From an uncultured Ruminococcus sp. (lineage in GTDB: Bacteria; Bacillota; Clostridia; Oscillospirales; CAG-272), in NCBI GenBank assembly GCA_902795355.1, contig CADBKZ010000020.1:55528-119527 (forward strand): 64,000 nt of DNA, read 5' to 3'. The position numbers and the translations under genes were made by a program. The notes under the pieces were generated by a model. It ran no database searches. It was not told the origin of the DNA and saw only the letters and a list, made by a program, of their open reading frames with translations. Positions 1 through 64,000 of this stretch are shown piece after piece. Every line of letters begins with the position of its first letter. Position 1 is the first letter of the stretch.

Positions 1-387
1 TATTGCGGCGGCAACGTGCGGTATCTGGACGTTCGCTGGAACACTTTGATCGATTGCGACCGCTATCGCGTTCCCGTTCTGATTGAGGCCGCGCCCCACG
101 CACTTCGCGAGGCCTACCACGCGGCGCGGCGGGACCCGTCCATCGTTCATTACGCGGGCTATCAAAAACCGTGGAACACGGCGGAATGCGATCTGGCGCC
201 CTATTTTTGGGAAGCCGCCAAGGAAACGCCGTTTTATGAAGAACTGTTTGCGCGGCTCTGCGGCGCGGCTGGGGGCAAAAAGAAGAAGAAAACGGGAAAG
301 AGCAGGTTTGTGCTGTTCTGCAAAGCGCATTGCCCGCGGTTCCTCTACCGATTCGCAAAATGGGTCCAGCGGCTGCTCCGGTTGTAA
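1..387 (+). CDS. Glycosyltransferase family 8, C-terminal fragment (5' end outside window)
   Basis: The frame is open from base 1, so only about 128 C-terminal residues are visible and the true start lies upstream. The segment VHYAGYQKPWN, followed by a Phe-Trp-x(4)-Lys-x-Thr-Pro-Phe-Tyr block, closely parallels the end of the GT8 domain in the gene ending at 3414 (HYAGNEKPWW, then FWRYFRKTPYYE). I therefore assign it to GT8, the retaining sugar transferases that act on lipopolysaccharide or capsule-type acceptors. The last 40 residues are Lys/Arg-rich, which would suit attachment to the cytosolic face of the membrane. It ends 37 bases before the next glycosyltransferase and probably shares its operon. 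The catalytic DxD part is not in view, so substrate cannot be judged. Confidence 0.75.
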   Translation, partial: YCGGNVRYLDVRWNTLIDCDRYRVPVLIEAAPHALREAYHAARRDPSIVHYAGYQKPWNTAECDLAPYFWEAAKETPFYEELFARLCGAAGGKKKKKTGKSRFVLFCKAHCPRFLYRFAKWVQRLLRL

Positions 388-424
388 TTTTTCGGTTTTT
401 TATTGATCCTTAAAGGAGATATTT

Positions 425-1474
425 ATGAAACTTTCCATTATTGTTCCGGTTTATAACGTCGAGCGTTTTCTGCGCCAATGCCTCGACAGCGTGTTCGCGC
501 AAACGATCGACGACTATGAGGTGATCTGCGTCAACGACGGCTCTCCCGATTCCTCGCCCGCCATCCTGCGCGAGTACGCCGAAACGCACGAAAACCTCGT
601 GATCGTCGATCAGGAGAACCACGGAAACGGTTATGCCAGAAACTACGGCATTTCCATTGCCAAAGGGGACTATATCGGTTTTGTGGATGCGGACGATTTT
701 GTGGAGCCGAACATGTTCGGAGACATGGTAAAAGTCTTACAGGAAACCGATGCGGATATTGCGATCACAAACCCCTATATTTTTGACCAAAAAACGAGGC
801 AAACATGGGTTTATCGAAACATGCTTGGCTTCTACCGCATGAGTCTGCTCGGCGCGTTTTCTCCTCTGGAACATCCCGAAGTGTTCTCCTGCCTCGGGTG
901 TTGGGACAAAGTGTATCGCCGCTCGTTGTTGATCGAAAATAACATTCAGTTTCCCGTCAGACGAATTTTTGAAGATCACGTGTTTTCATACAAAAGCTTG
1001 GCCGCGGCAAAAACGGTTGTGGTAGTAAAAGAAAGCTACTACTATTACCGCAAAAACGCAGGACAGTCTATAACGGACAAGGAAAAGCAGAACGATTCTT
1101 TCAAATACGACTTTTTGCAGAACGCGCGCGAAATGAAAGCGTATCTCAAAGAAAAGGGCTGTTATGATGCGATTTCCGCAACGTTTTTGGCATACTTGCT
1201 CCGCGATGGAATGTTCCACCATTCCAACGCCACCACCAACCGGTCGTTCCGTCGGATATTCGATGAAATGCGCGCGCTCTTCGACGAATCGGACGAAACC
1301 GTGATCCGCGCATTGAACGTTGAGAAATTCACTTGGTATTATGATACGCTCAAACGTTGCGATTACCGTACATGCAAACGGAAACTGAATAAAATGCAGA
1401 GCCGACCGGAGCAACCGCAAACAGAGGATGAGAGCAAGCCGCAAAAAGCAAAAAAAGGGGAAACAAACCAATGA
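425..1474 (+). CDS. Glycosyltransferase family 2 (GT-A fold)
   Basis: A 349-residue protein opening with the GT2 signature SIIVPVYNVERFLRQCLDSV, then the nucleotide-binding VNDGSPDSS and the metal-binding DADD at about residues 88-91. Family members transfer a sugar from a nucleotide donor to polysaccharide or teichoic-type glycans at the inner membrane face. A strong AAAGGAG lies seven bases before the ATG. The stop overlaps the start of the next gene by four bases (ATGA), so the two are translationally coupled. The C-terminus is a Lys/Glu/Gln-rich tail without a membrane helix. Donor and acceptor cannot be inferred from sequence alone. Flanking GT8 genes point to one surface-polysaccharide cluster. 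Confidence 0.9.
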   Translation: MKLSIIVPVYNVERFLRQCLDSVFAQTIDDYEVICVNDGSPDSSPAILREYAETHENLVIVDQENHGNGYARNYGISIAKGDYIGFVDADDFVEPNMFGDMVKVLQETDADIAITNPYIFDQKTRQTWVYRNMLGFYRMSLLGAFSPLEHPEVFSCLGCWDKVYRRSLLIENNIQFPVRRIFEDHVFSYKSLAAAKTVVVVKESYYYYRKNAGQSITDKEKQNDSFKYDFLQNAREMKAYLKEKGCYDAISATFLAYLLRDGMFHHSNATTNRSFRRIFDEMRALFDESDETVIRALNVEKFTWYYDTLKRCDYRTCKRKLNKMQSRPEQPQTEDESKPQKAKKGETNQ

Positions 1475-3414
1475 CAAGCGAAAAAACGGCAGATCAACCG
1501 AATGTCAGAATTTTTGCCACCCATACGGTGGGAAGCAACAACCATGTTCTCCGCAACGGCGTTTTCGAGGCGGTGCGCGGCGGCGCCTTCCGCGAGCAAA
1601 CGCACACCCTGCAACCCGATTGCGAGGGTGAGAACATCTCCGAAAAGAACCCCTGCTACTGCGAGCTGACCACCCAATATTGGGCTTGGAAAAATGTGGA
1701 CGCCGACTACTACGGCTTCATCCATTACCGCCGCATGCTCTCGTTTGCCGATCGGGAATTCGGGGCCGACGCGTGGGGCAACGTCAAATTCGACTACCTG
1801 ACCGACCGCGCCCTGCGGGAGATCGGCGTGCTGGACGAGGATCGGGTCCGCAGGATCGTTTCGGAGTACGACGTTTTAACGCCCACCCCCGTCGATCTGA
1901 AAAAAGTGGGAATCAAGTCGGTCTACGAGCAGTACGAAATCGCTCCCAAGCTCCATATTGAGGATCTGGACCTGATGTTGGAGATCATTCGGGAGCGCAC
2001 GCCGGACTACTACGCGGCCGCAAGCAAATATCTTGCCGGCTCCACCTGCTATCTTTGCAACGTGTTCGTGCTGAAAAAGGAGCTGTTCCGCGCGTATTGC
2101 GAGTTTTTGTTCACGGTTCTCGAGGAGTTCGACCGCCGGAAGGACACCTCGGAATACAGCGTGGAAGCCTACCGCACGCAGGGGCACCTCGGCGAGCGGA
2201 TGTTCGGCATTTTCCTGACGCACCTCAAAGAAAAAGGCGGCTTCCGCATCGGCGCGCGGGAAATGGTCTATTTCTCGCATACGCAGATTCAGCCGCGTTT
2301 CCAGCCGGCGTTTTCCGAGAACAACATTCCCGTTATTTTCGCCTGCAACGAGTATTACGCGCAGTTCTGCTCCTCGGCCATCCTCTCTCTGGCGGAGCAC
2401 GCCTCGCCCGAGAATCATTACGACCTGATTGTTCTCGGCAAGGATTTTTCGGCAACCGCCAAATCGCGCTTGCAGGCAACCGTTGCCGATTTTCCGAACG
2501 TTTCGGTGCGGTTCTACGACGTTGGCGCGCTGTTCGACCAATACCACCTGTTCGAGCGTCCCAACATCAGCATGGAGACCTACTACCGGCTGGTGATTCC
2601 CGAGGTATTCGACGTTTACGACAAGGTGCTGTATCTGGACGGCGACCTGATCGTTCTGGACGACGTTGCAAAGCTCTATGCCGTCGACATCGGCGATTGC
2701 TACCTCGGCGCGGCGCGGGACATCGGCCATCAGGGCAACCTGAACGGCGGCGACCGCAAAATGATGAAATATTACAAACAGTTCGGCTGCAAGGATTGCA
2801 AAAACTTCTTCAACGCCGGCGTTCTGATTATGAACACCAAGCAGTTCCGCGCGGACTTTACCTCGCGTTTTCTGCTCGATCTGGCGCAGCAGGGCGCGTT
2901 CATGTTTCAGGATCAGGACCTTTTGAACATCCTTTGCGAGGGCAGGATCTACGACGTTGGGTACGAATGGAACTTTTACGGCGACCCCGTGGAGTCCTAC
3001 CGCGGGTGGTTCAACAGCTTTGCGCCGCACGAAGCCTACCAAAAGTACATGGCGGCCAAAAAGAATTTCCACATCATCCACTATGCGGGCAATGAAAAGC
3101 CTTGGTGGAACCCCGCGCAGGAATACGCGGAAATCTTCTGGCGGTATTTCCGCAAAACGCCCTACTACGAGGCGTTTCTGACCCAACGGATGCGCGATTA
3201 CGCGAGCGATATTGCCGGCCGCGCCGTTCCGCGGAAGAAAGAACAAACCGAGGAACAACGCCGCCGCGGCAAATTCGGCCGGCTGCTGCCCAAAGGCACC
3301 CGCCGCCGCGAGATCGTGAAAAAGATCGTCTGCTTCTTCACGCGCAAGCCCTACATCGAGCCGGATTACGAAGCCGAGGGCATTACGCCGAAGTACAAAA
3401 CGAACAAAGGCTGA
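1471..3414 (+). CDS. Two-domain glycosyltransferase: DUF4422 plus GT8
   Basis: A 647-residue protein. Residues 10-270 match DUF4422, a domain of capsule-synthesis glycosyltransferases (IFATHTVGSNN near the start, GFIHYRRML near residue 88). Residues about 280-580 are a complete GT8 domain: IPVIFACNEYY at its start, the DxD motif within YLDGDLIV, NFFNAGVLIMN, then HYAGNEKPWW. The C-terminal 70 residues are basic. Both domains are catalytic types, so the protein may add two sugars in sequence. It overlaps the GT2 gene by four bases. A paralogue of its GT8 part ends at 387. The linkage and sugar are not predictable. Confidence 0.85.
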   Translation: MTSEKTADQPNVRIFATHTVGSNNHVLRNGVFEAVRGGAFREQTHTLQPDCEGENISEKNPCYCELTTQYWAWKNVDADYYGFIHYRRMLSFADREFGADAWGNVKFDYLTDRALREIGVLDEDRVRRIVSEYDVLTPTPVDLKKVGIKSVYEQYEIAPKLHIEDLDLMLEIIRERTPDYYAAASKYLAGSTCYLCNVFVLKKELFRAYCEFLFTVLEEFDRRKDTSEYSVEAYRTQGHLGERMFGIFLTHLKEKGGFRIGAREMVYFSHTQIQPRFQPAFSENNIPVIFACNEYYAQFCSSAILSLAEHASPENHYDLIVLGKDFSATAKSRLQATVADFPNVSVRFYDVGALFDQYHLFERPNISMETYYRLVIPEVFDVYDKVLYLDGDLIVLDDVAKLYAVDIGDCYLGAARDIGHQGNLNGGDRKMMKYYKQFGCKDCKNFFNAGVLIMNTKQFRADFTSRFLLDLAQQGAFMFQDQDLLNILCEGRIYDVGYEWNFYGDPVESYRGWFNSFAPHEAYQKYMAAKKNFHIIHYAGNEKPWWNPAQEYAEIFWRYFRKTPYYEAFLTQRMRDYASDIAGRAVPRKKEQTEEQRRRGKFGRLLPKGTRRREIVKKIVCFFTRKPYIEPDYEAEGITPKYKTNKG

Positions 3415-3420
3415 AAAACA

Positions 3421-3480
3421 ACGGGCAACGGAGCGTTTCTCCGTTGCCCGTCGGCAGTTTTCGTCGGCAGTTTTTGTCGG
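3421..3480. terminator. Terminator between convergent genes
   Basis: A perfect 13-bp stem (3421-3433 with 3439-3451, loop CGTTT) begins seven bases after the glycosyltransferase stop. It is followed by three direct GTCGGNANTTTT-type units that each supply a short T run. It lies between the plus-strand glycosyltransferase operon and the minus-strand PHP gene. Confidence 0.75.
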
Positions 3481-3497
3481 TAATTTTTGTCGCGCGG

Positions 3498-4523
3498 TCA
3501 ATCGCGCTTGCCCGTGTAGTCCCAAATCGGTTGCGACCATGCCTGCAACCCGCGCTCGTCCTCAATCGTCAGGCGGACGTAGGAATGGGGGAGCGCGGAA
3601 AGGTCGAACGTCGCCGCGGTAATCGTCGTCTTTCCGCTCTCGGGGTAGGCCACGCGCGCGCGGCGGCTGCCCGTGTTGAGCGAAATTTTCGCAACCGGCG
3701 AGGTCTCCACCGTCAGAATGTCGTTTTCCAGCGCGATGGATTCAAACAGCGGCCCGCGCGAAGCGTAAAACCTGCCCGCTTCCAGCGCGGCAGTCACGGC
3801 TTCCTGCGTCAGTTCGTCGGCTTGGATCACGGTAAAACCCCCGCAGGAATCCCAAGCGGGCGTGCCCTCGGGGTAGAGGTTGTGGTTGTCGTCGGTCGCC
3901 GTTCCGAACACGCGCTTGCCCGCCCAGAGCAGTTCGTCCCAAAGGTGGTCGTTGACCTCTTGGTAGCCCTCGGTGTAGCACCCGTGGTTGTAAAGCTCCA
4001 CGGCAAAGAACGAATCAAGGTCAAGGTAGTCGGCCGCCGTCTGCCCCGACCACGTTGGGTGGTTGAGCATGGCGATAAAATCGTTTTCGCGGAAAATGTC
4101 GAGCATTTCCTGAACGTTTTCGTAGGACCGTTTGTAGTCGGGCGAGCCGATGTACTTCTGCTCGGCGCGCATCCGCTCCATGGATTTGCCGCGGATGTAA
4201 GAGGGGTCGAACGCGGGCAGGCGATCCATGTGCGCGCGGCGCGGATAAAAGTTGATGTGGTAGCAGGGGCGGAACGGGCCGCGGCCGTCGGTTCCTTTGG
4301 TCACGTTGTATTCGGTGGCGAGCAAAGCGAGGAAGCGGTCGTCGTTCAGTTCGCTGTGGTCCACCAGAACGTTGTGGTCGCTGAACGCCACAATCGAATA
4401 GCCTTGGGAGCGGTAAATTTTTTTAATTTCTTCGGGGGTTTTGACGCCGTCCGAGAACACGGTGTGGCAATGCAGGTTGGCTTTGAAGCGGTTTCCGGTT
4501 TTGGAGAAGATTTCGGTTTTCAT
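3498..4523 (-). CDS. PHP-domain phosphoesterase
   Basis: Start chosen at 4523 (341 residues) because AAGGA lies seven bases upstream; an in-frame ATG at 4568 overlaps the promoter. The PHP metal signature is present: HCH at residues 18-20, FSDHN near residue 54, and LNHP further on. PHP enzymes hydrolyse phosphoesters using two or three metal ions; this stand-alone type resembles family members acting on small phosphorylated molecules or nucleotides. The C-terminal third is a beta-rich accessory domain with GRFYASRGP. There is no signal peptide, so it is cytosolic. It has its own promoter and no operon partner. The exact substrate is unknown. Confidence 0.85.
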   Translation of the reverse strand: MKTEIFSKTGNRFKANLHCHTVFSDGVKTPEEIKKIYRSQGYSIVAFSDHNVLVDHSELNDDRFLALLATEYNVTKGTDGRGPFRPCYHINFYPRRAHMDRLPAFDPSYIRGKSMERMRAEQKYIGSPDYKRSYENVQEMLDIFRENDFIAMLNHPTWSGQTAADYLDLDSFFAVELYNHGCYTEGYQEVNDHLWDELLWAGKRVFGTATDDNHNLYPEGTPAWDSCGGFTVIQADELTQEAVTAALEAGRFYASRGPLFESIALENDILTVETSPVAKISLNTGSRRARVAYPESGKTTITAATFDLSALPHSYVRLTIEDERGLQAWSQPIWDYTGKRD

Positions 4524-4566
4524 CGGAGATTCCTTTCTTTCGGCGCGGATTTTTCGGGCGGTTTTC

Positions 4567-4595
4567 ATTATACACCAAAGCGCGGAAAAAGTAAA
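4567..4595 (-). promoter_or_regulatory. SigA-type promoter of the PHP gene
   Basis: On the minus strand, TTTACT (4590-4595) and a perfect TATAAT (4567-4572) are separated by 17 bp and lie about 45 bp upstream of the chosen start codon. Confidence 0.65.
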
Positions 4596-4688
4596 GCCCT
4601 TTTTTCGGAAAAAAGTTTTTTGTGACGTTTGACCAACCGAAAACGCGGGCGAATGGTTCCTGTTTTTTCAAAAATTTGCGGAAACCTC

Positions 4689-4717
4689 TTGACAGAACGG
4701 GAAAAATCGTGTATAAT
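4689..4717 (+). promoter_or_regulatory. Consensus SigA promoter of rpsU
   Basis: Perfect TTGACA (4689-4694), 17-bp spacer and perfect TATAAT (4712-4717). A six-of-six match at both boxes fits the high demand for a ribosomal protein. The leader to the ATG is about 70 bases. Confidence 0.9.
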
Positions 4718-4792
4718 GGCAAGGTAAGTTTTCAACGCGCCGACCGCGACGCGCGAAACTTGTTTTTCGGCACCGCGAAGGGGGGGATAAAA

Positions 4793-4969
4793 ATGGCAGA
4801 AATCCGAGTGAAGGAAGGCGAGTCCTTGGACAGCGCACTTCGTCGCTTCAAGCGTGCAACCGCCCGTTCCGGTGTTCTCGCGGAACTCCGCAAGAGAGAG
4901 CATTACGAGAAGCCGAGCGTGAAGCGCAAGAAGAAATCCGAAGCCGCAAGAAAGCGCAAATATAAATAA
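4793..4969 (+). CDS. rpsU: Ribosomal protein bS21
   Basis: A 58-residue, very basic protein starting [20 protein letters not shown] and ending in a Lys/Arg-rich tail ([15 protein letters not shown]), which is the normal length and pattern for bS21. It binds the 30S platform near the anti-Shine-Dalgarno region and aids initiation. The GGGGGG stretch eight bases before the ATG is the likely ribosome binding site. The gene is monocistronic between a consensus promoter and a strong terminator. In many Clostridia it is followed by a yqeY-type gene; here a repeat island follows instead. Confidence 0.97.
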
Positions 4970-4978
4970 GCGCAAAGC

Positions 4979-5020
4979 AACGGGGAAGAAACCGCCAAAG
5001 TTTCTTCCCCGTTGTTTTTT
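4979..5020 (+). terminator. Intrinsic terminator of rpsU
   Basis: A perfect 14-bp stem (4979-4992 with 5000-5013, seven-base loop) followed by GTTTTTT, nine bases after the rpsU stop. Confidence 0.9.
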
Positions 5021-5985
5021 GGAGATTCGCGCCGCCCGCGGGGGAATGGTGCCAAAGCCGCAAGTGGCTTATGGATGAGACTTTCCAAGCGGCATTTATT
5101 CCAAGGCTCCCCCTCGGGACCCCTGTTCAAATGGCAGTTCCTTCAAGGCTCTCCCTCGGGAAAATCGGCAAAGCCGATTATGAGCTCTCGCGAAGCGAGT
5201 GAGAGGGCTGTTGAGTGTTGTATAACCCTCTTCGTCAGGCTCACAAGTTCGCCTGCCACCTCTCCCCAAGGGCGAGGCGAAGTGACAAACTGGCGGAAGC
5301 CTCATCCACCTCGCAGGCTCGGCACCTTCCCCCAAGGGGAAGGCTTCAAGTAACAATCCGTTGGAAATAACCCTTTTTGCTATTTTTCCACTGTCCGTGA
5401 ACATCCCAAGCCTTCCCCTTGGGGGAAGGTGTCAGACAGAGAGGCGGGCAAGCCTCGATTGTCTGACGGATGAGACTTTCCAACGGGCAGTTACATAAAG
5501 GCTCCCCCCTCGGGAAAATCGGCAAAGCCGATTATGAGTTCTCGCGAAGCGAGTGAGAGGGGCAAATACCTTCAATAGCCCTCTCCGTCACGCTAACGCG
5601 TGCCAGCTCCCCCCGAGGGGGAGCCTTAAAGAAACCAATCGTTGGAAACTCCTTCCACCGCTCGCTCCCGCTCGCGGTCCGGCTGCTTGCAGCCTTTCCC
5701 ATCGAGAGGGAGGTTTCAAGTTACTTCCCATTGAAAGAAATAAACATCGGTTATTCTTTCCGCTTGCCAACTACTTTTACCTCCACCTTTGGGGGAGGTG
5801 GCGCGCACGCTTGCGGGCGCGACGGAAGGAGTTTTACATCCTCCATTTCCGCTTTCTTCCCGCTATCCGCAAGGCTCACGACGTTCGCGGATAGCGGAAA
5901 GAAAGCGAAATGCGGTATTTCCTAATGGACAGTTACTTGAAGCCTTTCCCAAAGGGGGAGCCTTCAAGTTACCGCCGCTCGCAGT
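5021..5985. repeat. Palindromic cassette island 1
   Basis: About 970 bp without a credible gene. It is a mosaic of short palindromic cassettes in both orientations. Examples are a CCTTCCCC/GGGGAAGG hairpin followed by a long inner hairpin (about 5409-5480), cassettes with inner hairpin CTCGCGAAGCGAG (about 5180 and 5545), and an ACCTCCACC/GGGGGAGGT cassette (about 5790-5840). A 21-bp stem with one mismatch (5850-5870 with 5887-5907) acts as a linker. Open frames here are low-complexity artefacts of the repeats. It lies between convergent rpsU and the TRIC-family gene. Confidence 0.85.
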
Positions 5986-5994
5986 CCCATGGTT

Positions 5995-6666
5995 TTATTT
6001 CCGGTTGTTTTCCAGCGGCGTCGGCAGGTTCCAATGGAAGCGGATGGCGAGCGTCCGCAAAATCAGGATGATGGAGACCGAAACCAAAATGGCAATCAGC
6101 CGTTCGGTATGCGGCAGGAGCAGGACATAGCAGGCGGTTCCGAGAAGCGCAGGGATGATGTAGACGTGTTTTCGGAACAGCAAGGGGATTTGCGCCGAAA
6201 AAACGTCGCGAAGAATGCCGCCGCCAACGCCCGTAATGCAGCCGCAAAAAACAAGCAGGGCAACGTTGTTTTGAATTTCGGGAGCCGAGGCCATTGCCGA
6301 ATCCACACCCAGAATGCAGAAAAGCGCCAGCCCGAGCATGTCCGTTCCTTCCAGCAACAAATTATGAAGGTTTTGCGAAAGCCGGTCGGCAATGTTGCCC
6401 GCGAACGAAATCAGGAACACCGTTAGCGAAACGGCAAAGCAGATGGCCGCGAGGATCGCGTATTCGCGGGATACGAACAAGAGCGGCGGATGGTTGCCGA
6501 TGATCAGATCGCGGATCAGCCCGCCGCCGAACGTGGTGATGAACGAAAAAATCACCGCGCCGAAAACGTCCGCGCGTTTTCCGATGGCAACGACCGTTCC
6601 CGACACTGAGAACGAGATTACGGCGATGCACTCCAAGGCAAAAATGATACTGTTAACCGCATTCAA
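5995..6666 (-). CDS. TRIC/UPF0126 family membrane channel (YicG-like)
   Basis: A 223-residue membrane protein with two homologous three-helix halves. Each half carries the family's Gly-rich turn: GGGLIRDLIIG in the first and GGGILRDVF in the second. Prokaryotic members are homotrimeric cation channels related to animal TRIC channels; the E. coli relative has been linked to glycine handling. The start is read as TTG at 6666, because GGGAGG sits nine bases upstream and no in-frame ATG fits. The gene is last in the minus-strand run tldD-pmbA-acyltransferase, 75 bases from its neighbour. Its physiological ion or solute is not evident. Confidence 0.85.
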   Translation of the reverse strand: MNAVNSIIFALECIAVISFSVSGTVVAIGKRADVFGAVIFSFITTFGGGLIRDLIIGNHPPLLFVSREYAILAAICFAVSLTVFLISFAGNIADRLSQNLHNLLLEGTDMLGLALFCILGVDSAMASAPEIQNNVALLVFCGCITGVGGGILRDVFSAQIPLLFRKHVYIIPALLGTACYVLLLPHTERLIAILVSVSIILILRTLAIRFHWNLPTPLENNRK

Positions 6667-6741
6667 ATTCAGATTCCTCCCATTTTCGGCGGCGGTCGCA
6701 CCGCCGCGCCAAACACATTGAGAAACAGGGAAAGCGCGCGT

Positions 6742-7845
6742 TCACGCCTCGCCCGCGGGGTTGGCCAACCACGGAATTTTCGCTTCGAGAAACGCCGCAA
6801 ACCGCGCCACGGCCTTCCGGTAGTGAATTTCCAACCCGTAAATGCGGAGCAGTTCCGCCGCGCCGCAAACCGCGAACACCGCAAGGCAAACGCCGACGGA
6901 ATAGGGGATCAGGGCGGGGCTTTCGGCATAGGAAGCGTTCCGGAACAGGTCCGTCCAGAGAAACGCGCGGACCGACGGGTGATCGTGGATCAGGTAAACG
7001 CCGAACATGGCCGAGGCCGCAAAGTTGATCGCTCTGTTTTGCGGAATTTTCGCGGTCAGAAATCCGAGGAACAGGAGCAGGGAAATCAGGAACGTCGGGA
7101 GCGTCTGCATGGCGTAAAACTCGGTGGGGAACACGGTCGAGGTCGGGTGAAAATGAACGTATGCGTCCCGCGCGACCACAAACAGGTAATGAAGCGCGGC
7201 CAGACCGCACGCCGCGCCGAGGCAAACCGACGAACGGATCTTTTCGGTTGGCACGTGCAGGCGGAAATAACCCGCCGTAAAATAGAGGGTTGCGAACCAC
7301 GCGAGCGCGCTGAACTGCATGGGCATTTGGAAGAAAGTCGGAATCAGGCACCAAAGCGTCAGCGAAAGGCCGAGCAGGCAGCGGTAGGCGTTCCGGCTCA
7401 ACTGCCGCGCAAGCAGGTTGAAAAACGGGGAAAACAGGCAAAGGACCAAATAGGCGCTTGCAAACCACCACTCTTCCCAAATTACGGGGAAGAGCGCATT
7501 CCGGACGGTTTCCCACGAAAGCGCGGTTTTTCCGGCGATTGCAAAAATTGCGAACAGCAAAACGGAATAGAAAAACATTTGCAGCCAGAGGCGCAGCAGT
7601 TTTCCAACGCGCACACCCCGCGAGGACACCGAAAAGTACCCCGAGATCAGAATGAACGCATTGACGCCGACCTTCCCGCCCATTTCAATGAATTGGAGCC
7701 AAAGGCGGTTTGGGGAAAGGCTGTCGGGGGCGAACGCAAATCCGCCGTGAACCGCGAAATGGTGAAAAACGATCAGAAGCATGGCAACGACCCGCAAAAG
7801 CTCGGGGCCGGAGCGGCGAGTAGGTTTCGTAATGTCGGATTCCAT
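6742..7845 (-). CDS. Integral membrane acyltransferase (acyltransferase family 3)
   Basis: A 367-residue protein with about ten hydrophobic segments, matching the Acyl_transf_3 family that O-acetylates sugars, peptidoglycan or exopolysaccharides. The characteristic early segment LLRVVAMLLIVFHHFAVHGG is at residues 17-36 and contains the conserved His pair. ELR/GPELLR-type residues precede helix 1. It starts nine bases after the pmbA stop, with GAGGCG inside the end of pmbA as a weak ribosome binding site. Co-transcription with tldD-pmbA is likely. The acceptor is unknown; the polysaccharide genes at the left edge are candidates but are not adjacent. Confidence 0.85.
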   Translation of the reverse strand: MESDITKPTRRSGPELLRVVAMLLIVFHHFAVHGGFAFAPDSLSPNRLWLQFIEMGGKVGVNAFILISGYFSVSSRGVRVGKLLRLWLQMFFYSVLLFAIFAIAGKTALSWETVRNALFPVIWEEWWFASAYLVLCLFSPFFNLLARQLSRNAYRCLLGLSLTLWCLIPTFFQMPMQFSALAWFATLYFTAGYFRLHVPTEKIRSSVCLGAACGLAALHYLFVVARDAYVHFHPTSTVFPTEFYAMQTLPTFLISLLLFLGFLTAKIPQNRAINFAASAMFGVYLIHDHPSVRAFLWTDLFRNASYAESPALIPYSVGVCLAVFAVCGAAELLRIYGLEIHYRKAVARFAAFLEAKIPWLANPAGEA

Positions 7846-7854
7846 ATGAAAACG

Positions 7855-9201
7855 TTACGCCTCGCCGGCAATGCTCATGTCGGGAACGAGAATATCCGGC
7901 GAGCCGAAGCAGGTAAACCCGCCGAGGGGCGACCAGCAAACCGTGTTGCCGATGCGGGAAATGTTTTTCAGCAGGTCAAAGAAGTTGCCCGCGACTGTGA
8001 ACGAGCGGATCGGCTCGGCGCGCTTCCCGCCGCGAATGCGGAACCCTTCGCTTTCAATGGAAAAATCGCCCGTAACCTCGCTCGCTCCCGCGTGGAAGCC
8101 CTTGCACGCGGTAATATAAATGCCCTCGCCCGCCGCGGCCAGCAGGTCGTCGAGCGAGTCGGTTCCGGCCGAAAGGCCGAAATGGTAGGGGTAGATGGAA
8201 ACCGAGGACGCATACCCGCCGCGGCGGCCGTTCCCCGTGGAAGCAACGCCGGCTTTTTTGGCGGCGGTCAGGTCGTAGAGCAGGGTTTTCAGAACGCCGT
8301 TTTCCACCACGTATTTGCGCGAAGTGGCAACGCCCTCGCCGTCAAACGGGGTCTGCATGGCGGCTCCTTCGCGCATCGGGTCGTCGGTCAGGTTCACGAT
8401 CGGCGCGGCGATCTGCTCGCCCTCTTTGCCCGCGAGCAGGGAAAGCCCCATTTGCGCGGCTTTGGCCGAAAAGACTGAGGAGAACGTTCCCAGAAATTCG
8501 CGGAACTGTTCGCCGTCAAACACCACGTTGTATTTGCCGGACTTCACCGCGGCCGCGCCGAGTTGCGCGAGCGCGCGGTCCACCGCCTCGCGGGGCAGGC
8601 CGGCAAGGGCGGCTTCGTCCAGCCCGCGGCGGGAGCGGTAGGCGTCGCGCGCTTCTTCGCCGTCCCGAACGGCGGCATAGACCCACGCGCCTGTGATTCC
8701 CACGCGGTTGGAGAGCGAAAGCCCCTTGGAATTGAACAGCGAGATTTCCCGAACGGTGGAAACCGTTCCCGATTGCGTGCCGTCGCCCACTTTGTTGCAG
8801 GCGGCGTAGGTTGCGGATTGCAGCGCCAGCGCAACGCGCTTCATTTCGGCGGGGTCGGCGGGGGTCGGCGCGGGCGCGGTCGGCTTGGCGTAGGACGGCG
8901 ACCCCGCGAAAATTTCGGGGACGTCCTCGCTGTCGATCACCGCGGCGTTCGCAACGGCGCGGGCCACCAGCTCTTCCATGGCTTCTTCCGTTAACAGTTC
9001 GCCCGAGGCCGCGCCCATTTTTCCGTTTACGATGCAGCGGAAGCAAACGCCGCCGCTGACGCCCGAAGAGAACGCGCTGACCTCGTTTTTCAGCGTTTCC
9101 ACGCTCACCTGTTCTTCGGTTTCGCGGTAAATTTCATAGTCGGTCAGTCCCGCGCGTTCCGCGGCGGCCACCAACGCCTGTTTCATGGTTTCAAAATTCA
9201 T
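7855..9201 (-). CDS. pmbA: TldE/PmbA subunit of the TldD/E protease
   Basis: A 448-residue member of the TldD/PmbA family without the HExxxH metal motif, hence the TldE (PmbA) partner. In the characterised E. coli system TldD and TldE form a heterodimeric metalloprotease that degrades unfolded peptides and matures some modified peptides. The N-terminus (ALVAAAERAGLTDYEIYRET) and the C-terminal DLLKNISRIGN segment are typical. AAGGAGCG sits nine bases before the ATG. It follows tldD by 19 bases, the usual pairing. No peptide-antibiotic precursor gene was seen nearby, so a housekeeping role is more likely. Confidence 0.92.
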   Translation of the reverse strand: MNFETMKQALVAAAERAGLTDYEIYRETEEQVSVETLKNEVSAFSSGVSGGVCFRCIVNGKMGAASGELLTEEAMEELVARAVANAAVIDSEDVPEIFAGSPSYAKPTAPAPTPADPAEMKRVALALQSATYAACNKVGDGTQSGTVSTVREISLFNSKGLSLSNRVGITGAWVYAAVRDGEEARDAYRSRRGLDEAALAGLPREAVDRALAQLGAAAVKSGKYNVVFDGEQFREFLGTFSSVFSAKAAQMGLSLLAGKEGEQIAAPIVNLTDDPMREGAAMQTPFDGEGVATSRKYVVENGVLKTLLYDLTAAKKAGVASTGNGRRGGYASSVSIYPYHFGLSAGTDSLDDLLAAAGEGIYITACKGFHAGASEVTGDFSIESEGFRIRGGKRAEPIRSFTVAGNFFDLLKNISRIGNTVCWSPLGGFTCFGSPDILVPDMSIAGEA

Positions 9202-9220
9202 GTCTGCGCTCCTTTCGGGA

Positions 9221-10600
9221 TCAGCGGCCGCCCACCGTAATGGTGGAAACGCGGATCAGCGGTTGGCCAACGTTGGTGGGAATGCTGCCGCTCGCCGCGC
9301 CGCACATGCCGGTGCCGCAATCGAGGTTCTGCCCCACCATGTCAATGTTCATAAGGATCTCGGAGCCGGTGCCGACGAGCGACGCGCCGCGCACGGCCTC
9401 GCAGATCTTGCCGTTCCGGACGAGGTACCCCTCGTTCACGGCGAAGTTGAACGCGCCGGTCAGGGGGTTGACCGACCCGCCGCCCATGTTCTTGCAATAA
9501 AGCCCGTATTCCATCGAGGCAATGATATCCTCGTTGCGGTCGGGGCCGTTGGCAATGAAGGTGTTGGTCATGCGCGAGGTGGCTTCAAAGGTGTAGTCCT
9601 GACGCCGCCCGCTTCCTGTTGTGGGCATTCCCATGCGGCGGGAACCCAAGCGGTCGATCATATAGTTTTTCAGAATGCCGTTCTCAATCAGCACGTTGCG
9701 CTGCGTGGGGGTGCCCTCGTCGTCAATGTTGACCGAGCCCCACGCGTTCGGAATGGTGCCGTCGTCAATGGCGGTCACTTTTTCGTTCGCAATCTTCTGT
9801 CCGAGTTTTCCGGCCATTTGCGAGGCTCCGATGGACACCGACGAGGCTTCGAGCGAATGCCCGCACGCCTCGTGGAAGATCACGCCGCCGAACCCGTTTT
9901 CAATGGCCACGGTCATCACGCCCGCGGGGCAGTAGCCGGCGTTCAGGTTGACCACCGCCTGCCGCGCGGCTTCCCGACCCACGTCGGCGGGCCGGATGGT
10001 TTCAAACATTTCCATGCCCATGCCGCGCCCGGGGCCGTAAAACCCGTCCTGATTCTCGCCGCCGCGCGCCGCGACCGCGCGAATGGCGATCCGCGTGCGG
10101 ATATGGCGGTCGGTGGCGTAAAGCCCCTCGGTGTTGGCGATCAGAATGGTGTGGTCCACGCCCATCAGCGATCCCGACACCTGCGAAATGGTCTCGTCGT
10201 ATTCCTTGGCGGCAAAGCACCCCTCGCGGAGCAGGTCGGCGCGCTCTTTCGCGTCCGCATCGGTGGGAATGCGGCGGGCGGGGTGAACGTTCGGGAATAT
10301 GCGCTCCCGCAGGCGGACGGCGGCGGTGTGTTTCAGGTCTCCCGCGGCCGCGGCCACCGCGGCGGCGCATTTGAGCAGCCCCTCGCGCGAGAGGTCGGAA
10401 GTGGACGCGTAAACGGTTTTGACGCCGAGGAACGCGCGGATGCCCGCGCCGGAGAGCAGGTTGTCCCCGACGCGCTCAATTTTGCCGTCCATCAGCGAAA
10501 CGCTGTTGTTCCGCGTGTTTTCGGCGTAAAGTTCCGCAAAGTCGGCGCCGGTGGAAATTGCAATGCTCAACGCCTCTTCCGCAAGTTGTTTTCGGATCAT
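9221..10600 (-). CDS. tldD: TldD metalloprotease subunit
   Basis: Start placed at 10600 (459 residues) with AGGAG seven bases upstream. The open frame runs further upstream, but only by reading through the promoter and over purC. The catalytic zinc motif HEACGH is in GGVIFHEACGHSLEAS near residue 235. The length is typical of TldD (about 460-480). TldD carries the active site and works with TldE, encoded next. The consensus promoter at 10631-10659 drives the run tldD-pmbA-acyltransferase and possibly the TRIC gene. Divergent to purC. Confidence 0.94.
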   Translation of the reverse strand: MIRKQLAEEALSIAISTGADFAELYAENTRNNSVSLMDGKIERVGDNLLSGAGIRAFLGVKTVYASTSDLSREGLLKCAAAVAAAAGDLKHTAAVRLRERIFPNVHPARRIPTDADAKERADLLREGCFAAKEYDETISQVSGSLMGVDHTILIANTEGLYATDRHIRTRIAIRAVAARGGENQDGFYGPGRGMGMEMFETIRPADVGREAARQAVVNLNAGYCPAGVMTVAIENGFGGVIFHEACGHSLEASSVSIGASQMAGKLGQKIANEKVTAIDDGTIPNAWGSVNIDDEGTPTQRNVLIENGILKNYMIDRLGSRRMGMPTTGSGRRQDYTFEATSRMTNTFIANGPDRNEDIIASMEYGLYCKNMGGGSVNPLTGAFNFAVNEGYLVRNGKICEAVRGASLVGTGSEILMNIDMVGQNLDCGTGMCGAASGSIPTNVGQPLIRVSTITVGGR

Positions 10601-10630
10601 AAACGTCTCCTTTCGGTTCTTTCTGGATTT

Positions 10631-10659
10631 ATTATACTCTGTCCGGCGGGAAATGTCAA
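10631..10659 (-). promoter_or_regulatory. Consensus SigA promoter of the tldD operon
   Basis: On the minus strand TTGACA (10654-10659), 17-bp spacer, TATAAT (10631-10636), about 30 bp upstream of the tldD start. Confidence 0.9.
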
Positions 10660-10807
10660 GCCGCGGAGCCGGAAAAAAGCGAAAAAAGCCGTCCCGCGCC
10701 CGAACTTTTCCGCGCGATGGGGCGTCTTTCCGAATTTTGGATAAAAAACGCGGCGAAACGGTCGGTTTTTTTATGGGAACCACCAGCGGGAATTTTGCCC
10801 CGACCGC

Positions 10808-10836
10808 TTGACCGCGTGCAAAAAATATGGTATACT
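10808..10836 (+). promoter_or_regulatory. SigA promoter of purC
   Basis: TTGACC (10808-10813), 17-bp spacer, TATACT (10831-10836). The leader to the start is about 45 bases, too short for a purine riboswitch, and none is visible. Confidence 0.8.
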
Positions 10837-10888
10837 TTATATATCCATATCGCGCGCCGCGCGCAAATTGCCAAACGGAGGGTTTATG

Positions 10889-11602
10889 ATGCAAAAAACG
10901 GTTCAACTCTACGAGGGAAAAGCCAAAAAGGTGTTCGCCACCGAAAATCCCGATTATGTCATCGTTTCCTACAAGGACGACGCCACCGCGCTCGACGGCC
11001 TGAAAAAAGGCACCATCGGCGGCAAAGGCGTTATCAACAACCGCATGTCCAATTTCCTGATGCAGCTGCTCGAAAAAGAGGGCGTTCCAACGCACTACGT
11101 CGAGGAGCTTTCCGACCGTGAGACCGTGGTGCGCAAAGTGACCATTCTCCCGCTGGAAGTGATCATCCGCAACATCTCCGCGGGGCATTTCGCCCAGCGA
11201 TACGGCGTGGAAGAGGGGATTGTGTTCGATTCTCCCACCATTGAGTTCTCCTACAAGAACGACGACCTGCACGACCCGCTTCTCAACGCCTACCACGCCA
11301 TTGCGCTCCGTCTTGCCACGCGCGAGGAGATCGAGCTGGTCAAGTCGCTTGCGTTCCGCGTCAACGACATTCTCAAAGCCTACTTCAAGGGGATCGGCGT
11401 AACGCTTGTGGATTTCAAGCTCGAGTTCGGCAAAACGTCCGACGGCCGCATCGTCCTTGCGGACGAGATCTCGCCCGACACCTGCCGCTTCTGGGACGCG
11501 AAAACCGGCGAAAAGCTGGATAAGGACCGTTTCCGCCGCGATATGGGCGGCGTTGAGGACGCCTACAACGAAATGAAACGCCGCGTTCTTGGCGAACAGT
11601 AA
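10889..11602 (+). CDS. purC: SAICAR synthase (phosphoribosylaminoimidazole-succinocarboxamide synthase)
   Basis: A 237-residue protein that ligates aspartate to CAIR with ATP in de novo purine synthesis. Family motifs are [10 protein letters not shown] at the N-terminus, [13 protein letters not shown] in the middle, and [13 protein letters not shown] near the C-terminus. Two consecutive ATG codons are available (10886 and 10889). GGAGGG at 10877-10882 gives spacings of three and six bases, so the second is preferred. The length agrees with bacterial PurC (about 235-245). It stands alone here, away from other pur genes, with its own promoter. Confidence 0.95.
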
Positions 11603-11636
11603 GGATAAGACAAAGGATAAGACAAAGGATAAGACC
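11602..11636 (+). repeat. Three tandem 12-base units after purC
   Basis: The unit AGGATAAGACAA is repeated three times (the last is incomplete), starting at the last base of the purC stop codon and ending just before a long hairpin. Slippage could change copy number. Confidence 0.8.
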
Positions 11637-11638
11637 GC

Positions 11639-11690
11639 GGGAAAGGGGAGAAAACTTTTTGGAAAAAGTTTTCTCCCCTTTCCCGCACCC
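11639..11690 (+). terminator. Long perfect hairpin after purC
   Basis: A perfect 22-bp inverted repeat (11639-11660 with 11663-11684) with a two-base loop, followed by a C/T-rich tract. The stem itself contains a T5 and an A5 run. It probably stops transcription from both sides between convergent purC and sigE. It is longer than a normal terminator and resembles the hairpins at 18073-18128 and 34655-34706. Confidence 0.65.
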
Positions 11691-11759
11691 TTTTCCCTTT
11701 TTCAAAAACTTAAAAAAGTTTGCGGAATCATGTAAAAACGGACCTTTGAAAGCGGGGCA

Positions 11760-12640
11760 GAAAGTTTGCTCCTGCCCCTGCGGGCGAAACGAGAAAACAG
11801 ACAATCGGCAAGCCTCATCCATAAGTCGCTTGCGACTTTGCCACCATTCCCCCAAGGGGAAGGCTCATAATGTTCGCAAACAGTGGGAAATCAGCGAAAT
11901 GCGTTTTTTCCAATGTGTTGTAACTTGAAGCCTTCCCCTTGGGGGAAGGTGTCACCGTAGGTGACGGATGAGGCTTCCGCTTGCCTGTTACTTCGCCTCG
12001 CCCTTGGGGAGAGGTGGATTGGAGCGAAGCGACAAGACGGAGAGGGTTATATAAGCGAAATATTCAACCGCCCTCTCCTGCTGCTTGCAGCATAAGCTCT
12101 TCCCCGAGGGGGAGCCTTGAAGAAACTGCCCATTGGAAAGCCTCATCCGTCAGACAATCGAGGCTTCCCCGCCTCTCTGTCTGACACCTTCTCCGATGGG
12201 AGAAGGCTCACGGAGTTTGCGGACAGCGGGAAGAAAGCAGAAACAATTTATTACCAACGAATAGTTGCTTGAAGCCTTCCCCTTGGGGGAAGGTGGCCGC
12301 GGAGCGGCCGGATGAGGCTTCCGTTTGTTTGTTACTTTGCCTCGCCCTCTGGGAGAGGTGGATTGGAGCGAAGCGACAAGACGGAGAGGGTTAAACCTGT
12401 GGTTTTATTTCAACAACCCTCTCCGTCAGGCTCACAGGTTCGCCTGCCACCTCTCCCCGAGGGCGAGGCTTGAAGTAACTGCAAGCGTGCGCGACACCTC
12501 CCCAAGGAGGAGGTAAAGCAACAACCATGCGGAAAAGCGAAAGACGTTTATTTTATCCAAATGGCAACAACTTAAAACCTCCACCTTTGGGGGAGGTGGC
12601 AGGCGACGCAGGAGCCTGACGGAAGGAGTTTTTCCCCGTG
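11760..12640. repeat. Palindromic cassette island 2
   Basis: About 1 kb between the purC hairpin and sigE holds no credible gene. Cassettes with the outer hairpin CCTTCCCC/GGGGAAGG and tail CGGATGAGGCTTCC occur with three different inner hairpins: TCACCGTAGGTGA (about 11930-11970), GCCGCGGAGCGGC (about 12270-12320), and, in reverse, a CAAGTCGCTTGCGACTT type (about 11815-11870). A second cassette class (GCCTCGCCC..GAGAGGTGG..GACGGAGAGGGTT) appears at about 11995-12045 and 12345-12390. A GGGGGAGGTGG..CTGACGGAAGGAG cassette lies at 12578-12630. Confidence 0.85.
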
Positions 12641-12748
12641 TCCGCTCTTTCCCCCGTCGGCGAACGCAGAAAGTTGCCGTTCGTCGGCAAACCGTTTTTT
12701 CTGCATGTCTTTTTCAATCCGACTCTTTCTTCAATCCGGCCGCGGGGG

Positions 12749-13450
12749 TTACAGCAAACCCGCAATCCGGTCGCGCAGGTGGGTCAGAATGCGTTTTTCG
12801 AGCCGCGAAATGTAGGATTGCGAAATCCCCATCAGGTCGGCCACCTCTTTTTGGGTCATCTCCGTGCCGTCGCGAAACCCGTAGCGCAGCTCGATCAGCT
12901 CCCGCTCGCGCGGCGACAAGGACGCCACCGCGGCGCGAACGGCGGCGCGCTCCTCGCGCTGTTCCATTTCGTAGGAAACCGTGTCTTCTTCGCTCCCGAG
13001 AACGTCCGAGAGGAGCAGCTCGTTGCCGTCCCAATCCATGTTGAGCGGTTCGTCCATGGAAACTTCCATGCGGGCGGAGCCGCGCTTGCGGATGTACATC
13101 AGAATTTCGTTCTCGATGCACCGCGAGGCGTAGGTGGCGAGCTTGATGTTTTTATCGGCGCGGAAGGTGTTGATCGCCTTCATCAGCCCCACGGTGCCGA
13201 TGGAAATCAGGTCCTCAATGCCGGTTCCCGTGTTGTCGAACCGCTTGGCGATGAACACGACCAGCCGCAAATTGTGCTCCACAAGAACGTCCCGCGCCTC
13301 TTCCTCGTCGATGCGCGCGATCCATTCGGCCTCTTCGGCGGGGGAGAGCGGCGGGGGCAGAACGTCCGGCCCGTTGATGTAATAGACCCCGCGCGGCCGA
13401 CGGCGGCGGGCAAACCACGCGCGAATCCGCGCGAACAAACGAAACAGCAT
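12749..13450 (-). CDS. sigE: RNA polymerase sporulation sigma factor SigE (pro-sigma-E)
   Basis: A 233-residue sigma-70 protein that matches SigE almost throughout. It has region 2 with NLRLVVFIAKRFDNTG and ATYASRCIENEILMYIRK, then the diagnostic DEPLNMDWDGNELLLSDVLG, and region 4 ending in GISQSYISRLEKRI. The first 27 or so residues (MLFRLFARIRAWFARRRR..) form a basic amphipathic pro-sequence of the kind removed by SpoIIGA before activity in the mother cell. Start 13450 is supported by AAGGAG 11 bases upstream. It lies downstream of spoIIGA. In most Clostridia sigG follows sigE; here only repeats follow. Confidence 0.96.
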   Translation of the reverse strand: MLFRLFARIRAWFARRRRPRGVYYINGPDVLPPPLSPAEEAEWIARIDEEEARDVLVEHNLRLVVFIAKRFDNTGTGIEDLISIGTVGLMKAINTFRADKNIKLATYASRCIENEILMYIRKRGSARMEVSMDEPLNMDWDGNELLLSDVLGSEEDTVSYEMEQREERAAVRAAVASLSPRERELIELRYGFRDGTEMTQKEVADLMGISQSYISRLEKRILTHLRDRIAGLL

Positions 13451-13582
13451 AAAAGGGAACGCTCCTTTCGGATGGAATAAATGAAATTTTGATTTTGGTC
13501 GGTCGCCGCTCCGCCGCGGCTTCGGGCGGAATCGGCTTTCGGGAGACGGAGCCCGCACGAGAAACTTCACGGTTCTGCGCGT

Positions 13583-14449
13583 TCAGGGCGGCAGAAGGGC
13601 GTCGAAACCGGCGGCTTTTTCGCCGAGCGGGGCGGGAGCGATCAGGCAATCGCAGGGGCGGGACCCCGCGCGGTCGGTCACGGTCAGCGAATCGGGAACG
13701 ATCGCCGTCAGAAGCGCGGAACCCGTCGCCGTGGAAGCGGGGATCAGGCGCAGGCGGCGCGCCGCGGAATGGTCGGATTCAAACCGCATGCGCCGCGGGT
13801 CGCCAACGGGCAGGAACACCTGCGGGGGAAGCACGGCGCGCAGGCGGTCGGAACGGCAGAGGATCACCGCCCGCCCCGAGGTCGGGTCGCGGAGCAGGTT
13901 GCCCGTATCCACCATGGCGCGGAGTTTTACGGCGCGGCCGAACAGAACGGCTTCCACCGTTGCGGTTTTCGCGCGGCGGGAAAAGCCGAGCAACCGGCCG
14001 CCGTGGCGGGTCAACAGCCCGCCGATCAGCGCGATTGCCGCGAACAGCCAGACCGAAATGTGGTTTTCGGAAAGCGTTTCCATGGGCAGGCGCAGTTGGT
14101 TGAGCCACCAGAACAGAGCGGTCATAATGCCGCCGAGGAGCGCCGAGGTCAGAAAATAGGCGCCAACTGCGCCGAGCGCGGCGGGGAACCGTGTCCCCCG
14201 TCCCGCAAAGGCAACGGCGCAAATGGCAAACGCGGCGAGAACGTCGAGGGCCATGCCGCCCGCGCCGCCGACCCCGAGCAGCAGAACGCCGAGCGCAAAC
14301 GCCCCGCCGAACGCCGCGGCAAGGAGCAGCCGCCATCGCTTGGCGGCGCGGTGGGTCAGCGCGGCGGTCAGGTTCAGGCAGAGCAGGTCCATGCTCATGT
14401 TCACGAGAAAATAGAGGTCGGCGTAAACCTCTTGTTGCGGTTGAACCAC
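13583..14449 (-). CDS. spoIIGA: Sigma-E processing peptidase SpoIIGA
   Basis: A 288-residue protein with the SpoIIGA plan: five hydrophobic helices in the first 150 residues starting VYADLYFLVNMSMDLLCL, then a cytosolic aspartic-protease-like domain with the catalytic motif MVDTGNLLRDP near residue 185. It cleaves the SigE pro-sequence at the septal membrane after activation by SpoIIR from the forespore. The start codon is read as GTG at 14449, preceded by AGGGGG. It is 132 bases upstream of sigE on the same strand, the classical order. The presence of this pair marks an endospore-forming ancestry, though spore formation cannot be concluded from the pair alone. Confidence 0.95.
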   Translation of the reverse strand: MVQPQQEVYADLYFLVNMSMDLLCLNLTAALTHRAAKRWRLLLAAAFGGAFALGVLLLGVGGAGGMALDVLAAFAICAVAFAGRGTRFPAALGAVGAYFLTSALLGGIMTALFWWLNQLRLPMETLSENHISVWLFAAIALIGGLLTRHGGRLLGFSRRAKTATVEAVLFGRAVKLRAMVDTGNLLRDPTSGRAVILCRSDRLRAVLPPQVFLPVGDPRRMRFESDHSAARRLRLIPASTATGSALLTAIVPDSLTVTDRAGSRPCDCLIAPAPLGEKAAGFDALLPP

Positions 14450-14484
14450 CGTACCACCCCCCTCTCTCGTCGGCTTTCACACAT

Positions 14485-14518
14485 ATCATAGCAAAAAAAG
14501 CGCGATAAATTTGTCGGA
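14485..14518 (-). promoter_or_regulatory. Possible Spo0A-activated promoter of spoIIGA
   Basis: On the minus strand a -10-like TATGAT (14485-14490) lies about 36 bp before the start codon. No -35 box is found at normal spacing. Instead a sequence one mismatch from the Spo0A box (TGTCGGA on the plus strand, 14512-14518; consensus TGTCGAA) lies 21 bp upstream of the -10. That layout resembles the B. subtilis spoIIG promoter. Only one box is seen. Confidence 0.4.
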
Positions 14519-14552
14519 ATCGGGAACTTCCCGAAAATTTTTTCGGAAAGGC

Positions 14553-14581
14553 TATACATTTGGAGCGTTTTGTGATATAAT
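14553..14581 (+). promoter_or_regulatory. Extended -10 promoter of pepP
   Basis: TATACA (14553-14558), 17-bp spacer, perfect TATAAT (14576-14581) preceded by TGA, giving an extended -10. It is about 70 bp upstream of the pepP start and divergent from spoIIGA. Confidence 0.75.
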
Positions 14582-14652
14582 TAGGGTAACGCAGGCCGTT
14601 TCCGAAAGGAGACCGGCCCGATTCCCGACCCACGAAAGGATGTTTCAGAACC

Positions 14653-15744
14653 ATGTCGCTCGCACACATCAAAGCATTGCAGGCCAAACTGGCCGAGGCG
14701 GATATTGACGCCGCCCTGCTGACCGACAAACGCAACCAACGCTACATTACCGGTTTCGATTACGACGACGGCTACGCGCTCGTTACCCGAAAGAACGCCT
14801 ACCTGATTACCGATTTCCGCTACGCCGAGGCCGCCCGTGCCGCGAGCGCGGGATTTATGGAAGTGGTTGCTCCCGCGGGGCGGGGCGGCATGATGGCCTT
14901 CATTGCCGATGCGCTGGCGGGGGACGGTTGCCGCACGGTTGCCATTGAGGAAGAACAACTCTCCTACGCGGGCTTCGGCCGCATAGTGGAGCGGTTGCCC
15001 GCCGTAACCTTGGCGAGCGGCGCGTCCGCCATGCTGACGAAGCTCCGGTTGAAGAAGGACGCGGACGAACTTGCCGCCATGGCGCGCGCGCAGGCTGTGA
15101 CCGACGCGGCGTTCGCGCACATCGTTCAAGCCATCCGCCCCGACGAGATGACCGAGATCGACGTTGCGCTCGAATTGGAATTTTTCATGCGGAGTCACGG
15201 AGCCACGGGAATCGCGTTCGAGACCATCGCGGTCTCGGGGAGCGCGTCCTCGCGCCCGCACGGCGTCCCGCGCAACCAAAAGCTGGAACGCGGGTTCCTG
15301 ACCATGGATTTCGGCGCGGCGATGGACGGCTACTGCTCGGACATGACCCGCACGATTGTGATCGGGCGCGCCGACGCGGACATGAAGAAACTCTACAACA
15401 CGGTCCTGCGCGCGCAGACCGAGGCGTTGGCCGCCGCAAAAGAGGGGGCTTCCTGCCGCGGGCTGGACAAGATTGCGCGCGACATTATTGACGGCGCGGG
15501 CTACGAGGGGCGTTTCGGCCATTCGCTCGGCCACGGCGTCGGGCTTCTGATCCATGAAAACCCGTCGCTCTCGCAGGGTGCGGGCGAGTACAGCGTTCTC
15601 GAACGCGGCAACACGTTCACGGTGGAACCCGGGATCTACATCGAGGGTCTTTACGGCTGCCGCATCGAGGATATGTGCTGCATTACGCCGGACGGCAAGA
15701 TGCTGGACTTTACCCACAGCCCCAAGGATCTGATCGAGGTCTGA
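14653..15744 (+). CDS. pepP: Xaa-Pro aminopeptidase (M24 family)
   Basis: A 363-residue M24B peptidase removing N-terminal residues before proline in the cytosol. The creatinase-like N-domain holds the DIDAALLTDKRNQRYITGF segment. The catalytic domain shows the five metal ligands in order: Asp in TMDFGAAMDGYCSDMTRT (near residues 218 and 229), His in SLGHGVG (about 293), Glu in TVEPGIYI (about 324) and Glu in IEDMCC (about 338). AAAGGAT lies upstream of the ATG. In many Firmicutes this gene precedes efp; here plsY follows after 64 bases. Confidence 0.93.
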   Translation: MSLAHIKALQAKLAEADIDAALLTDKRNQRYITGFDYDDGYALVTRKNAYLITDFRYAEAARAASAGFMEVVAPAGRGGMMAFIADALAGDGCRTVAIEEEQLSYAGFGRIVERLPAVTLASGASAMLTKLRLKKDADELAAMARAQAVTDAAFAHIVQAIRPDEMTEIDVALELEFFMRSHGATGIAFETIAVSGSASSRPHGVPRNQKLERGFLTMDFGAAMDGYCSDMTRTIVIGRADADMKKLYNTVLRAQTEALAAAKEGASCRGLDKIARDIIDGAGYEGRFGHSLGHGVGLLIHENPSLSQGAGEYSVLERGNTFTVEPGIYIEGLYGCRIEDMCCITPDGKMLDFTHSPKDLIEV

Positions 15745-15808
15745 AAAACCCGCGGCGCGTTCCGCCCGAACCGCCGCGGCATGGAATGTTTTCGGAAAGG
15801 AGCCGGCC

Positions 15809-16585
15809 ATGGCCGCAACCGTTTTTTTCGCGCTCGCAGAGGAGACCCGAACCGTGGTCTGGAATCTCGTGGCGTATCTGATCGTCCGTTGGGAGCTTGC
15901 CGAGGGGTCCGCGCTCCGGTCTGTCCTGATCCTCGGCGCGGCGTTGCTCTGCATTGCCGTTCCGTATCTGCTGGGGAGCGTCAACCCCGCGGTGATCATC
16001 TCCAAAAGAATTTATAAGCGCGACGTCCGCGCCTGCGGGAGCGGCAACGCCGGCGCCACCAACATGCTCCGTACGTTCGGAAAGGGAGCGGCCGCCGCAA
16101 CCCTTTTCTGCGACCTTGCCAAAGCCGCCCTCGCGTTTTGGTTCGGCTTTTTCCTGCTGGGCATCAACGGCGCGGCCATTGCGGGATTTTTCGCGGTGTT
16201 CGGCCATATTTTCCCGATCTTTGCGAAATTCCGCGGCGGCAAAGGCGTGGCGTGCCTCGCGGCCGTTGCGCTCTGCACCAGCCCGCTGACCTTTGCGGTC
16301 GTGTTCGGCATCTGGCTCATCATCGCGCTCGGAACGCGGTATGTGTCGCTCGCGTCGGTTATGTCCGCGCTGCTCTACCCGCTGATCCTTCGCGCGTTCA
16401 CCGGCTCGGGGGCGGGGCTTTCGGTGGCCATGGCCATTCTTTCGGCCGTGTTCGTGGCGTTCCGCCACAAGGAGAACCTGCAACGCCTCTACCACGGCAA
16501 GGAGCCGAAATTGCAGCTCCGGAAAAACAAAACCGGCGAAAAGCCGGAATCTCCCGAAAAGGACAGCAAAGGAGCCGACGACTGA
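15809..16585 (+). CDS. plsY: Glycerol-3-phosphate acyltransferase PlsY
   Basis: A 258-residue membrane protein with the PlsY motifs CGSGNAGATNMLRTFG and FRGGKGVACL. It acylates glycerol-3-phosphate at position 1 using acyl-phosphate made by PlsX. It is about 50 residues longer than the usual PlsY (about 200). The extra part is N-terminal: the conserved LLGSVNPAVII helix starts only near residue 54, after a short amphipathic segment and a first helix. AAAGGAG nine bases upstream of the ATG supports the long start. The C-terminal tail is Lys/Glu-rich. It is followed four bases later by a methyltransferase gene. Confidence 0.93.
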   Translation: MAATVFFALAEETRTVVWNLVAYLIVRWELAEGSALRSVLILGAALLCIAVPYLLGSVNPAVIISKRIYKRDVRACGSGNAGATNMLRTFGKGAAAATLFCDLAKAALAFWFGFFLLGINGAAIAGFFAVFGHIFPIFAKFRGGKGVACLAAVALCTSPLTFAVVFGIWLIIALGTRYVSLASVMSALLYPLILRAFTGSGAGLSVAMAILSAVFVAFRHKENLQRLYHGKEPKLQLRKNKTGEKPESPEKDSKGADD

Positions 16586-16589
16586 CTTT

Positions 16590-17798
16590 ATGGACTTTCT
16601 TCTGTTGCTTCTGACCGCGTTCGGAAACGGAACGCTGGTCAAGGCCGTGTTTTCCAAGCCGACCGGCAAAACCGCCCTGCGAACGGTTGTGACCCCGCGC
16701 GCGGTGGGCGGCGGGACCGTTTTTCAGGCCGAGACCTTCCGCGCCGACGGCAAGGCGATCCACGAAAACATCCCGCCAGAGGATGCCGACCGCCTGCGCG
16801 CGCTGATTTCGGCGCACGGGCAGGCCAACCTGATCACGTCGGTCGGGTCCTGCGAGCTGCGAACGTCCAAATCGGGCAAAACCGCCCTGCTCGGCGGCGA
16901 AAAGCTCGCCCGCGCGCTCTCGGCCGAGGCGCCCCCGCGCGTGGAGATTGCCGCCAACAACCGCCGCAAGGCGCACATTCTGCAAGGGGACGAGCCGTTT
17001 CTGCGGCTGCTCGACGTCAGCGACGCGAACGGGCGCGTCCACGATAAAAAGCAGGCCAAATTCCGCCAGATCAACCGATTCCTCGAACTGATCCGCGATT
17101 GCCTGCCCGCGCTCCCGCAAGCGGGAGAACTCCGCGTTTGCGACCTCTGCTGCGGCAAAAGCTACCTTTCCTTTGCCGCCTACCATTATTTTGCCAACGT
17201 TCTCGGCCGGACCGTCCGGATGACGGGCGTGGACCTCAAACCCGACGTGATCGACCGCTGCAACCTTGCGGCGCGCGCCCTCGGGTGGGGCGGCCTCGAA
17301 TTCCTCTGCGGCGACGTTTCCCGCTACGACGCGGGCGGGCATGTGCATCTGGTAATTTCGCTCCACGCCTGCGATACCGCCACCGACCTTGTTCTTTCCC
17401 GCGCCGTCCGGTGGGGCGCGGACGCGATTCTTTCCACCCCCTGCTGCCACCACGAGCTGAACCACACGCTGAATTGCCCCGCGCTCGGCTTCATCGGCGC
17501 GCATTCCATGCTCCGGCAGAAGCTCTGCGACGCCGCCACCGACGCGCTCCGCCTGAAATACCTCGAAGCCTCGGGCTATTCGGTTGCCGCGCTGGAACTG
17601 ATCGACCCCGAGGAGACCCCGAAAAACATTCTGCTCCGCGGCCTGCGCGACCGGTCGTTCGACCCGCAAAGCGACCGCGCCCGCCGCCTTTGGGCGGAAT
17701 ACGAGACCGCAAAACGCTTTTTGGTAGGAGAAAACGCCCATGTTCAAGAAGCTCTTTCGCCGCAAACCGAAACCGAACAGCCGCGCCTATCGTCGTGA
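16590..17798 (+). CDS. Class I SAM-dependent methyltransferase (Methyltransf_32-like)
   Basis: A 402-residue protein. The N-terminal 150 residues are a poorly characterised domain. Residues about 150-330 are a Rossmann methyltransferase with motif I VCDLCCGKSYLSFAAY, an acidic Asp in GVDLKPDV, and the family signatures SLHACDTATD and TPCCHHEL. This group, related to METTL25/RRNAD1-type proteins, is widespread in Clostridia; RNA is a suggested substrate but none is shown. The gene starts four bases after plsY and its end overlaps the next gene by 59 bases. Confidence 0.82.
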   Translation: MDFLLLLLTAFGNGTLVKAVFSKPTGKTALRTVVTPRAVGGGTVFQAETFRADGKAIHENIPPEDADRLRALISAHGQANLITSVGSCELRTSKSGKTALLGGEKLARALSAEAPPRVEIAANNRRKAHILQGDEPFLRLLDVSDANGRVHDKKQAKFRQINRFLELIRDCLPALPQAGELRVCDLCCGKSYLSFAAYHYFANVLGRTVRMTGVDLKPDVIDRCNLAARALGWGGLEFLCGDVSRYDAGGHVHLVISLHACDTATDLVLSRAVRWGADAILSTPCCHHELNHTLNCPALGFIGAHSMLRQKLCDAATDALRLKYLEASGYSVAALELIDPEETPKNILLRGLRDRSFDPQSDRARRLWAEYETAKRFLVGENAHVQEALSPQTETEQPRLSS

Positions 17799-18069
17799 AA
17801 TGGCGGAGAAGATCGCGGGGCATCATATCCGCTACGTCACCGAGAATCGCGACGGCGTGGACGAGGTGATCGGCCGCGAGGGGAGCGTCGCCGTGCGCGA
17901 GGGGGAATTGATCGTCCATGCCTCGGCCGAAATCCTCTTCCGCTGTCGCGTAGACGACCTCGACGCGTGGGAACTGCTCTCCAAGGACGGCGTTGTTCTG
18001 ACCGCGCCCGACCTCGCCCACGGCGGGCAGCTCCGCACCATTATTGTTTATTATGTGTATTACAGGTAA
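17740..18069 (+). CDS. Small conserved protein of unknown function
   Basis: A 109-residue protein starting MFKKLFRRKPKPNSRAYRRE, a basic leader without a signal peptide. A compact alpha/beta stretch (HHIRYVTENRDGVDEVIGREG.., ending TIIVYYVYYR) follows. I do not recognise the family. The start has AGGAG ten bases upstream and lies inside the methyltransferase gene, overlapping it by 59 bases in the +1 frame. Coupled translation is therefore likely. The stop overlaps the left end of a MITE-like element by three bases. Confidence 0.75.
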   Translation: MFKKLFRRKPKPNSRAYRREMAEKIAGHHIRYVTENRDGVDEVIGREGSVAVREGELIVHASAEILFRCRVDDLDAWELLSKDGVVLTAPDLAHGGQLRTIIVYYVYYR

Positions 18070-18283
18070 GACCTTGGGGGCGGGGAACCCTTTTCTTCGC
18101 ATGAAGAAAAGGGTTCCCCGCCCCCAAGCCCCCGCCCTTCCAAAAAGAAGGAACAAGGGGGAAAGCACATATTTGCATACCGTGTAGCTGAAAAACGGTG
18201 TTTTTTGCGTTTTTTTGAAGAAAAGGGTTTGAGGAGAGCGGCTCTTTTCTCGGGGGAAAAGAGCCGCTCTCCCCAAGGTCTTA
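18067..18283. mobile_element. MITE-like 217-bp element with terminal inverted repeats
   Basis: The ends are a perfect 13-bp inverted repeat, TAAGACCTTGGGG at 18067-18079 and its complement at 18271-18283. Next to each end is a large hairpin: a perfect 26-bp stem (18073-18098 with 18103-18128) and a perfect 17-bp stem (18233-18249 with 18256-18272). There is no gene inside. The left end supplies the stop codon of the upstream gene, and the right end is followed at once by the AAAAGGAG of the gene at 18297. No clear target duplication was found. Confidence 0.55.
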
Positions 18284-18296
18284 AAAGGAGAAGTTT

Positions 18297-19106
18297 ATGT
18301 CGCTTCTGACGGACGAATTGGATTTTGAAGCGCGGCGGGCGCGCTTTCGCCGCATTGCCGAAGCGGCGTTGCGCGAGCGGCATGTGCAGGGCTTGGCGGG
18401 GTTCGGAACGTTGCAGGAAAAGCGGCTCCACGCCGTTGTTAAAAAATACCTTTGCGAGAACGAGGATTACCACGAGGTTGGGGTCAGGGATACGAGATAT
18501 GTGGCCGACGTGCGCGTGGGGAACGATATTTACGAGGTGCAAACCGGCGATTTTTACCCGCTCAAAGCCAAAATCGGGTATTACCTTGCCGAAACCGATT
18601 GCAGCGTTACCGTGGTGCATCCGCTGGCGGCGGAGCGCGCCGTTGCGTGGATTAACCCCGAGAGCGGAACGGTCACAAAGCCGAAAAAAATCGGCTACCA
18701 CAGCCGCGCCGAGGAGCTTTTGCCGGAGCTTTACCCGCTCCTGCCCTACCTGAACAACCCGCGCCTGCGCTTCCGGCTCCTGATGCTTTCGGTGGAAGAT
18801 TTCCGGTTGCTGAACGGCTGGTCGGCCGACCGCAAACGCGGGTCGCGCCGCTATGAACGCATTCCCGTTGACCTGACCGACGACCTGACCTTTGCAAATC
18901 CGGACGACTACCGCCGCTTTCTGCCGGCGGAGCTTGCCTCGCCGTTTCGGGTGGCGGAGTTTTCCAAGCGGACCCGCTTGCGTGGGCGGGACGCGTATTC
19001 GGCGGTCCGCGTGCTGGCCGCGCTCGGGGTCGTCCGCCCCGCCGCCCCCATCGGACGGGCTATGGCGTTCGAGATCGCCCCGCGGGGATCCGCTCAAAAC
19101 GCATGA
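18297..19106 (+). CDS. Hypothetical protein, possible PD-(D/E)XK-type nuclease fold
   Basis: A 269-residue soluble protein with AAAAGGAG seven bases before the ATG. I do not recognise a named family. The segment YVADVRVGNDIYEVQTGDFYPLK (split here as YVADVRVGNDIYEVQ, then TGDFYPLK; residues about 66-88) has the Asp...Glu-x-Gln...Lys arrangement of PD-(D/E)XK enzymes. It is preceded by a helix with a Glu (EKRLHAVVKKYLCENEDY). The C-terminal 60 residues (RVAEFSKRTRLRGRDAYSAV..) look like a winged helix. A DNA-acting role is inference. It stands alone between the MITE-like element and a bidirectional terminator. Confidence 0.6.
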   Translation: MSLLTDELDFEARRARFRRIAEAALRERHVQGLAGFGTLQEKRLHAVVKKYLCENEDYHEVGVRDTRYVADVRVGNDIYEVQTGDFYPLKAKIGYYLAETDCSVTVVHPLAAERAVAWINPESGTVTKPKKIGYHSRAEELLPELYPLLPYLNNPRLRFRLLMLSVEDFRLLNGWSADRKRGSRRYERIPVDLTDDLTFANPDDYRRFLPAELASPFRVAEFSKRTRLRGRDAYSAVRVLAALGVVRPAAPIGRAMAFEIAPRGSAQNA

Positions 19107-19172
19107 ATCGCAGCGCAACGCGCAGTTTACCGGAGTGTCCGTAGGGATTCTTCGGCAAGGAATGCGATTGAA

Positions 19173-19204
19173 AAAAGGCGCGGTAGCTTCCGCGCCTTTT
19201 CTTA
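19173..19204. terminator. Bidirectional terminator
   Basis: An 11-bp stem AAAAGGCGCGG / CCGCGCCTTTT (19173-19183 with 19190-19200) has A runs on its left and T runs on its right, so it serves both the gene ending at 19106 (plus) and the lipoprotein gene ending at 19357 (minus). Confidence 0.85.
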
Positions 19205-19260
19205 ATGGTTGTTTGTGCTGTTTGCTTGGCTATTCTTCCTTTTCCAAAGAGCGGGATATT

Positions 19261-19286
19261 TTCACTCCCCGATATCGGGAAGTGAA
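19261..19286. other. 26-bp near-perfect palindrome at the edge of the AT-rich island
   Basis: Arms TTCACTCCCCGAT and ATCGGGAAGTGAA are complementary at 12 of 13 positions with no loop. It lies 70 bp beyond the end of the lipoprotein gene. It could be an operator, a recombination site or a weak terminator; nothing seen decides between these. Confidence 0.45.
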
Positions 19287-19356
19287 GAAGTTTTTCGCAA
19301 ACTTTTTTGCTTCCGTGATACTTTGCCGATCATATCGTTTGGAATGGCTGAATATC

Positions 19357-21879
19357 TTACTGCGGAACAACCTCAAGCATTAGCGGGTCGATATTATTTT
19401 CCGGAGCGCTATAAACGTAATATAAATTAACCCTTATCTTGATTAGATAAGTTCCCGACGTTCTTGCGATGATGTTCTCATTTTCTCCGCAATCAAAATT
19501 TTCTGTGATTTCCGGCGCCCCTGCTCCTAAATTATATCCATAACCGCCATTACTCCAAGAATGGTTTCTCACTATCTTAAATGCTTGGTTCTTTTCCAGT
19601 GTAATCTCTCTTGATAAGTATAGATTGTTATTCTCTACCGACAACGACACCAAATCATAGGTAGTATTTTGTTCATTCCAACCGTTGAAGTCGCCAACCA
19701 AAGATAGGCAAGACTCAATCTTTTCAACTGAGATAGATTTGCCCATATCGCGAATCTGATAGAAAGTCCCGTCTACGTATTTAACAGCCGCATATCTTCC
19801 GGCATATTCATACACGATATAACCATTGCTACTGAAGGAACTAATATAGTTTTCAGTCAAAGTGCTATCGTCTGTTTGAATTCTGACAACGTTATCTTCA
19901 ACACTATATTCATAGTCTCCGTCAAATTCGGGAATTGTGATATTTTCATTGTCGATCAGTTCCTCTAAAACATCGGTGATGCTTGCCTCTGCTTTTTGCT
20001 TTTTTTGGAATTCAAAGCGAATGGAACCCGATTCTGACTTTTCGTTTGGCGCATAGATTGTCAAAACTAAAACATAATCATCGCTTACGCGCTTGGTATA
20101 TGTGCTGTTATAAGTATTCTCGACAAATCCAAGGCCTTTTACCTTGTTCATATAAGAAACTACATCCGTGGCAAGTCCATTTGAAGAATTCAAGCCGATA
20201 TTGCCATTACCGCCGTCTTCATTAATCGAAGGACTAAAATAAATATCGAAGTTGCTATCAAATACAGGAATTGCATCCTTAACAGGCGCGTAGGCATTGA
20301 TGTATTTGTTCACTAGGCTCCATTCTTTAGAGAGGTTTTTATAACAATCGTTGTTGAACAGGTCGATAATAAGTGAAGATTGAAGCTTGACGTTCGGATT
20401 CGATTTTAATGATATATCGAACTCCAGAGACATCGGGTTGTAATCCAAGTTGTTTTCATCATAATAACCTTTGAATCCGGATCCTTTGACGTAATCTGAA
20501 AATAACCCGACGTCATTGTTATCGACGTCTATCCACTCTGCTTTACCGTATAAGGTAGAACGAACTTTGACATTCAAATTATCAAAATCGTTATATGTTG
20601 CAATCGTGTTGTCTTCGCCGTTTTTATAATAAACGGTCAAATAGCCTTTTACCCCTTTGGTTTCGAAACCAACGTTTGGATGAAACAAATCTTCAAGATT
20701 GACATCCTGATATATTTGCTCGCCGCCTGTGGATTCAACCCTTAAGAATAAGTTTTCTGGTTCGGGTTCTCTATCGTCAATCCACTGTTCGGTTGCTCCG
20801 GTGTATACGAGGCTATTGACGATGTCTTTCCCATAAATAGCGCTGAATCTGTCGATTACTGTTTTAAGTTTTGTATTATCGGTACCCGCTGAAGCGAAGA
20901 AGGCATTATATCCGGAAAGCGAATCGGATAAATCCAAGCAGTCGACAACGGCAGATTTCAGAGAGGTATTCTTGTTGAAAACATTCTCTATTTTATATTT
21001 CTTGGAATCTTTGAACGCTCTCAAAACGGAGTACTTGTAGACGAAATCTTCATCTTGATACTCGGTCAGGCTTGTAGGCGAACAAATACCGAATTTTCTC
21101 CACTCTTTGATGGCATTATCTTCTACTTTTACATAATCATATTCATCATCGAAGTACTTCTCATTGCTGTTATGATAATCGAGCAGATCCGTAACCGCAT
21201 TCATCGAAAGCTCGTAAGTCGGAGAGATCTCGTTCATATCGTAATCGAGCAACAATTCAACGTACATTTTTTCGTGGCGTGAAATGCCGTTGTTGGTAAA
21301 CGTCAGATCGAAGCCAACCGAAGCGGTTATAAGGTCGTTCTCGTCAATATCCAAAACGATAGCGCAAGTGAAAGAATACTCGTTCAGAAACTTCTCATCG
21401 GTCGAAGACATCCTGTTTTCAAAATCATAGCAAATGGTTCCCGTTGACGTATTGGAATATTTTGTGCCGAAGACAAAATCATTTCCGATTTCCTCATATA
21501 TTGCTTTGAGGTATTGGAATTGGATCATCGGCGGTTCATCGTATTCAAAACTCGGGTTGTCGGTTTCCTCCTCAACAGACATTGCGCTATAAATTGAGGA
21601 AAGGGAGTTGCCACTGATATTTTTAGCCGTTAGCATTACTATTGGCGCGTTTTCTGCAAAAGCGACTAATTTCGCGTCGCTATTCATGCCGGCGTTCAAA
21701 GCCAATTTCTTTGAGCTTGAACGTTTCAAACTGCTTTCCACCCCATTAAGTGCAAATTGAACTTTCTCATAGGTTGTTGACGGAAGTTTTGTTCCGGCTT
21801 TTTTGCCACAAGAATAAAAAGGAAAAACAACACAAGTAAGCACAAATAATGCGACAATTATGGTAAATATCTTTTTCAT
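19357..21879 (-). CDS. Large secreted lipoprotein with a C-terminal GDFNGWN carbohydrate-binding-like domain
   Basis: An 840-residue protein. Start at 21879 fits AAGGAG and a lipoprotein signal peptide, MKKIFTIIVALFVLTCVVF, with lipobox FYSC, so it is anchored outside the membrane. The middle 650 residues are rich in Asp, Asn, Ser and Tyr and match nothing I know. Two successive segments near residues 600-720 look alike (each has a short helix, a Gly-Phe/Tyr turn and a Tyr-rich strand). The last 115 residues contain VGDFNGWN and FKIVRNHSW, as in CBM48/SusE-type starch-binding domains. Codon use is AT-rich, unlike every neighbour, which suggests transfer. It may act with the downstream alpha-galactosidase region in glycan capture, but this is inference. 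Confidence 0.7.
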   Translation of the reverse strand: MKKIFTIIVALFVLTCVVFPFYSCGKKAGTKLPSTTYEKVQFALNGVESSLKRSSSKKLALNAGMNSDAKLVAFAENAPIVMLTAKNISGNSLSSIYSAMSVEEETDNPSFEYDEPPMIQFQYLKAIYEEIGNDFVFGTKYSNTSTGTICYDFENRMSSTDEKFLNEYSFTCAIVLDIDENDLITASVGFDLTFTNNGISRHEKMYVELLLDYDMNEISPTYELSMNAVTDLLDYHNSNEKYFDDEYDYVKVEDNAIKEWRKFGICSPTSLTEYQDEDFVYKYSVLRAFKDSKKYKIENVFNKNTSLKSAVVDCLDLSDSLSGYNAFFASAGTDNTKLKTVIDRFSAIYGKDIVNSLVYTGATEQWIDDREPEPENLFLRVESTGGEQIYQDVNLEDLFHPNVGFETKGVKGYLTVYYKNGEDNTIATYNDFDNLNVKVRSTLYGKAEWIDVDNNDVGLFSDYVKGSGFKGYYDENNLDYNPMSLEFDISLKSNPNVKLQSSLIIDLFNNDCYKNLSKEWSLVNKYINAYAPVKDAIPVFDSNFDIYFSPSINEDGGNGNIGLNSSNGLATDVVSYMNKVKGLGFVENTYNSTYTKRVSDDYVLVLTIYAPNEKSESGSIRFEFQKKQKAEASITDVLEELIDNENITIPEFDGDYEYSVEDNVVRIQTDDSTLTENYISSFSSNGYIVYEYAGRYAAVKYVDGTFYQIRDMGKSISVEKIESCLSLVGDFNGWNEQNTTYDLVSLSVENNNLYLSREITLEKNQAFKIVRNHSWSNGGYGYNLGAGAPEITENFDCGENENIIARTSGTYLIKIRVNLYYVYSAPENNIDPLMLEVVPQ

Positions 21880-21988
21880 GATCGCGGCTCTCCTTGATTT
21901 ACAATGCGGTTGTGTTTTGCAGGGGTTGTATCCTTGTGGCATTTTGCCGAAAAACGTTCGCTTGACAAGAATATACCCTACGATTGCA

Positions 21989-22017
21989 ATTATAGCACAT
22001 CACATGCTTTTTTTCAA
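21989..22017 (-). promoter_or_regulatory. SigA promoter of the lipoprotein gene
   Basis: On the minus strand TTGAAA (22012-22017), 17-bp spacer, perfect TATAAT (21989-21994), about 110 bp before the start codon. Confidence 0.8.
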
Positions 22018-22230
22018 TAGTATAAAACAATTTTATGCGATTTTTATAAATAAAAAAATAAAATGGTGAACAAAAAAGGACTTGGAATGCTCCAAATCCT
22101 CATTTGTTGACCGTTTGACCATGCAATTACCATTGAATTTTGGTCTTGCATAACATAAAATATCCCTATGGACCACGCCGTTTCCACGGCGTGTTTTTTA
22201 ACGAACGGAAACGGAATCGGGCCGCGCCCG
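22018..22230. other. AT-rich spacer with a GC hairpin facing right (22174-22199)
   Basis: The region between the lipoprotein promoter and the end of melA has no gene. At 22174-22199 an 8-bp stem CACGCCGT/ACGGCGTG is followed by six T on the plus strand. The orientation is opposite to both flanking minus-strand genes, so as a terminator it would act on plus-strand transcripts. The switch from AT-rich to GC-rich sequence occurs here, so it may mark the island boundary. Confidence 0.6.
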
Positions 22231-23562
22231 TCAGAACACGGGGTAGCCCGCGTTGGTGTGGGCTTCGATCAGGTCGTTGCAAAGGGAAACGATCTCGTCC
22301 GGCGAGAGCTGCGCGCCCGTGTGGGGGTCCATCATGGCGGCTTGGTAAAGCGTTTCGCGGCTGCCCGTTGCGGCGGCCTCGATCGTCAGCATCTGCGGGT
22401 AGATGTTCGAGGCGTTCATGGCCGCGAGTTGGAGCGGCAGGGGACCCGAATAGGTGGGCAGAACGCCGCTGCGGTCCACCAAGCAGGGAACTTCCACGCA
22501 GGCCTCGGCGGGCAGGTTGGGGATCATGCCGCGGTTGATTACGTTGCCGCCGATTTTGTAGGGAACGTTCGTTACCATGGCTTCCATAATGCGGGAAGCG
22601 TATTCGCGGGAGCGGGTGTGCGTCGCCTCGCCGCCCGCGAGCAGTTCGTCGCGCTGTTTGCCCCATTTTTCAATCTGGTCAACGCAGCGGCGGGGATATT
22701 CGTCCAGCGGGATGTTGAATTTTTCAATGAGGTCGTCGCGCCCCGCCTTAATGTAGAACGGGTTGTATTCGGCGTTGTGCTCGGAGCTTTCGGTGCAGTA
22801 GTAGCCGAGCTTCTCAATGTAGTCGAAGCGCACCATGTCCTTGTGCTTTTCGGCGGCGTTCTTTTCTTTGGCAAGGCGGCGGATCAGGGGGTAAAGGTCG
22901 TTGCCGTCCTTGTCGGTCAGTTCCAGAAGCCACGCCATGTGGTTAATGCCCGCGATTTTGGAATGCAATTCTTCACCGTTACCATATTGTTCCTGTAATC
23001 CGAGGTTTTTCAAAAGACCGCTCACGCAGACCTGCACGCTGTGGCAGAGGCCGACGGTTTTAACGTTGGTGTAGCGTTGCATGTAGCCCGAGAGGATGGC
23101 CATGGGGTTGGTGTAGTTGAGGAACCACGCGTTGGGGCAAACCTCTTCCATATCGCGCGCGAAGTCTTTGAGCACGTGAATGGTGCGCATGCCGCGGAAA
23201 ATACCGCCGATGCCGAGCGTATCGGCAATGGTCTGGCGCAGGCCGTACTTTTTGGGAACTTCAAAGTCGATGATGGTGCAGGGGTCGTAGAGGCCGACCT
23301 GAATGGCGTTCACCACGAAATCCGCGCCGCGGAGCGCTTCCTTGCGGTGTTCCACGCCGTAGTATTTTTTCACGGTCGCGCGCCCCTCGTTGATGTTCCG
23401 GTTCAGAGCGTCAATCAGCAGGAACGATTCGTCAAGGCGTTTCCCGTCAATGTCATAAAGTGCGATTTCCACATCGTGGAGAGCGGGGGAAAGCATGGTG
23501 TCGCCGAGCACGTTTTTGGCAAAAACGGTGCTGCCCGCGCCCATAAATGTAATTTTGGCCAT
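22231..23562 (-). CDS. melA: GH4 alpha-galactosidase (NAD- and Mn-dependent)
   Basis: A 443-residue glycoside hydrolase family 4 enzyme, close to MelA. The NAD-binding N-terminus ITFMGAGSTVFAKN, the NYTNPMAI motif, the metal ligand Cys in LCHSVQ and the His in INHMAW are all present. GH4 enzymes cleave alpha-galactosides such as melibiose by a redox-elimination mechanism in the cytosol. Some family members act on other glycosides, so the substrate is probable rather than certain. AAGGAG is nine bases upstream of the ATG. It is divergent from an AraC regulator, the normal melibiose or raffinose arrangement, but no sugar transporter is adjacent. Confidence 0.87.
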   Translation of the reverse strand: MAKITFMGAGSTVFAKNVLGDTMLSPALHDVEIALYDIDGKRLDESFLLIDALNRNINEGRATVKKYYGVEHRKEALRGADFVVNAIQVGLYDPCTIIDFEVPKKYGLRQTIADTLGIGGIFRGMRTIHVLKDFARDMEEVCPNAWFLNYTNPMAILSGYMQRYTNVKTVGLCHSVQVCVSGLLKNLGLQEQYGNGEELHSKIAGINHMAWLLELTDKDGNDLYPLIRRLAKEKNAAEKHKDMVRFDYIEKLGYYCTESSEHNAEYNPFYIKAGRDDLIEKFNIPLDEYPRRCVDQIEKWGKQRDELLAGGEATHTRSREYASRIMEAMVTNVPYKIGGNVINRGMIPNLPAEACVEVPCLVDRSGVLPTYSGPLPLQLAAMNASNIYPQMLTIEAAATGSRETLYQAAMMDPHTGAQLSPDEIVSLCNDLIEAHTNAGYPVF

Positions 23563-23612
23563 TTTTTTGATCTCCTTGTATGGTTTTTCCGGCTTTTATC
23601 GCCTTATTTACC

Positions 23613-23618
23613 ATTATA
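23613..23618 (-). promoter_or_regulatory. -10 box of melA
   Basis: TATAAT on the minus strand, 50 bp before the melA start. No good -35 is found at 16-18 bp, as expected of an activator-dependent promoter. It is only 22 bp from the -35 of the divergent araC-type gene, so one bound regulator could govern both. Confidence 0.55.
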
Positions 23619-23640
23619 ACATCTTTTTTTGAAAAAACCA

Positions 23641-23670
23641 TTGCATGAAGTAACCTAAATATGGTATAAT
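23641..23670 (+). promoter_or_regulatory. Promoter of the AraC-family regulator
   Basis: TTGCAT (23641-23646), 18-bp spacer, TATAAT (23665-23670). Confidence 0.65.
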
Positions 23671-23703
23671 GTAACCAGCCGAAAACAAAAGGGGGAAACC
23701 GCC

Positions 23704-24507
23704 ATGCCCGCGCATATGATCACCAACCGCCATTTTCACGACCTGAACCCGCTTCTGTACGGCGAGGAGCTTTGCCGCGCGGGGCACGCCTACGGCCCCG
23801 CGATCCGCAGTTACCACCTGATCCACTATGTGGAGCGCGGGAGAGGCGTTTACGAAACGGGGGGCGTCCGCTATCCGGTTTCGGCGGGCGAGGCGTTTCT
23901 GATTCTTCCCGGGAAAACGACCGTTTATACCGCCGACGCGGACGACCCATGGCAATACCGCTGGATCGGGTTTAACGGGGAGCTGGCCTCGCTGTTCGAC
24001 CGCCTGCCGCCGGTGTTCCCCGTTGACGACGCGGTTTTTCCGCGCTGTTCCGAGGCCGACGGACCCGAGCCGGAATACCGCCTTGCGGCCGCGCTTTTTT
24101 CGCTTTGCGCCGAGCTGTTCGCCAAAAAGGACGGCAAACGGACGGCGGGGGACAGCCTCTATGTGGGGCGCGTGCGGGAATACGTCCGGCTTTCGTACAT
24201 GTCTCCCGATTTGCGCGTGGAAGAAATTGCGCGGCAGATGAACCTTGACCGTCGCTACCTTTCGCGCCTGTTCCGCCGCGAAACGGGGCAAACGATCCAA
24301 TCGTTTCTGATTTCGGTGCGCATGGAAGAGGCGGACGGCTATTTGCGGCAGGGCATTCCGGTTGGGGAAACGGCGCGGCTTTGCGGCTATTTGGACGTGT
24401 TCAATTTTTCCAAAATGTTCAAAAAGACCTACGGGATCAGCCCCGCCTCGGTGAACCGTCGCGCAAAAAATCCGCCCGCCGACGAGGACGACGACTGCAT
24501 GGTTTGA
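23704..24507 (+). CDS. AraC-family transcriptional regulator
   Basis: A 267-residue regulator. The N-terminal cupin domain (residues 25-100: YHLIHYVERGRGVYETGG, FLILPGKTTVYTA) would bind a sugar. The C-terminal 100 residues hold two helix-turn-helix motifs (VEEIARQMNLDRRYLSRLFR and the family signature LCGYLDVFNFSKMFKKTYG). AAAGGGGG precedes the ATG. Its divergent position suggests control of melA in response to alpha-galactosides, like MelR or RafR. The last 15 residues are acidic and unusual. The gene is followed by repeats. Confidence 0.88.
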   Translation: MPAHMITNRHFHDLNPLLYGEELCRAGHAYGPAIRSYHLIHYVERGRGVYETGGVRYPVSAGEAFLILPGKTTVYTADADDPWQYRWIGFNGELASLFDRLPPVFPVDDAVFPRCSEADGPEPEYRLAAALFSLCAELFAKKDGKRTAGDSLYVGRVREYVRLSYMSPDLRVEEIARQMNLDRRYLSRLFRRETGQTIQSFLISVRMEEADGYLRQGIPVGETARLCGYLDVFNFSKMFKKTYGISPASVNRRAKNPPADEDDDCMV

Positions 24508-24519
24508 CCCCCGCGCCGA

Positions 24520-25540
24520 GAGCGCGAAACGGGGAAAACTCTTTCCGTCAGGCTCCTGCGCCGCCTGCCACCTCCCCCAAAGGTGGAGGTAATAGTTGTT
24601 GACAAGCGGAAAAGCAAAAACGGTTTCTTTTCAGCAGGTTTCTTCCAACAGATTTCTTTTCAATAAACGTCCTTCCAACGGGAAGTTACTTTGACCTCCA
24701 CCATCGGGGGAGGTGGCAGGCGACGCAGGAGCCTGACGGAAGGAGTTTCCCGCAAAAAGTAACTCCAAGCCTCGCCCTCGGGGAGAGGTGGCAGGCGACG
24801 CAGGAGCCTGACGGAAGGAGTTTCCCGCAAAAAGTAACTCCAAGCCTCGCCCTCGGGGAGAGGTGGCAGGCGAACCTGTGAGCCTGACGGAGAGGGTTGT
24901 TGAAATAAAACCACAGGTTTAACCCTCCGTCTTGTCGCTTTGTTCCAATTCACCTCGTTATCGGCTTGCCGATTTTCCCGCGGGCGAGGCAAAGTAACAA
25001 ACAAACGGAAGCCTCATCCGGCCGCTACGCGGCCACCTTCTCCGATGGGAGAAGGCTCCAAGTAACTTTCCGTTGGGAATAAACCGTTTCCGCTTTCTTC
25101 CCGCTGTTCGCAAACATCATGAGCCTTCTCCCATCGGAGAAGGTGGCAGACAGAGAGGCGGGGAAGCCTCGATTGTCTGACGGATGAGGCTTTCCAATGG
25201 GTAGTTTCATCAAGCCTCCCCTCGGGGAAGAGCTTATGCTGCAAGCAGCAGGAGAGGGCGGTTAAAAGCCTATGATAACCCTCTCCGTCTTGTCGCTTCG
25301 CTCCAATCCACCTCTCCCCGTGGGCGAGGCGAGGTAACCAGCAAACGGAAGCCTCATCCGTCACCTACGGTGACACCTTCCCCCAAGGGGAAGGCTCGTG
25401 ATGCTTGCGAACAAGGGGAAAGCGGAAACTCCTTCCACCGCCTACGGCGGTCCCCCTTCCCATAAGGGGAAGGCTTCAAGGAACAACCCGTCAAAGGCCT
25501 CGCCCGCGCGCGGTTTTCCGCGCAGAGAGTCCGCGCGATA
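24520..25540. repeat. Palindromic cassette island 3
   Basis: A kilobase of cassettes between convergent araC-type and lipoprotein genes. ACCTCC/GGAGGT cassettes with inner CAGGCGACGCAGGAGCCTG occur at about 24540-24590, 24694-24750 and 24775-24830. A GAGAGGTGG cassette with inner GGCGAACCTGTGAGCC is near 24855-24900. AAGGTGG cassettes in both orientations lie at about 25010-25060 (inner GGCCGCTACGCGGCC), 25110-25200 (long inner hairpin) and 25350-25400 (inner TCACCTACGGTGA). No gene is credible here. Confidence 0.85.
24710..24860 (+). repeat. 75-bp tandem duplication of cassettes
   Basis: Two near-identical 75-bp units in direct tandem (anchor GGCAGGCGACGCAGG at 24715 and 24790), each holding the tail of one cassette plus the head of the next. 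It is a recent duplication within island 3. Confidence 0.85.
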
Positions 25541-25578
25541 CGCAAAAAGCGCGCCGTTGATACGGCGCGCTTTTTGCG
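25541..25578. terminator. Bidirectional terminator
   Basis: A perfect 17-bp stem CGCAAAAAGCGCGCCGT / its complement (25541-25557 with 25562-25578) with a four-base loop and internal A5/T5 runs, ending two bases before the stop of the minus-strand lipoprotein gene. Confidence 0.85.
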
Positions 25579-25580
25579 GC

Positions 25581-27407
25581 TTATCCCGCGAAGGGCGGAA
25601 TGGCGGTTTCCGTGGCGGGCTTGGCGAATTGCAGGTCCGCGAAAACCGGATAGTGGTCGCTGCTGTTCACGGTGTAATAATCCACAATGATCTTATGCGA
25701 GAGGGCTTTGAACCACGCGGGCGTAACGAAAATCAGATCCTCTTCGGCGCGGTGCTGTTCGTCTTTGCCGATGTCGTGGTAGGTGCCAACGCCCACCGAA
25801 TGCTTGGTAACGGCGGTTTCGGAAACGTCGTCCATCCCCTGCGCAACCATGTAGTTGTAGGCTTTCGCATAGCCGGTTTGCCAGAAGTACCAATCGCCGT
25901 TGAGAACCATGGGAAGATCGCCGTACTGCCGACGGGCAACGTTCACCATGGCAAGAACGTCCTCAACGAAACGGGTGGAGTGCTTGCCGTCCGCGTCCAC
26001 GTTTTGCGAAAGGTGCGCCGAAGCCGCAAGGAACCGGTAGCCGCCCGCGGTCTGGAACACCGTCCACGCGCAGCCGTGGAAGTCAACGCCGTCGGAGAGG
26101 TAGTTGAAGCCCGAGGAGAGCGGGGTCAGGCCCGCGTCCTTGCGGTAGGCCACGGGGCAGGAATAGGTTTTGGGGGGATTGGCATATGTGGTGAAAAGGC
26201 CGAGCCACGGCGCGTCGGAGATGATGTTGTAGTACGGGGAGATCAATTTTTCAATCAGGGGCGGCAGGCTGTGGTCGGGGAACATTTCGTTGAGCGTGAT
26301 CACGTCGGGGTAGTAGAGCAGGAACGTATCCGCCAGCAGTTCGGCGCGCTGTTGGTCGGTAAACCCGTTTTCCTTGGCCCCGAACGTTCCCAGCACGTTG
26401 GATTGCAGAATGCGGATGTCCGTTCCCGCGGGGCGCGCCAGCGCGTATTTGTCGACGGATTTGACGTTGCCCGAAAGGTTGAGGCTTTGCGCGGTCAGGT
26501 CGCGGGATTCGCCGATGCGGCCGAAGTAGCTTTTGAACGAGGCAAGGAGCGCCTCGCCCGTGCGCACGCCCTGATGGAACAGGACCGGTTTGGTCCCGCG
26601 AACGGTCGCGAAATAATACAGGTTGGGCTGTTCCAGCGTTTGCGCAATGGCGCGGCTCTCCTCGCGGTTGGGGTTGCCGACGAGGATTTCGCAGGGAACG
26701 GCGGGTTTGGTGTCGGGAACCACTTCCAAGGTCACGCCGCAGGACGAGGCAATCAGATTCCGCAATTCCTCGGCGTTGGCTTTGGGGTAGTAGGTGTCGG
26801 CGGGGTAAACGATGCGGTAGGCCGCAATGTCGGTCCCGCCAACGGTCAGGCTGCGAACGGGGTAGTCTTTCCGGTATTGGATGTCGAAATCGCTTTCCAA
26901 CACCAGCGAGTCGGTTTTCCGTTTGAGGTAGTTGTCGAGGAACCATTCCACCGCGGCAACGGTCGCTTCGTCCGAGCCGCCGATCAGGTAAAGGTTACTC
27001 TCCTCGGCGCAAATGCGGTAGTCGTCGTAGCGCAGGGGTTCGCGCAGGCGGACGCTGGTTTCGTCGGAGATCACACCCACCACGATGGCCGCGGGGCTGC
27101 CTTTTTCTTCGTACCGCCATTCGTCGCAAAGGTCAATGGCGGTTCCCGTCCGGTCGCGGAACGCGCTCCAAAGCCGGCTCGCCGCGGAAACCACCGCGGA
27201 GCTTGCCTTGTTTCCGCGCAGGATCACGTATCCGGTCTCGCCGTTTTCGGCCAAGCGGAGCGGAGCGGCGGGAAGATCGGTCTCCTCGGTGCTCTGCGTT
27301 TGGGTTCCGGCATTCGGCTCGGGGTTTCCGCCGCACGCGGAAAAAAGACCCGCAAGCAGGAAGAGGGAGAGGAGAAACGCCGCAAATCCGGTGAATTTCG
27401 ATTTCAT
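25581..27407 (-). CDS. Secreted lipoprotein with C-terminal endonuclease/exonuclease/phosphatase domain
   Basis: A 608-residue protein. ATG at 27407 with AAAGGCGG upstream is preferred over an in-frame TTG at 27413. The signal peptide ends in lipobox LFSAC (Cys at about residue 25), so it is anchored on the outer face. Residues 60-320 form an unrecognised domain with repeated alpha/beta segments. Residues about 335-600 are an EEP-superfamily fold: RILQSNVLG at the start, LNEMFPD with the catalytic Glu, VLNGDWYF with the N-G-D motif, and SSDHYPVFADL with the catalytic Asp-His. This fold hydrolyses phosphodiesters (DNase, sphingomyelinase or inositol phosphatase types). It follows a metallophosphoesterase gene by 133 bases on the same strand. 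Confidence 0.78.
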   Translation of the reverse strand: MKSKFTGFAAFLLSLFLLAGLFSACGGNPEPNAGTQTQSTEETDLPAAPLRLAENGETGYVILRGNKASSAVVSAASRLWSAFRDRTGTAIDLCDEWRYEEKGSPAAIVVGVISDETSVRLREPLRYDDYRICAEESNLYLIGGSDEATVAAVEWFLDNYLKRKTDSLVLESDFDIQYRKDYPVRSLTVGGTDIAAYRIVYPADTYYPKANAEELRNLIASSCGVTLEVVPDTKPAVPCEILVGNPNREESRAIAQTLEQPNLYYFATVRGTKPVLFHQGVRTGEALLASFKSYFGRIGESRDLTAQSLNLSGNVKSVDKYALARPAGTDIRILQSNVLGTFGAKENGFTDQQRAELLADTFLLYYPDVITLNEMFPDHSLPPLIEKLISPYYNIISDAPWLGLFTTYANPPKTYSCPVAYRKDAGLTPLSSGFNYLSDGVDFHGCAWTVFQTAGGYRFLAASAHLSQNVDADGKHSTRFVEDVLAMVNVARRQYGDLPMVLNGDWYFWQTGYAKAYNYMVAQGMDDVSETAVTKHSVGVGTYHDIGKDEQHRAEEDLIFVTPAWFKALSHKIIVDYYTVNSSDHYPVFADLQFAKPATETAIPPFAG

Positions 27408-27540
27408 AAGCAACCGCCTTTCCGCGGGTCGGTCGGCTTCCGCGCTCGGGAAGAAACGAACCCGCCGTATGTATTTTTATGCTTGCGCAGCCGCGCCGTC
27501 GGGCCGCGTTTTGCCGGCCGTTTGGGCGCGGCCGGAGCGG

Positions 27541-28605
27541 TCAATCCTCTCCCGTTCGGTAGGAGCCGCCCGAAATGCGGGGTTCCACGCCCGCGCCGTA
27601 GAGCGAGGGATCGGGGGCGACGCCCCAAAGCCAAGAGGATTCGCTTCCTTCCACCTCGACCGCGCCGTTTTCGCAAACCGTTACCATGGCCGAGAGGGGA
27701 CTGCTGTTGAACCACGTGTTCTTTGCCATGCGCATTTCGCAAATCGGGCGTTCGCGGCGTTCGGTTTCGTTTCCGTCGGCGTCGTAATCGGTAAAGAGGT
27801 AGGTTTTGTCGCCGTAGTGGTCAAAGGCTTTTTCGTTGCGCACCCAAAGCGTGTTGCGCGCGGTGTTGACGTCCAGCCAGAGGATCCCGTCGCGAACGGC
27901 CGCGCGGTTGGTGTGCAGATGGCCGTTGATCGCCAGAAACACGGTTCCGCGGCGGATCGCGTTGACCTTTGCGAACACGTCCCGCACTTCCGCCGCCCCC
28001 GCGGGCGACCACCAAAGGCCGGAAAATGCGAAATGGGAGAGGACGATACATTTCTTTCCGTTCCGCGCCGCGTCGGTCAGAACCGTCTCCATCCACCGCA
28101 GTTGGCGGGGGCCGACCGAGTTCCCGAACGAATGGCCCGCGGGCGGCCCGTGGCTGACCGACGGGTTATGGACGTATTCGCCCGTTGCGGGATCGACGGA
28201 ATAGTTGGTGTCAAGGCAAACGAAGCGGAAAACGCCTCGGTCGAAGAAATAATAGGCAATGCTTCCGTCGCCGATCGCGCCGTCCGGCGTTCCCCAAACC
28301 ACCTCGCGGTTGCAAAGGCAGGGGGTAACGATTGCCATGCTGTTATCGGGCGTTTCCAGCTCGTGGTTGCCGTAAACGCCGTAAACCGGCAGGCCTTGGG
28401 GGTTTTGCAGGTAGGCGCGGATCAGCTCGGGGGAGTGCTGGTAGTCGTTGCAGAGGTCGCCCGCTTGCAGAACGAGCTGCGCGCCGTCGCGGCTGGCGCG
28501 TTCGAGGATGGCTTGCAGGTCGGCCACCGAGGGGATGTACATGCCTTTTTTATAATGAAAATCGGCAAACAGGGCAAAGCGGAGCGATTCGGGTTGTCCG
28601 ATCAT
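27541..28605 (-). CDS. Calcineurin-type metallophosphoesterase
   Basis: Start 28605 (354 residues) is supported by AAAGGAGG eight bases upstream; the longer frame is discarded. The metal motifs are in order: FADFHY (D-x-H), QAGDLCND (GDxxx), YGNHELE (GNHE), VLSHFAF and INGHLHTNR (GHxH). There is no signal peptide, so the enzyme is cytosolic. It hydrolyses phosphomonoesters or diesters with two metal ions; the substrate is unknown. The next gene downstream is a secreted EEP-domain phosphoesterase, hinting at joint breakdown of an organic phosphate. Its leader contains a copy of a repeat also found upstream of 52524. Confidence 0.85.
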   Translation of the reverse strand: MIGQPESLRFALFADFHYKKGMYIPSVADLQAILERASRDGAQLVLQAGDLCNDYQHSPELIRAYLQNPQGLPVYGVYGNHELETPDNSMAIVTPCLCNREVVWGTPDGAIGDGSIAYYFFDRGVFRFVCLDTNYSVDPATGEYVHNPSVSHGPPAGHSFGNSVGPRQLRWMETVLTDAARNGKKCIVLSHFAFSGLWWSPAGAAEVRDVFAKVNAIRRGTVFLAINGHLHTNRAAVRDGILWLDVNTARNTLWVRNEKAFDHYGDKTYLFTDYDADGNETERRERPICEMRMAKNTWFNSSPLSAMVTVCENGAVEVEGSESSWLWGVAPDPSLYGAGVEPRISGGSYRTGED

Positions 28606-28626
28606 AGCGTTCTCCTCCTTTGTGAA

Positions 28627-28761
28627 GGTTGTTTTAAGGCCAAGAGACTGTTTAAGGTCGTCCTTTTCCTGAAAGTAAAACAGCATTTCCTGCGGAAATG
28701 CGCAAAAGAACTTTCGCGCATAATAGGTTTCACCATAGGGGGATGTTTGCGATATTTTGAG
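28627..28761 (-). repeat. Leader repeat, copy A (upstream of metallophosphoesterase)
   Basis: Read on the minus strand this segment parallels 52112-52221. Both contain CTCAAAATATCGCAAACATC, then GCGCGAAAG(T/C)TCTTTTG, then AAAGGACGACCTTAA(A)CAGT, then CTTG(G/A)CCTTAAAA. The middle differs: copy A has an extra GCATTTCC..GGAAATGC hairpin. It ends about 20 bases before the gene start and carries only one unit of the array that is repeated five times in copy B. Confidence 0.7.
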
Positions 28762-28770
28762 CCTTCCCCT

Positions 28771-28981
28771 TTGGGGAAGGGGGACCGCGTAGCGGTGGAT
28801 GAGGCCTTCCGACGGGAGACAATAAAGGCCTCATCCGTAAGTCGCTTGCGACTTTGGCACCATTCCCCCATAGGAAAGCTTTTGCGTTGCAAAATCACAA
28901 GGCTCAAAGTTACAACACCGTAAGTCTTTTGCAAATAAACGGTAGTGAATACCCGCATATTGTTATTTTCTTTTCCCGTTT
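28771..28981. repeat. Palindromic cassette island 4, left part
   Basis: Contains a CCTTCCCC/GGGGAAGG cassette with inner hairpin ACCGCGTAGCGGT and tail GGATGAGGC (28771-28812), then a reverse cassette with inner AAGTCGCTTGCGACTT (28830-28870). No gene. Confidence 0.75.
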
Positions 28982-29262
28982 GTTCTCGGCGGGAGCAAGC
29001 CCCCGCCCTACGGCAATAATGGAAATAAAGGCTATGTAATGTTCTTCGGGGAGCAAGCACCACACAACCGTAGGTTGTTCCCTACGGCAATAATGAAAAT
29101 AAAAGCTGTGTACAGTTCTTGGTGGAGCAAGCCCCATACAACCGCAGGTTGTTCCCTACGGTTAATAAGGATCATAAAGGCTATGTAATGTTCTTCGGGG
29201 AGCAAGCACCATTCAACCGCAGGTTGTTTCCTACGGCAATGGAATAGGGGTTCTTCCATCTA
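28982..29262 (+). repeat. Three tandem 74-75-bp units plus a partial unit
   Basis: Anchor GTTCTT occurs at 29041, 29115 and 29190, with a partial related unit at 28982. Each unit reads GGGGAGCAAGC, an ACAACCG(T/C)AGGTTGT hairpin, CCCTACGG, then a short A/T-rich linker. The first carries the GGCGGGAGCAAGCCCCCGCC hairpin instead. Related single units lie near 40780-40990 and 51415-52040. Confidence 0.8.
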
Positions 29263-29475
29263 TTGTATCATACGCGCCGTGTGATTTGTGCGAACAACAC
29301 TTGGCGCGAACGGAGTGGTTCGCTTCGCTCCCCCCTCGGCGTTTGTTTCATCTTTTCCTTATTATATCATAAAACACGCGGAAAAAGTTGGCGGAAAGTC
29401 GCATTTATATAGCTTTTTGTCTTTTTTCGGGGAAAAAGCCCGTTCGATTTTCCGAAAAAAATGAAAAGAACCCCC

Positions 29476-29504
29476 TTGACAAACGGGGCGCGATGTGGTA
29501 GAAT
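29476..29504 (+). promoter_or_regulatory. SigA promoter of the pyr cluster
   Basis: Perfect TTGACA (29476-29481), 17-bp spacer, TAGAAT (29499-29504). The 140-base leader to pyrR contains an attenuator. Confidence 0.85.
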
Positions 29505-29540
29505 ATTAGCAACGGGTGCGGGACGCCCGAAAAACCATCG

Positions 29541-29637
29541 TCTTTAAGTCGGTACCGAGATGCCGGCAAGAGGTGCAAACACCCCCTTTGCAAAAGGGGA
29601 AAACTGCGTGAATCTTGCCGCGAGGCAGGATTTTTTT
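29541..29637 (+). promoter_or_regulatory. PyrR-type transcription attenuator
   Basis: Three mutually exclusive structures can be drawn. First, a PyrR-site hairpin: stem GGTA (29551-29554) with TGCC (29561-29564) closing the loop CCGAGA, which fits the known PyrR loop CNGNGA. Second, an antiterminator: CGGCAAGA (29564-29571) is fully complementary to TCTTGCCG (29613-29620). Third, the terminator: ATCTTGCC pairs with GGCAGGAT (29612-29619 with 29624-29631), followed by T6. PyrR bound with UMP would stabilise the first and permit the terminator; low UMP would allow read-through. A further CCCCTTT/AAAGGGG hairpin lies between (29583-29599). Confidence 0.75.
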
Positions 29638-29655
29638 GTTGCAAAGGAGACCGCC

Positions 29656-30192
29656 ATGACCCCGAAAGCGCAAATTATGGACGTTGCCACCGTCCGCCGC
29701 ACGCTCGCGCGCATGACCCACGAGATTATCGAGCGCAACAACGGCGCCGAGGGTGTATGCCTCGTGGGCGTGAAAACGCGCGGCATTCCGCTGGCCGAAA
29801 CGCTGGCCGAGAACATCGAGCGGTTCGAGGGGCGGCGCGTTCCTGTGGGTCGCCTTGATATTACCCGCCACCGCGACGACCTGACCGAGGAAGAGAAGCG
29901 GTCGGTTGCGGCCGCGTGTCACATCCCCTGCGACATACGCGAGAAAACGGTGATCATCGTGGACGACGTGCTTTACACGGGCAGGACCGCGCGGGCGGCC
30001 ATGGAAGCGGTATTTTCCGTCGCGCGCCCCAAAGCCATTCAGCTTGCCGTTCTGGTGGACCGCGGACACCGCGAGTTGCCCATCCGCCCCGATTTCGTGG
30101 GCAAAAATGTTCCCACCGCGCAAAGCGAAGCGGTATCCGTCCGCCTCGAAGCCTGCGACGGAGAAACCGCCGTTTATATCTGCGACCGCTGA
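29656..30192 (+). CDS. pyrR: PyrR bifunctional regulator / uracil phosphoribosyltransferase
   Basis: A 178-residue PRTase-fold protein of normal PyrR length. The PRPP loop VIIVDDVLYTGRTARAAMEA is at residues about 97-116 and the RNA-binding family motif LVDRGHRELPIRPDFVGKNV follows. PyrR binds leader RNA in the presence of UMP and causes termination of pyr transcription; many members also make UMP from uracil. The start has AAAGGAG eight bases upstream, and the visible attenuator lies directly before it. First gene of the pyrimidine cluster, 22 bases before pyrC. Confidence 0.96.
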   Translation: MTPKAQIMDVATVRRTLARMTHEIIERNNGAEGVCLVGVKTRGIPLAETLAENIERFEGRRVPVGRLDITRHRDDLTEEEKRSVAAACHIPCDIREKTVIIVDDVLYTGRTARAAMEAVFSVARPKAIQLAVLVDRGHRELPIRPDFVGKNVPTAQSEAVSVRLEACDGETAVYICDR

Positions 30193-30214
30193 CCGCCCCC
30201 GAAAGGAGAACCCG

Positions 30215-31420
30215 ATGAGCCTGAACCTGCAAAACAAAGCCAACGAATACGTCGCGTCCCTTGCCGAAGTTTTCTTCGCGGAGAACGCGCGGTTTTCGTC
30301 CCTCAATTCCCCCGAATACACGCTTTTCTCCGGCTTTTGCGACGTGCACGTGCACTTTCGCGAGCCGGGGTTTTCTTATAAAGAGACGATTGCCGCGGGC
30401 TGCGCGGCGGCGGCGCACGGCGGGTTTACCGCGGTTTGCCCCATGCCGAACCTCAATCCCGTGCCGGATTCGGTGGAACACCTCGGGCAGGAGCTGGAAA
30501 TCATCCGCCGAGGGGCCTCGGTCGGGGTTTACCCCTACGGCGCGCTGACCGTTGGAGAACTGGGAGAGGCGCCCGCCGATCTGGTGGGCATGTCGCCGAA
30601 CGTCGTCGCGTTTTCGGACGACGGCAGGGGCGTTCAGAGCGAGGACATGATGCGCGCGCTGATGACCGAATGCCGCCGCCTCGGCAAGATTCTGGCGGCG
30701 CATTGCGAGGATAACGCCCTTGTGCGCGGCGGGTATATCCACGACGGCGACTACGCCCGCGCGCACGGACACCGCGGCATTTGCTCCGAGAGCGAATGGC
30801 GGCCGATCGAGCGCGACCTGCGGCTTGCCGCCGAAACCGGCTGCGCCTACCACGTCTGCCATGTTTCCTGCGCCGAGAGCGTGGAGCTGATCCGCTGCGC
30901 GAAGGCCGCTGGCGTGAACGTGACCTGCGAGACCGCGCCGCATTATCTGGTGTTTACCGACGCCGACCTGCGCGAACACGGCCGCTTCAAAATGAACCCG
31001 CCCATCCGCTCCGCGCGCGACCGCGCCGCCCTGATCGAGGGGGTGATCGACGGGACGATCGACATGATCGCCACCGACCATGCGCCGCACACGGCCGAGG
31101 AAAAGAGCCGCGGGCTGGCGGGAAGCCCGTTCGGCGTTTCGGGCTTGGAAACCGCGTTTTCCGCGCTCTATACGCATCTGGTAATGAAGAACGTGATCCC
31201 GCTCGAACGCCTGATCGAGCTGATGGACAAAGCGCCGCGCCGCCGCTTCGGCATTCCCGCGGACGACGGTTTTTCGGTCTGGAAGCTCGGCGAACGCCGC
31301 ACCGTGGATCCCGCCGAGTTCCTCTCCATGGGCAAATCCACGCCGTTCGCGCGGCGGCGGCTGAACGCCGTCAACTATCTGACCGTTCTGAACGGCCGCC
31401 CCGTCTATCGCAGGATATAA
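30215..31420 (+). CDS. pyrC: Dihydroorotase
   Basis: A 401-residue amidohydrolase making dihydroorotate from carbamoyl-aspartate. Metal ligands appear as HVHFREPG (H-x-H), a His in AAHCEDN, HVCHVS and the Asp in ATDHAPHT. The length and the FREPG motif mark class I dihydroorotase. AAAGGAG lies eight bases before the ATG. An alternative role as another cyclic amidase is unlikely given its position between pyrR and carB. Confidence 0.95.
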   Translation: MSLNLQNKANEYVASLAEVFFAENARFSSLNSPEYTLFSGFCDVHVHFREPGFSYKETIAAGCAAAAHGGFTAVCPMPNLNPVPDSVEHLGQELEIIRRGASVGVYPYGALTVGELGEAPADLVGMSPNVVAFSDDGRGVQSEDMMRALMTECRRLGKILAAHCEDNALVRGGYIHDGDYARAHGHRGICSESEWRPIERDLRLAAETGCAYHVCHVSCAESVELIRCAKAAGVNVTCETAPHYLVFTDADLREHGRFKMNPPIRSARDRAALIEGVIDGTIDMIATDHAPHTAEEKSRGLAGSPFGVSGLETAFSALYTHLVMKNVIPLERLIELMDKAPRRRFGIPADDGFSVWKLGERRTVDPAEFLSMGKSTPFARRRLNAVNYLTVLNGRPVYRRI

Positions 31421-31459
31421 ATATCTCTATCATACATTTTTTCCGGAAGGAGCCTGATT

Positions 31460-34400
31460 ATGGCAAAACGCAAGGACATCAAAAAAATTCTGATCATCGG
31501 GTCGGGGCCGATCGTAATCGGTCAGGCGGCCGAGTTCGACTACGCGGGCACGCAGGCGTGCCTTGCGCTCAAAGAGGAAGGCTACGAGGTGGTGCTGGTC
31601 AACTCCAACCCCGCCACCATCATGACCGACACGAGCATTGCGGATAAGGTTTACATGGAGCCGCTCACGCTCGAATACATCGCCAAGATCCTGCGCTACG
31701 AACGCCCCGACGCCATTGTTCCCGGCATCGGCGGGCAAACGGGGCTGAACATGGCCATGCAGCTGGAAAAGAAGGGAATCCTGAAAGAATGCCACACCGA
31801 GCTGCTCGGAACGCCGAGCCGTTCCATTGAGCGCGCCGAGGACCGCGAGCTGTTCAAGGAGCTTTGCGAATCCATCGGCGAGCCGACCATTCCGTCCGAA
31901 ATCACATACGGCATCGAGGAAGCCAAAGCCGCGGCCGCGCGCATCGGCTACCCCGTGGTGCTTCGCCCCGCGTTCACCTTGGGAGGAACGGGCGGCGGCT
32001 TTGCCAACAACGAGGAAGAGCTGGTGGAAATCGGCCTGAACGGGTTTGCGCTCTCGCCCGTGCATCAGGTGCTGGTGGAAAAGAGCGTGAAAGGTTATAA
32101 AGAGATCGAGTTCGAGGTGATGCGCGACAGCGCGGACCACGCCATTACCATTTGCGGCATGGAGAACGTGGACCCCGTTGGCGTGCATACGGGCGATTCC
32201 ATTGTGGTGGCTCCCATCATGTCGCTGAACGACCATGATTTGAAGATGCTCAACGACAGCGCCATCAAAATCATCCGCGAGCTCGGCATCGAGGGCGGGT
32301 GCAACGTGCAGTTCGCGCTCAACCCCGCGTCGTCGGAGTATTTCCTGATTGAGGTCAACCCGCGCGTATCCCGCTCCTCGGCGTTGGCTTCCAAAGCGAG
32401 CGGCTACCCCATTGCGCGCGTAACCGCCAAGATTGCCGTTGGTATGAAGCTGGAAGAAATTCCCGTTGCGGGCGGCACCGCGGCCATCGAACCGAGCCTT
32501 GATTATGTGGTTGCCAAGTTCCCGCGCTTCCCGTTCGATAAATTCACGGCCGCTTCCAACCTGCTCGGAACGCAGATGAAGGCCACGGGCGAGGTAATGG
32601 GCATCGGCTCCAATCTGGAAGAATGTATGCTCAAATCGGTGCGTTCGCTCGAAATCGGCTGCACGCACTTCCACCTGCCCAAGTTCGACGGCATGGCAAC
32701 CGACGGGCTGCGCGCCTATGTTTCCGAGTTCCGTGCGGACGGCATCTTTGCCGTTGCCGAGCTTTTGCGGCGCGGCGAAACGGTGGAATCCCTCTTCAAG
32801 CTGACCATGATTACGCCGCTGTTCCTCGAATCGCTCGCCCGCATTGTGGCCATGGAGCGCACCCTTGCCGAAAAGAAAGGGGACGTGGAAACGCTCCGCG
32901 CCGCCAAGGTCCTCGGGTTCTCCGACCCGTTCATTGCCAAGCTCTGGAAAACCGACGAGCTTTCGGTTTACAACCTGCGCATGCAAAACGGCCTCCGCCC
33001 CGTGTTCCGCATGGTGGATACGCTCCATACGGGCAAATACATTGCCTACCTGTATTCTTCCTACACGGGAAAGAACGATTCCCGCCTCGGCCAAAAGAAA
33101 AAGATTGTGGTGCTCGGGGCGGGGCCGATCCGCATCGGGCAGGGGGTGGAGTTCGATTATTCCACGGTGCATGCCGTTCAGACCATCGGAAAAGCGGGGT
33201 ACGAATCCATCATCATCAACAACAACCCCGAAACCGTCTCCACCGACTACACCACCGCCGATAAGCTCTATTTCGAGCCGCTCACGCCCGAGGATGTGAT
33301 GAACATTCTGAACTTTGAGCATCCCGAAGGCGTAATCGCCACGCTCGGAGGCCAGACCGCCATTAACCTTGCCGACCCGCTCCGCCGCCGCGGCGTTCGG
33401 ATCATCGGCACCGATTGCGACGCGATCGACCGCGCCGAAAACCGCGACCTGTTTGAAAAACTGCTTGCGGAACTCGGCATTCCCCAGCCCGCGGGGCAGG
33501 CCGTTACCAAGATCGGGGACGGCGTTGCGGCGGCGGCGCGCGTGGGCTACCCCGTTCTGGTGCGCCCCTCGTTTGTGCTGGGCGGCCGCGCCATGCAGAT
33601 CGTGAACAACGAAAAACAGCTCCGCCACTACCTGAAAACCGCCGTTGAGATTGATGAGGACAAGCCCGTTCTGGTGGATAAATACATCATCGGCAAGGAA
33701 GTGGAAGTGGACGCGATCTGCGACGGCCGCGACGTGTTCGTTCCGGGAATTATGGAATTGGTTGAGCGCACGGGCATCCACTCGGGCGATTCCATCAGCG
33801 TCTACCCCTCGTTCTCCATTTCCGATCAGGTCAAAGGCACCATCCTCGGCTATGCGAAAAAGCTCGGCCTCGGCATTGGCATTGTGGGACTTTACAACAT
33901 TCAGTTCATCGTGGACCGCGAGGACAAGGTGTATATCATCGAGGTCAACCCGCGCTCCTCGCGCACGGTTCCGTTCCTCTCCAAAGCCACGGGCTACAAC
34001 CTTGCCGACATTGCCACCGAGGTGATTCTGGGCAAGTCGCTCAAAGAGCAGGGAATCTTCGACCTTTACCCCGCCGAAAAGAAGCGGTTCTACGTAAAAG
34101 TTCCGGTGTTCTCGTTCAGCAAGATCAAGGGGCTGGACGCCTATCTTTCCCCCGAAATGAAGTCCACCGGCGAGGCCATCGGCTACGACGACCAGCTCAA
34201 CCGCGCGCTCTACAAAGCGCTGCAGGCCTCGGGCATGCGCTTGCAGAACTACGGCACCGTGTTCGCCACAATCGCGGATGCGGACAAAGAGGAAGCGCTT
34301 CCGCTGATCCGCCGGTTCTATCACCTCGGCTTCAACATCGAGGCCACGGCGGGAACCGCCAAATTCCTCAAACAAAACGGCATCCGAACGCATGTGCTGG

Positions 34401-34633
34401 GCAAGATCAGCGAGGGGAGCGACGAGATCCCGCGCTCGATCCGCCAAGGGCATATCGCCTACGTAATCAACACGGGGGCCGCCGGCTCCGAGGGCGCCGT
34501 CAGCGACGGGCACGAGATCCGTAAGCTCGCCACCGAGAGCAATACCACCATGTTCACCTCGCTCGATACCGTCCGCGTCCTGCTCGACGTCCTCGACGAG
34601 ATCACCTTGCGCATTTCCACAATCAACGCGTAA
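31460..34633 (+). CDS. carB: Carbamoyl-phosphate synthase large subunit
   Basis: A 1057-residue protein of normal length with the two homologous halves: GSGPIVIGQAAEFDYAG near the N-terminus and GAGPIRIGQGVEFDYS near residue 550, each starting a pre-ATP-grasp plus ATP-grasp unit. The C-terminal 130 residues are the MGS-like allosteric domain that normally senses UMP and ornithine. It makes carbamoyl phosphate from bicarbonate, ammonia and two ATP. The ammonia-supplying small subunit CarA usually precedes it; here pyrC does, and no carA is present anywhere in the window. AAGGAG precedes the ATG. Confidence 0.97.
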   Translation: MAKRKDIKKILIIGSGPIVIGQAAEFDYAGTQACLALKEEGYEVVLVNSNPATIMTDTSIADKVYMEPLTLEYIAKILRYERPDAIVPGIGGQTGLNMAMQLEKKGILKECHTELLGTPSRSIERAEDRELFKELCESIGEPTIPSEITYGIEEAKAAAARIGYPVVLRPAFTLGGTGGGFANNEEELVEIGLNGFALSPVHQVLVEKSVKGYKEIEFEVMRDSADHAITICGMENVDPVGVHTGDSIVVAPIMSLNDHDLKMLNDSAIKIIRELGIEGGCNVQFALNPASSEYFLIEVNPRVSRSSALASKASGYPIARVTAKIAVGMKLEEIPVAGGTAAIEPSLDYVVAKFPRFPFDKFTAASNLLGTQMKATGEVMGIGSNLEECMLKSVRSLEIGCTHFHLPKFDGMATDGLRAYVSEFRADGIFAVAELLRRGETVESLFKLTMITPLFLESLARIVAMERTLAEKKGDVETLRAAKVLGFSDPFIAKLWKTDELSVYNLRMQNGLRPVFRMVDTLHTGKYIAYLYSSYTGKNDSRLGQKKKIVVLGAGPIRIGQGVEFDYSTVHAVQTIGKAGYESIIINNNPETVSTDYTTADKLYFEPLTPEDVMNILNFEHPEGVIATLGGQTAINLADPLRRRGVRIIGTDCDAIDRAENRDLFEKLLAELGIPQPAGQAVTKIGDGVAAAARVGYPVLVRPSFVLGGRAMQIVNNEKQLRHYLKTAVEIDEDKPVLVDKYIIGKEVEVDAICDGRDVFVPGIMELVERTGIHSGDSISVYPSFSISDQVKGTILGYAKKLGLGIGIVGLYNIQFIVDREDKVYIIEVNPRSSRTVPFLSKATGYNLADIATEVILGKSLKEQGIFDLYPAEKKRFYVKVPVFSFSKIKGLDAYLSPEMKSTGEAIGYDDQLNRALYKALQASGMRLQNYGTVFATIADADKEEALPLIRRFYHLGFNIEATAGTAKFLKQNGIRTHVLGKISEGSDEIPRSIRQGHIAYVINTGAAGSEGAVSDGHEIRKLATESNTTMFTSLDTVRVLLDVLDEITLRISTINA

Positions 34634-34654
34634 GCGCGGGGAGGGGCGCGGACC

Positions 34655-34706
34655 TTGAGAGGGGGCGGGACCCCTTTTCGGGAAAAGAAGTCCCGCCCCC
34701 TCTCAA
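34655..34706. repeat. Long hairpin after carB
   Basis: A 17-bp outer stem with an inner CTTTTC/GAAAAG stem separated by a small bulge, beginning about 20 bases after the carB stop. Its outer sequence (GACCTTGAGAGGGGGCGGGAC) resembles the left end of the element at 18067, so it is probably the same repeat family. It may attenuate read-through into pyrK. Confidence 0.65.
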
Positions 34707-34879
34707 ACTTTCCCCCACCCCCCCGAAAAGCAAACGCGGGGAAAGAGGCCGAAACAAGCGTCCCGATTCGCCGTTTGGAGAAAACGGTTCGCGAAAAACA
34801 GGGGGTCCTCTTTTCCGACGAATGTTGCTTCAGGCCATTGTTCATTCTATCAACAACAGACCACGAAAATGCCTTGGTT

Positions 34880-35165
34880 GGAAATCTCCTGCCGAAATCT
34901 TTTCTGTTGCTCTTACTTGACAATCCGGCGGGGACCGCGAAGCGAGAGCGAGCGGTGGAAGGAGTTATGAAAGAGTAACTCCCTCCGTCAGGCTCCTCCG
35001 TCGCCCGCCACCTCCCCCAAGGAGGAGGTAAAAAGACAAACCGCCGAAAAGACAAAAGGGTATCATTTTTTCCAATTGGCAGTAGCTGAAAACCTCCCTC
35101 CCCGAGGGAGGGGGACCGCGAAGCGAGAGCGAGCGGTGGAAGGAGTTCCTCAAAAAAATCGGGAA
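34880..35165. repeat. Palindromic cassette island 5, inside the pyr cluster
   Basis: The 554 bp between carB and pyrK hold no gene. After an unremarkable stretch (34711-34900), cassettes with inner hairpin GACCGCGAAGCGAGAGCGAGCGGT and tail GGAAGGAGTT appear at about 34930-34970 and 35110-35150, with a reversed ACCTCC cassette between. Confidence 0.8.
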
Positions 35166-35187
35166 AGCAAACGCAAAGGAATATTTT

Positions 35188-35922
35188 ATGAAACAGGGAA
35201 TCTTTGAAATTCTGAAAAACGAGCGGTTGGCCCCGAATGTGTTCCGCATGGTTCTCGCGGGGGACACCTCGGCCATAACCGCCGCGGGGCAGTTTGTCAA
35301 CATCGCGCTCGAAGGCAAGTACCTGCGCCGCCCGATCTCGGTCTGCGACCTTGACGGCGACCGCTTGACGCTGATCTACAAGGCGGTCGGTTCGGGAACG
35401 GCGCAAATGGCGTCCCTGCCCGCGGGCGGCTCGCTCGATCTGCTCACGGGCTTGGGCAACGGCTACGACATTTCCGAGAGCGGCGACCGCCCCGTTCTGC
35501 TCGGCGGCGGCGTCGGCGTTCCGCCCCTCTATCTGCTCGCGCGGCGGCTGCTCGCCGCAGGCAAGCGCGTGTCGGTCGTCCTCGGGTTCAACACGGCCGC
35601 CGAGGTGTTCTGCGAGGCCGATTTCCGCGCCCTCGGCGCAATTGTTACGGTTACGACCGCGGACGGCTCCTACGGAATCCGCGGGTTTGTGACCGACGCG
35701 CTCCCGACCGACTATGATTATTTCTTCACCTGCGGCCCCGAACCCATGCTCAAAGCCGTTTGGCGCGCCGCGCGCACGGACGGGCAGTTCAGCTTTGAGG
35801 AGCGCATGGGCTGCGGCTTCGGCGCCTGCATGGGGTGCAGCTGCAAAACGGTTACGGGCTACAAGCGCATCTGCCGCGACGGCCCCGTTCTGAAAAAGGG
35901 GGAAATCTTATGGGAAACGTAA
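35188..35922 (+). CDS. pyrK: Dihydroorotate dehydrogenase electron-transfer subunit PyrK
   Basis: A 244-residue FAD and [2Fe-2S] protein of the ferredoxin reductase family. The flavin motif RRPISVCD is near residue 49, the NAD-binding GGGVGVPPLYLLARRL follows, and four Cys lie in CGFGACMGCSCK and the later IC (about residues 211-231). With PyrD it forms the NAD-linked class 1B dihydroorotate dehydrogenase. AAAGGAA lies eight bases before the ATG. It overlaps pyrD by 13 bases, so the two are coupled. Confidence 0.95.
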   Translation: MKQGIFEILKNERLAPNVFRMVLAGDTSAITAAGQFVNIALEGKYLRRPISVCDLDGDRLTLIYKAVGSGTAQMASLPAGGSLDLLTGLGNGYDISESGDRPVLLGGGVGVPPLYLLARRLLAAGKRVSVVLGFNTAAEVFCEADFRALGAIVTVTTADGSYGIRGFVTDALPTDYDYFFTCGPEPMLKAVWRAARTDGQFSFEERMGCGFGACMGCSCKTVTGYKRICRDGPVLKKGEILWET

Positions 35923-36830
35923 ACGACCGTCTGAAAGTCACGCTCTGCGGGATTCCACTCGATAACCCCGTCATTCCCGCCTCGGGGACCTTCGGCTACG
36001 GCCGCGAGTTCGCCGAGCTGTACGACATTGACATTCTCGGAACCTTTTCCTTCAAGGGGACCACGCGGCAGGCGCGCTTCGGCAACCCCACGCCGCGCAT
36101 CGCCGAATGCACGGCGGGCATGATCAACGCGGTCGGGTTGCAGAACCCGGGGGTTGACGCGGTGATTGCCGAGGAGCTTCCGCGCATGAAAACCTACTTT
36201 CATAAACCCGTTATGGCCAATGTTTCGGGCTTTTCGGTGGAAGATTACGCCGAAACCTGCGCCCTGCTCGACCGCGAGGAGCAGGTGGGCTGGCTCGAAG
36301 TCAACGTGTCCTGCCCGAACGTGCATGGCGGGGGGATGAGCTTCGGGACCGACCCCGCGGCGGCCGCCGAGGTCACAAGGGCGGTCAAAAAGGTTGCGAA
36401 AAAACCCGTAATCGTCAAGCTCTCGCCCAATGTTACCGACATTGTTTCCATTGCCAAAGCCTGCGAGGACGCGGGCGCGGACGGGATCAGCCTGATCAAC
36501 ACGCTGCTCGGCATGCGCATCGACCTGAAAACGAAAAAGCCGGTCGTGGCCAACACCATGGGCGGGCTTTCCGGCCCCGCCGTCTTTCCCGTTGCGCTCC
36601 GCATGGTGTATCAAACGGCGCGCGCGGTCAAAATTCCCGTGGTGGGCATGGGCGGCGTTTCCTCGGCCGAGGACGTGATTGAAATGATGCTTGCGGGCGC
36701 CTCGGCGGTGGAAGTTGGCGCGGCGAATCTGGTGGACCCGTTCGCCTGCAAAAAAATCATCGAAAATCTGCCCGAGGCGATGGACCGCTACGGAATCGGA
36801 ACCCTTTCGGACATCGTTGGCCTCGCATGA
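35910..36830 (+). CDS. pyrD: Dihydroorotate dehydrogenase catalytic subunit, class 1B
   Basis: A 306-residue FMN barrel enzyme. NVSCPNVHGGG contains the catalytic Cys that identifies class 1 enzymes, and PVVGMGGVSSAEDVIEMM is the phosphate-binding end. The start ATG lies within the last codons of pyrK, with AAAGGGGGAAA just upstream. Use of the PyrK partner implies NAD as final acceptor, which suits an anaerobe. The next gene of the pathway, pyrF, is separated by a 500-bp repeat island. Confidence 0.96.
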   Translation: MGNVNDRLKVTLCGIPLDNPVIPASGTFGYGREFAELYDIDILGTFSFKGTTRQARFGNPTPRIAECTAGMINAVGLQNPGVDAVIAEELPRMKTYFHKPVMANVSGFSVEDYAETCALLDREEQVGWLEVNVSCPNVHGGGMSFGTDPAAAAEVTRAVKKVAKKPVIVKLSPNVTDIVSIAKACEDAGADGISLINTLLGMRIDLKTKKPVVANTMGGLSGPAVFPVALRMVYQTARAVKIPVVGMGGVSSAEDVIEMMLAGASAVEVGAANLVDPFACKKIIENLPEAMDRYGIGTLSDIVGLA

Positions 36831-36844
36831 TGCCGCAAACATTC

Positions 36845-37215
36845 CCGTCAGAAACTCCTACCGGCAGGTTCGCAAGCTCACCTGCCACCTCGTTATCGGC
36901 TTGCCGATTATGAGCTCTCGCGAAGCGAATGAGAGAGTAAAAAACAGCGGTTGCCGCAAAAGCCCTCTCCGTCACGCTAACGCGTGCCAGCTCCCCCCGA
37001 GGGGGAGCCTTAAAGAAACCAATCGTTGGAAACTCCTTCCGTCTTGTCGCTCCGCTCCAAGCCACCTCCCCCAAAGGTGGAGGTAAAAGTAGTTGGCAAG
37101 CGGAAAGAATAACCGATGTTTATTCCTTCCAATGGGAACTAACTTGAAACCTCCCTCTTGAGGGAGGGGGACCATGAAGCGGAGCGAATGGTGGAAGGAG
37201 TTTTACTTCCCGTTT
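36845..37215. repeat. Palindromic cassette island 6, inside the pyr cluster
   Basis: The 500 bp between pyrD and pyrF contain no gene. Seen are a cassette with inner CTCGCGAAGCGAA (about 36905-36935), one with inner CACGCTAACGCGTG (about 36965-37010) that duplicates a unit of island 1 including its linker AAAGAAACCAATCGTTGGAA, and two ACCTCC cassettes (37065-37085 and 37150-37205). Confidence 0.8.
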
Positions 37216-37330
37216 TCGCTTTCTTCCCGTTATCCGAAACAGCGGGAACATAATTTCTGAACATTTTTGAAAGGAGTCAAGGCTTCGGGGGAAGAGAAAA
37301 CCCTTCCGCCGGAACCGAAAAATCAAAGTT

Positions 37331-38029
37331 ATGGGAAAAGATGTAATCGTCGCCTGCGATTTTGACAGCGCGGAAAAAACCTTTGCCTTTCTTGACCGTT
37401 TTACGGGTCGGAAACCGTTTGTCAAAATCGGCATGGAGTTGTACTACGCGGAAGGGCCGTCGATCGTCCGCGCCGTCAAGGAGCGGGGGCACCGGATCTT
37501 CCTCGACCTGAAACTGCACGACATTCCGAACACGGTCAAAAAGGCGATGGCGGTGTTATCGGGGCTGGATGTGGACATGTGCAACCTGCATGCCGCGGGA
37601 ACGCGCGAAATGATGGAAGCCGCGCTCGAAGGGCTGACCCGCCCCGACGGGAGCCGCCCGCTCCTGATTGCGGTGACGCAGCTGACGTCCACCGACCAAG
37701 CGCGCATGGAGCGCGACCTGCTGATCCGCGAGCCGATTGCCGAGGTGGTTCTGCACTACGCGCAAACCGCGCGCGACGCGGGGCTTGACGGCGTGGTCTG
37801 TTCCCCCATGGAAGCCGATCGGGTCCACGCGGCCTGCGGGCGGTCGTTCCTGACCGTTACCCCCGGGGTGCGGTTTGCCGACGGCGACCGCGGCGACCAG
37901 CGGCGCGTAACGACCCCCGCCGAGGCAAAGCGGATCGGGTCGGATTATATCGTGGTCGGTCGGCCGATTACCGCCGCGCCGGATCCCGTTGCGGCTTATG
38001 AACGCTGTGTCCGCGAGTTTGCGGGTTAA
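37331..38029 (+). CDS. pyrF: Orotidine 5'-phosphate decarboxylase
   Basis: A 232-residue barrel that decarboxylates OMP to UMP. The catalytic D-x-K-x-x-D array is in [12 protein letters not shown] (about residues 58-69), and VTPGVRF and IVVGRPIT form the phosphate site, as in type 1 enzymes. No proper ribosome binding site precedes the ATG. A good AAAGGAG lies about 55 bases upstream, separated by a stretch that can fold, and no in-frame start codon lies between. Translation may therefore be weak or controlled by leader folding. Followed by pyrE after 24 bases. Confidence 0.95.
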
Positions 38030-38053
38030 AAAACAAAGAAAGAGGGAATGAAC

Positions 38054-38701
38054 ATGAACGATCTGGAAGTACGCATTGCGAAGGACCTGCTTTCCATTGG
38101 GGCGGTGTTTTTCCGCCCCGAGGAGCCGTTTACGTGGGCGAGCGGCATTAAAAGCCCCGTTTATTGCGACAACCGGCTGACGCTGACCGCCCCCGCCGTC
38201 CGCACCGATGTGGAAGAGGGGCTTGCCGCGCTGATCCGCGCGCATTATCCCGCCGCCGAGGTGTTAATGGGAACTTCCACGGCGGGCATCGCCCATGCGG
38301 CCATCACCGCGCACCTGCTCGGGCTTCCCATGGGGTATGTCCGCTCGGGCGCGAAGGACCACGGGCGGCAGAACCAGATCGAAGGCAGGCTCGAAGCGGG
38401 GCAGAAAACAGTGGTGGTCGAGGATCTGATCTCCACGGGCGGGAGCGTAATCGAGGTGGTGGAAGTCCTGCGCGCGGCGGGCGCCGAGGTACTGGGCGTC
38501 GTCTCCATTTTCACCTATGGAATGAAAAAGGGGCTGGAACGCCTCGCCGCCGCGAACGTCAGGAACGTTTCGCTCACAAATTTTGACCGCGTTGCCGAGG
38601 TGGCCGCCGAAACGGGCTACATCAAGCCCGCCGACGTGGCGCGGCTGATCGCGTTCCGCAACAACCCCGCGGACGAGAGCTGGATCGGGGGCGCGAAATG
38701 A
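38054..38701 (+). CDS. pyrE: Orotate phosphoribosyltransferase
   Basis: A 215-residue PRTase that joins orotate to PRPP. Family motifs: SPVYCDNR for orotate, [14 protein letters not shown] (flexible loop) and the PRPP motif [12 protein letters not shown]. Two ATG codons are possible; AGAGGG sits one base from the first (38048) and seven from the second (38054), so the second is chosen. It overlaps pyrB by four bases. Confidence 0.96.
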
Positions 38702-39618
38702 AAAGCATCATCGATATTCTCGACCTTTCCACCGACGAGATTGAAGAGCTGATCGCCGTGGCGGAGGACATCATTCAAAATCCGCGCGCGTATGCGCACA
38801 GAATGGAAGGGAAGAAGCTCGCAACGCTCTTTTTCGAGCCGTCCACGCGCACGCGCATGAGCTTTGAGGCGGCCATGTACGAGCTTGGCGGAAACGTAAT
38901 TTCCATGGCGAGCGCGGCGTCGTCCTCGGCCGCCAAGGGCGAGAGCGTGGCCGACACGGTCAAAACCGTTTCCTGCTATGCGGATATCATTGCCATGCGC
39001 CATCCCAAAGAGGGTGCGGCGCTCGTTGCCGCCAACAGCGCGAGCGTTCCCGTAATCAACGCGGGGGACGGCGGCCATTGCCACCCCACGCAAACGCTGG
39101 CCGACCTCTTTACCATCCGCCGCGAAAAGGGGCGTTTCTCGGGGCTGACCGTGGGCGTTTGCGGCGACCTGAAATTCGGCCGCACGGTGCATTCGCTGAT
39201 CAACGCGCTTTCCCGCTATCCCGACGTGCACTTTGTTCTGATCTCGCCCGAGGAACTCAAAGTTCCGAGTTACGTCAAGCGGGATGTGCTGGCGAAAAAG
39301 GGCATCCCCTACGAGCAAACCACCAACCTCGAAGGCGTGATCGGCGACCTTGACATCCTCTATATGACCCGCGTTCAGCGCGAACGCTTCTTCAACGAAG
39401 AGGACTACCTGCGCCTGCGCGACAGCTACATTCTGACGCCCGAAAAACTCAAAGGGGCAAAGGCCGATCTTTCGGTGATGCACCCCCTGCCGCGCGTGAA
39501 CGAGATCAGCGTGGCGATTGACGACGACCCGCGCGCCTGCTATTTCAAGCAGGTGAAAAACGGCAAGTATATGCGCATGGCGCTGATTCTGAAACTGATC
39601 GGGGGAGACGGACAATGA
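38698..39618 (+). CDS. pyrB: Aspartate carbamoyltransferase catalytic subunit
   Basis: A 306-residue enzyme condensing carbamoyl phosphate with aspartate. Motifs: [13 protein letters not shown] for carbamoyl phosphate, [12 protein letters not shown], and HPLPRVNEI for aspartate. It overlaps both pyrE and pyrI by ATGA. Presence of PyrI next door implies the allosteric 2x3 + 3x2 holoenzyme known from E. coli, regulated by CTP and ATP. Confidence 0.97.
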
Positions 39619-40031
39619 ACATTGATTCCATTCGCAACGGCGTGGTGATCGACCACATTTCGGCGGGCTGCGGCATGCGGCTTTATCACCTGCTCGGGCT
39701 GGAAACGCTCGACGTTTCGGTGGCGATCATCAAGAACGTGTCGAGCCGCAAGCTCGGCAAAAAGGACATCATCAAGATCGACGCGCCCATCCCCGTCAAC
39801 CTCGATGTAATCGGGTTTGTGGATCCCATGGCAACGGTCAACATCATCCGCGATGGCAAGCTGATCGAAAAGAAGAGCATTGAAATGCCGGAGCTGTTGC
39901 GCAACGTAATCCGCTGCAACAACCCGCGGTGCATCACTACCACCGAGCAGGAACTGCCGCACCTGTTCCGCCTGACCGACCGCGACCGCAAAATTTACCG
40001 TTGCGTGTATTGCGAAACCAAGGCGCAATGA
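39615..40031 (+). CDS. pyrI: Aspartate carbamoyltransferase regulatory subunit
   Basis: A 138-residue protein, slightly shorter than E. coli PyrI (153). The nucleotide-binding domain ([19 protein letters not shown]) is followed by the zinc domain with four Cys in CNNPRC and CVYC. It gives feedback control of PyrB. PyrR attenuation and PyrI feedback thus coexist in this cluster. ATGA overlaps on both sides. Confidence 0.96.
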
Positions 40032-40522
40032 AAAGCGCGTATTTTGCCGGCGGGTGCTTTTGGTGCGTTACGCCCGTGTTCGCGCGGCTCGGCGGCGTTG
40101 GGAGCGTTACGAGCGGGTATTGCGGCGGCAGGGAAGCGTCGCCCGCCTACGAGGATGTCAAACGCCAGCGCACCGGCCACCGCGAAACGGTCCGCGTGGA
40201 TTATGATGAAACGCTGGTGGATTACGCGCGGCTGTTGGACGTGTTTTTCGCGAACGTGGACCCGTTTGACGGCGGCGGACAGTTTATCGATCGGGGGCAT
40301 TCCTACACGCTTGCCGTCTATTTTCAAACCGCAGAAGAGGAAGCGGCCGCGCGCGCCAAGCGCGCGGCGGTGGAACGCGCGGCGGGAAAGCCCGCGGCCG
40401 TGAGCATAGAGCCGCTCGGGCCGTTCTGGACCGCCGAGGAATACCACCAGAATTTCTATTTGAAACAGCCCGAAGCGTTTGCCGAAGAGCTTCGCAAATC
40501 GGGGCGAAAGCAGCCCGAATAA
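40028..40522 (+). CDS. msrA: Peptide methionine sulfoxide reductase MsrA
   Basis: A 164-residue MsrA reducing methionine-S-sulfoxide in proteins. The catalytic motif GGCFWC is at residues 8-13, with GYCGG at about 31-35 and the substrate-site EYHQNFY near the C-terminus. It overlaps pyrI by ATGA, so it is translated with the pyrimidine genes although it has no known role there. A terminator follows. Attachment to a pyr operon is uncommon. Confidence 0.95.
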   Translation: MKSAYFAGGCFWCVTPVFARLGGVGSVTSGYCGGREASPAYEDVKRQRTGHRETVRVDYDETLVDYARLLDVFFANVDPFDGGGQFIDRGHSYTLAVYFQTAEEEAAARAKRAAVERAAGKPAAVSIEPLGPFWTAEEYHQNFYLKQPEAFAEELRKSGRKQPE

Positions 40523-40605
40523 AGGCGGGTTTCCGCGCTCGGTTTGCTTTGCCGCCGTCGGCTCGGGTCGCGGGTTTGGGCTGCAAGCTCGGGCCGCGCG
40601 CCCAT

Positions 40606-40645
40606 AAACCGCGGGTTCCCTTTGGGGAGCCGGCGGTTTTGTTTT
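40606..40645 (+). terminator. Terminator of the pyr-msrA operon
   Basis: A stem of 14 pairs with one mismatch (40606-40620 with 40625-40639, loop TTTG) followed by TTTTGTTTTT, about 85 bases after the msrA stop. Confidence 0.7.
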
Positions 40646-40669
40646 TGTCGGGGAAAGGCGATGGCCTTG

Positions 40670-41690
40670 GGGGAACTGCCCGTTGGAAAGCCTCATCCGT
40701 CAGACAACCGAGGCTTGACAGCCTCTCTGTCTGCCACCTTCCCCCAAGGGGAAGGCTCAAAGTTACAACACCGTAGAGAACAACCTGCGGTTGTATGGTG
40801 CTTGCTTCCACTGCAAATGGCACACAGAAAAAGAAAAAACCCTATTGCCGTAGGGCGGGGGCTTGCTCCCGCCGGAAGCGAAGTTTTTTGCAAATAAACG
40901 GCAGTGAATATCCGTAAATAGGTTATTTTCTTTTTTCGTTTGCTTTACGGCGGGAGCAAGCACCATACAACCGCAGGTTGTTCCCTGCGGCAATGGAATC
41001 GGAAACTTTCCCCAACGGGAGAAGGCTTATAATGTTTGCGAACAGCGGGAAGAAAGCAGAAACGGTTTATTCCCAACGGAAAGTTACTTGGAGCCTTCTC
41101 CCGTCGGAGAAGGTGGCCGCGGAGCGGCCGGATGAGGCTTCCGCTTGCTGGTTACTTCGCCTCGCCCTTTGGGAAAATCGGCAAGCCGATAACGAGGTCA
41201 GGCTGCAAGCAGCCGGAGAGGGTTAAACCTGTGGTTTTATTTCAACAACCCTCTCCGTCAGGCTCACAGGTTCGCCTGCCACCTCTCCCCGAGGGCGAGG
41301 CTTGAAGTAACTGCAAGCGTGCGCGCCACCTCCCCCAAGGAGGAGGTAAGGAAACAGGCATGCAAAAAGGTGAAAGACGTTTATTTTATCCAAATGGCAG
41401 TAACTTGAAATCTCCCCCGATGGTGGAGGTAAAAGTAGTTGGCAATCGGAAAGGGGAAACGATGTTTATTTCCATCGGGAACGAACTTGAAACCTCCTCC
41501 TTGGGGGAGGGGGACCGTGAGCGAGAGCGAACGGTGGAAGGAGTTTTTGGCGGTTGGTTTCTTCGAGGCTTCCCCTTGGGGAAATCGGCAAAGCAACGGG
41601 CAATCGGGAGCCTCATCCATAAGTCGCTTGCGACTTTGCCGCCATTCCCCCAAGGGGAAGGCTTGGAGCAACTTCCCGCTGAAACCTTTT
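40670..41690. repeat. Palindromic cassette island 7
   Basis: About 1 kb without a gene. Left to right: a reversed cassette with the long inner hairpin (40687-40755), an array of CCGCAGGTTGT / GGCGGGAGCAAGC units (about 40780-40990), a CCTTCTCC cassette with inner GCCGCGGAGCGGC (41092-41140), a GAGAGGTGG-type cassette (41255-41305), ACCTCC cassettes (41325-41350, 41500-41545) and a reversed one with inner AAGTCGCTTGCGACTT (41610-41665). 41691-41800 shows nothing further. Confidence 0.85.
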
Positions 41691-41802
41691 TCCGCGTTTT
41701 CTTTTTCGGGGCGTAACCGTTTCGGGAAAACGGCGAGAATATAAATAAAATTGGTAAACGGCGAATCTTTGCGCGGACGCGCGGCAAAAATCGGATGGAT
41801 GG

Positions 41803-41831
41803 TTGACAAGTCCGCGAAAACATGCTATAAT
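41803..41831 (+). promoter_or_regulatory. Consensus promoter of the surface-polymer locus
   Basis: Perfect TTGACA (41803-41808), 17-bp spacer, perfect TATAAT (41826-41831) preceded by TGC (extended -10). It is the only strong promoter seen for the genes 41912-48795. Confidence 0.9.
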
Positions 41832-41911
41832 AATCCTGTGGCAACTTTCCCGCGGCGCAAATTCCGCGCGCGGAACCGAGCCAAATCGCCCACAGCCAAA
41901 CGGAGAAACCA

Positions 41912-43645
41912 ATGAATCTGACTGAACGCAAAAAACGCATATTTCCCGCGCTTCTGGCGGCTCTCGCGCTCCCGTTGGTCGTTTGCGTGGAAGCGCCGTT
42001 CGAAATTTTCGGCAGCAACCTCGGGGAGTTTCTCTTCTCGCTCTCGGATTTTCTGCCGTTCTGCCTGCTGTTCGCCGTCGGCGGCGCGGCCGGAATCTTC
42101 GCCGTCCTGTTCTTCCTGCCGCAAAAGATTTACCGCTTTGTCTATCCCGCGGTAGTTGCGGCGGCGTTCCTCTTCTTTTTGCAGGGGACCTACCTCAACC
42201 TCGGACTGACCTCGCTCCCCGGGGACCATTTGGAAGGCGTTCCCGTTTCGGCGGCGGCAAAGGTCGTCAACACGGTCGTCTGGGTCGCGGGGCTTTCGCT
42301 CGCGGTCGGCTCGGCGTTTTTCAAAAAGCGCGACGTCGTTTCCATCGTTTGTCTGCTGCTCTCGCTGGTTGTGGTGGGAACGCAGGTGATCAACACCGTG
42401 TTTGTGGCGGTTTCCAACGGGGAGATCACAAAATCCAAATACGATCGGCTGGAGCAATCCACGTCCGAGAGCATTCCGCGCGTGATGTCCAAAAAGAACC
42501 TGACCACCGTTTCGGCGGACGGGAACGTGATCGTTTTCATTGTGGACCGATTCGACGAAAACTATGCCGAGCGCGCTTTTCGGGAGTCGCCCGAGGTCTA
42601 CGGCGAGCTTACGGGCTTTACGTGGTTTCAGGACCACATTTCGCTCTTTGCCCATACCTACCCTGCCGTTACATGGATGCTGACCAACGCGCCCTATTCC
42701 TGCGATACCGACCGCGTAACCTACCAGAACGCGGCGTTCGCGGGGGAGACCCCCATTGGAAAGCTCTCGGAAGCGGGCTACACCGTTAACGTTTATTCGC
42801 AGGCGGTTTACGCGTACAGCGACGAATCGAACCTGCCGCCGTATCTTGCCAACGTGGTTCCGGTGGAACATTTTGCAACGCTGACCGCGGCCGACCGCGC
42901 AACGCTTGCGGGAACCATGATCCGCATGGCGTTCTACCGCTGTTTGCCGTTCCTGCTCAAAGGGGCGGCGGGGAACATCGGCTCCGAGGCAACCGCAAAA
43001 ATCGTTCTGGAAGCGCAGTCCGAAAACGCGTACACGCTCGATATGAAGGACGTTTACGAAACGCTGACCGCCGAGGATTTTACGCTCGCCGAGGGGAAAA
43101 CGTACAGCTACATTCACATTACGGGGTGCCACGGCGTTACCTACAACGAGAATTTTGAAACCCCGACCGAAAGCGAGGCAAAGAACATTGCCACCTCGGT
43201 CCGCGCGAGCTTCCGGATTATCGACCGCTATTTGCGGGAAATGAAGCGGCTCGGAGTTTACGAGGACGCCACCATTCTGATTACGGGCGACCACGGCGCG
43301 GCCCTCAACGACACCCGCGAGGTGCGCGAACCCCGCCTGACCGCGCTGTTCGCAAAGCCCTCGGGCAGCGGGAGCGAGCCGTTGCGGATCTCCGCGGCGC
43401 AGGTCTCGCACGAGGACCTTTGGGCAACCGTGTTCCGCTCCGAGGGGCTGGACGGCGCGGGGGACTACGGAACTTCGGTGTTCGAGGTGGCCGAGGGAAC
43501 CGACCGCACGCGTTACCACCGCTGGCAGACCTACATGCGCCGGAGCCTTGACGAATATGTTTACGAGGTGACGGGCGCGGGCAAAACGTTTTCCAATTGG
43601 CGCGAGGCAAGCCGCGAACATTGGGATAAGTTTTTAATGGATTAA
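41912..43645 (+). CDS. Membrane-anchored alkaline phosphatase/sulfatase-superfamily transferase
   Basis: A 577-residue protein with five N-terminal hydrophobic helices (residues about 10-170) and a large extracellular domain. That domain has the metal and nucleophile layout of the sulfatase/LTA-synthase superfamily: VIVFIVDRFDENY (first Asp), TYPAVTWMLTNAPYS with the candidate Thr nucleophile, YIHITGCHG, and ITGDHGAAL at the C-terminal metal site. The plan resembles LTA synthase and phosphoethanolamine or phosphoglycerol transferases more than soluble sulfatases. It probably moves a phospho-alcohol group outside the cell; the substrate is inferred only from neighbours. First gene of the locus; CGGAGA precedes the ATG. 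Confidence 0.75.
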   Translation: MNLTERKKRIFPALLAALALPLVVCVEAPFEIFGSNLGEFLFSLSDFLPFCLLFAVGGAAGIFAVLFFLPQKIYRFVYPAVVAAAFLFFLQGTYLNLGLTSLPGDHLEGVPVSAAAKVVNTVVWVAGLSLAVGSAFFKKRDVVSIVCLLLSLVVVGTQVINTVFVAVSNGEITKSKYDRLEQSTSESIPRVMSKKNLTTVSADGNVIVFIVDRFDENYAERAFRESPEVYGELTGFTWFQDHISLFAHTYPAVTWMLTNAPYSCDTDRVTYQNAAFAGETPIGKLSEAGYTVNVYSQAVYAYSDESNLPPYLANVVPVEHFATLTAADRATLAGTMIRMAFYRCLPFLLKGAAGNIGSEATAKIVLEAQSENAYTLDMKDVYETLTAEDFTLAEGKTYSYIHITGCHGVTYNENFETPTESEAKNIATSVRASFRIIDRYLREMKRLGVYEDATILITGDHGAALNDTREVREPRLTALFAKPSGSGSEPLRISAAQVSHEDLWATVFRSEGLDGAGDYGTSVFEVAEGTDRTRYHRWQTYMRRSLDEYVYEVTGAGKTFSNWREASREHWDKFLMD

Positions 43646-43729
43646 GACGTCGCCGCGAATTGCGCGGCCCGCGCCTTAACGCAATACGGGATCGCCCGAA
43701 TCCATGAAAGACAGAGGACATTTCGCAAT

Positions 43730-45835
43730 ATGAACAAAGCGCTATCCTATATTTGCGTCCCCTTCGGGTATCTGATGCGGGGGTGCTGGCGTCTGGCGGG
43801 GAACTACGGCCTCGCGATCCTGCTGTTCACCTTGGTCACAAAAATCGTGCTGCTTCCCGTTTCGGTGTGGATCCAGAAAAACTCCATCCGCATGGTGCAG
43901 ATCCAACCCGACGTCAATTTTCTCAAAGCCGCGCACTACGGCGACGCGGACGCGATTGCCGAGGGGCAGGCCAAGCTCTTCAAGGAGAAGAAATACCGCC
44001 CCGCGCTCTCGCTGATCCCGCTCGTGGTCCAAATCGTGCTGCTGATGGGCGTGGTGGAGATCATCTACCACCCGCTCGGCTACCTGTTCGGCGTTCCCGA
44101 GGCGGTCTCCCGCGCGCTGGCGGATTTCATCGGGGCGGACCCGTCGTCCTCTTCGTATCAGCTGCGGATCGTGGAAGCGATCCGCGAGGGGACCGTTACC
44201 GCGTCGTCGCCCGTTGCGGGGGTCAGCGCGGAAACGCTTTCCTCGGTGGTGGAGCGGGTTGGCGCGTTCCGGCTGGATTTTCTCGGCTTCCGCCTTTCCG
44301 AGATCCCAACCGAGGTTTGGGGAATTTACACGCTCGTTCCCGTTCTCGCGGCGCTCTCCTCGTTCGTCCTCTGCCATACGCAGAACCTTGCCAACGTGAT
44401 CCAGCATGAGCAGGGCGCGTGGAGCAAATACGGGCTTATGGCGCTGTCGGTCGGTCTTTCGCTCTATCTCGGCTGTTTCGTTCCCTCGGGCATCGCGCTC
44501 TATTGGGTTGCGAGCAACCTGCTTTCGGTTGCGCAGATGTACCTGCTTAACGCGGCGATCAACCCGAAAAAATATGTGGATTACGAGGCCTTGGAGCGCA
44601 GCCGCCGCGAGCTGGCGGCCATTGAGGCGTTGGAAGCTCCCCCCAAAAAGGACGCGGACTACCGCCGCAACAAACAGCGCGAGCGGCAGGACTACAAAAA
44701 GTTCTTCAAGGTGGTCAACAAGCATGTGGTGTTCTATTCCGAAAAGAGCGGGTTCTATAAGTATTTCGAGGACATCATTGCCGAGCTGCTGCGCCGCTCC
44801 AACCTGACCGTCCACTACATTACCAACGACCCCGACGACATCATCTTTTCGGTGGCCGAGCGCGAGCCGCGCATCCGCCCCTACTACATCGGCCTGAAAA
44901 AGCTGATTCCGCTGATGATGCTGGCGGAAACCGACATCATGGTGATGACCACGCCCGATTTCGACAAATTCTATCTCAAACGGTCGCGCATCAAAAAGGA
45001 CGTGGAATATATTTACATTCCCCACGACATGATGAGCGTTCACATGGGCTTCCGCGAGGGCGCGCTCGACGCGTTCAACACGATTTTCTGCACGGGGGAG
45101 CATGTGGTCAGGGAGGTGCGCGCCACCGAGCGGGTCTACGGTCTCCCCGAAAAAACCTTGGTCCCGTTCGGCTACCCGCTGGCCGACCGGTTGGTTGCGG
45201 CTGGAAAAGCGGCAAGGGAAGCGCACGGAGCGGCTCTGCGCCGGAACGCGCGGCGGCAGATTCTGATTGCGCCTTCGTGGCAAGAGGACAACCTGCTGGA
45301 TTCCTGCGTCGATTCCCTGATCGAACAGCTCTGGGGCGAGGATTACCGCCTGATCGTCCGCCCGCACCCCGAGTATGTCAAGCGGTACGGCGCGCGCATG
45401 CAGGCGTTGGTGGAGAAATACCGCGACCGGATCGGCGACGGGCTGACCTTTGAGCTGGACTTCTCCGCGAACGATTCGATTGCGACGTCCGACCTGATTA
45501 TTACCGATTGGTCGGGCATCGCGCCGGAATTTTGCTTTGCAACGGGGCGTCCCGCGCTGTTTATCAATACCAAGATCAAATGTCTTAACCCCAATTGGAA
45601 AAACCTCGGGCTGACCCCTGTGGAAATCTCCCTGCGCGAGGAGCTCGGCCGCTCGCTCGACCCCTGCGAGCTGGGGCGGACGGCCGAGGTCGTCCGCGAA
45701 CTGATTGAGGAGACCGACCGTTACCGCGAGCGCATCGACCAACGGTTCGCGTCTTTCATCTTCAACCACGGGCATGCGGGCGAAGCCGGCGCGAAGTACA
45801 TTCTGCAATCGCTGGTGGAAAAGCGCAAGCCGTAA
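43730..45835 (+). CDS. Fusion: YidC/Oxa1-type insertase plus CDP-glycerol glycerophosphotransferase domain
   Basis: A 701-residue protein in two parts. Residues 1-285 are a YidC-like membrane domain: GLAILLFTLVTKIVLLPVSV as the first core helix, with Lys38 where B. subtilis SpoIIIJ has the groove Arg; IQPDVNFLKAAHYG in the coiled loop; then helices to ALYWVASNLLSVAQMYLLNA. A charged linker (about 285-325) leads to residues 330-695, a TagF-type glycerophosphotransferase: YIPHDMMSVHMG, LIAPSWQEDNLL, IVRPHPEY and ITDWSGIAPEF. TagF enzymes polymerise or attach glycerol-phosphate from CDP-glycerol at the membrane. AGAGGAC precedes the ATG. The frame is continuous and no internal start fits better, so the fusion looks genuine. 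Confidence 0.85.
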   Translation: MNKALSYICVPFGYLMRGCWRLAGNYGLAILLFTLVTKIVLLPVSVWIQKNSIRMVQIQPDVNFLKAAHYGDADAIAEGQAKLFKEKKYRPALSLIPLVVQIVLLMGVVEIIYHPLGYLFGVPEAVSRALADFIGADPSSSSYQLRIVEAIREGTVTASSPVAGVSAETLSSVVERVGAFRLDFLGFRLSEIPTEVWGIYTLVPVLAALSSFVLCHTQNLANVIQHEQGAWSKYGLMALSVGLSLYLGCFVPSGIALYWVASNLLSVAQMYLLNAAINPKKYVDYEALERSRRELAAIEALEAPPKKDADYRRNKQRERQDYKKFFKVVNKHVVFYSEKSGFYKYFEDIIAELLRRSNLTVHYITNDPDDIIFSVAEREPRIRPYYIGLKKLIPLMMLAETDIMVMTTPDFDKFYLKRSRIKKDVEYIYIPHDMMSVHMGFREGALDAFNTIFCTGEHVVREVRATERVYGLPEKTLVPFGYPLADRLVAAGKAAREAHGAALRRNARRQILIAPSWQEDNLLDSCVDSLIEQLWGEDYRLIVRPHPEYVKRYGARMQALVEKYRDRIGDGLTFELDFSANDSIATSDLIITDWSGIAPEFCFATGRPALFINTKIKCLNPNWKNLGLTPVEISLREELGRSLDPCELGRTAEVVRELIEETDRYRERIDQRFASFIFNHGHAGEAGAKYILQSLVEKRKP

Positions 45836-45900
45836 CCGCGCGAGGAGCCTTTTGAGTGGCTGTCCTGTCTTTTGTATTTTTTTCGGAAAGGAGAACGAAC

Positions 45901-46212
45901 ATGAACGTAACCGAGTTGTTCCGCGCCGCGGCGGCAATGCCGAGGGGGCTGTATATCGACCCGTCGGCCGTAACCGTTGCGGTATCTTCCATCGGCGGCG
46001 TTGCCATTGCCGTCGGCACCGCCGTTGTAATCTGGTGGCGGCGCGCCAAAAAGAAAGCGGCCAAGGTGCTGCACATCGACGAGAACGCGAACAAGGAAGT
46101 GGAGCAGGACCTTGTTGTGAAAAGCGACGAGGAGTTGAGGGCGGAGACGTCCGCGGAGCCGGATTCCGAAACGCCCGCTCAACCGATCGGACCCGAACCC
46201 CCCGAAGAATAA
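45901..46212 (+). CDS. Small single-span membrane protein of unknown function
   Basis: A 103-residue protein, start chosen at 45901 with AAAGGAG nine bases upstream. One transmembrane helix (VSSIGGVAIAVGTAVVIWW, residues about 28-46) is followed by a basic RRAKKKAAK stop-transfer segment and an acidic, Pro/Glu-rich tail. This predicts N-terminus outside, tail inside. No family is recognised. Placed between the insertase fusion and the cytidylyltransferase, it might be a partner or scaffold of one of them. Confidence 0.7.
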   Translation: MNVTELFRAAAAMPRGLYIDPSAVTVAVSSIGGVAIAVGTAVVIWWRRAKKKAAKVLHIDENANKEVEQDLVVKSDEELRAETSAEPDSETPAQPIGPEPPEE

Positions 46213-46385
46213 CCCGAACCCGACACCGTGTTCAAATTGCGCAACTGTGCGCTCCCGTATGAACGGAGCGAATGGTTGTGCAGTTTGTGATTCTCAAAAC
46301 CGTCCCCCGTGTTCAAAAATCGCCGTTCGGTTTCCGGAAATGAACGGCGCGGCCCCCACCGAAAAGAAGAAAGGAAAAAATCAGA

Positions 46386-47291
46386 ATGGAATCGGAACCA
46401 ACCTTGACCCGCAAGCAGTTCGACCTGCTGGAAGCGCTCGCAACCGCCGCCGGACCGTTGACCCAGCGGCAGCTCGAAGAACAAACGGGATATTCGCTCG
46501 GAACCATTAACAAGCTGGCAAAGGAGATGGCCGCCGAGGGGCTTCTTGCCGACGGCAGAATTACCCCCGCGGGCTTGGCGGCGTTGGAACCCTACCGCGC
46601 CAAACGCGCCGTGTTCATTGCGGCGGGCTTCGGCACCCGCTTGGTTCCCGTAACGCTCAACACCCCCAAGCCGTTGGTGCGCGTTCACGGAAAACGCATG
46701 ATCGACGGGCTGATCGACGCCTGCCTTGCCGCGGGGATCAACGAGATTTACGTGGTGCGCGGCTACCTTGCCGAGCAGTTCGACCAACTGCTTTATAAGT
46801 ATCCCATGATCAAATTTTTGGAAAACCCGTCCTATAACGAGGCCAACAACATTTCGTCGGCGGTCTGCGCGCGGTATCTGATGCAGAACGCGTATGTGTT
46901 CGAGGCCGACCTGCTGATCTCCAACCCCGCCATCATCAAAAAATACCATTATACGTCCGATGTGCTGGGCATCTGGAAAGAACGCACCGACGATTGGTGC
47001 CTGACCGTGGACCGCGAGGGATTTTTGGACGAGGAGAAGGTGGGCGGCCTGAACTGCTACCAGATGGTGGGCATTTACTATTGGAACGCGGCCGACGGCG
47101 CAAAACTCGCCGACCACCTGCAAGAGGCCTACCTTGCCCCTGGGGGAAAGGAGCGGTATTGGGAAACGGTGCCCAATCAGGTTTACCGCGGGCAATATCG
47201 GGTGCGCGTGCGCCCCTGCGAGGAAACGGACATTGTGGAGATCGACACATTCCGCGAATTGAAGGCGATTGACAAAACATATGATGTTTGA
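46386..47291 (+). CDS. Winged-helix/LicC-type cytidylyltransferase fusion
   Basis: A 301-residue protein. Residues 1-70 are a MarR-like winged helix (LTRKQFDLLEALATAAGPLT, GYSLGTINKLAKEMAAEGLL). Residues 73-300 are a nucleotidyltransferase of the LicC group: FIAAGFGTRLVPVTLNTPKP for nucleotide binding, NPSYNEANNISS (typical of phosphocholine cytidylyltransferase) and VFEADLLIS with the metal Asp. LicC makes CDP-choline from CTP and phosphocholine. The HTH may tie activity or expression to DNA or a ligand. No choline kinase or LicD transferase gene is near, so the substrate could be another phospho-alcohol. A short hairpin at 46321-46349 lies upstream. Confidence 0.82.
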   Translation: MESEPTLTRKQFDLLEALATAAGPLTQRQLEEQTGYSLGTINKLAKEMAAEGLLADGRITPAGLAALEPYRAKRAVFIAAGFGTRLVPVTLNTPKPLVRVHGKRMIDGLIDACLAAGINEIYVVRGYLAEQFDQLLYKYPMIKFLENPSYNEANNISSAVCARYLMQNAYVFEADLLISNPAIIKKYHYTSDVLGIWKERTDDWCLTVDREGFLDEEKVGGLNCYQMVGIYYWNAADGAKLADHLQEAYLAPGGKERYWETVPNQVYRGQYRVRVRPCEETDIVEIDTFRELKAIDKTYDV

Positions 47292-47313
47292 ACCGCGAAA
47301 GGAGAAACAACAC

Positions 47314-48795
47314 ATGCAAAACGAGCAAAATCGGCAACCCGCGCTCCGCAAGCAGTTAAGCCCGCTTCATGTATGGGCGATCGCGTTCGGGTGCATCATC
47401 GGGTGGGGATCCTTTATCAACCCCGGGAAAAAGTTTTTGCCCAATTCGGGCGTTGCGGGAACCGCCATTGCCATGGCCCTCGGCGCGCTGGTTATGGTGG
47501 TGATCGCGTTCAGCTACGCGTATATGGTCCCCAAGTACCCCAAAGCGGGCGGGGAATTTACCTTTACCAAAGCCTGTTTCGGCAAGTCCGCCGCCTATCT
47601 TTGCGGGTGGTTTCTCGTTGCCGCGTACCTCACCAACGTTCCCATGAACTCCACCGCCATCGGGCTGATTGTGGACGGGTTGGACGGATCGGCCGATCTT
47701 CTGAAATGGGGATTTCATTATACCATCGCGGGCTTCGAGGTCTACCTCGGCGAAATGCTGCTCGCCATGGGGATTCTGGTTCTGTTCGGAATCCTGAACA
47801 TTCTCGGGGTAAAAAAAGCGGGCTTCATTCAGGCGGCGTTGGCGTCGCTGCTCGCGGTTTGCGCGTTCACGCTCTGCGTTTCCGCGCTGGTTTCCGCAAA
47901 GGCCTCGGGAATCCACATGGAGCCGATCTGGGGGTTCGATAAAAAGGCGGCCGCGGCGGCGGGAGCCACCGCGGCAAACATCGGCGAATTTGCGCATCGG
48001 GGAACGCAGGGCGTTCTTTCCGCCGTTCTCGCAACCTTTGCCATCGCCCCTTGGGCGTTCGTCGGGTTCGATACCATTCCGCAGGCGGCCGAGGAGTTCC
48101 GGTTTTCCTACCGGAAGGTGATGGGCATTCTGGTGGTTGCCATTGCGTTCGGGTGCTTTGTTTATATCTCCAACAACACGGTTGCCGCCGCCGCGCTTGA
48201 AAATTGGCCCGACCGCGTGCTGGCGGGGGAATGGGTGCTTCTCGTTGCGGCCGAGGAACTGCTCGGCGCGTTCGGAAAGGTTCTGGTGGGCGTTGGCGTT
48301 TCCTGCGCGGTGCTTTCGGGAATCATGGGCTTTTACCTCGCGTCCAGCCGGCTGATGTACTCCATGAGCCGCGACGGGTACCTGCCCGCGTGGTTCGGGA
48401 AGATTGACGAAAAGCACGGCACGCCGAAAAACGCGATGATCTTCTGCATCGTTATCTCCCTCTCGGGGCCGATTCTGGGGCGCGAGGCGCTCGGCTGGTT
48501 TGTGGATATGTCGGCCATCGGGGCGTCCATCGGCTATTTCTTTACCTGTGTTGCAACGCTTGTTACCATGAAGCGGGCGGGGGACGGCACGCGGCATCTG
48601 GCCGTGCTGGCAACGGTTGGCGCGGTGTTCTCGGTCCTGTTCATGGTGTTGCAGTTGATTCCCATTCCGGGGCTTTCGGGCGTGCATTTCAGCAAAGGGT
48701 CCTACCTGATGCTGGCGGTTTGGGTCGCGCTTGGCGCGGGATTCTACCTGAAACAGAGAAAACATTTTTCGGGGGATTTCTCCGAGGGAACGTAA
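47314..48795 (+). CDS. APC-superfamily permease
   Basis: A 493-residue protein with 12 or so helices. The first helix WAIAFGCIIGWGSFINPG has the Gly-rich unwound stretch of APC amino-acid transporters, and KYPKAGGEFTF is the usual loop before helix 3. Start 47314 has AAAGGAG nine bases upstream. It follows the cytidylyltransferase gene by 22 bases, so it may import the amino alcohol that enzyme activates (choline or ethanolamine are possibilities); an amino acid is equally possible from sequence. Last gene before a strong bidirectional terminator. Confidence 0.85.
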   Translation: MQNEQNRQPALRKQLSPLHVWAIAFGCIIGWGSFINPGKKFLPNSGVAGTAIAMALGALVMVVIAFSYAYMVPKYPKAGGEFTFTKACFGKSAAYLCGWFLVAAYLTNVPMNSTAIGLIVDGLDGSADLLKWGFHYTIAGFEVYLGEMLLAMGILVLFGILNILGVKKAGFIQAALASLLAVCAFTLCVSALVSAKASGIHMEPIWGFDKKAAAAAGATAANIGEFAHRGTQGVLSAVLATFAIAPWAFVGFDTIPQAAEEFRFSYRKVMGILVVAIAFGCFVYISNNTVAAAALENWPDRVLAGEWVLLVAAEELLGAFGKVLVGVGVSCAVLSGIMGFYLASSRLMYSMSRDGYLPAWFGKIDEKHGTPKNAMIFCIVISLSGPILGREALGWFVDMSAIGASIGYFFTCVATLVTMKRAGDGTRHLAVLATVGAVFSVLFMVLQLIPIPGLSGVHFSKGSYLMLAVWVALGAGFYLKQRKHFSGDFSEGT

Positions 48796-48844
48796 CGGTT
48801 CTTTGTCGGTCCGCCCGAATCCGCGTTTCTTCCCCGCAAAATCA

Positions 48845-48890
48845 ATTGCGAAGGGGGCTTTTTCCGGCTGGGAAAAGCCCCCTTCGCAAT
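48845..48890. terminator. Bidirectional terminator
   Basis: A 20-bp stem with one bulged T (48845-48865 with 48871-48890) containing T5 and A4 runs, between the convergent permease and the minus-strand membrane protein. Confidence 0.85.
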
Positions 48891-48908
48891 GATGGTTTCG
48901 TTTTTTAT

Positions 48909-49442
48909 TTACTTAATGCCGAAACGGCCTTTCAGGCGGAGCAGGTAGAAGGTGATCAATCGGGTCATGGCAATGTCGTAGAGGACGAAACAGAACACCA
49001 CGGCAACATAGAACAGCGCAAGCATCCAAACGCGGCTCTCGAACGCGGCGTTCGGCGCGAGCAAAAAGCGGAACGCGAGGATCGCCGCCGCGCCCGCAAG
49101 ATGGAGCCACGCCAGCTTGACGACCCACGCCGCAACGCGCGGCAGGCGTTCGATCCGCTCCTTAATCATGGGGTAGAACCCGAGGAGCAGATAGAAGAGC
49201 GCGGGCGATTTTTGCGGAAGCAGGAGAAAGGCCAGCCCCGACGTAACCGCCCAGATCATCCACGGATAGCCGCCGCGCATTTCGATTACCGCGTAAACGC
49301 AGAAAAACGACGCGAGCGCGGCAACCGAAAGGTCGAGCGTATCCAGAAGGGAACCGAGCGCCAGAATCGCCACGCCGAGCGCGGCGAGCAGCGCGCTCAC
49401 GGTCAGGCACTTGGTCCTGCGGCGGATCTGATCCCGTTTCAT
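48909..49442 (-). CDS. Conserved integral membrane protein of unknown function
   Basis: A 177-residue protein with five or six hydrophobic segments and a basic N-terminus (MKRDQIRRRTKCL). FYPMIKERIERLP sits in a cytosolic loop. The general look recalls small ECF-type substrate-binding membrane proteins, but I do not recognise the family. It starts one base after the stop of the J-domain gene and is the third gene of a minus-strand trio with it and DUF5685. Confidence 0.75.
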   Translation of the reverse strand: MKRDQIRRRTKCLTVSALLAALGVAILALGSLLDTLDLSVAALASFFCVYAVIEMRGGYPWMIWAVTSGLAFLLLPQKSPALFYLLLGFYPMIKERIERLPRVAAWVVKLAWLHLAGAAAILAFRFLLAPNAAFESRVWMLALFYVAVVFCFVLYDIAMTRLITFYLLRLKGRFGIK

Positions 49443-49443
49443 G

Positions 49444-50064
49444 TCAGCAGCAGGGAATCAGGTCTCCGCCCATCATCTCGCAGCAGCAATCGGCGCAGAG
49501 CAGGTTGCCGCAGCAGGAGCAGGCGGTGTCGAAGTTGCCGGATTGCGAGGTGCGGTAGCCCGTTGGGTTGTTGGCGGCCTGCTGCTCCACCTGATCGCGG
49601 GCGTTGCGGTATTCCTGATTGTAGGGGTCCATTTCGCAGGCGCGGTCAAAGAGCTTTTGCGCGTCCACATAATAGCCGCGCTTGAAAAGGACGCACCCCA
49701 TTAAAAAGTTCCATTCGGCGTTTCTTTCCTCGTCGGGGAAGGCGCGCAAACGGCGGTCGGCCTCGCGGATCTGGTCGTTGTTAATCAGGTTGCGGATCTC
49801 CGCGTACCGCGCGTTGGCGTATTCGCGGTCGGCGCGGGGGTCTCCCCCCGCCGAGGTCCGCTTTGCGCGTTCGGCGCGCTCTTTCTGAATTTCTTCGTAG
49901 GCGGCGTTGATCTCCTTCATCTTCTCGCTCGCGAGGTCGGCAAGGTCGCTGTCGCGGTAGCGGTCGGGGTGATATTTGCGCGCCAGCTCGCGGTAGGCCT
50001 GCTTCACCTCTTCGTCGGTGGCGTTGCGGTCAATGCCGAGAACCGTGTAGGGATTAGGATTCAT
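49444..50064 (-). CDS. J-domain protein with Cys-rich C-terminus
   Basis: A 206-residue protein, start at 50064 with AAAGGAG nine bases upstream. Residues 1-65 are a J domain with YHPDRY, including the HPD needed to stimulate Hsp70. A helical region (about 70-160) resembles tetratricopeptide helices ([20 protein letters not shown]). The end is a Cys cluster, [19 protein letters not shown] and a final CC, likely a metal site. There is no zinc-finger domain of classical DnaJ. Overlaps the DUF5685 gene by 11 bases. It probably recruits DnaK to a specific client, perhaps its neighbour. Confidence 0.85.
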
Positions 50065-50941
50065 GGGTGGTCTCCTTTGGGGAATTTTGCGGGGCATGCG
50101 TCAGTTTTTCGGCCGTTTTCGGCAGGCCGATATAAAGAATGTTGGCGATGATTTCGCGGAGTTCGGGGCAGGGGAACGAGTCGATCAGCTCAAACGCGCG
50201 CTGCGCGCGGAACAGGGTTGCCGAAAGCCCCAGACGGATCGACTCCCATTCGCCGTCGGTCGGCTCGCGCCCGAACAGACGGAGCAGGGGGTTGTAACGC
50301 CCCTTTTTCGCGTCGTCGGCAAGGTCGTCGGCGGCGTCGGCAAGGTAGATCCAACGCCCAACGGCGTCCCCGATGGCGGCGGCAATGCGGGCGGCGTTCC
50401 CGTCCAGCCCCTCGGAGAAGATGGACGACAGCAGACCGCCGAACACCTCGGCGGGTTCGTCCGCGCTGGCAACCGAAGCGTTTTTCTCGATCTCCCGCAG
50501 TCGCGCAAGGTCGTCCGAGAGCTTTTTGGCCAGCTCGGGGTGGCGGCGTCTGGCGCGCCGCGCCGCGCCGCCGAAGAACAGGCGGCGGAAAAAGGCGCGA
50601 ACGCGACGGAAGCCGCGCTCGTCGGCAAGGTCGTCGTCAATTTTGGCGGCGGCAAGCAGAGCCGACGCGTCGGCGCAATAGGCGAGCTGCGGCGATTTTT
50701 TCACGCGCTTGCGGCGGCGCGTGGGATGGAGCAGACAGCGAAAGTTCCGAACGTCGGGTTCCTCGCCCGCAAGCGTGCAGCGAACGGCGGCGAGAAACAC
50801 AAAATCGTAGCTCAACGAAAGGCGGGAGCATTGGCCGGTGCAGGAACCCATGGTTTTGCATAGGCCGCAGTAGTACGCGCGGTAGCATTCGTAATCGCGC
50901 AGGCGCAATTCGGCGGTCGCGGTTCTCACATACCCGAACAT
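50054..50941 (-). CDS. DUF5685 family protein
   Basis: A 295-residue helical protein with the DUF5685 N-terminus [20 protein letters not shown] and an early Cys cluster ([16 protein letters not shown], residues 24-39) that may bind metal. [20 protein letters not shown] near residue 205 has the Asp-rich helix seen in the family. The function is unknown. AAAGGGGA precedes the ATG. First gene of the trio; linkage with a J-domain protein is seen repeatedly in Clostridia as far as I know. Confidence 0.8.
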
Positions 50942-50970
50942 TGCAGTTCCCCTTTCTTTGTTCTCTTTAT

Positions 50971-50999
50971 ATCATACCGCATTTTATGCGAAAATGCAA
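50971..50999 (-). promoter_or_regulatory. Promoter of the DUF5685 trio
   Basis: On the minus strand TTGCAT (50994-50999), 17-bp spacer containing GCATAAAATGC, and TATGAT (50971-50976), 30 bp before the start codon. Confidence 0.7.
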
Positions 51000-51084
51000 G
51001 TACAATTTGTGAATGAAGCGAAAAAGTTACAATTTTTTGATTTTTGATTTGCGCCCCGCGGGGAGAAGAGCGCGCAATCGGTTG

Positions 51085-52110
51085 CTATGAAACTCCTTCC
51101 GTCGCGCTCCTGCGCCGCTTGACGTCTCGTTGTCTGCTTGCCGATTTTTCCGAGGGCGAGACGAAGAGACAGGCAAGCGGCGGCCTCATCCGCCTCGCGA
51201 TGCTCGGCACCTCCCCCCATAGGAAAGGCTGCAAGCAGCCGCGCTTTTGCGTTGCAAAATCGCAAGGCTCGCGGTGTTCGCGGACAGCGGGAAGAAAATC
51301 AAAAAACTATATTCCGCAGGGAATAAAATGTGGTTGAGTGGTACTTGTACACTCCGCAAACGGCACACAAAAACAAAGAAAGATAAAGCAAATCCTGTTA
51401 TTATATTACTGTAGGGCGGGGGCTTGCTCCCGCCGGAAGCGAAAAGTTTTTGCAATTAAACGGTAGTGAATATCCGCATATTTGTTATTTCCTTTTCCCG
51501 TTTGTTCTCGGCGGGAGCAAGCCCCCGCCCTACGGAAAACGATACCGTTTTTATATTTGCAACTTATAATTTGTGCGTGGCGGGAGCGGAAGCCAACGCG
51601 GCCTTTGGCCGCCCGACCTACAGTGTTGTAACTTTAAGCCTTCCCCCAAGGGGAAGGCTCGCGGTGTTCGCGGACAGCGGGAAGAAAATCAAAAAACTAT
51701 ATTCCGCAGGGAATAAAATGTGGTTGAGTGGCTCTTGCTGTCGCTATGGATGTTCCAAAAGAGGATGAAATGTAGGGCGGGGGCTTGCTCCCGCCGGAAG
51801 CGAAGTTTTTTGCAAATAAACGGTAATGAATATCCGCATAGTTGTTATTATCTTTTCCCGTTTGTTTTTGCGGCGGGAGCAAGCCCCCGCCCTACGGAAA
51901 TAATGGAAATAAAGGCTATGTAATGTTCTTTGGGGAGCAAGCACCATACAACCGCAGGTTGTTCCCTACAGTAAATAGGGATGTTTCATCTTCCTTTTGA
52001 TGTCGTCTGCGGCGGGAGCGGAAGCTAACGCGGCCTTTGGCCGCCCGCCCTACGGTGTTGTAATTTTGAGCCTTCCCCCATAGGAAAGCTTTTGCGTTGC
52101 AAAATCGCAA
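51085..52110. repeat. Palindromic cassette island 8
   Basis: About 1 kb without a gene. It is dominated by GTAGGGCGGGGGCTTGCTCCCGCCGG hairpin units in both orientations (about 51412-51440, 51508-51535, 51772-51800, 51870-51895), with TTTTGCAA(A/T)(A/T)AAACGG linkers and a GGCGGGAGCGGAAGC(C/T)AACGCGGCC unit twice (51580-51625 and 52008-52050). AAGGCT cassettes lie at about 51210-51270, 51635-51660 and 52070-52115. The composition differs from islands 1-3, where the CCTTCCCC class prevails. Confidence 0.85.
51654..51731 (+). repeat. Exact 78-bp direct repeat of 51264-51341
   Basis: The 78 bases starting AAGGCTCGCGGTG are identical to those at 51264-51341, 390 bp away. They include the GTTCGCGGACAGCGGGAAG linker and an ATTCCGCAGGGAAT palindrome. 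It is a recent duplication inside island 8. Confidence 0.9.
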
Positions 52111-52111
52111 G

Positions 52112-52333
52112 GCTCAAAATATCGCAAACATCCCCTATGTGCAAAGCCACATCTGCGCGAAAGCTCTTTTGGTCCTTTTCTCACGAGAAAAGGACGACCT
52201 TAACAGTTTCTTGACCTTAAACGACCTTAACAGTTTCTTGACCTTAAACGACCTTAACAGTCTCTTGACCTTCAAGACGACCTTAACAGTCTCTTGACCT
52301 TCAAGACGACCTTAACACGCCTTTGACCTTAAA
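52112..52333 (+). repeat. Leader repeat, copy B, with five-unit tandem array
   Basis: The left part matches copy A (28627-28761, opposite strand). A TCCTTTTCT/AGAAAAGGA hairpin (about 52172-52194) precedes five tandem units beginning CGACCTTAACA at 52195, 52222, 52249, 52278 and 52307. The first two are identical 27-mers, the next two identical 29-mers, and the last is degenerate. Each unit contains GACCTTAA and TTGACCTT. The array ends 190 bp before the membrane-protein gene and 110 bp before its promoter. Confidence 0.85.
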
Positions 52334-52442
52334 AAAAGGCGAAAAAGCGCAAGGGACGGCGAAGGCAATGCCAAAAGATGGAATTTTGCGGTATTTTGCG
52401 ATATTTTTTTGGAATTTTCAAGGAAAAAAATGAAAGTTGCTC

Positions 52443-52471
52443 TTGAAACATGTCCATGATTGTGATAGAAT
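52443..52471 (+). promoter_or_regulatory. Promoter of the L15-like/InlB-repeat operon
   Basis: TTGAAA (52443-52448), 17-bp spacer, TAGAAT (52466-52471) preceded by TGA (extended -10). Confidence 0.75.
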
Positions 52472-52523
52472 ATAATTGTATATTCCCGCTCGGAGCGGGC
52501 GGGAGAAACGGAGGACGACGGGA

Positions 52524-55187
52524 TTGCATATTCTGACGGTCGGTTTGGCGGCGGATACGGGCCGCGCATGGATCTACCTCGCAATCGCCGCGCTGGCATG
52601 CGTGTTGGCAGCCGAGGCGGTTTGCATCGTTCTGATCGCCATGCGGATGCGCGCGGCGCGAAAGATCAGAAAAGCGGAAGAAGAACGGGAGAGGGGGACA
52701 AGCCTCTCCGGCTTTGGCGCGCTCGCTTTGGCGGGCGGCGTGGTGTGGGCGAGCGAGGTGTGGCTGGTCGCGCTCGGCGCGCTCGCGCTCGCGGGAGCGG
52801 CGGCCGTCGGCGTGCTGCTGATCGTCTGCCGCGTAAAGGGGTACCTGTTCGTCTCCGTGGATGAAATGAAGAGAGACGAGGCCGAAAGCCAAGAAAAACC
52901 AGAACCGGTCGCCGCGGAAGAGGCGGACGAAATTGCCGAGCCCGATGAAATTGCCGATGCGGACGGGCAGGACGACGCCGACCGCGCCGTCGCCGCGTTT
53001 GCGGAGACGGCGGAACAGGACGGGACGCCGGAAGCCGGAGAACCCGAGAACGCGGAACCCGAGGACGAGCCGGAGCAGGCCGCGCCGGTTCCGACAACCC
53101 GCGTGGTGGAAACCACCGTAACCGAAACGGTGCGGGAAACGGTGCGCGAGCGGCAGAAAGAGGCCGCGCCGGCCGAGGAACCGACCCCCGCCGAAGAGGA
53201 GAACGAGGACGCGCTTGATAACGAGCCGGACGACAGCCTTGACAGCATTGACGACGACAGCGACGACGGCGACGAGGACAACGAACTCAACGATCCCGAC
53301 CACTTCACCGGAAACGAGCGCATCATCGGCTTCGACGACGCGTCGGGGTGCTACATTGTGGCGCGCTACCGCAAGTCGTTCGAGGCGAAACTGATCCAAT
53401 CACAATCGCACATCAAGAAATATTACAGCGAGATCAAAAACGCGCTGTTGGCGTATAAAGGCACCAAGTCGCGCATGAGCTGGACGGCGGACAGCTTCCA
53501 TAACGGCCGCGCGCAGATCGCGAAGATCAACGTCAAAACCCGCATCCTCGAACTTTACCTCGCGCTCGACCCCGCAACGCTGGATGGGTCGGTTTATCGC
53601 GGGCAGGACGTGGGCGCGCTCAAAAAGTACGAGGAAACGCCGTTCCGCTATAAGATCCGCACGCCGCGCAAATTCCGCTGGGCGCTCGAATTGGTCGCCC
53701 GCGTTTGCGAGGAACACGGGTTGGCGCCCATCGACATCGAGCATGTGGACTATGAAAAACAGTACCCGTTCGACACCATCGACCATCTGGTGGAGCGCAA
53801 GCTGATCAAAGTGACCACCCGATTGGAAAAACCGGCGACCACGTTCGAGTTCGATAACGACCGGATGCCGGAGCCGGAACCCGCCGACGACGAGAACGCC
53901 GAAGCGATTCCCGCCGCGGCAGCCTCTTGGGAATACGACGGCGGAGAAGCCCCCGCCGCGGCCGAGCAATTGGCCGCCGAGGTGGAAACGCCCGCGCCCG
54001 CCGAGGCGACGGATGCCGCCGTGGAAACCGAGACCGTTCGCGAAACGGTGCGCATAACGCAGATCCGCTATACCGAGCGGTACGGAGAGAACGGAGAAAT
54101 CATCGGAACCACCGACCGCGTAATCGCCGACGCGCCCGCCGAAGCCGTTGTGGAAGAATCGGCGGAAGAGGAAGGGATCGAAGCGGCGGAACCTGAAGCC
54201 GTTCCCGCCATGAACTCCGAGGGGGCCGACCCGTTGACCGCCGCGTTCGGCGAGGCGCACCCCGAAAACCTTTGGAGCGAGGAGACCAGCGAGAGCGAGG
54301 CCGAGCGCATGAACGAGGGGACGGACGAAACCGACGTTTCCGAATTTGCGGAAGAACCCGAGGAAGAGCCTGTGGAAACCTTCCCCGCGGACGACGAATA
54401 CACCGAGGAATCGCTTTCGGTGGGCGAAGAGGGCGACGAAAACGCGCTGGCGGCGATCTTCTCGGACGGAAACGAGATCCCCGTGGAACTCCACGACCCG
54501 AACGACTATGAACCCGATTTCGGGGAAGCGGACGGGGCGAGCGAGGACGAAGAATCGCTGACTGACCGCGAACCCGCCTACACCGACCACCTCTATGAAG
54601 AGGTGCAGATCGGCGATCTTCCCGCGGAAGAACCCGAAACACCCGAAAACCCGCAAGAGGAACCCGAACCCGAGCCGTTCCGCCCGCAGTACGGCGAACA
54701 GCTTTCCTACGAAACGCAACGGCGGTACGAGGCCGCCGAGGAACCGAGCCAGCCGCGCGGCGGGCAGTACGAACCGAGCCAAACCTACGGCCCGCAGGCT
54801 TCCTACGGCTCGCGGGATCCCTACGGTTCGCAAACGGCATACACGCCGCGCGAACCCGAACGCCCGACCTACGCGCCCGCGCCGGAGCCGCGGTATGAAA
54901 CGCCCGCCGCGCCGCCGCGCGAGGAACCCAAGAAGAAACAGGTTGATCCCGAGCTGGCCGTAATCGACGTCAGCCTGCTCGACATCAATTTCGCCGACGG
55001 CGACCATGTGAACCTCGCCGTTCTGCAAAGGAGAGGCCTTGCGCTCTCCACGGCCACGAAACTCAAAGTCCGCGCGCGCGGGGCGGAGAGCATGCGCCAT
55101 GCGTTGGTGATCCTTGCCAACCAATTCACCTACGACGCCATCCGCGTAATCAGCGAGGCGGGCGGCGAAGCGCAATTCATCCGGTAA
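52524..55187 (+). CDS. Membrane protein with acidic repeats, a conserved clostridial domain and an L15-like C-terminal domain
   Basis: Read from TTG at 52524 (887 residues) because GGAGG is nine bases upstream; the open frame continues 16 codons further. Two or three helices occupy residues 15-108. Acidic low-complexity sequence follows, with two Val/Glu/Thr/Arg motifs (VETTVTETVRETVRE near 190, ETVRETVRITQIRY near 500). Residues 262-435 form a globular domain seen widely in gut Clostridia (YRKSFEAKLIQSQSHIKKYY, KSRMSWTADSF). The last 80 residues (VNLAVLQRRGLALSTATKLK.., ending AGGEAQFIR) resemble the core of ribosomal protein uL15. Function unknown; it is not a ribosomal protein. It is 14 bases upstream of the surface-protein gene. 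Confidence 0.75.
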   Translation: MHILTVGLAADTGRAWIYLAIAALACVLAAEAVCIVLIAMRMRAARKIRKAEEERERGTSLSGFGALALAGGVVWASEVWLVALGALALAGAAAVGVLLIVCRVKGYLFVSVDEMKRDEAESQEKPEPVAAEEADEIAEPDEIADADGQDDADRAVAAFAETAEQDGTPEAGEPENAEPEDEPEQAAPVPTTRVVETTVTETVRETVRERQKEAAPAEEPTPAEEENEDALDNEPDDSLDSIDDDSDDGDEDNELNDPDHFTGNERIIGFDDASGCYIVARYRKSFEAKLIQSQSHIKKYYSEIKNALLAYKGTKSRMSWTADSFHNGRAQIAKINVKTRILELYLALDPATLDGSVYRGQDVGALKKYEETPFRYKIRTPRKFRWALELVARVCEEHGLAPIDIEHVDYEKQYPFDTIDHLVERKLIKVTTRLEKPATTFEFDNDRMPEPEPADDENAEAIPAAAASWEYDGGEAPAAAEQLAAEVETPAPAEATDAAVETETVRETVRITQIRYTERYGENGEIIGTTDRVIADAPAEAVVEESAEEEGIEAAEPEAVPAMNSEGADPLTAAFGEAHPENLWSEETSESEAERMNEGTDETDVSEFAEEPEEEPVETFPADDEYTEESLSVGEEGDENALAAIFSDGNEIPVELHDPNDYEPDFGEADGASEDEESLTDREPAYTDHLYEEVQIGDLPAEEPETPENPQEEPEPEPFRPQYGEQLSYETQRRYEAAEEPSQPRGGQYEPSQTYGPQASYGSRDPYGSQTAYTPREPERPTYAPAPEPRYETPAAPPREEPKKKQVDPELAVIDVSLLDINFADGDHVNLAVLQRRGLALSTATKLKVRARGAESMRHALVILANQFTYDAIRVISEAGGEAQFIR

Positions 55188-55201
55188 GAGAGGGGAACAA
55201 C

Positions 55202-58200
55202 ATGAAACAGACATTGAAAAAATCGTTGCTCCTCGGGGTTCTTTTGCTCCTGCTGCTCGCGTTTGCCGTTCCGTTTTCCGCTTTCGCCGAGGACACGACC
55301 TACACGGTAACGGTAATGGTCAAGTTCGGGTCGGAGAGCGGCTCCGCCATTCCCGATAACGGCACCTATGTTCAGGTGTACGGAGCCACCAAACTCACCG
55401 AAAACACCTATTCGTTCTCTCCAACGTCGGGGGAACAGCTCCGCTTTGTTTCCAATTCGCTCAAAGGCTACCGTGTGTATCAATGGGAAGTAGAGGACAG
55501 TGTGGAAGGTTCTTCCACCAGCTCGCTCTATGTCACCGATTATACCGTCGGCTCCATCTCGGGCGACAGCACGGTAACGGTGGTGTTCCACCCCGAAGAA
55601 TACGACATTTCGTATGAAAACGAGGAAGATTTCAACGGCGCAAGCCTTTCCTTTACGGCAACGCCCCCCTATGTTCACACCTACGGGCAGAGCACCGCGC
55701 TGGTTGCGCCCAAAACGCTCCAAACCCACACCTTCCGCTATTGGACGGTTTACACCGTTGACGGCACGACCCGCACGCTCCACGGAACCCGCGAGGCGGG
55801 CGAGGTTCTCAACGCAAACGAAATTACCAGCGATCTGGTGTTGGTCGCCCATTGGGAGCCGAAGTCCTTTGCGGTCACGCGCGTCGATCTCTACCGCGAT
55901 GAAAACGGCGACGAACACGAGTTTGACGCCGCGACCCCCGTTACCAAATCGGCCGAGTACGCCTCGTCGGTCTCCGGCAAAGACGACGACTGGGAAAACG
56001 ACGTTTCCCACCGCGGCTACACCTTTGACGCCGCAACCGCCGTGGAAGGGACCGACTACACGGTGTTGGATTCGGTCAGCCATGTGGAAGCGAACAACCG
56101 CGTTTTCCGCTATTATACCGCCCGCACCTACACCGTGGTGTTCGACAATTGCGATCTCGCGAGCGTCACCCACACGTTCGGCCGCCCCACGGTTCTCGTA
56201 AACCCCTCGCGGATCGGCTACACGTTCGCGGGCTGGCAGATCACCCGCTCCAACGGCGACGATTGGAAAGCCGGCGACGTTACGGTGGAAACCGACGGAA
56301 CATGGAGCCTCAACGGCAGCGGCGGCGTTTGGACCCTGTTCGGCGACACCTACGATTCCGGCGTACCGGGAACCGACGTTTCCATTCGCCTGCGCGCAAA
56401 GTGGGAACCGGTCCGTTATACCATTTCGTATGATCCCGCAACCATTTACGGGAACGACGTTTCCGCGCTGAAATCCGGCTATTATTACGAGGACGGCGAA
56501 ACCGTTACCGTTCCCGATTCGTTCGGGCGCGACGGCTATGCGTTCCTCGGCTGGCGCGTTTTGGGAAGCTCCGAGGAGCCGGCAAAACCGTTTGTAATCG
56601 GCGCCCGCGAGCGCGCCGAGAACATCACGCTCGAAGCGGTCTGGCAGGCCAATGTTTATACGGTAACGTTCGATCCCGCCAACGGATCCCCCGCCGAAAC
56701 GGCGGACGTGACCTTTGACGGCGCGTTGCCCGCCATTACCGTACCCGCGCGCGAAGGGTATGATTTTACGGGGTATTTCCTCGGCGGCGAACGGTACTAC
56801 AACGCCGACGGAACCGCCGTGGAAGGTAAAACATGGACCACCGTGGGCAGCGCAACGCTGACCGCGGAATGGACGATCCGCAAACACACCGTCGCCGTTT
56901 CGGTTACGGACGGGCAGGGGAACGACCGCTCCGCCCGCGTTACGGTAACGGTCAACGGAGCGGCCTACGACCCCGCCGCCGAATACGACTACGGAACCGA
57001 GCTTACCGTTCGGGTCGAGGTCAGGGCGGGCGAGTCCGATAAGATTGTCGGGTGGAACGGCGCGGCCGTTGCCCACGGAACCGCGTACAGCGCGACCTTT
57101 TCTCTTGGCGACCGCAACGAGGAGATCGCGGCGATCATTCTTCCCAAAGCCGCTACGCCCGCGTTCGGGGTGGATTACGTTGGCGAAACGCTGACCGGCT
57201 TTGCCGGAGCCGAGGGAGTTTACCGCGTGGAAGCCGGCGGGGCCATGTGGAGTTTCCGCGTTGCCGCGGACGGCTCCGTTTCCCCCTACGACGGCGACCA
57301 TGCCGACCCCGCCCGCCTCTCCGAGGTGTTCGGGAATACCCGCGTGGTGTTAAAGGTGGTTCGCTGCGGGAACGGCGTTTCCGATTCGGATAGCGACGCG
57401 CAGGAAATTGAGCTTGCCGCCCGCCCCGCCGCGCCGCGCAAAGAAGCGGATCAAATCCGCGTCTCCGCGCCCGTCTCCGATCGCGCGAAGCTCGAAATTG
57501 CGCTGAACGTCGGCAATCTGGTTTATGAATATGCCTATACGAGGTCGGAAACCGCCGTCCCCGAAAATTGGCAGGATAGTCCGGTATTTGAAAACCTGAA
57601 TGCCGGAACGCCGTACTATGTGCATGTCCGCGTCAAGGCCGTCGAGGGCGTCTGCCCGCACGGCGAGGTGTACACCGAGCAGGCCACCACGCGCCGCGAC
57701 GCGTTTTTGCGGGAGTGGATCGAAAAGCTCTACCGCGATTTCGAACCCTACACGGGCGGCGAAAACGTGAAAGCCCTGCTGGAATCGGCCGAAAGGGAAG
57801 CCGCCGCGCTGGAACCCGCCGCCGATTACGAGGAAGAGCTGGATTCCATCTATCGCGGCGTTGCCGAGCAGATCGGGTTTGAGAAGAGCCGCGACGACGC
57901 CATTGCCGAACTCCGCGCCTATTACGAGGGGTTGGTTGCCACCGAGGCCTACCGCCAAAGCGGCAACGAAACGCTCCTTGCGCTTCTGGAAGAGGCGATC
58001 AACGCCATCAATTCCGGCGCGACCGCCAGCGAGGTGGACGTGCAACGCGCCTCTCTCGCCGCCCACAAGGGCATGGACGAGGTGCGCGTCAACTACCTGT
58101 CGTCGGTAACGGCGCACAGCGAGGTGCGGCTCTATTCGCCCGCGGGGCTTGCCAAAGGAACCGTCCTCTCGGCCGAGCAGGGCGACGCGGCCTCGGTGCG

Positions 58201-59332
58201 CTCGCAGCTGCGCGCCGCGCTGCGGCGGGGAACGGTTGTCGTTTCCCAAGAGAAGAGCGATCGGACGGACGCGGCATCCGCTCGCAAACTTCTTTCTTCC
58301 ATGGACGCGGTCGCGTTCTACCGCATGTTCCTTTCTTCCAGACCCGAAGAGGGAGACCTTCTGGAATTCCGCCTGCTGATCCCCGAAAATCTCCGTTCCG
58401 AAAGCGGCTTTGTGGTGGCGTATTACGATAACCGCACCGAAACGGTAACGGTTCTGGAAACCCGCCGAGAGGGCAACGAGCTGGCGTTCTGGGCGCCGTC
58501 GGCCGCGGATTTCGTGGTGTTCAGCGAGCATGTTACCAACACCGCGCCGATTCTGGCGGTTCTCTCCTGCGTGCTGCTGTTGCAGGTTGTGGCAATCGCG
58601 GTGATCCTTGCCGGCCGTGGCCGCGCAAAGGCATATTCCGCGGCGTTTCCGCTGATGGCGGCTTTGGCGGTCCGCGTCAGCCCGAGCGGCTCGCTGACCG
58701 CGGTTATCGTGCTCGGCGCGCTGGCGGTTGTGCTGCAGATCGTTCTGGTGTGGCTTGTGGTTGCAACGGGAATTACGTGGCGCAAAAAGCCGGAACCGCC
58801 CGAAGCGGGCGGGGACGACGAGCGGAACCCCGAACCGGCCGACGAGGCCGTTCCCACCCTGCTTGACGAAACGGTGGATACCGAGGCCGAGCAAGGCCCG
58901 CCCCTGACCTCGCTCACCGAGGACGACCTGCCGCCCGACGGCTATCAGGTTTCCGAATCGCTCGACCCCGAAACATCCGAGGAAGAGAGCGCCGTGGATT
59001 GGACGGGCGCGCGAACCGTTACCACGGAAACCACGGTAACAACGAAAACCACGGAAACCACAAGGGTGGTAAAAACAACCGACGGCGCGGAGCGGGATTT
59101 TATGGAACCGCCCGCAAACCCGAAATATTCCCTGCCCGAGGAGCCGGCGGTCCCCGCCTTTGCCGAGAGCGGGGAAACGGCGAAAGCTCCCGAAACGGCC
59201 GCAACCGCGCCGAAGCGCGGGGAGAGCGCGGGGGCAAACCCGTTTGCCGAGCAGGCCGAGGGGCTTTGGGGCGAAGAGAGCAAAAACCGCCCCGCCAAGC
59301 CGAACCTGTTTGATCTCGATCGGGGCGAATAA
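55202..59332 (+). CDS. Giant surface protein with InlB/Listeria-Bacteroides repeats and cytosolic tail
   Basis: A 1376-residue protein. The signal peptide ends at SAFA|ED (residues 29/30). Residues about 100-630 contain several InlB B-type (Flg_new) repeats, recognisable by YTVVFDN, GYTFAGWQI, YTVTFDPANG and GYDFTGYF. A helical region (about 830-980) follows. Two or three hydrophobic segments (about 1114-1136 and 1160-1190) anchor it, and a 185-residue cytosolic tail follows, acidic with a Thr/Val-rich stretch (TTETTVTTKTTETTRVVKTT). There is no LPxTG sortase motif. Such repeats usually mediate adhesion. The long cytosolic tail is unusual for an adhesin and may contact the neighbouring membrane protein. 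AGAGGGGAA precedes the ATG. Confidence 0.8.
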   Translation: MKQTLKKSLLLGVLLLLLLAFAVPFSAFAEDTTYTVTVMVKFGSESGSAIPDNGTYVQVYGATKLTENTYSFSPTSGEQLRFVSNSLKGYRVYQWEVEDSVEGSSTSSLYVTDYTVGSISGDSTVTVVFHPEEYDISYENEEDFNGASLSFTATPPYVHTYGQSTALVAPKTLQTHTFRYWTVYTVDGTTRTLHGTREAGEVLNANEITSDLVLVAHWEPKSFAVTRVDLYRDENGDEHEFDAATPVTKSAEYASSVSGKDDDWENDVSHRGYTFDAATAVEGTDYTVLDSVSHVEANNRVFRYYTARTYTVVFDNCDLASVTHTFGRPTVLVNPSRIGYTFAGWQITRSNGDDWKAGDVTVETDGTWSLNGSGGVWTLFGDTYDSGVPGTDVSIRLRAKWEPVRYTISYDPATIYGNDVSALKSGYYYEDGETVTVPDSFGRDGYAFLGWRVLGSSEEPAKPFVIGARERAENITLEAVWQANVYTVTFDPANGSPAETADVTFDGALPAITVPAREGYDFTGYFLGGERYYNADGTAVEGKTWTTVGSATLTAEWTIRKHTVAVSVTDGQGNDRSARVTVTVNGAAYDPAAEYDYGTELTVRVEVRAGESDKIVGWNGAAVAHGTAYSATFSLGDRNEEIAAIILPKAATPAFGVDYVGETLTGFAGAEGVYRVEAGGAMWSFRVAADGSVSPYDGDHADPARLSEVFGNTRVVLKVVRCGNGVSDSDSDAQEIELAARPAAPRKEADQIRVSAPVSDRAKLEIALNVGNLVYEYAYTRSETAVPENWQDSPVFENLNAGTPYYVHVRVKAVEGVCPHGEVYTEQATTRRDAFLREWIEKLYRDFEPYTGGENVKALLESAEREAAALEPAADYEEELDSIYRGVAEQIGFEKSRDDAIAELRAYYEGLVATEAYRQSGNETLLALLEEAINAINSGATASEVDVQRASLAAHKGMDEVRVNYLSSVTAHSEVRLYSPAGLAKGTVLSAEQGDAASVRSQLRAALRRGTVVVSQEKSDRTDAASARKLLSSMDAVAFYRMFLSSRPEEGDLLEFRLLIPENLRSESGFVVAYYDNRTETVTVLETRREGNELAFWAPSAADFVVFSEHVTNTAPILAVLSCVLLLQVVAIAVILAGRGRAKAYSAAFPLMAALAVRVSPSGSLTAVIVLGALAVVLQIVLVWLVVATGITWRKKPEPPEAGGDDERNPEPADEAVPTLLDETVDTEAEQGPPLTSLTEDDLPPDGYQVSESLDPETSEEESAVDWTGARTVTTETTVTTKTTETTRVVKTTDGAERDFMEPPANPKYSLPEEPAVPAFAESGETAKAPETAATAPKRGESAGANPFAEQAEGLWGEESKNRPAKPNLFDLDRGE

Positions 59333-59394
59333 CCCCAAAGGGGAAAAGATCCCCCAAAAACAAGAAAAGCCCCCCGAAAAAGGGGGAACTTTCC

Positions 59395-59435
59395 AAAACG
59401 GCGCCATCGGGCAACAGCCCGATGGCGCCGTTTTT
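59395..59435 (+). terminator. Intrinsic terminator of the surface-protein operon
   Basis: An 18-bp stem including AAAACGGCGCCATCGGGC (59395-59412 with 59417-59434, loop AACA) closed by a T5 run; a weaker CCCCC/GGGGG hairpin precedes it. Confidence 0.9.
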
Positions 59436-59501
59436 CCGGAAGCTTCGCCGTCGGCCGGAAACATTGGTTCCGTCGGGCAACGGCCGGAGCTTGTTGACCG
59501 G

Positions 59502-60215
59502 TTATTCCAACAGCTTCTTCACGCAGTTTGGAAATTGCGTGTAATCGTCCACGCAGATGAATGTAAAATCCGAGCAGTACACCGAGCGGTCGTTCCCTCC
59601 AATTCCGTAGTCGTCGCCCGCAAAGGCGGTTTCGCTGTGTTGAATCCCGTGTTCCTTGCAGTAGAGGTCAAGCGCGCGGTATTTGTCGTATGGCTTCGGG
59701 GCCATATCGAAAGAGGAAGACCCGCCCACGAACACCGTGTATTCCGGAAAGGTGGCGCAAACATCCGCGTAAATCGCGCGGCGGCGGGAACGGTCGGGGT
59801 CAAACGCGAGCTTTTCTTCCTGCTTTGCCGCGGTTCCGAGAATCGGAAAGGTTACGCAGCCGGAAGGATGAAACTCCACGCTCTCTCCCGCAAAAGCCGA
59901 AAAACCGTACTTTTCCCGCAGGGCGTTCACGCGCGCTTCCACGGATGCGCGGTCGCAGGGCAGAACCGTGTCGCGAACAATTTCAAGGTCTTTCTTCTCG
60001 GAGCGGTAGATTGCGTATTGCAGCCCGTAGTTGCCGATGATGTCGATGGGGTACCGCCCCATCTGGTCGAAAATGCGGCGGCACTGACCCGCCCCCACCA
60101 TTACCAGCCGGTAGCGTTCGCCGAGCCGGTCGAGCGTTTCGCGGTTTTCCCGCGAAAGGGGGGTTTTGTGCTGCGTCAGCGTGCCGTCCAGATCAAACGC
60201 GATCAATCGAAGCAT
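59502..60215 (-). CDS. HAD-superfamily hydrolase, subfamily IIB
   Basis: A 237-residue cytosolic phosphatase. Motif I is IAFDLDGTLT (residues 5-14, nucleophile Asp). A type IIB cap follows with VGGSSSFDMAPKPYDKYRAL, and motif IV is FAGDDYGIGGNDRSVY. The cap and the GGND pattern resemble eukaryotic-type phosphomannomutase and sucrose-phosphate phosphatase, but the bacterial group contains many sugar-phosphate phosphatases. It lies 110 bases downstream of the glycerol-1-phosphate dehydrogenase on the same strand, so a phosphoglycerol-type substrate is possible. Confidence 0.85.
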   Translation of the reverse strand: MLRLIAFDLDGTLTQHKTPLSRENRETLDRLGERYRLVMVGAGQCRRIFDQMGRYPIDIIGNYGLQYAIYRSEKKDLEIVRDTVLPCDRASVEARVNALREKYGFSAFAGESVEFHPSGCVTFPILGTAAKQEEKLAFDPDRSRRRAIYADVCATFPEYTVFVGGSSSFDMAPKPYDKYRALDLYCKEHGIQHSETAFAGDDYGIGGNDRSVYCSDFTFICVDDYTQFPNCVKKLLE

Positions 60216-60325
60216 AATAGGGAAAATCCTTTCTTAATTTGTCCGGCCGTCGGGAGCTGTACGGCGGTTTCCCACGGCGCTTCCCCGAGCGGCCAAACCG
60301 GACTTTGTCCGGCCGGACGTTGGAA

Positions 60326-61615
60326 TTACAGATCGTTCTGATACGCCCTTAACAGATCGAGGTCGATCATGGGCAGAATGCGCGCAACGGTTACGCGGCG
60401 GCGCATGAACGGGTGGTATTTGATTCCGTCGAGGAACAGCTGCGGATCCACGGAAATGTCCTCGCCCGTGGTTGCCGCGTGCGCCGCTTGGCAGAGCGCG
60501 AGCAGTTTTTCGGGCGTTGGAATCTCTTCCCGGATGATCTGCGCGATCTTTCCCCAATTTTCTTCCACCGCTCTCGGGTCAATCTCGTCCACAATGGTAT
60601 CGGGCGTGTTGAGCGACATCATCCCGTCGATTAGCCCCTCGCCGTAATGCGCCTGAACGTCTTTCCAATCGATGTGTTCCTTGTGGGCGCGGACCGATTT
60701 CAGCTTTGCGAGATTGTGGTATGCCCGCGAAACGATCAGAGTGGCCACGCAAACCTTTTTGCCGTGGAAATCCGAAATGATCCCGCGCTGCAATTTTTTG
60801 CATTCCCAATAATGGGAGATGATATGCTCGGTTCCCGAGGCGGGGCGGGTGCATTTTGCCAGCTGCATGGAAAGCCCCGTCAGCACCAACGCTTCCATAA
60901 TGGCGGTGGCGGCGTCCTCGTTCTTTTGCGGGACCTGATCCGCCAGAGCGACCATTTTGGCAACCGCGTCGCGAACGAACTGCCCCACGCGCTCGCAGTA
61001 GTAATCCCCGTGGAGCAGGTTGGCAACCCGCCAATCCGCAATGGCGACGTACTTGGCGAGAACGTCGCCGAAGCCGGCCGCTTTCAGCTCGGCGGGGGAT
61101 TCGGCAAGTATCCTGCTGTCCGCCAGAATGATGCGCGGCTGGCGGCAGGGGTAAGAGGTTTTGAAGTTCCCCTCGGTAATGGGCGCGCTGTCCGAGGCGA
61201 AGCCGTCCATAGAGGGCGCGGTGGCGAAGATGGCGAATTGCTTGTTTTCCCGATAGGCGGCAAGGCGGCAAATATCGTTGACCGAGCCGGTCCCAACGCT
61301 CAAACAACCGCCCGCGCGGCGCAGAAGGACCTGCAATTCTTCCACCGCCTTCATATCGGCAACGCGGGTGTCCTCGTAAACCCGAAGTTCCACGGTAAAG
61401 CCGGCGCCCAGCAGTTGTTCGTAAAGCCCTTTGGTCACGCGGAAGGAATTGACGTCGGCAACCATCAGAACGCGGTTCGGGAACCGATATTGTTTCAGGA
61501 GATCCGCAACGCGGTCGAGCAGACCGTGCGCAATTTCGAGGCCTTCCAATTCGATTTCATGCGTTTGCCCGCAGGGGCAGTTTGCCATGCGGGCGCGGAT
61601 TTGGTTCAAGTCCAT
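60326..61615 (-). CDS. egsA: sn-Glycerol-1-phosphate dehydrogenase (EgsA/AraM family)
   Basis: Start 61615 (429 residues) with CGGAGAA upstream. It belongs to the iron-type alcohol dehydrogenase fold: VGTGSVNDICRLAA for NAD, TAPSMDGFASDSAPI, and metal-binding His in SGTEHIISHYWE. EgsA reduces dihydroxyacetone phosphate to glycerol-1-phosphate, the archaeal stereoisomer; in Bacillus it supplies heptaprenylglyceryl phosphate. No PcrB-type prenyltransferase is in the window. It has its own consensus promoter. Another polyol dehydrogenase of this fold is the alternative. Confidence 0.85.
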   Translation of the reverse strand: MDLNQIRARMANCPCGQTHEIELEGLEIAHGLLDRVADLLKQYRFPNRVLMVADVNSFRVTKGLYEQLLGAGFTVELRVYEDTRVADMKAVEELQVLLRRAGGCLSVGTGSVNDICRLAAYRENKQFAIFATAPSMDGFASDSAPITEGNFKTSYPCRQPRIILADSRILAESPAELKAAGFGDVLAKYVAIADWRVANLLHGDYYCERVGQFVRDAVAKMVALADQVPQKNEDAATAIMEALVLTGLSMQLAKCTRPASGTEHIISHYWECKKLQRGIISDFHGKKVCVATLIVSRAYHNLAKLKSVRAHKEHIDWKDVQAHYGEGLIDGMMSLNTPDTIVDEIDPRAVEENWGKIAQIIREEIPTPEKLLALCQAAHAATTGEDISVDPQLFLDGIKYHPFMRRRVTVARILPMIDLDLLRAYQNDL

Positions 61616-61658
61616 TTTGAAATTCTCCGATCTTTCGGCAGTTCCGGTCTTTTCTTTT

Positions 61659-61687
61659 AGTATAGTTCTTTTTCTTTTGTTTGTCAA
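61659..61687 (-). promoter_or_regulatory. Consensus promoter of egsA
   Basis: On the minus strand TTGACA (61682-61687), 17-bp spacer, TATACT (61659-61664), about 45 bp before the start. Confidence 0.85.
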
Positions 61688-61807
61688 GATACCGCATGGT
61701 TTTGGCGGCAAAAATGGCAATTTGCCGCCGGAAAGGTGAAAAAACTTCAACAGAGAAGGCGGGGAAGCGACCGCATGATTTTCGGGGGGCGCGCTTCCCG
61801 CGCGCCC

Positions 61808-62755
61808 TTACCGCTTCAGAATGAATTTTTGCAGGAGCAGGAAGACCAGCGGAATGGTAATGCAGGAAAGAAGATGCGAAACCAAGGCCATGCCGGCCGC
61901 CTTTGTCGGGTCCTTTCCATACGCGCTCGGAACCACGATGATGTTCAGCCCCAACGGCATGGCAAGGGAACAGACGGTGCAGATTACAATTGCGTCCGAC
62001 GGGTTCCAAAGAACAAACAGGCCCACAAAAGCAAGCGGGATCGCAAGCAGGCGAACGGCGGTTGTCAGATAGATCGTGCGATCTTTGAAAACGCTCTTCA
62101 AACTGATTTTTGCAACCGTTATGCCCGTAAGCAGCATTGCAACGGGGGACATACAGCTCCCGAGCGTCTGAATCACCGAGGTCAGCGCGGACGGAAGCGA
62201 AAGCCCCGTAATTCCGATTCCCATTCCAACCAGCATTCCGACCAGCATCGGGGTGAGAAACCGCTTGAACCTTGAACCGAGGGTGTTGGTCTCCGCCGCC
62301 GGCATCAGCAATTGCGGAACGCCCCAAAGATAAATCATGATCCACAGCGGGAGCGTAAAAATCAGATATTCCATGAAGAGATCGGGAAACAACGCCATTA
62401 CAACGGAGTTTCCCATAAACCCGAAGTTGGAGAACGCCAAGCCGTAGGTGCAGATGTTGCGGGTATCCCGATCTTTGGTCAACCATTTCGGAATCAGGAC
62501 GGAGAGCGGAACGGTAACTGCCATAACGGCAAAGCTGAACCCGAATAAAACGCCCGCGGATTTGAGCTTATCAACCGTGAAATTGCCGATAAACGTTCCC
62601 ATTACCAACGCGGGAATGAACACATTGTTTTCCAGAACCGAGAGAACTTTCGGCGCGCTCTCCGGCAAAAGACCGAGCTTTGAAAGAATAAAACCGATGA
62701 AAATGAGGGCAAACAGATAGATCATCTGATTGCCCGTTGCAAAAAACAGATCCAC
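61808..62755 (-). CDS. AEC-family transporter (auxin efflux carrier type)
   Basis: A 315-residue protein with about ten helices; GFILSKLGLLPE at residues 21-32 and GLAFSNFGFMGN near residue 100 are family patterns. Bacterial members move organic acids such as malate or malonate. The start is read as GTG at 62755 because AAAAGAGG lies six bases upstream; longer frames run into the glycerate kinase gene. It begins 14 bases after that gene's stop, so it may carry glycerate or a related acid. Confidence 0.85.
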   Translation of the reverse strand: MDLFFATGNQMIYLFALIFIGFILSKLGLLPESAPKVLSVLENNVFIPALVMGTFIGNFTVDKLKSAGVLFGFSFAVMAVTVPLSVLIPKWLTKDRDTRNICTYGLAFSNFGFMGNSVVMALFPDLFMEYLIFTLPLWIMIYLWGVPQLLMPAAETNTLGSRFKRFLTPMLVGMLVGMGIGITGLSLPSALTSVIQTLGSCMSPVAMLLTGITVAKISLKSVFKDRTIYLTTAVRLLAIPLAFVGLFVLWNPSDAIVICTVCSLAMPLGLNIIVVPSAYGKDPTKAAGMALVSHLLSCITIPLVFLLLQKFILKR

Positions 62756-62769
62756 AAACAGCCTCTTTT

Positions 62770-63894
62770 CTATTCGGAGTTCTGCCGGAACGTCCGTTTT
62801 ATGAATAGCTCCGATAATTGTTCCAAATAATGTTTCGCATTTTGCATGGAGTCCCGATCGGATTCGGCCGCGTCCCGTACCGCGTAAATATCGCGCAGGC
62901 CGAGCGGAAGCAAGCGTTCTTTCGCGTCGCCGAGGCAACCGACAAACGCGTACACCGGAACGCTTCCCGCCGCGCGAACAACGCCGCTGATCGCTTTTCC
63001 GAGCAGACTCTGGCGGTCGATTTTTCCCTCGCCGGTCAGAACGGCGTCGGCTCCCCGAATGGCGTCGGCAAAGCCGACGGCCGAGAGTACGGCGTCAATT
63101 CCGGAAACCATTTCGGCCCCCGCAAACGCCAACAGCGGAAGCGCGATTCCGCCGGCCGCTCCAACGCCCGCAATGTTTGCAACGGAACGGCCGCAGGCGC
63201 GTTCCACAACGGCGGCATACCGGCGCATTCCCGCTTCCATTTCGTTCAGGTCGGAGAGGGAAGCGCCTTTTTGTTTTGCAAACATCCGCGTGGCTCCGCT
63301 TTCGCCGAGGAGCGGATTTTGCACGTCGGTCGCAACCGTAAATTTGCAGGGCGTGTGTGCGAAAACGACGTTTTCAAGGTCGATTCGCTCAATTTCGGAG
63401 AGCGTGCCGCCGGTTGGTATCAGTTCGCTTCCGTCGGCGCGCAAAAAGCGCGCGCCGAGCGCGGCGAGCATGCCGCATCCGCCGTCGTTGGTGGCGCTTC
63501 CGCCAACGGTCAGCAAAACGCGCGTGGCTCCATGCCGGATCGCGTGGCGGATCAACTCCCCAACGCCGTAGGTGGTTGCGTTTGCGGCGCGGCGTTCCGC
63601 TTCGGGAACCAACATCAACCCCGCCGCGCGCGCCATTTCCACAATCGCAACGCCGTTTCGCATGGCATAAACCCCTGTAACCGGTCGGCGCATCGGACCC
63701 GTAACGGTTACAAAAACGCGTTCCCGCTCCTCGCTGACGGCTTCCAGAGTCCCCTCTCCGCCGTCGGCAATGGGGAGCAACCGGATTTCCGCGTTCGGGC
63801 AGGCGTTCCGAACGCCGTCGGCAAGCGCGTTTGCAACGTCCCTTGCCGATAAACATTCCTTGAAGGAATCCGGCGCGATTACATATTTCGGCAT
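62770..63894 (-). CDS. Glycerate kinase
   Basis: A 374-residue enzyme of the GarK/GlxK family that phosphorylates D-glycerate. Motifs: APDSFKECLSA at residues 5-15, LLPIADGGEGTLEA, LLTVGGSATNDGGCGMLAALG and TGEGKIDRQSLLGK. The start at 63894 lies seven bases after the stop of an upstream gene and has only a weak, distant ribosome binding site (GGGAG, 17 bases away), so it may depend on coupling. The product enters glycolysis as 2- or 3-phosphoglycerate. Confidence 0.93.
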   Translation of the reverse strand: MPKYVIAPDSFKECLSARDVANALADGVRNACPNAEIRLLPIADGGEGTLEAVSEERERVFVTVTGPMRRPVTGVYAMRNGVAIVEMARAAGLMLVPEAERRAANATTYGVGELIRHAIRHGATRVLLTVGGSATNDGGCGMLAALGARFLRADGSELIPTGGTLSEIERIDLENVVFAHTPCKFTVATDVQNPLLGESGATRMFAKQKGASLSDLNEMEAGMRRYAAVVERACGRSVANIAGVGAAGGIALPLLAFAGAEMVSGIDAVLSAVGFADAIRGADAVLTGEGKIDRQSLLGKAISGVVRAAGSVPVYAFVGCLGDAKERLLPLGLRDIYAVRDAAESDRDSMQNAKHYLEQLSELFIKRTFRQNSE

Positions 63895-63901
63895 CGTTTT
63901 A

Positions 63902-64000
63902 TTACAGCATACTCCCGAGCGTCCGTTTGCCGAAGGCTTTCTCCCAATCGGCGGCGAAGCCGGCGATCGAGGTATCGGTGGTGGTGTGAGCAAGCAGTTT
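63902..64000 (-). CDS. C-terminal end of an unidentified gene (5' part beyond window)
   Basis: The last 32 residues, ending AADWEKAFGKRTLGSML, are read from the right edge on the minus strand. The stop is seven bases before the glycerate kinase start, so both are probably one operon. The fragment is too short for family assignment; a sugar-acid enzyme would fit the context. Confidence 0.6.
   Translation of the reverse strand, partial: KLLAHTTTDTSIAGFAADWEKAFGKRTLGSML

What the first reader, a model, noticed from the sequence alone, without database searches (positions are those of the whole stretch)
43730..45835. YidC/Oxa1 insertase fused to a CDP-glycerol glycerophosphotransferase
One continuous 701-residue frame joins a YidC-like membrane domain (residues 1-285) to a TagF-type transferase domain (330-695). 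In characterised bacteria the first inserts membrane proteins and the second builds teichoic acid, as separate proteins. The insertase part has a Lys (38) at the position of the functional groove Arg in SpoIIIJ. The fusion may use the YidC fold as a membrane anchor or lipid-carrier channel for glycerophosphate transfer rather than for protein insertion. I do not know of any experimental description.
Basis: partly seen in the sequence, partly recalled or inferred. Interest (0 to 1): 0.8.

Follow-up and report, generated by a model that had tools for sequence, protein, structure and literature searches.

The report
Phosphonate surface transferase with YidC half
Clostridia from animal guts carry one protein that joins a YidC-type membrane domain to a TagF-type transferase, and its gene neighbours suggest that it likely belongs to a machine that would put phosphonate or similar head groups on the cell surface rather than one that makes ordinary teichoic acid.

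Summary
The 701-aa frame at 43730-45835 is a real, conserved fusion of a YidC-fold and a TagF/TarL-type domain, not an artefact: the 120 relatives listed all carry both Pfam domains. The genome has a second, housekeeping-type YidC. The fusion is part of a four-module set: a short 'YIDP' membrane helix, the TagF-like transferase, YidC, and an LtaS-like extracytoplasmic enzyme. Related genomes divide the modules differently, with YidC fused to the LtaS-like enzyme instead. Neighbours point away from CDP-glycerol: a LicC/PntC-like cytidylyltransferase here, 2-aminoethylphosphonate-type importers and phosphonate synthesis genes beside relatives, and no TagD found. I infer a head-group transferase whose YidC half passes the charged lipid outwards. 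Against: this genome has no detectable PEP mutase or PhnS2-type importer, 15 of 50 fusion genomes lack the cytidylyltransferase, and some loci suggest phosphocholine or other groups. The two arrangements were found in only 5 and 10 of 382 class genomes. Donor, acceptor and scramblase role are untested.

The parts
41803..41831 (+). promoter-like site, TTGACA-17-TATAAT, with TG before the second hexamer, upstream of the operon
   Evidence: 12 of 12 consensus matches; but 2 sites were found in the region against 2.5 expected from shuffles, so its position is the only support
41912..43645 (+). LtaS/EptA-like membrane phosphotransferase (sulfatase superfamily), 577 aa: several predicted N-terminal membrane segments and an extracytoplasmic domain with D212, T249 (predicted nucleophile), H402, H407, D460, H461
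   Evidence: PF00884, 32.4 bits; membrane segments by hydropathy; nearest solved structure LtaS 2w5q, 6.6e-8; the six residues in 21 of 21 aligned; a relative in 71 of 84 loci, the window's own locus L092 among them
43730..45835 (+). YidC-TagF fusion, 701 aa
43730..44584 (+). YidC-fold domain (residues 1-285); K38 at 43841-43843 in the position of the groove Arg
44087..44314 (+). insertion of about 75 residues (120-195) between the second and third membrane helices, predicted to face outwards
   Evidence: AlphaFold2 secondary structure; topology inferred from YidC
44711..45829 (+). TagF/TarL-type transferase domain (residues 328-700); H432 at 45023-45025, H546 in RPHP at 45365-45367, D593-W-S in ITDWSG
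   Evidence: invariant in 22 of 22 aligned
45901..46212 (+). small membrane protein with YIDP motif, one membrane segment and basic tail (ATG at 45901; the tool's ORF starts at a GTG at 45856)
   Evidence: a YxDP small ORF directly downstream of the fusion in 63 of 77 tested loci
46386..47291 (+). winged-helix + LicC/PntC-like cytidylyltransferase, 301 aa
   Evidence: MarR_2 and NTP_transferase; LicC 1jyk 2.6e-26 over residues 69-296, PntC 6pd1 1.7e-11 over 73-182
47269..48795 (+). APC-type permease, possible importer of the head-group precursor (substrate unknown)
   Evidence: PF13520, 140.7 bits; a relative in 4 of 84 loci: L032, L052, L065 and the window's own L092

Best explanation
The fused gene at 43730-45835 most likely encodes the membrane-bound head-group transferase of a phosphonate-type (2-aminoethylphosphonate or a near relative) surface-decoration pathway, in which the TagF-like half would take a cytidylyl-activated head group and the YidC-like half would pass the charged lipid across the membrane to the LtaS-like enzyme encoded next door. 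Shown: the fusion, both folds, the conserved neighbours, and the different division of the same four modules in related genomes. Inferred: import or biosynthesis supplies a phosphonate (or, in some loci, a phosphocholine-like compound); the wHTH-cytidylyltransferase makes CMP-AEP or the like; the TagF-like domain, held on the cytosolic face by the YidC domain and the YIDP protein, loads the group on a membrane lipid; the YidC groove scrambles that lipid to the outer leaflet; and the Thr-dependent LtaS/EptA-like ectoenzyme moves the group on to a surface acceptor. The acceptor is unknown.
For: (1) Module swap: here YidC+TagF fused beside a separate LtaS-like enzyme and a YIDP membrane protein; in relatives YIDP+TagF beside YidC+LtaS-like (16 loci with the second fusion examined, a TagF-like gene in 14 of 16). 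The parts are homologous by profile: TagF parts 99.9%, E 4.7e-37; LtaS-like parts 99.6%, E 2.8e-24. (2) Donor: LicC/PntC-like cytidylyltransferase in the window, with a homologue at E <= 1e-40 in 35 of 50 fusion genomes (the first 50 of 80 loci; three of the 35 only at 39-44% identity) against 4 of 139 same-order genomes in which no module was seen. One representative each of the three importer genes found in fusion loci scores best against PhnS2, PhnT2 and PhnU2. L137 holds YidC-LtaS-like, TagF-like, PntC-like, PhnW-AepZ, PEP mutase and phosphonopyruvate decarboxylase on one strand, the last three over NCBIfam cut-offs. Fusion loci L075 and L091 lie beside PEP mutase. The position that is Glu104 in the AEP enzyme Tde-PntC and Asp105 in LicC is Glu in 26 of 26 aligned (L013 and L112 are the same gene). 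No TagD and no choline kinase was found in the own genome. (3) Relay: purified E. coli YidC scrambles lipids in liposomes (PMC10491306, a preprint, passages). EptA and MCR take their group from phosphatidylethanolamine, and LtaS/EptA/MCR have a Thr nucleophile (PMC7576196, passages). That Thr is invariant here, 21 of 21 and 18 of 18 aligned.
Against: The own genome has no detectable PEP mutase and no PhnS2-type importer, so the phosphonate link rests on relatives; its permease is of unknown substrate. The importer proteins score below the curated cut-offs of those models. At the second specificity position 22 of 26 have Asp as in LicC and 4, the window among them, Glu. 15 of 50 fusion genomes lack the cytidylyltransferase at that threshold. 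PEP mutase lies near the fusion in only 2 of 80 loci. L029 and L030 have instead a transaminase, with a TagD-like domain in L030 (119.7 bits under a cut-off of 165.4). L105 has a choline/ethanolamine-kinase domain and L138 a kinase-type gene, which suggests phosphocholine. In G391 no donor gene was found with the profiles tried. Seven of 16 loci of the second arrangement show no donor gene in the fetched stretch. No step is shown biochemically; scrambling was shown for E. coli YidC, not for these domains.
Confidence: 0.5

Rival explanations
1. Same donors, but the YidC domain is only a membrane anchor and docking site: the TagF-like half decorates a lipid-linked glycan on the cytosolic side, a separate flippase exports it, and the LtaS-like enzyme does an independent job.
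For: The relatives with a stand-alone TagF-like enzyme carry a YIDP membrane segment instead of YidC, so the transferase itself may need only an anchor. A Polysacc_synt (flippase-type) gene is next in the L137 locus (30.6 bits, cut-off 28.2).
Against: In the second arrangement the YidC domain is fused to the LtaS-like enzyme, whose homologue here has several membrane segments of its own and should need no anchor. Much of the YidC sequence is conserved: 60% mean column identity, 37 invariant positions in 28 rows.
Confidence: 0.27
2. Ordinary teichoic-acid chemistry: the fusion adds or polymerises glycerol phosphate from CDP-glycerol, and the neighbour is a lipoteichoic acid synthase-like enzyme.
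For: PF04464 membership and TagF/TarL as the best fold matches; LtaS as nearest solved relative of the neighbour; a TagD-like domain beside the fusion in L030.
Against: No TagD found in the own genome; the HGTP-type motif is replaced; the profile match of the transferase part to canonical PF04464 proteins (E 7.6e-10) is far weaker than to the stand-alone relatives, some of which lie beside phosphonate genes (E 4.7e-37); LicC/PntC-like neighbour.
Confidence: 0.1
3. The YidC domain is a dedicated insertase that helps to insert and assemble its partner membrane proteins (LtaS-like enzyme, YIDP protein).
For: YidC fold; the partners are membrane proteins encoded beside it.
Against: In the second arrangement the YidC domain is part of the same chain as its supposed client. 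The groove Arg is Lys in 26 of 28, and Asn, Gln, Ser or Thr in 18 of 18 of the second arrangement. A housekeeping-type YidC is present.
Confidence: 0.1
4. Sequencing or assembly artefact, or a chance fusion without function.
For: None found; the PF04464 match is modest (50.6 bits).
Against: Same architecture and length in the 120 relatives listed and in loci from many separate MAGs.
Confidence: 0.01

Closest known systems
YidC/Oxa1/SpoIIIJ membrane insertases (PF02096, TIGR03592)
   Same: sequence family over cut-off, YidC-type fold, basic residue at the groove position
   Different: fused to a transferase; groove Arg replaced by Lys; about 75-residue insertion predicted outside; not beside rnpA/yidD/jag; a second YidC holds that place
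TagF/TarL teichoic acid polymerases (PF04464)
   Same: PF04464 over cut-off, closest fold match, RPHP and ITDxS motifs, a conserved His that aligns, through the stand-alone relatives, with the HGTP His
   Different: HGTP motif replaced; no TagD found in the genome; cytidylyltransferase neighbour is LicC/PntC-like; joined to a YidC domain
Phosphonyl tailoring (Pnt) pathway with PntC (Rice et al. 2019, PMC6697681) and the parallel Lic phosphocholine pathway
   Same: cytidylyl activation of a small amino-phosphonate or phosphate for the cell surface; PntC/LicC-like enzyme; Ppm, Ppd and AEPT beside some relatives
   Different: the sections I read mention LicD-like phosphotransferases or glycosyltransferases near pntC and show no transferase at work; here the neighbours are a TagF-like transferase, a YidC domain and an LtaS-like enzyme; no PEP mutase found in the window's genome
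LtaS, EptA and MCR Thr-nucleophile lipid head-group transferases
   Same: membrane segments plus extracytoplasmic domain; invariant Thr, Asp and Asp-His
   Different: sits in a cytidylyl-activation operon and, in the second arrangement, is fused to a YidC domain

Membership tests
YidC/Oxa1 insertases | PF02096 / TIGR03592 over curated cut-off | tested here: met
   93.3 vs 35 bits; 89.0 vs 84.3
YidC/Oxa1 insertases | YidC fold | tested here: met
YidC/Oxa1 insertases | Arg in the hydrophilic groove (Arg366, E. coli numbering) | tested here: not met
   Lys in 26 of 28, Arg in 2. The charge is kept, so this lowers 'it is a standard insertase', not 'it has the fold'. I do not file it as an insertase
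YidC/Oxa1 insertases | inserts membrane proteins | not testable with these tools
   needs complementation
TagF/TarL CDP-alditol polymerases | PF04464 over cut-off and TagF-type fold | tested here: met
TagF/TarL CDP-alditol polymerases | HGTP-type catalytic motif | tested here: not met
   PHDMMS in the fusion, its His invariant in 22 of 22. The 13 canonical segments from 8 loci were picked by the motif itself, so they show what it looks like, not how common it is. That H432 stands in its place is inferred through the stand-alone relatives
TagF/TarL CDP-alditol polymerases | CDP-glycerol supply (TagD, TIGR01518) in the same genome | tested here: not met
   no match in G000, 97.4% complete
Phosphonyl tailoring (Pnt) pathway | PntC/LicC-like cytidylyltransferase beside the system | tested here: met
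   46386-47291
Phosphonyl tailoring (Pnt) pathway | PEP mutase in the same genome | tested here: not met
   none in G000; present in G469 and G514 and near relatives L137, L143, L145, L075, L091. So for the window I claim 'works like', by salvage of an imported compound, not membership
Phosphonyl tailoring (Pnt) pathway | residues that go with AEP rather than phosphocholine (Glu104 and Glu196 of Tde-PntC) | tested here: inconclusive
   first position Glu in 26 of 26; second Glu in 4 of 26 (the window included), Asp in 22. The printed Tde segment ended before Glu196, so that position was placed by LicC Asp192 alone
Phosphonyl tailoring (Pnt) pathway | CMP-phosphonate made and used | not testable with these tools
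   needs enzyme assay
LtaS/EptA Thr-nucleophile transferases (the neighbour 41912-43645) | invariant Thr nucleophile and metal-binding Asp/His | tested here: met
   D212, T249, H402, H407, D460, H461 in 21 of 21 aligned; LtaS as nearest solved relative, matched over the C-terminal motif region only

The most novel reading that the evidence does not exclude
The YidC fold has been turned from a protein insertase into a lipid conduit: together with a TagF-like enzyme inside and an LtaS-like enzyme outside it forms a self-contained relay that carries phosphonate or phosphocholine-type head groups from CMP/CDP donors in the cytosol to the cell surface, which would supply the missing last steps of phosphonate tailoring in many gut bacteria.
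Probability: 0.35. Interest if true: 0.9.

Novelty: new variant of a known kind. Interest (0 to 1): 0.74.

Why it matters
Rice et al. 2019 (PMC6697681; abstract and sections 6, 7, 8 and 10 read) write that most bacterial phosphonate biosynthetic capacity serves the cell surface and that the tailoring steps after C-P bond formation remain enigmatic; they supply the cytidylyltransferase PntC, and the sections I read show no transferase at work. This module offers a concrete transferase, a membrane-crossing part and an ectoenzyme for the steps after PntC, in a gene set small enough to purify and test together. It also gives a natural test of whether lipid scrambling by YidC-family proteins, seen in liposomes and simulations (PMC10491306, passages), is used by a cell. 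The five of 120 listed relatives that carry a name are called 'membrane protein insertase YidC', so the transferase is hidden by the name.

Tried and rejected
Artefact: rejected. Only YidC of the genome: rejected. CDP-glycerol/teichoic reading: kept as a rival at low weight. Transcription and RNA: a perfect promoter-like site precedes the operon, but such sites are as frequent in shuffles; no Rfam family reached its threshold in 40500-49500.

One origin or two for the YidC domains of the two arrangements: not settled. Each forms its own clade, but the tree that holds them together is not rejected (p-AU 0.146; long branches; two long housekeeping rows were dropped, a third was kept).

Association: Fisher P 1.2e-5 for 5 of 8 module genomes against 4 of 139 others in the order sample, and 7.8e-22 for 35 of 50 fusion genomes against the same 4 of 139. 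The genomes are related, so these describe and are not probabilities. The 8 are G000, G469, G391, G514 (fusion; G514 also has the second arrangement) and G426, G478, G453, G488 (TagF-like hit; in G488 the contig ends just after that gene, so its partner was not seen). The order-wide search for the second arrangement did not complete, so some of the 139 may carry it.

Donor genes in the fetched stretch of the second arrangement: 9 of 16 loci (L105, L106, L107, L137, L138, L142, L143, L144, L145; in L138 and L145 some kilobases away on the other strand), none seen in L109, L135, L136, L139, L140, L141, L146. Near the fusion, among the 43 of 80 loci with at least 3 kb upstream and 7 kb downstream: LtaS-like 36, cytidylyltransferase 21, PhnS2-like 14, PhnU2-like 14, transaminase 1, PEP mutase 1. 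Kinase of the L105 type: 0 of 80. In one search the 84 loci include the window's own L092, and L093 is the genome of L013.

Literature: searches listed no paper on the fusion or on a TagF-like phosphonate transferase; hits were judged by listing. PMC6697681: abstract and sections 6, 7, 8, 10. PMC10491306, PMC7576196, PMC7618853: passages only.

Full report

A PARALOGUE, NOT THE GENOME'S INSERTASE. The same assembly (2.16 Mb, 97.4% complete) has a second PF02096 protein, which follows genes that I read as rnpA and yidD and precedes one that I read as jag. By position it is the normal YidC. Curiously it has Glu where E. coli has Arg366.

THE OPERON. A sulfatase-superfamily membrane protein (41912-43645) ends 84 bases before the fusion. 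A small one-helix protein with the motif YIDP (ATG at 45901) follows, then a winged-helix/cytidylyltransferase protein (46386-47291) and an APC permease (47269-48795). Relatives of the sulfatase-type gene are held in 71 of 84 loci (the window's own among them), of the small protein in 69 and of the cytidylyltransferase in 36; a YxDP small ORF follows the fusion directly in 63 of 77 loci tested. The sulfatase-type protein is closest to LtaS among solved structures, over the C-terminal motif region, and keeps Asp212, Thr249, His402, His407, Asp460 and His461 in 21 of 21 aligned. LtaS, EptA and MCR have a Thr nucleophile with such metal ligands, and EptA and MCR take phosphoethanolamine from phosphatidylethanolamine (PMC7576196, passages).

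THE SAME MODULES, CUT DIFFERENTLY. TagF-like hits in same-order genomes led to loci in which a stand-alone TagF-like protein that begins YIDPGTGSM or close to it (Y, I, D and P invariant in 15 of 15) lies next to a protein that is YidC followed by the sulfatase-type enzyme. This second fusion also has many relatives: 4,492 of 7,995 scored candidates at E <= 0.001; the 120 listed all carry PF02096 and 94 of them also PF00884. Of 16 such loci examined, 14 hold a TagF-like gene. Profile comparison joins the parts of both arrangements: TagF parts 99.9% (E 4.7e-37), sulfatase parts 99.6% (E 2.8e-24), YidC parts 88.7% (E 2.6e-6). So four modules (YIDP helix, TagF-like, YidC, LtaS-like) are divided as [LtaS-like] [YidC-TagF] [YIDP] in one set of genomes and [YIDP-TagF] [YidC-LtaS-like] in the other. 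In a class-wide sample the first was found in 5 of 382 genomes (E <= 1e-40) and the second in 10 of 382 (E <= 1e-30; 8 of the 10 in one genus); G202 has both. Whether the YidC domains share one origin is open (p-AU 0.146). Fusion of YidC to either the cytosolic or the extracytoplasmic enzyme is what one expects of a membrane part that serves both.

WHAT THE TRANSFERASE USES. In the own genome no other PF04464 protein and no TagD was found. The neighbouring cytidylyltransferase matches LicC over residues 69-296 (2.6e-26) and PntC over 73-182 (1.7e-11). PntC makes CMP-AEP and LicC CDP-choline (PMC6697681). The residue that is Glu104 in Tde-PntC and Asp105 in LicC is Glu in 26 of 26 of this family; at the second position (LicC Asp192) the window has Glu, as the paper gives for PntC, but 22 of 26 have Asp. 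In fusion loci the genes next to it often encode an importer (PhnS2-like gene in 22 of 80 loci); one representative of each of its three parts scores best against PhnS2, PhnT2 and PhnU2, the putative 2-aminoethylphosphonate transporter, below the models' cut-offs. In L137 the second arrangement is followed on the same strand by a PntC-like gene, 2-aminoethylphosphonate aminotransferase, PEP mutase and phosphonopyruvate decarboxylase, the last three over NCBIfam cut-offs. L143 and L145 hold PEP mutase and phosphonopyruvate decarboxylase; L143 and L144 hold a relative, below cut-off, of phosphonate-type iron alcohol dehydrogenase. Two fusion loci, L075 and L091, lie beside PEP mutase. L105 has a choline/ethanolamine-kinase domain and L138 a kinase-type gene, which suggests phosphocholine, and L030 a transaminase and a TagD-like domain. 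The common theme is a cytidylyl-activated small phosphonate or phosphate group; the group appears to vary.

STRENGTH OF THE LINK. The cytidylyltransferase family is found at E <= 1e-40 in 9 of 147 same-order genomes, 5 of them among the 8 in which either arrangement was seen, and in 35 of 50 fusion genomes. Fifteen of 50 lack it. For the own genome the donor is the weakest point: no PEP mutase, no PhnS2-type importer and no choline kinase was found, so the precursor would have to enter by the APC permease or another route.

MECHANISM. The TagF-like half is predicted to sit in the cytosol, since YidC ends inside and CDP/CMP donors are cytosolic (established topology, recalled). The LtaS-like domain would be outside. 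If the head group travels on a lipid it must cross between them, and among the shared modules only the YidC domain looks able to do this. Purified E. coli YidC scrambles lipids in liposomes (PMC10491306, a preprint, passages). The groove residue is Lys (26 of 28) in one arrangement and Asn, Gln, Ser or Thr (18 of 18) in the other, which fits a polar groove no longer bound to the insertase's Arg. This step is inference; an anchor-only role explains most of the data too.

WHAT IS NEW. Each family is known; the combination was not found in the papers I could search. PMC6697681 supplies PntC and mentions LicD-like phosphotransferases or glycosyltransferases in the neighbourhoods, but the sections I read show no transferase at work. 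I file the finding as a new variant of a known kind: cytidylyl-activated surface tailoring, by inference, carried out by a YidC-containing module.

Noticed in passing
L001 841-2610 (G000:C19): The housekeeping-type YidC of this genome has Glu at the position of E. coli Arg366, so neither YidC found in the genome keeps the Arg.
   Followed up: partly
window 40540-41780 and 51000-52100: Dispersed intergenic repeats: copies of 40-97 nt shared between the two stretches, some inverted, and others shared with 35003-35111 and 37066-37204.
   Followed up: no
window 52476-55187: 903-aa protein, acidic by eye, whose residues 838-899 match Ribosomal_L27A at 22.2 bits, just over the cut-off of 21.5.
   Followed up: no
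window 55202-59332: 1376-aa repetitive, probably surface-exposed protein with a C-terminal membrane segment (by eye; not scanned).
   Followed up: no
L030 8275-10673 (and L029): Beside the fusion: a PhnW-AepZ-like transaminase (below cut-off) and, in L030, a TagD-like domain fused to an oxidoreductase-like part; perhaps a different activated head group.
   Followed up: partly
L138 11370-18001: The YidC-LtaS-like fusion at this place in G113 lies near BCCT transporter, MTTB-type methyltransferase, LicC-like and kinase-type genes, which suggests choline or betaine chemistry.
   Followed up: partly
L142 3093-5009: LicC/PntC-like domain fused to a class I/II aminotransferase beside the second arrangement.
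   Followed up: no
L110 6390-10737 (G469:C8): PEP mutase fused to NTP-transferase and cytidylyltransferase-like domains, with iron alcohol dehydrogenase and a TPP-type decarboxylase, on another contig than the fusion of the same genome; possible hydroxyethylphosphonate pathway.
   Followed up: partly
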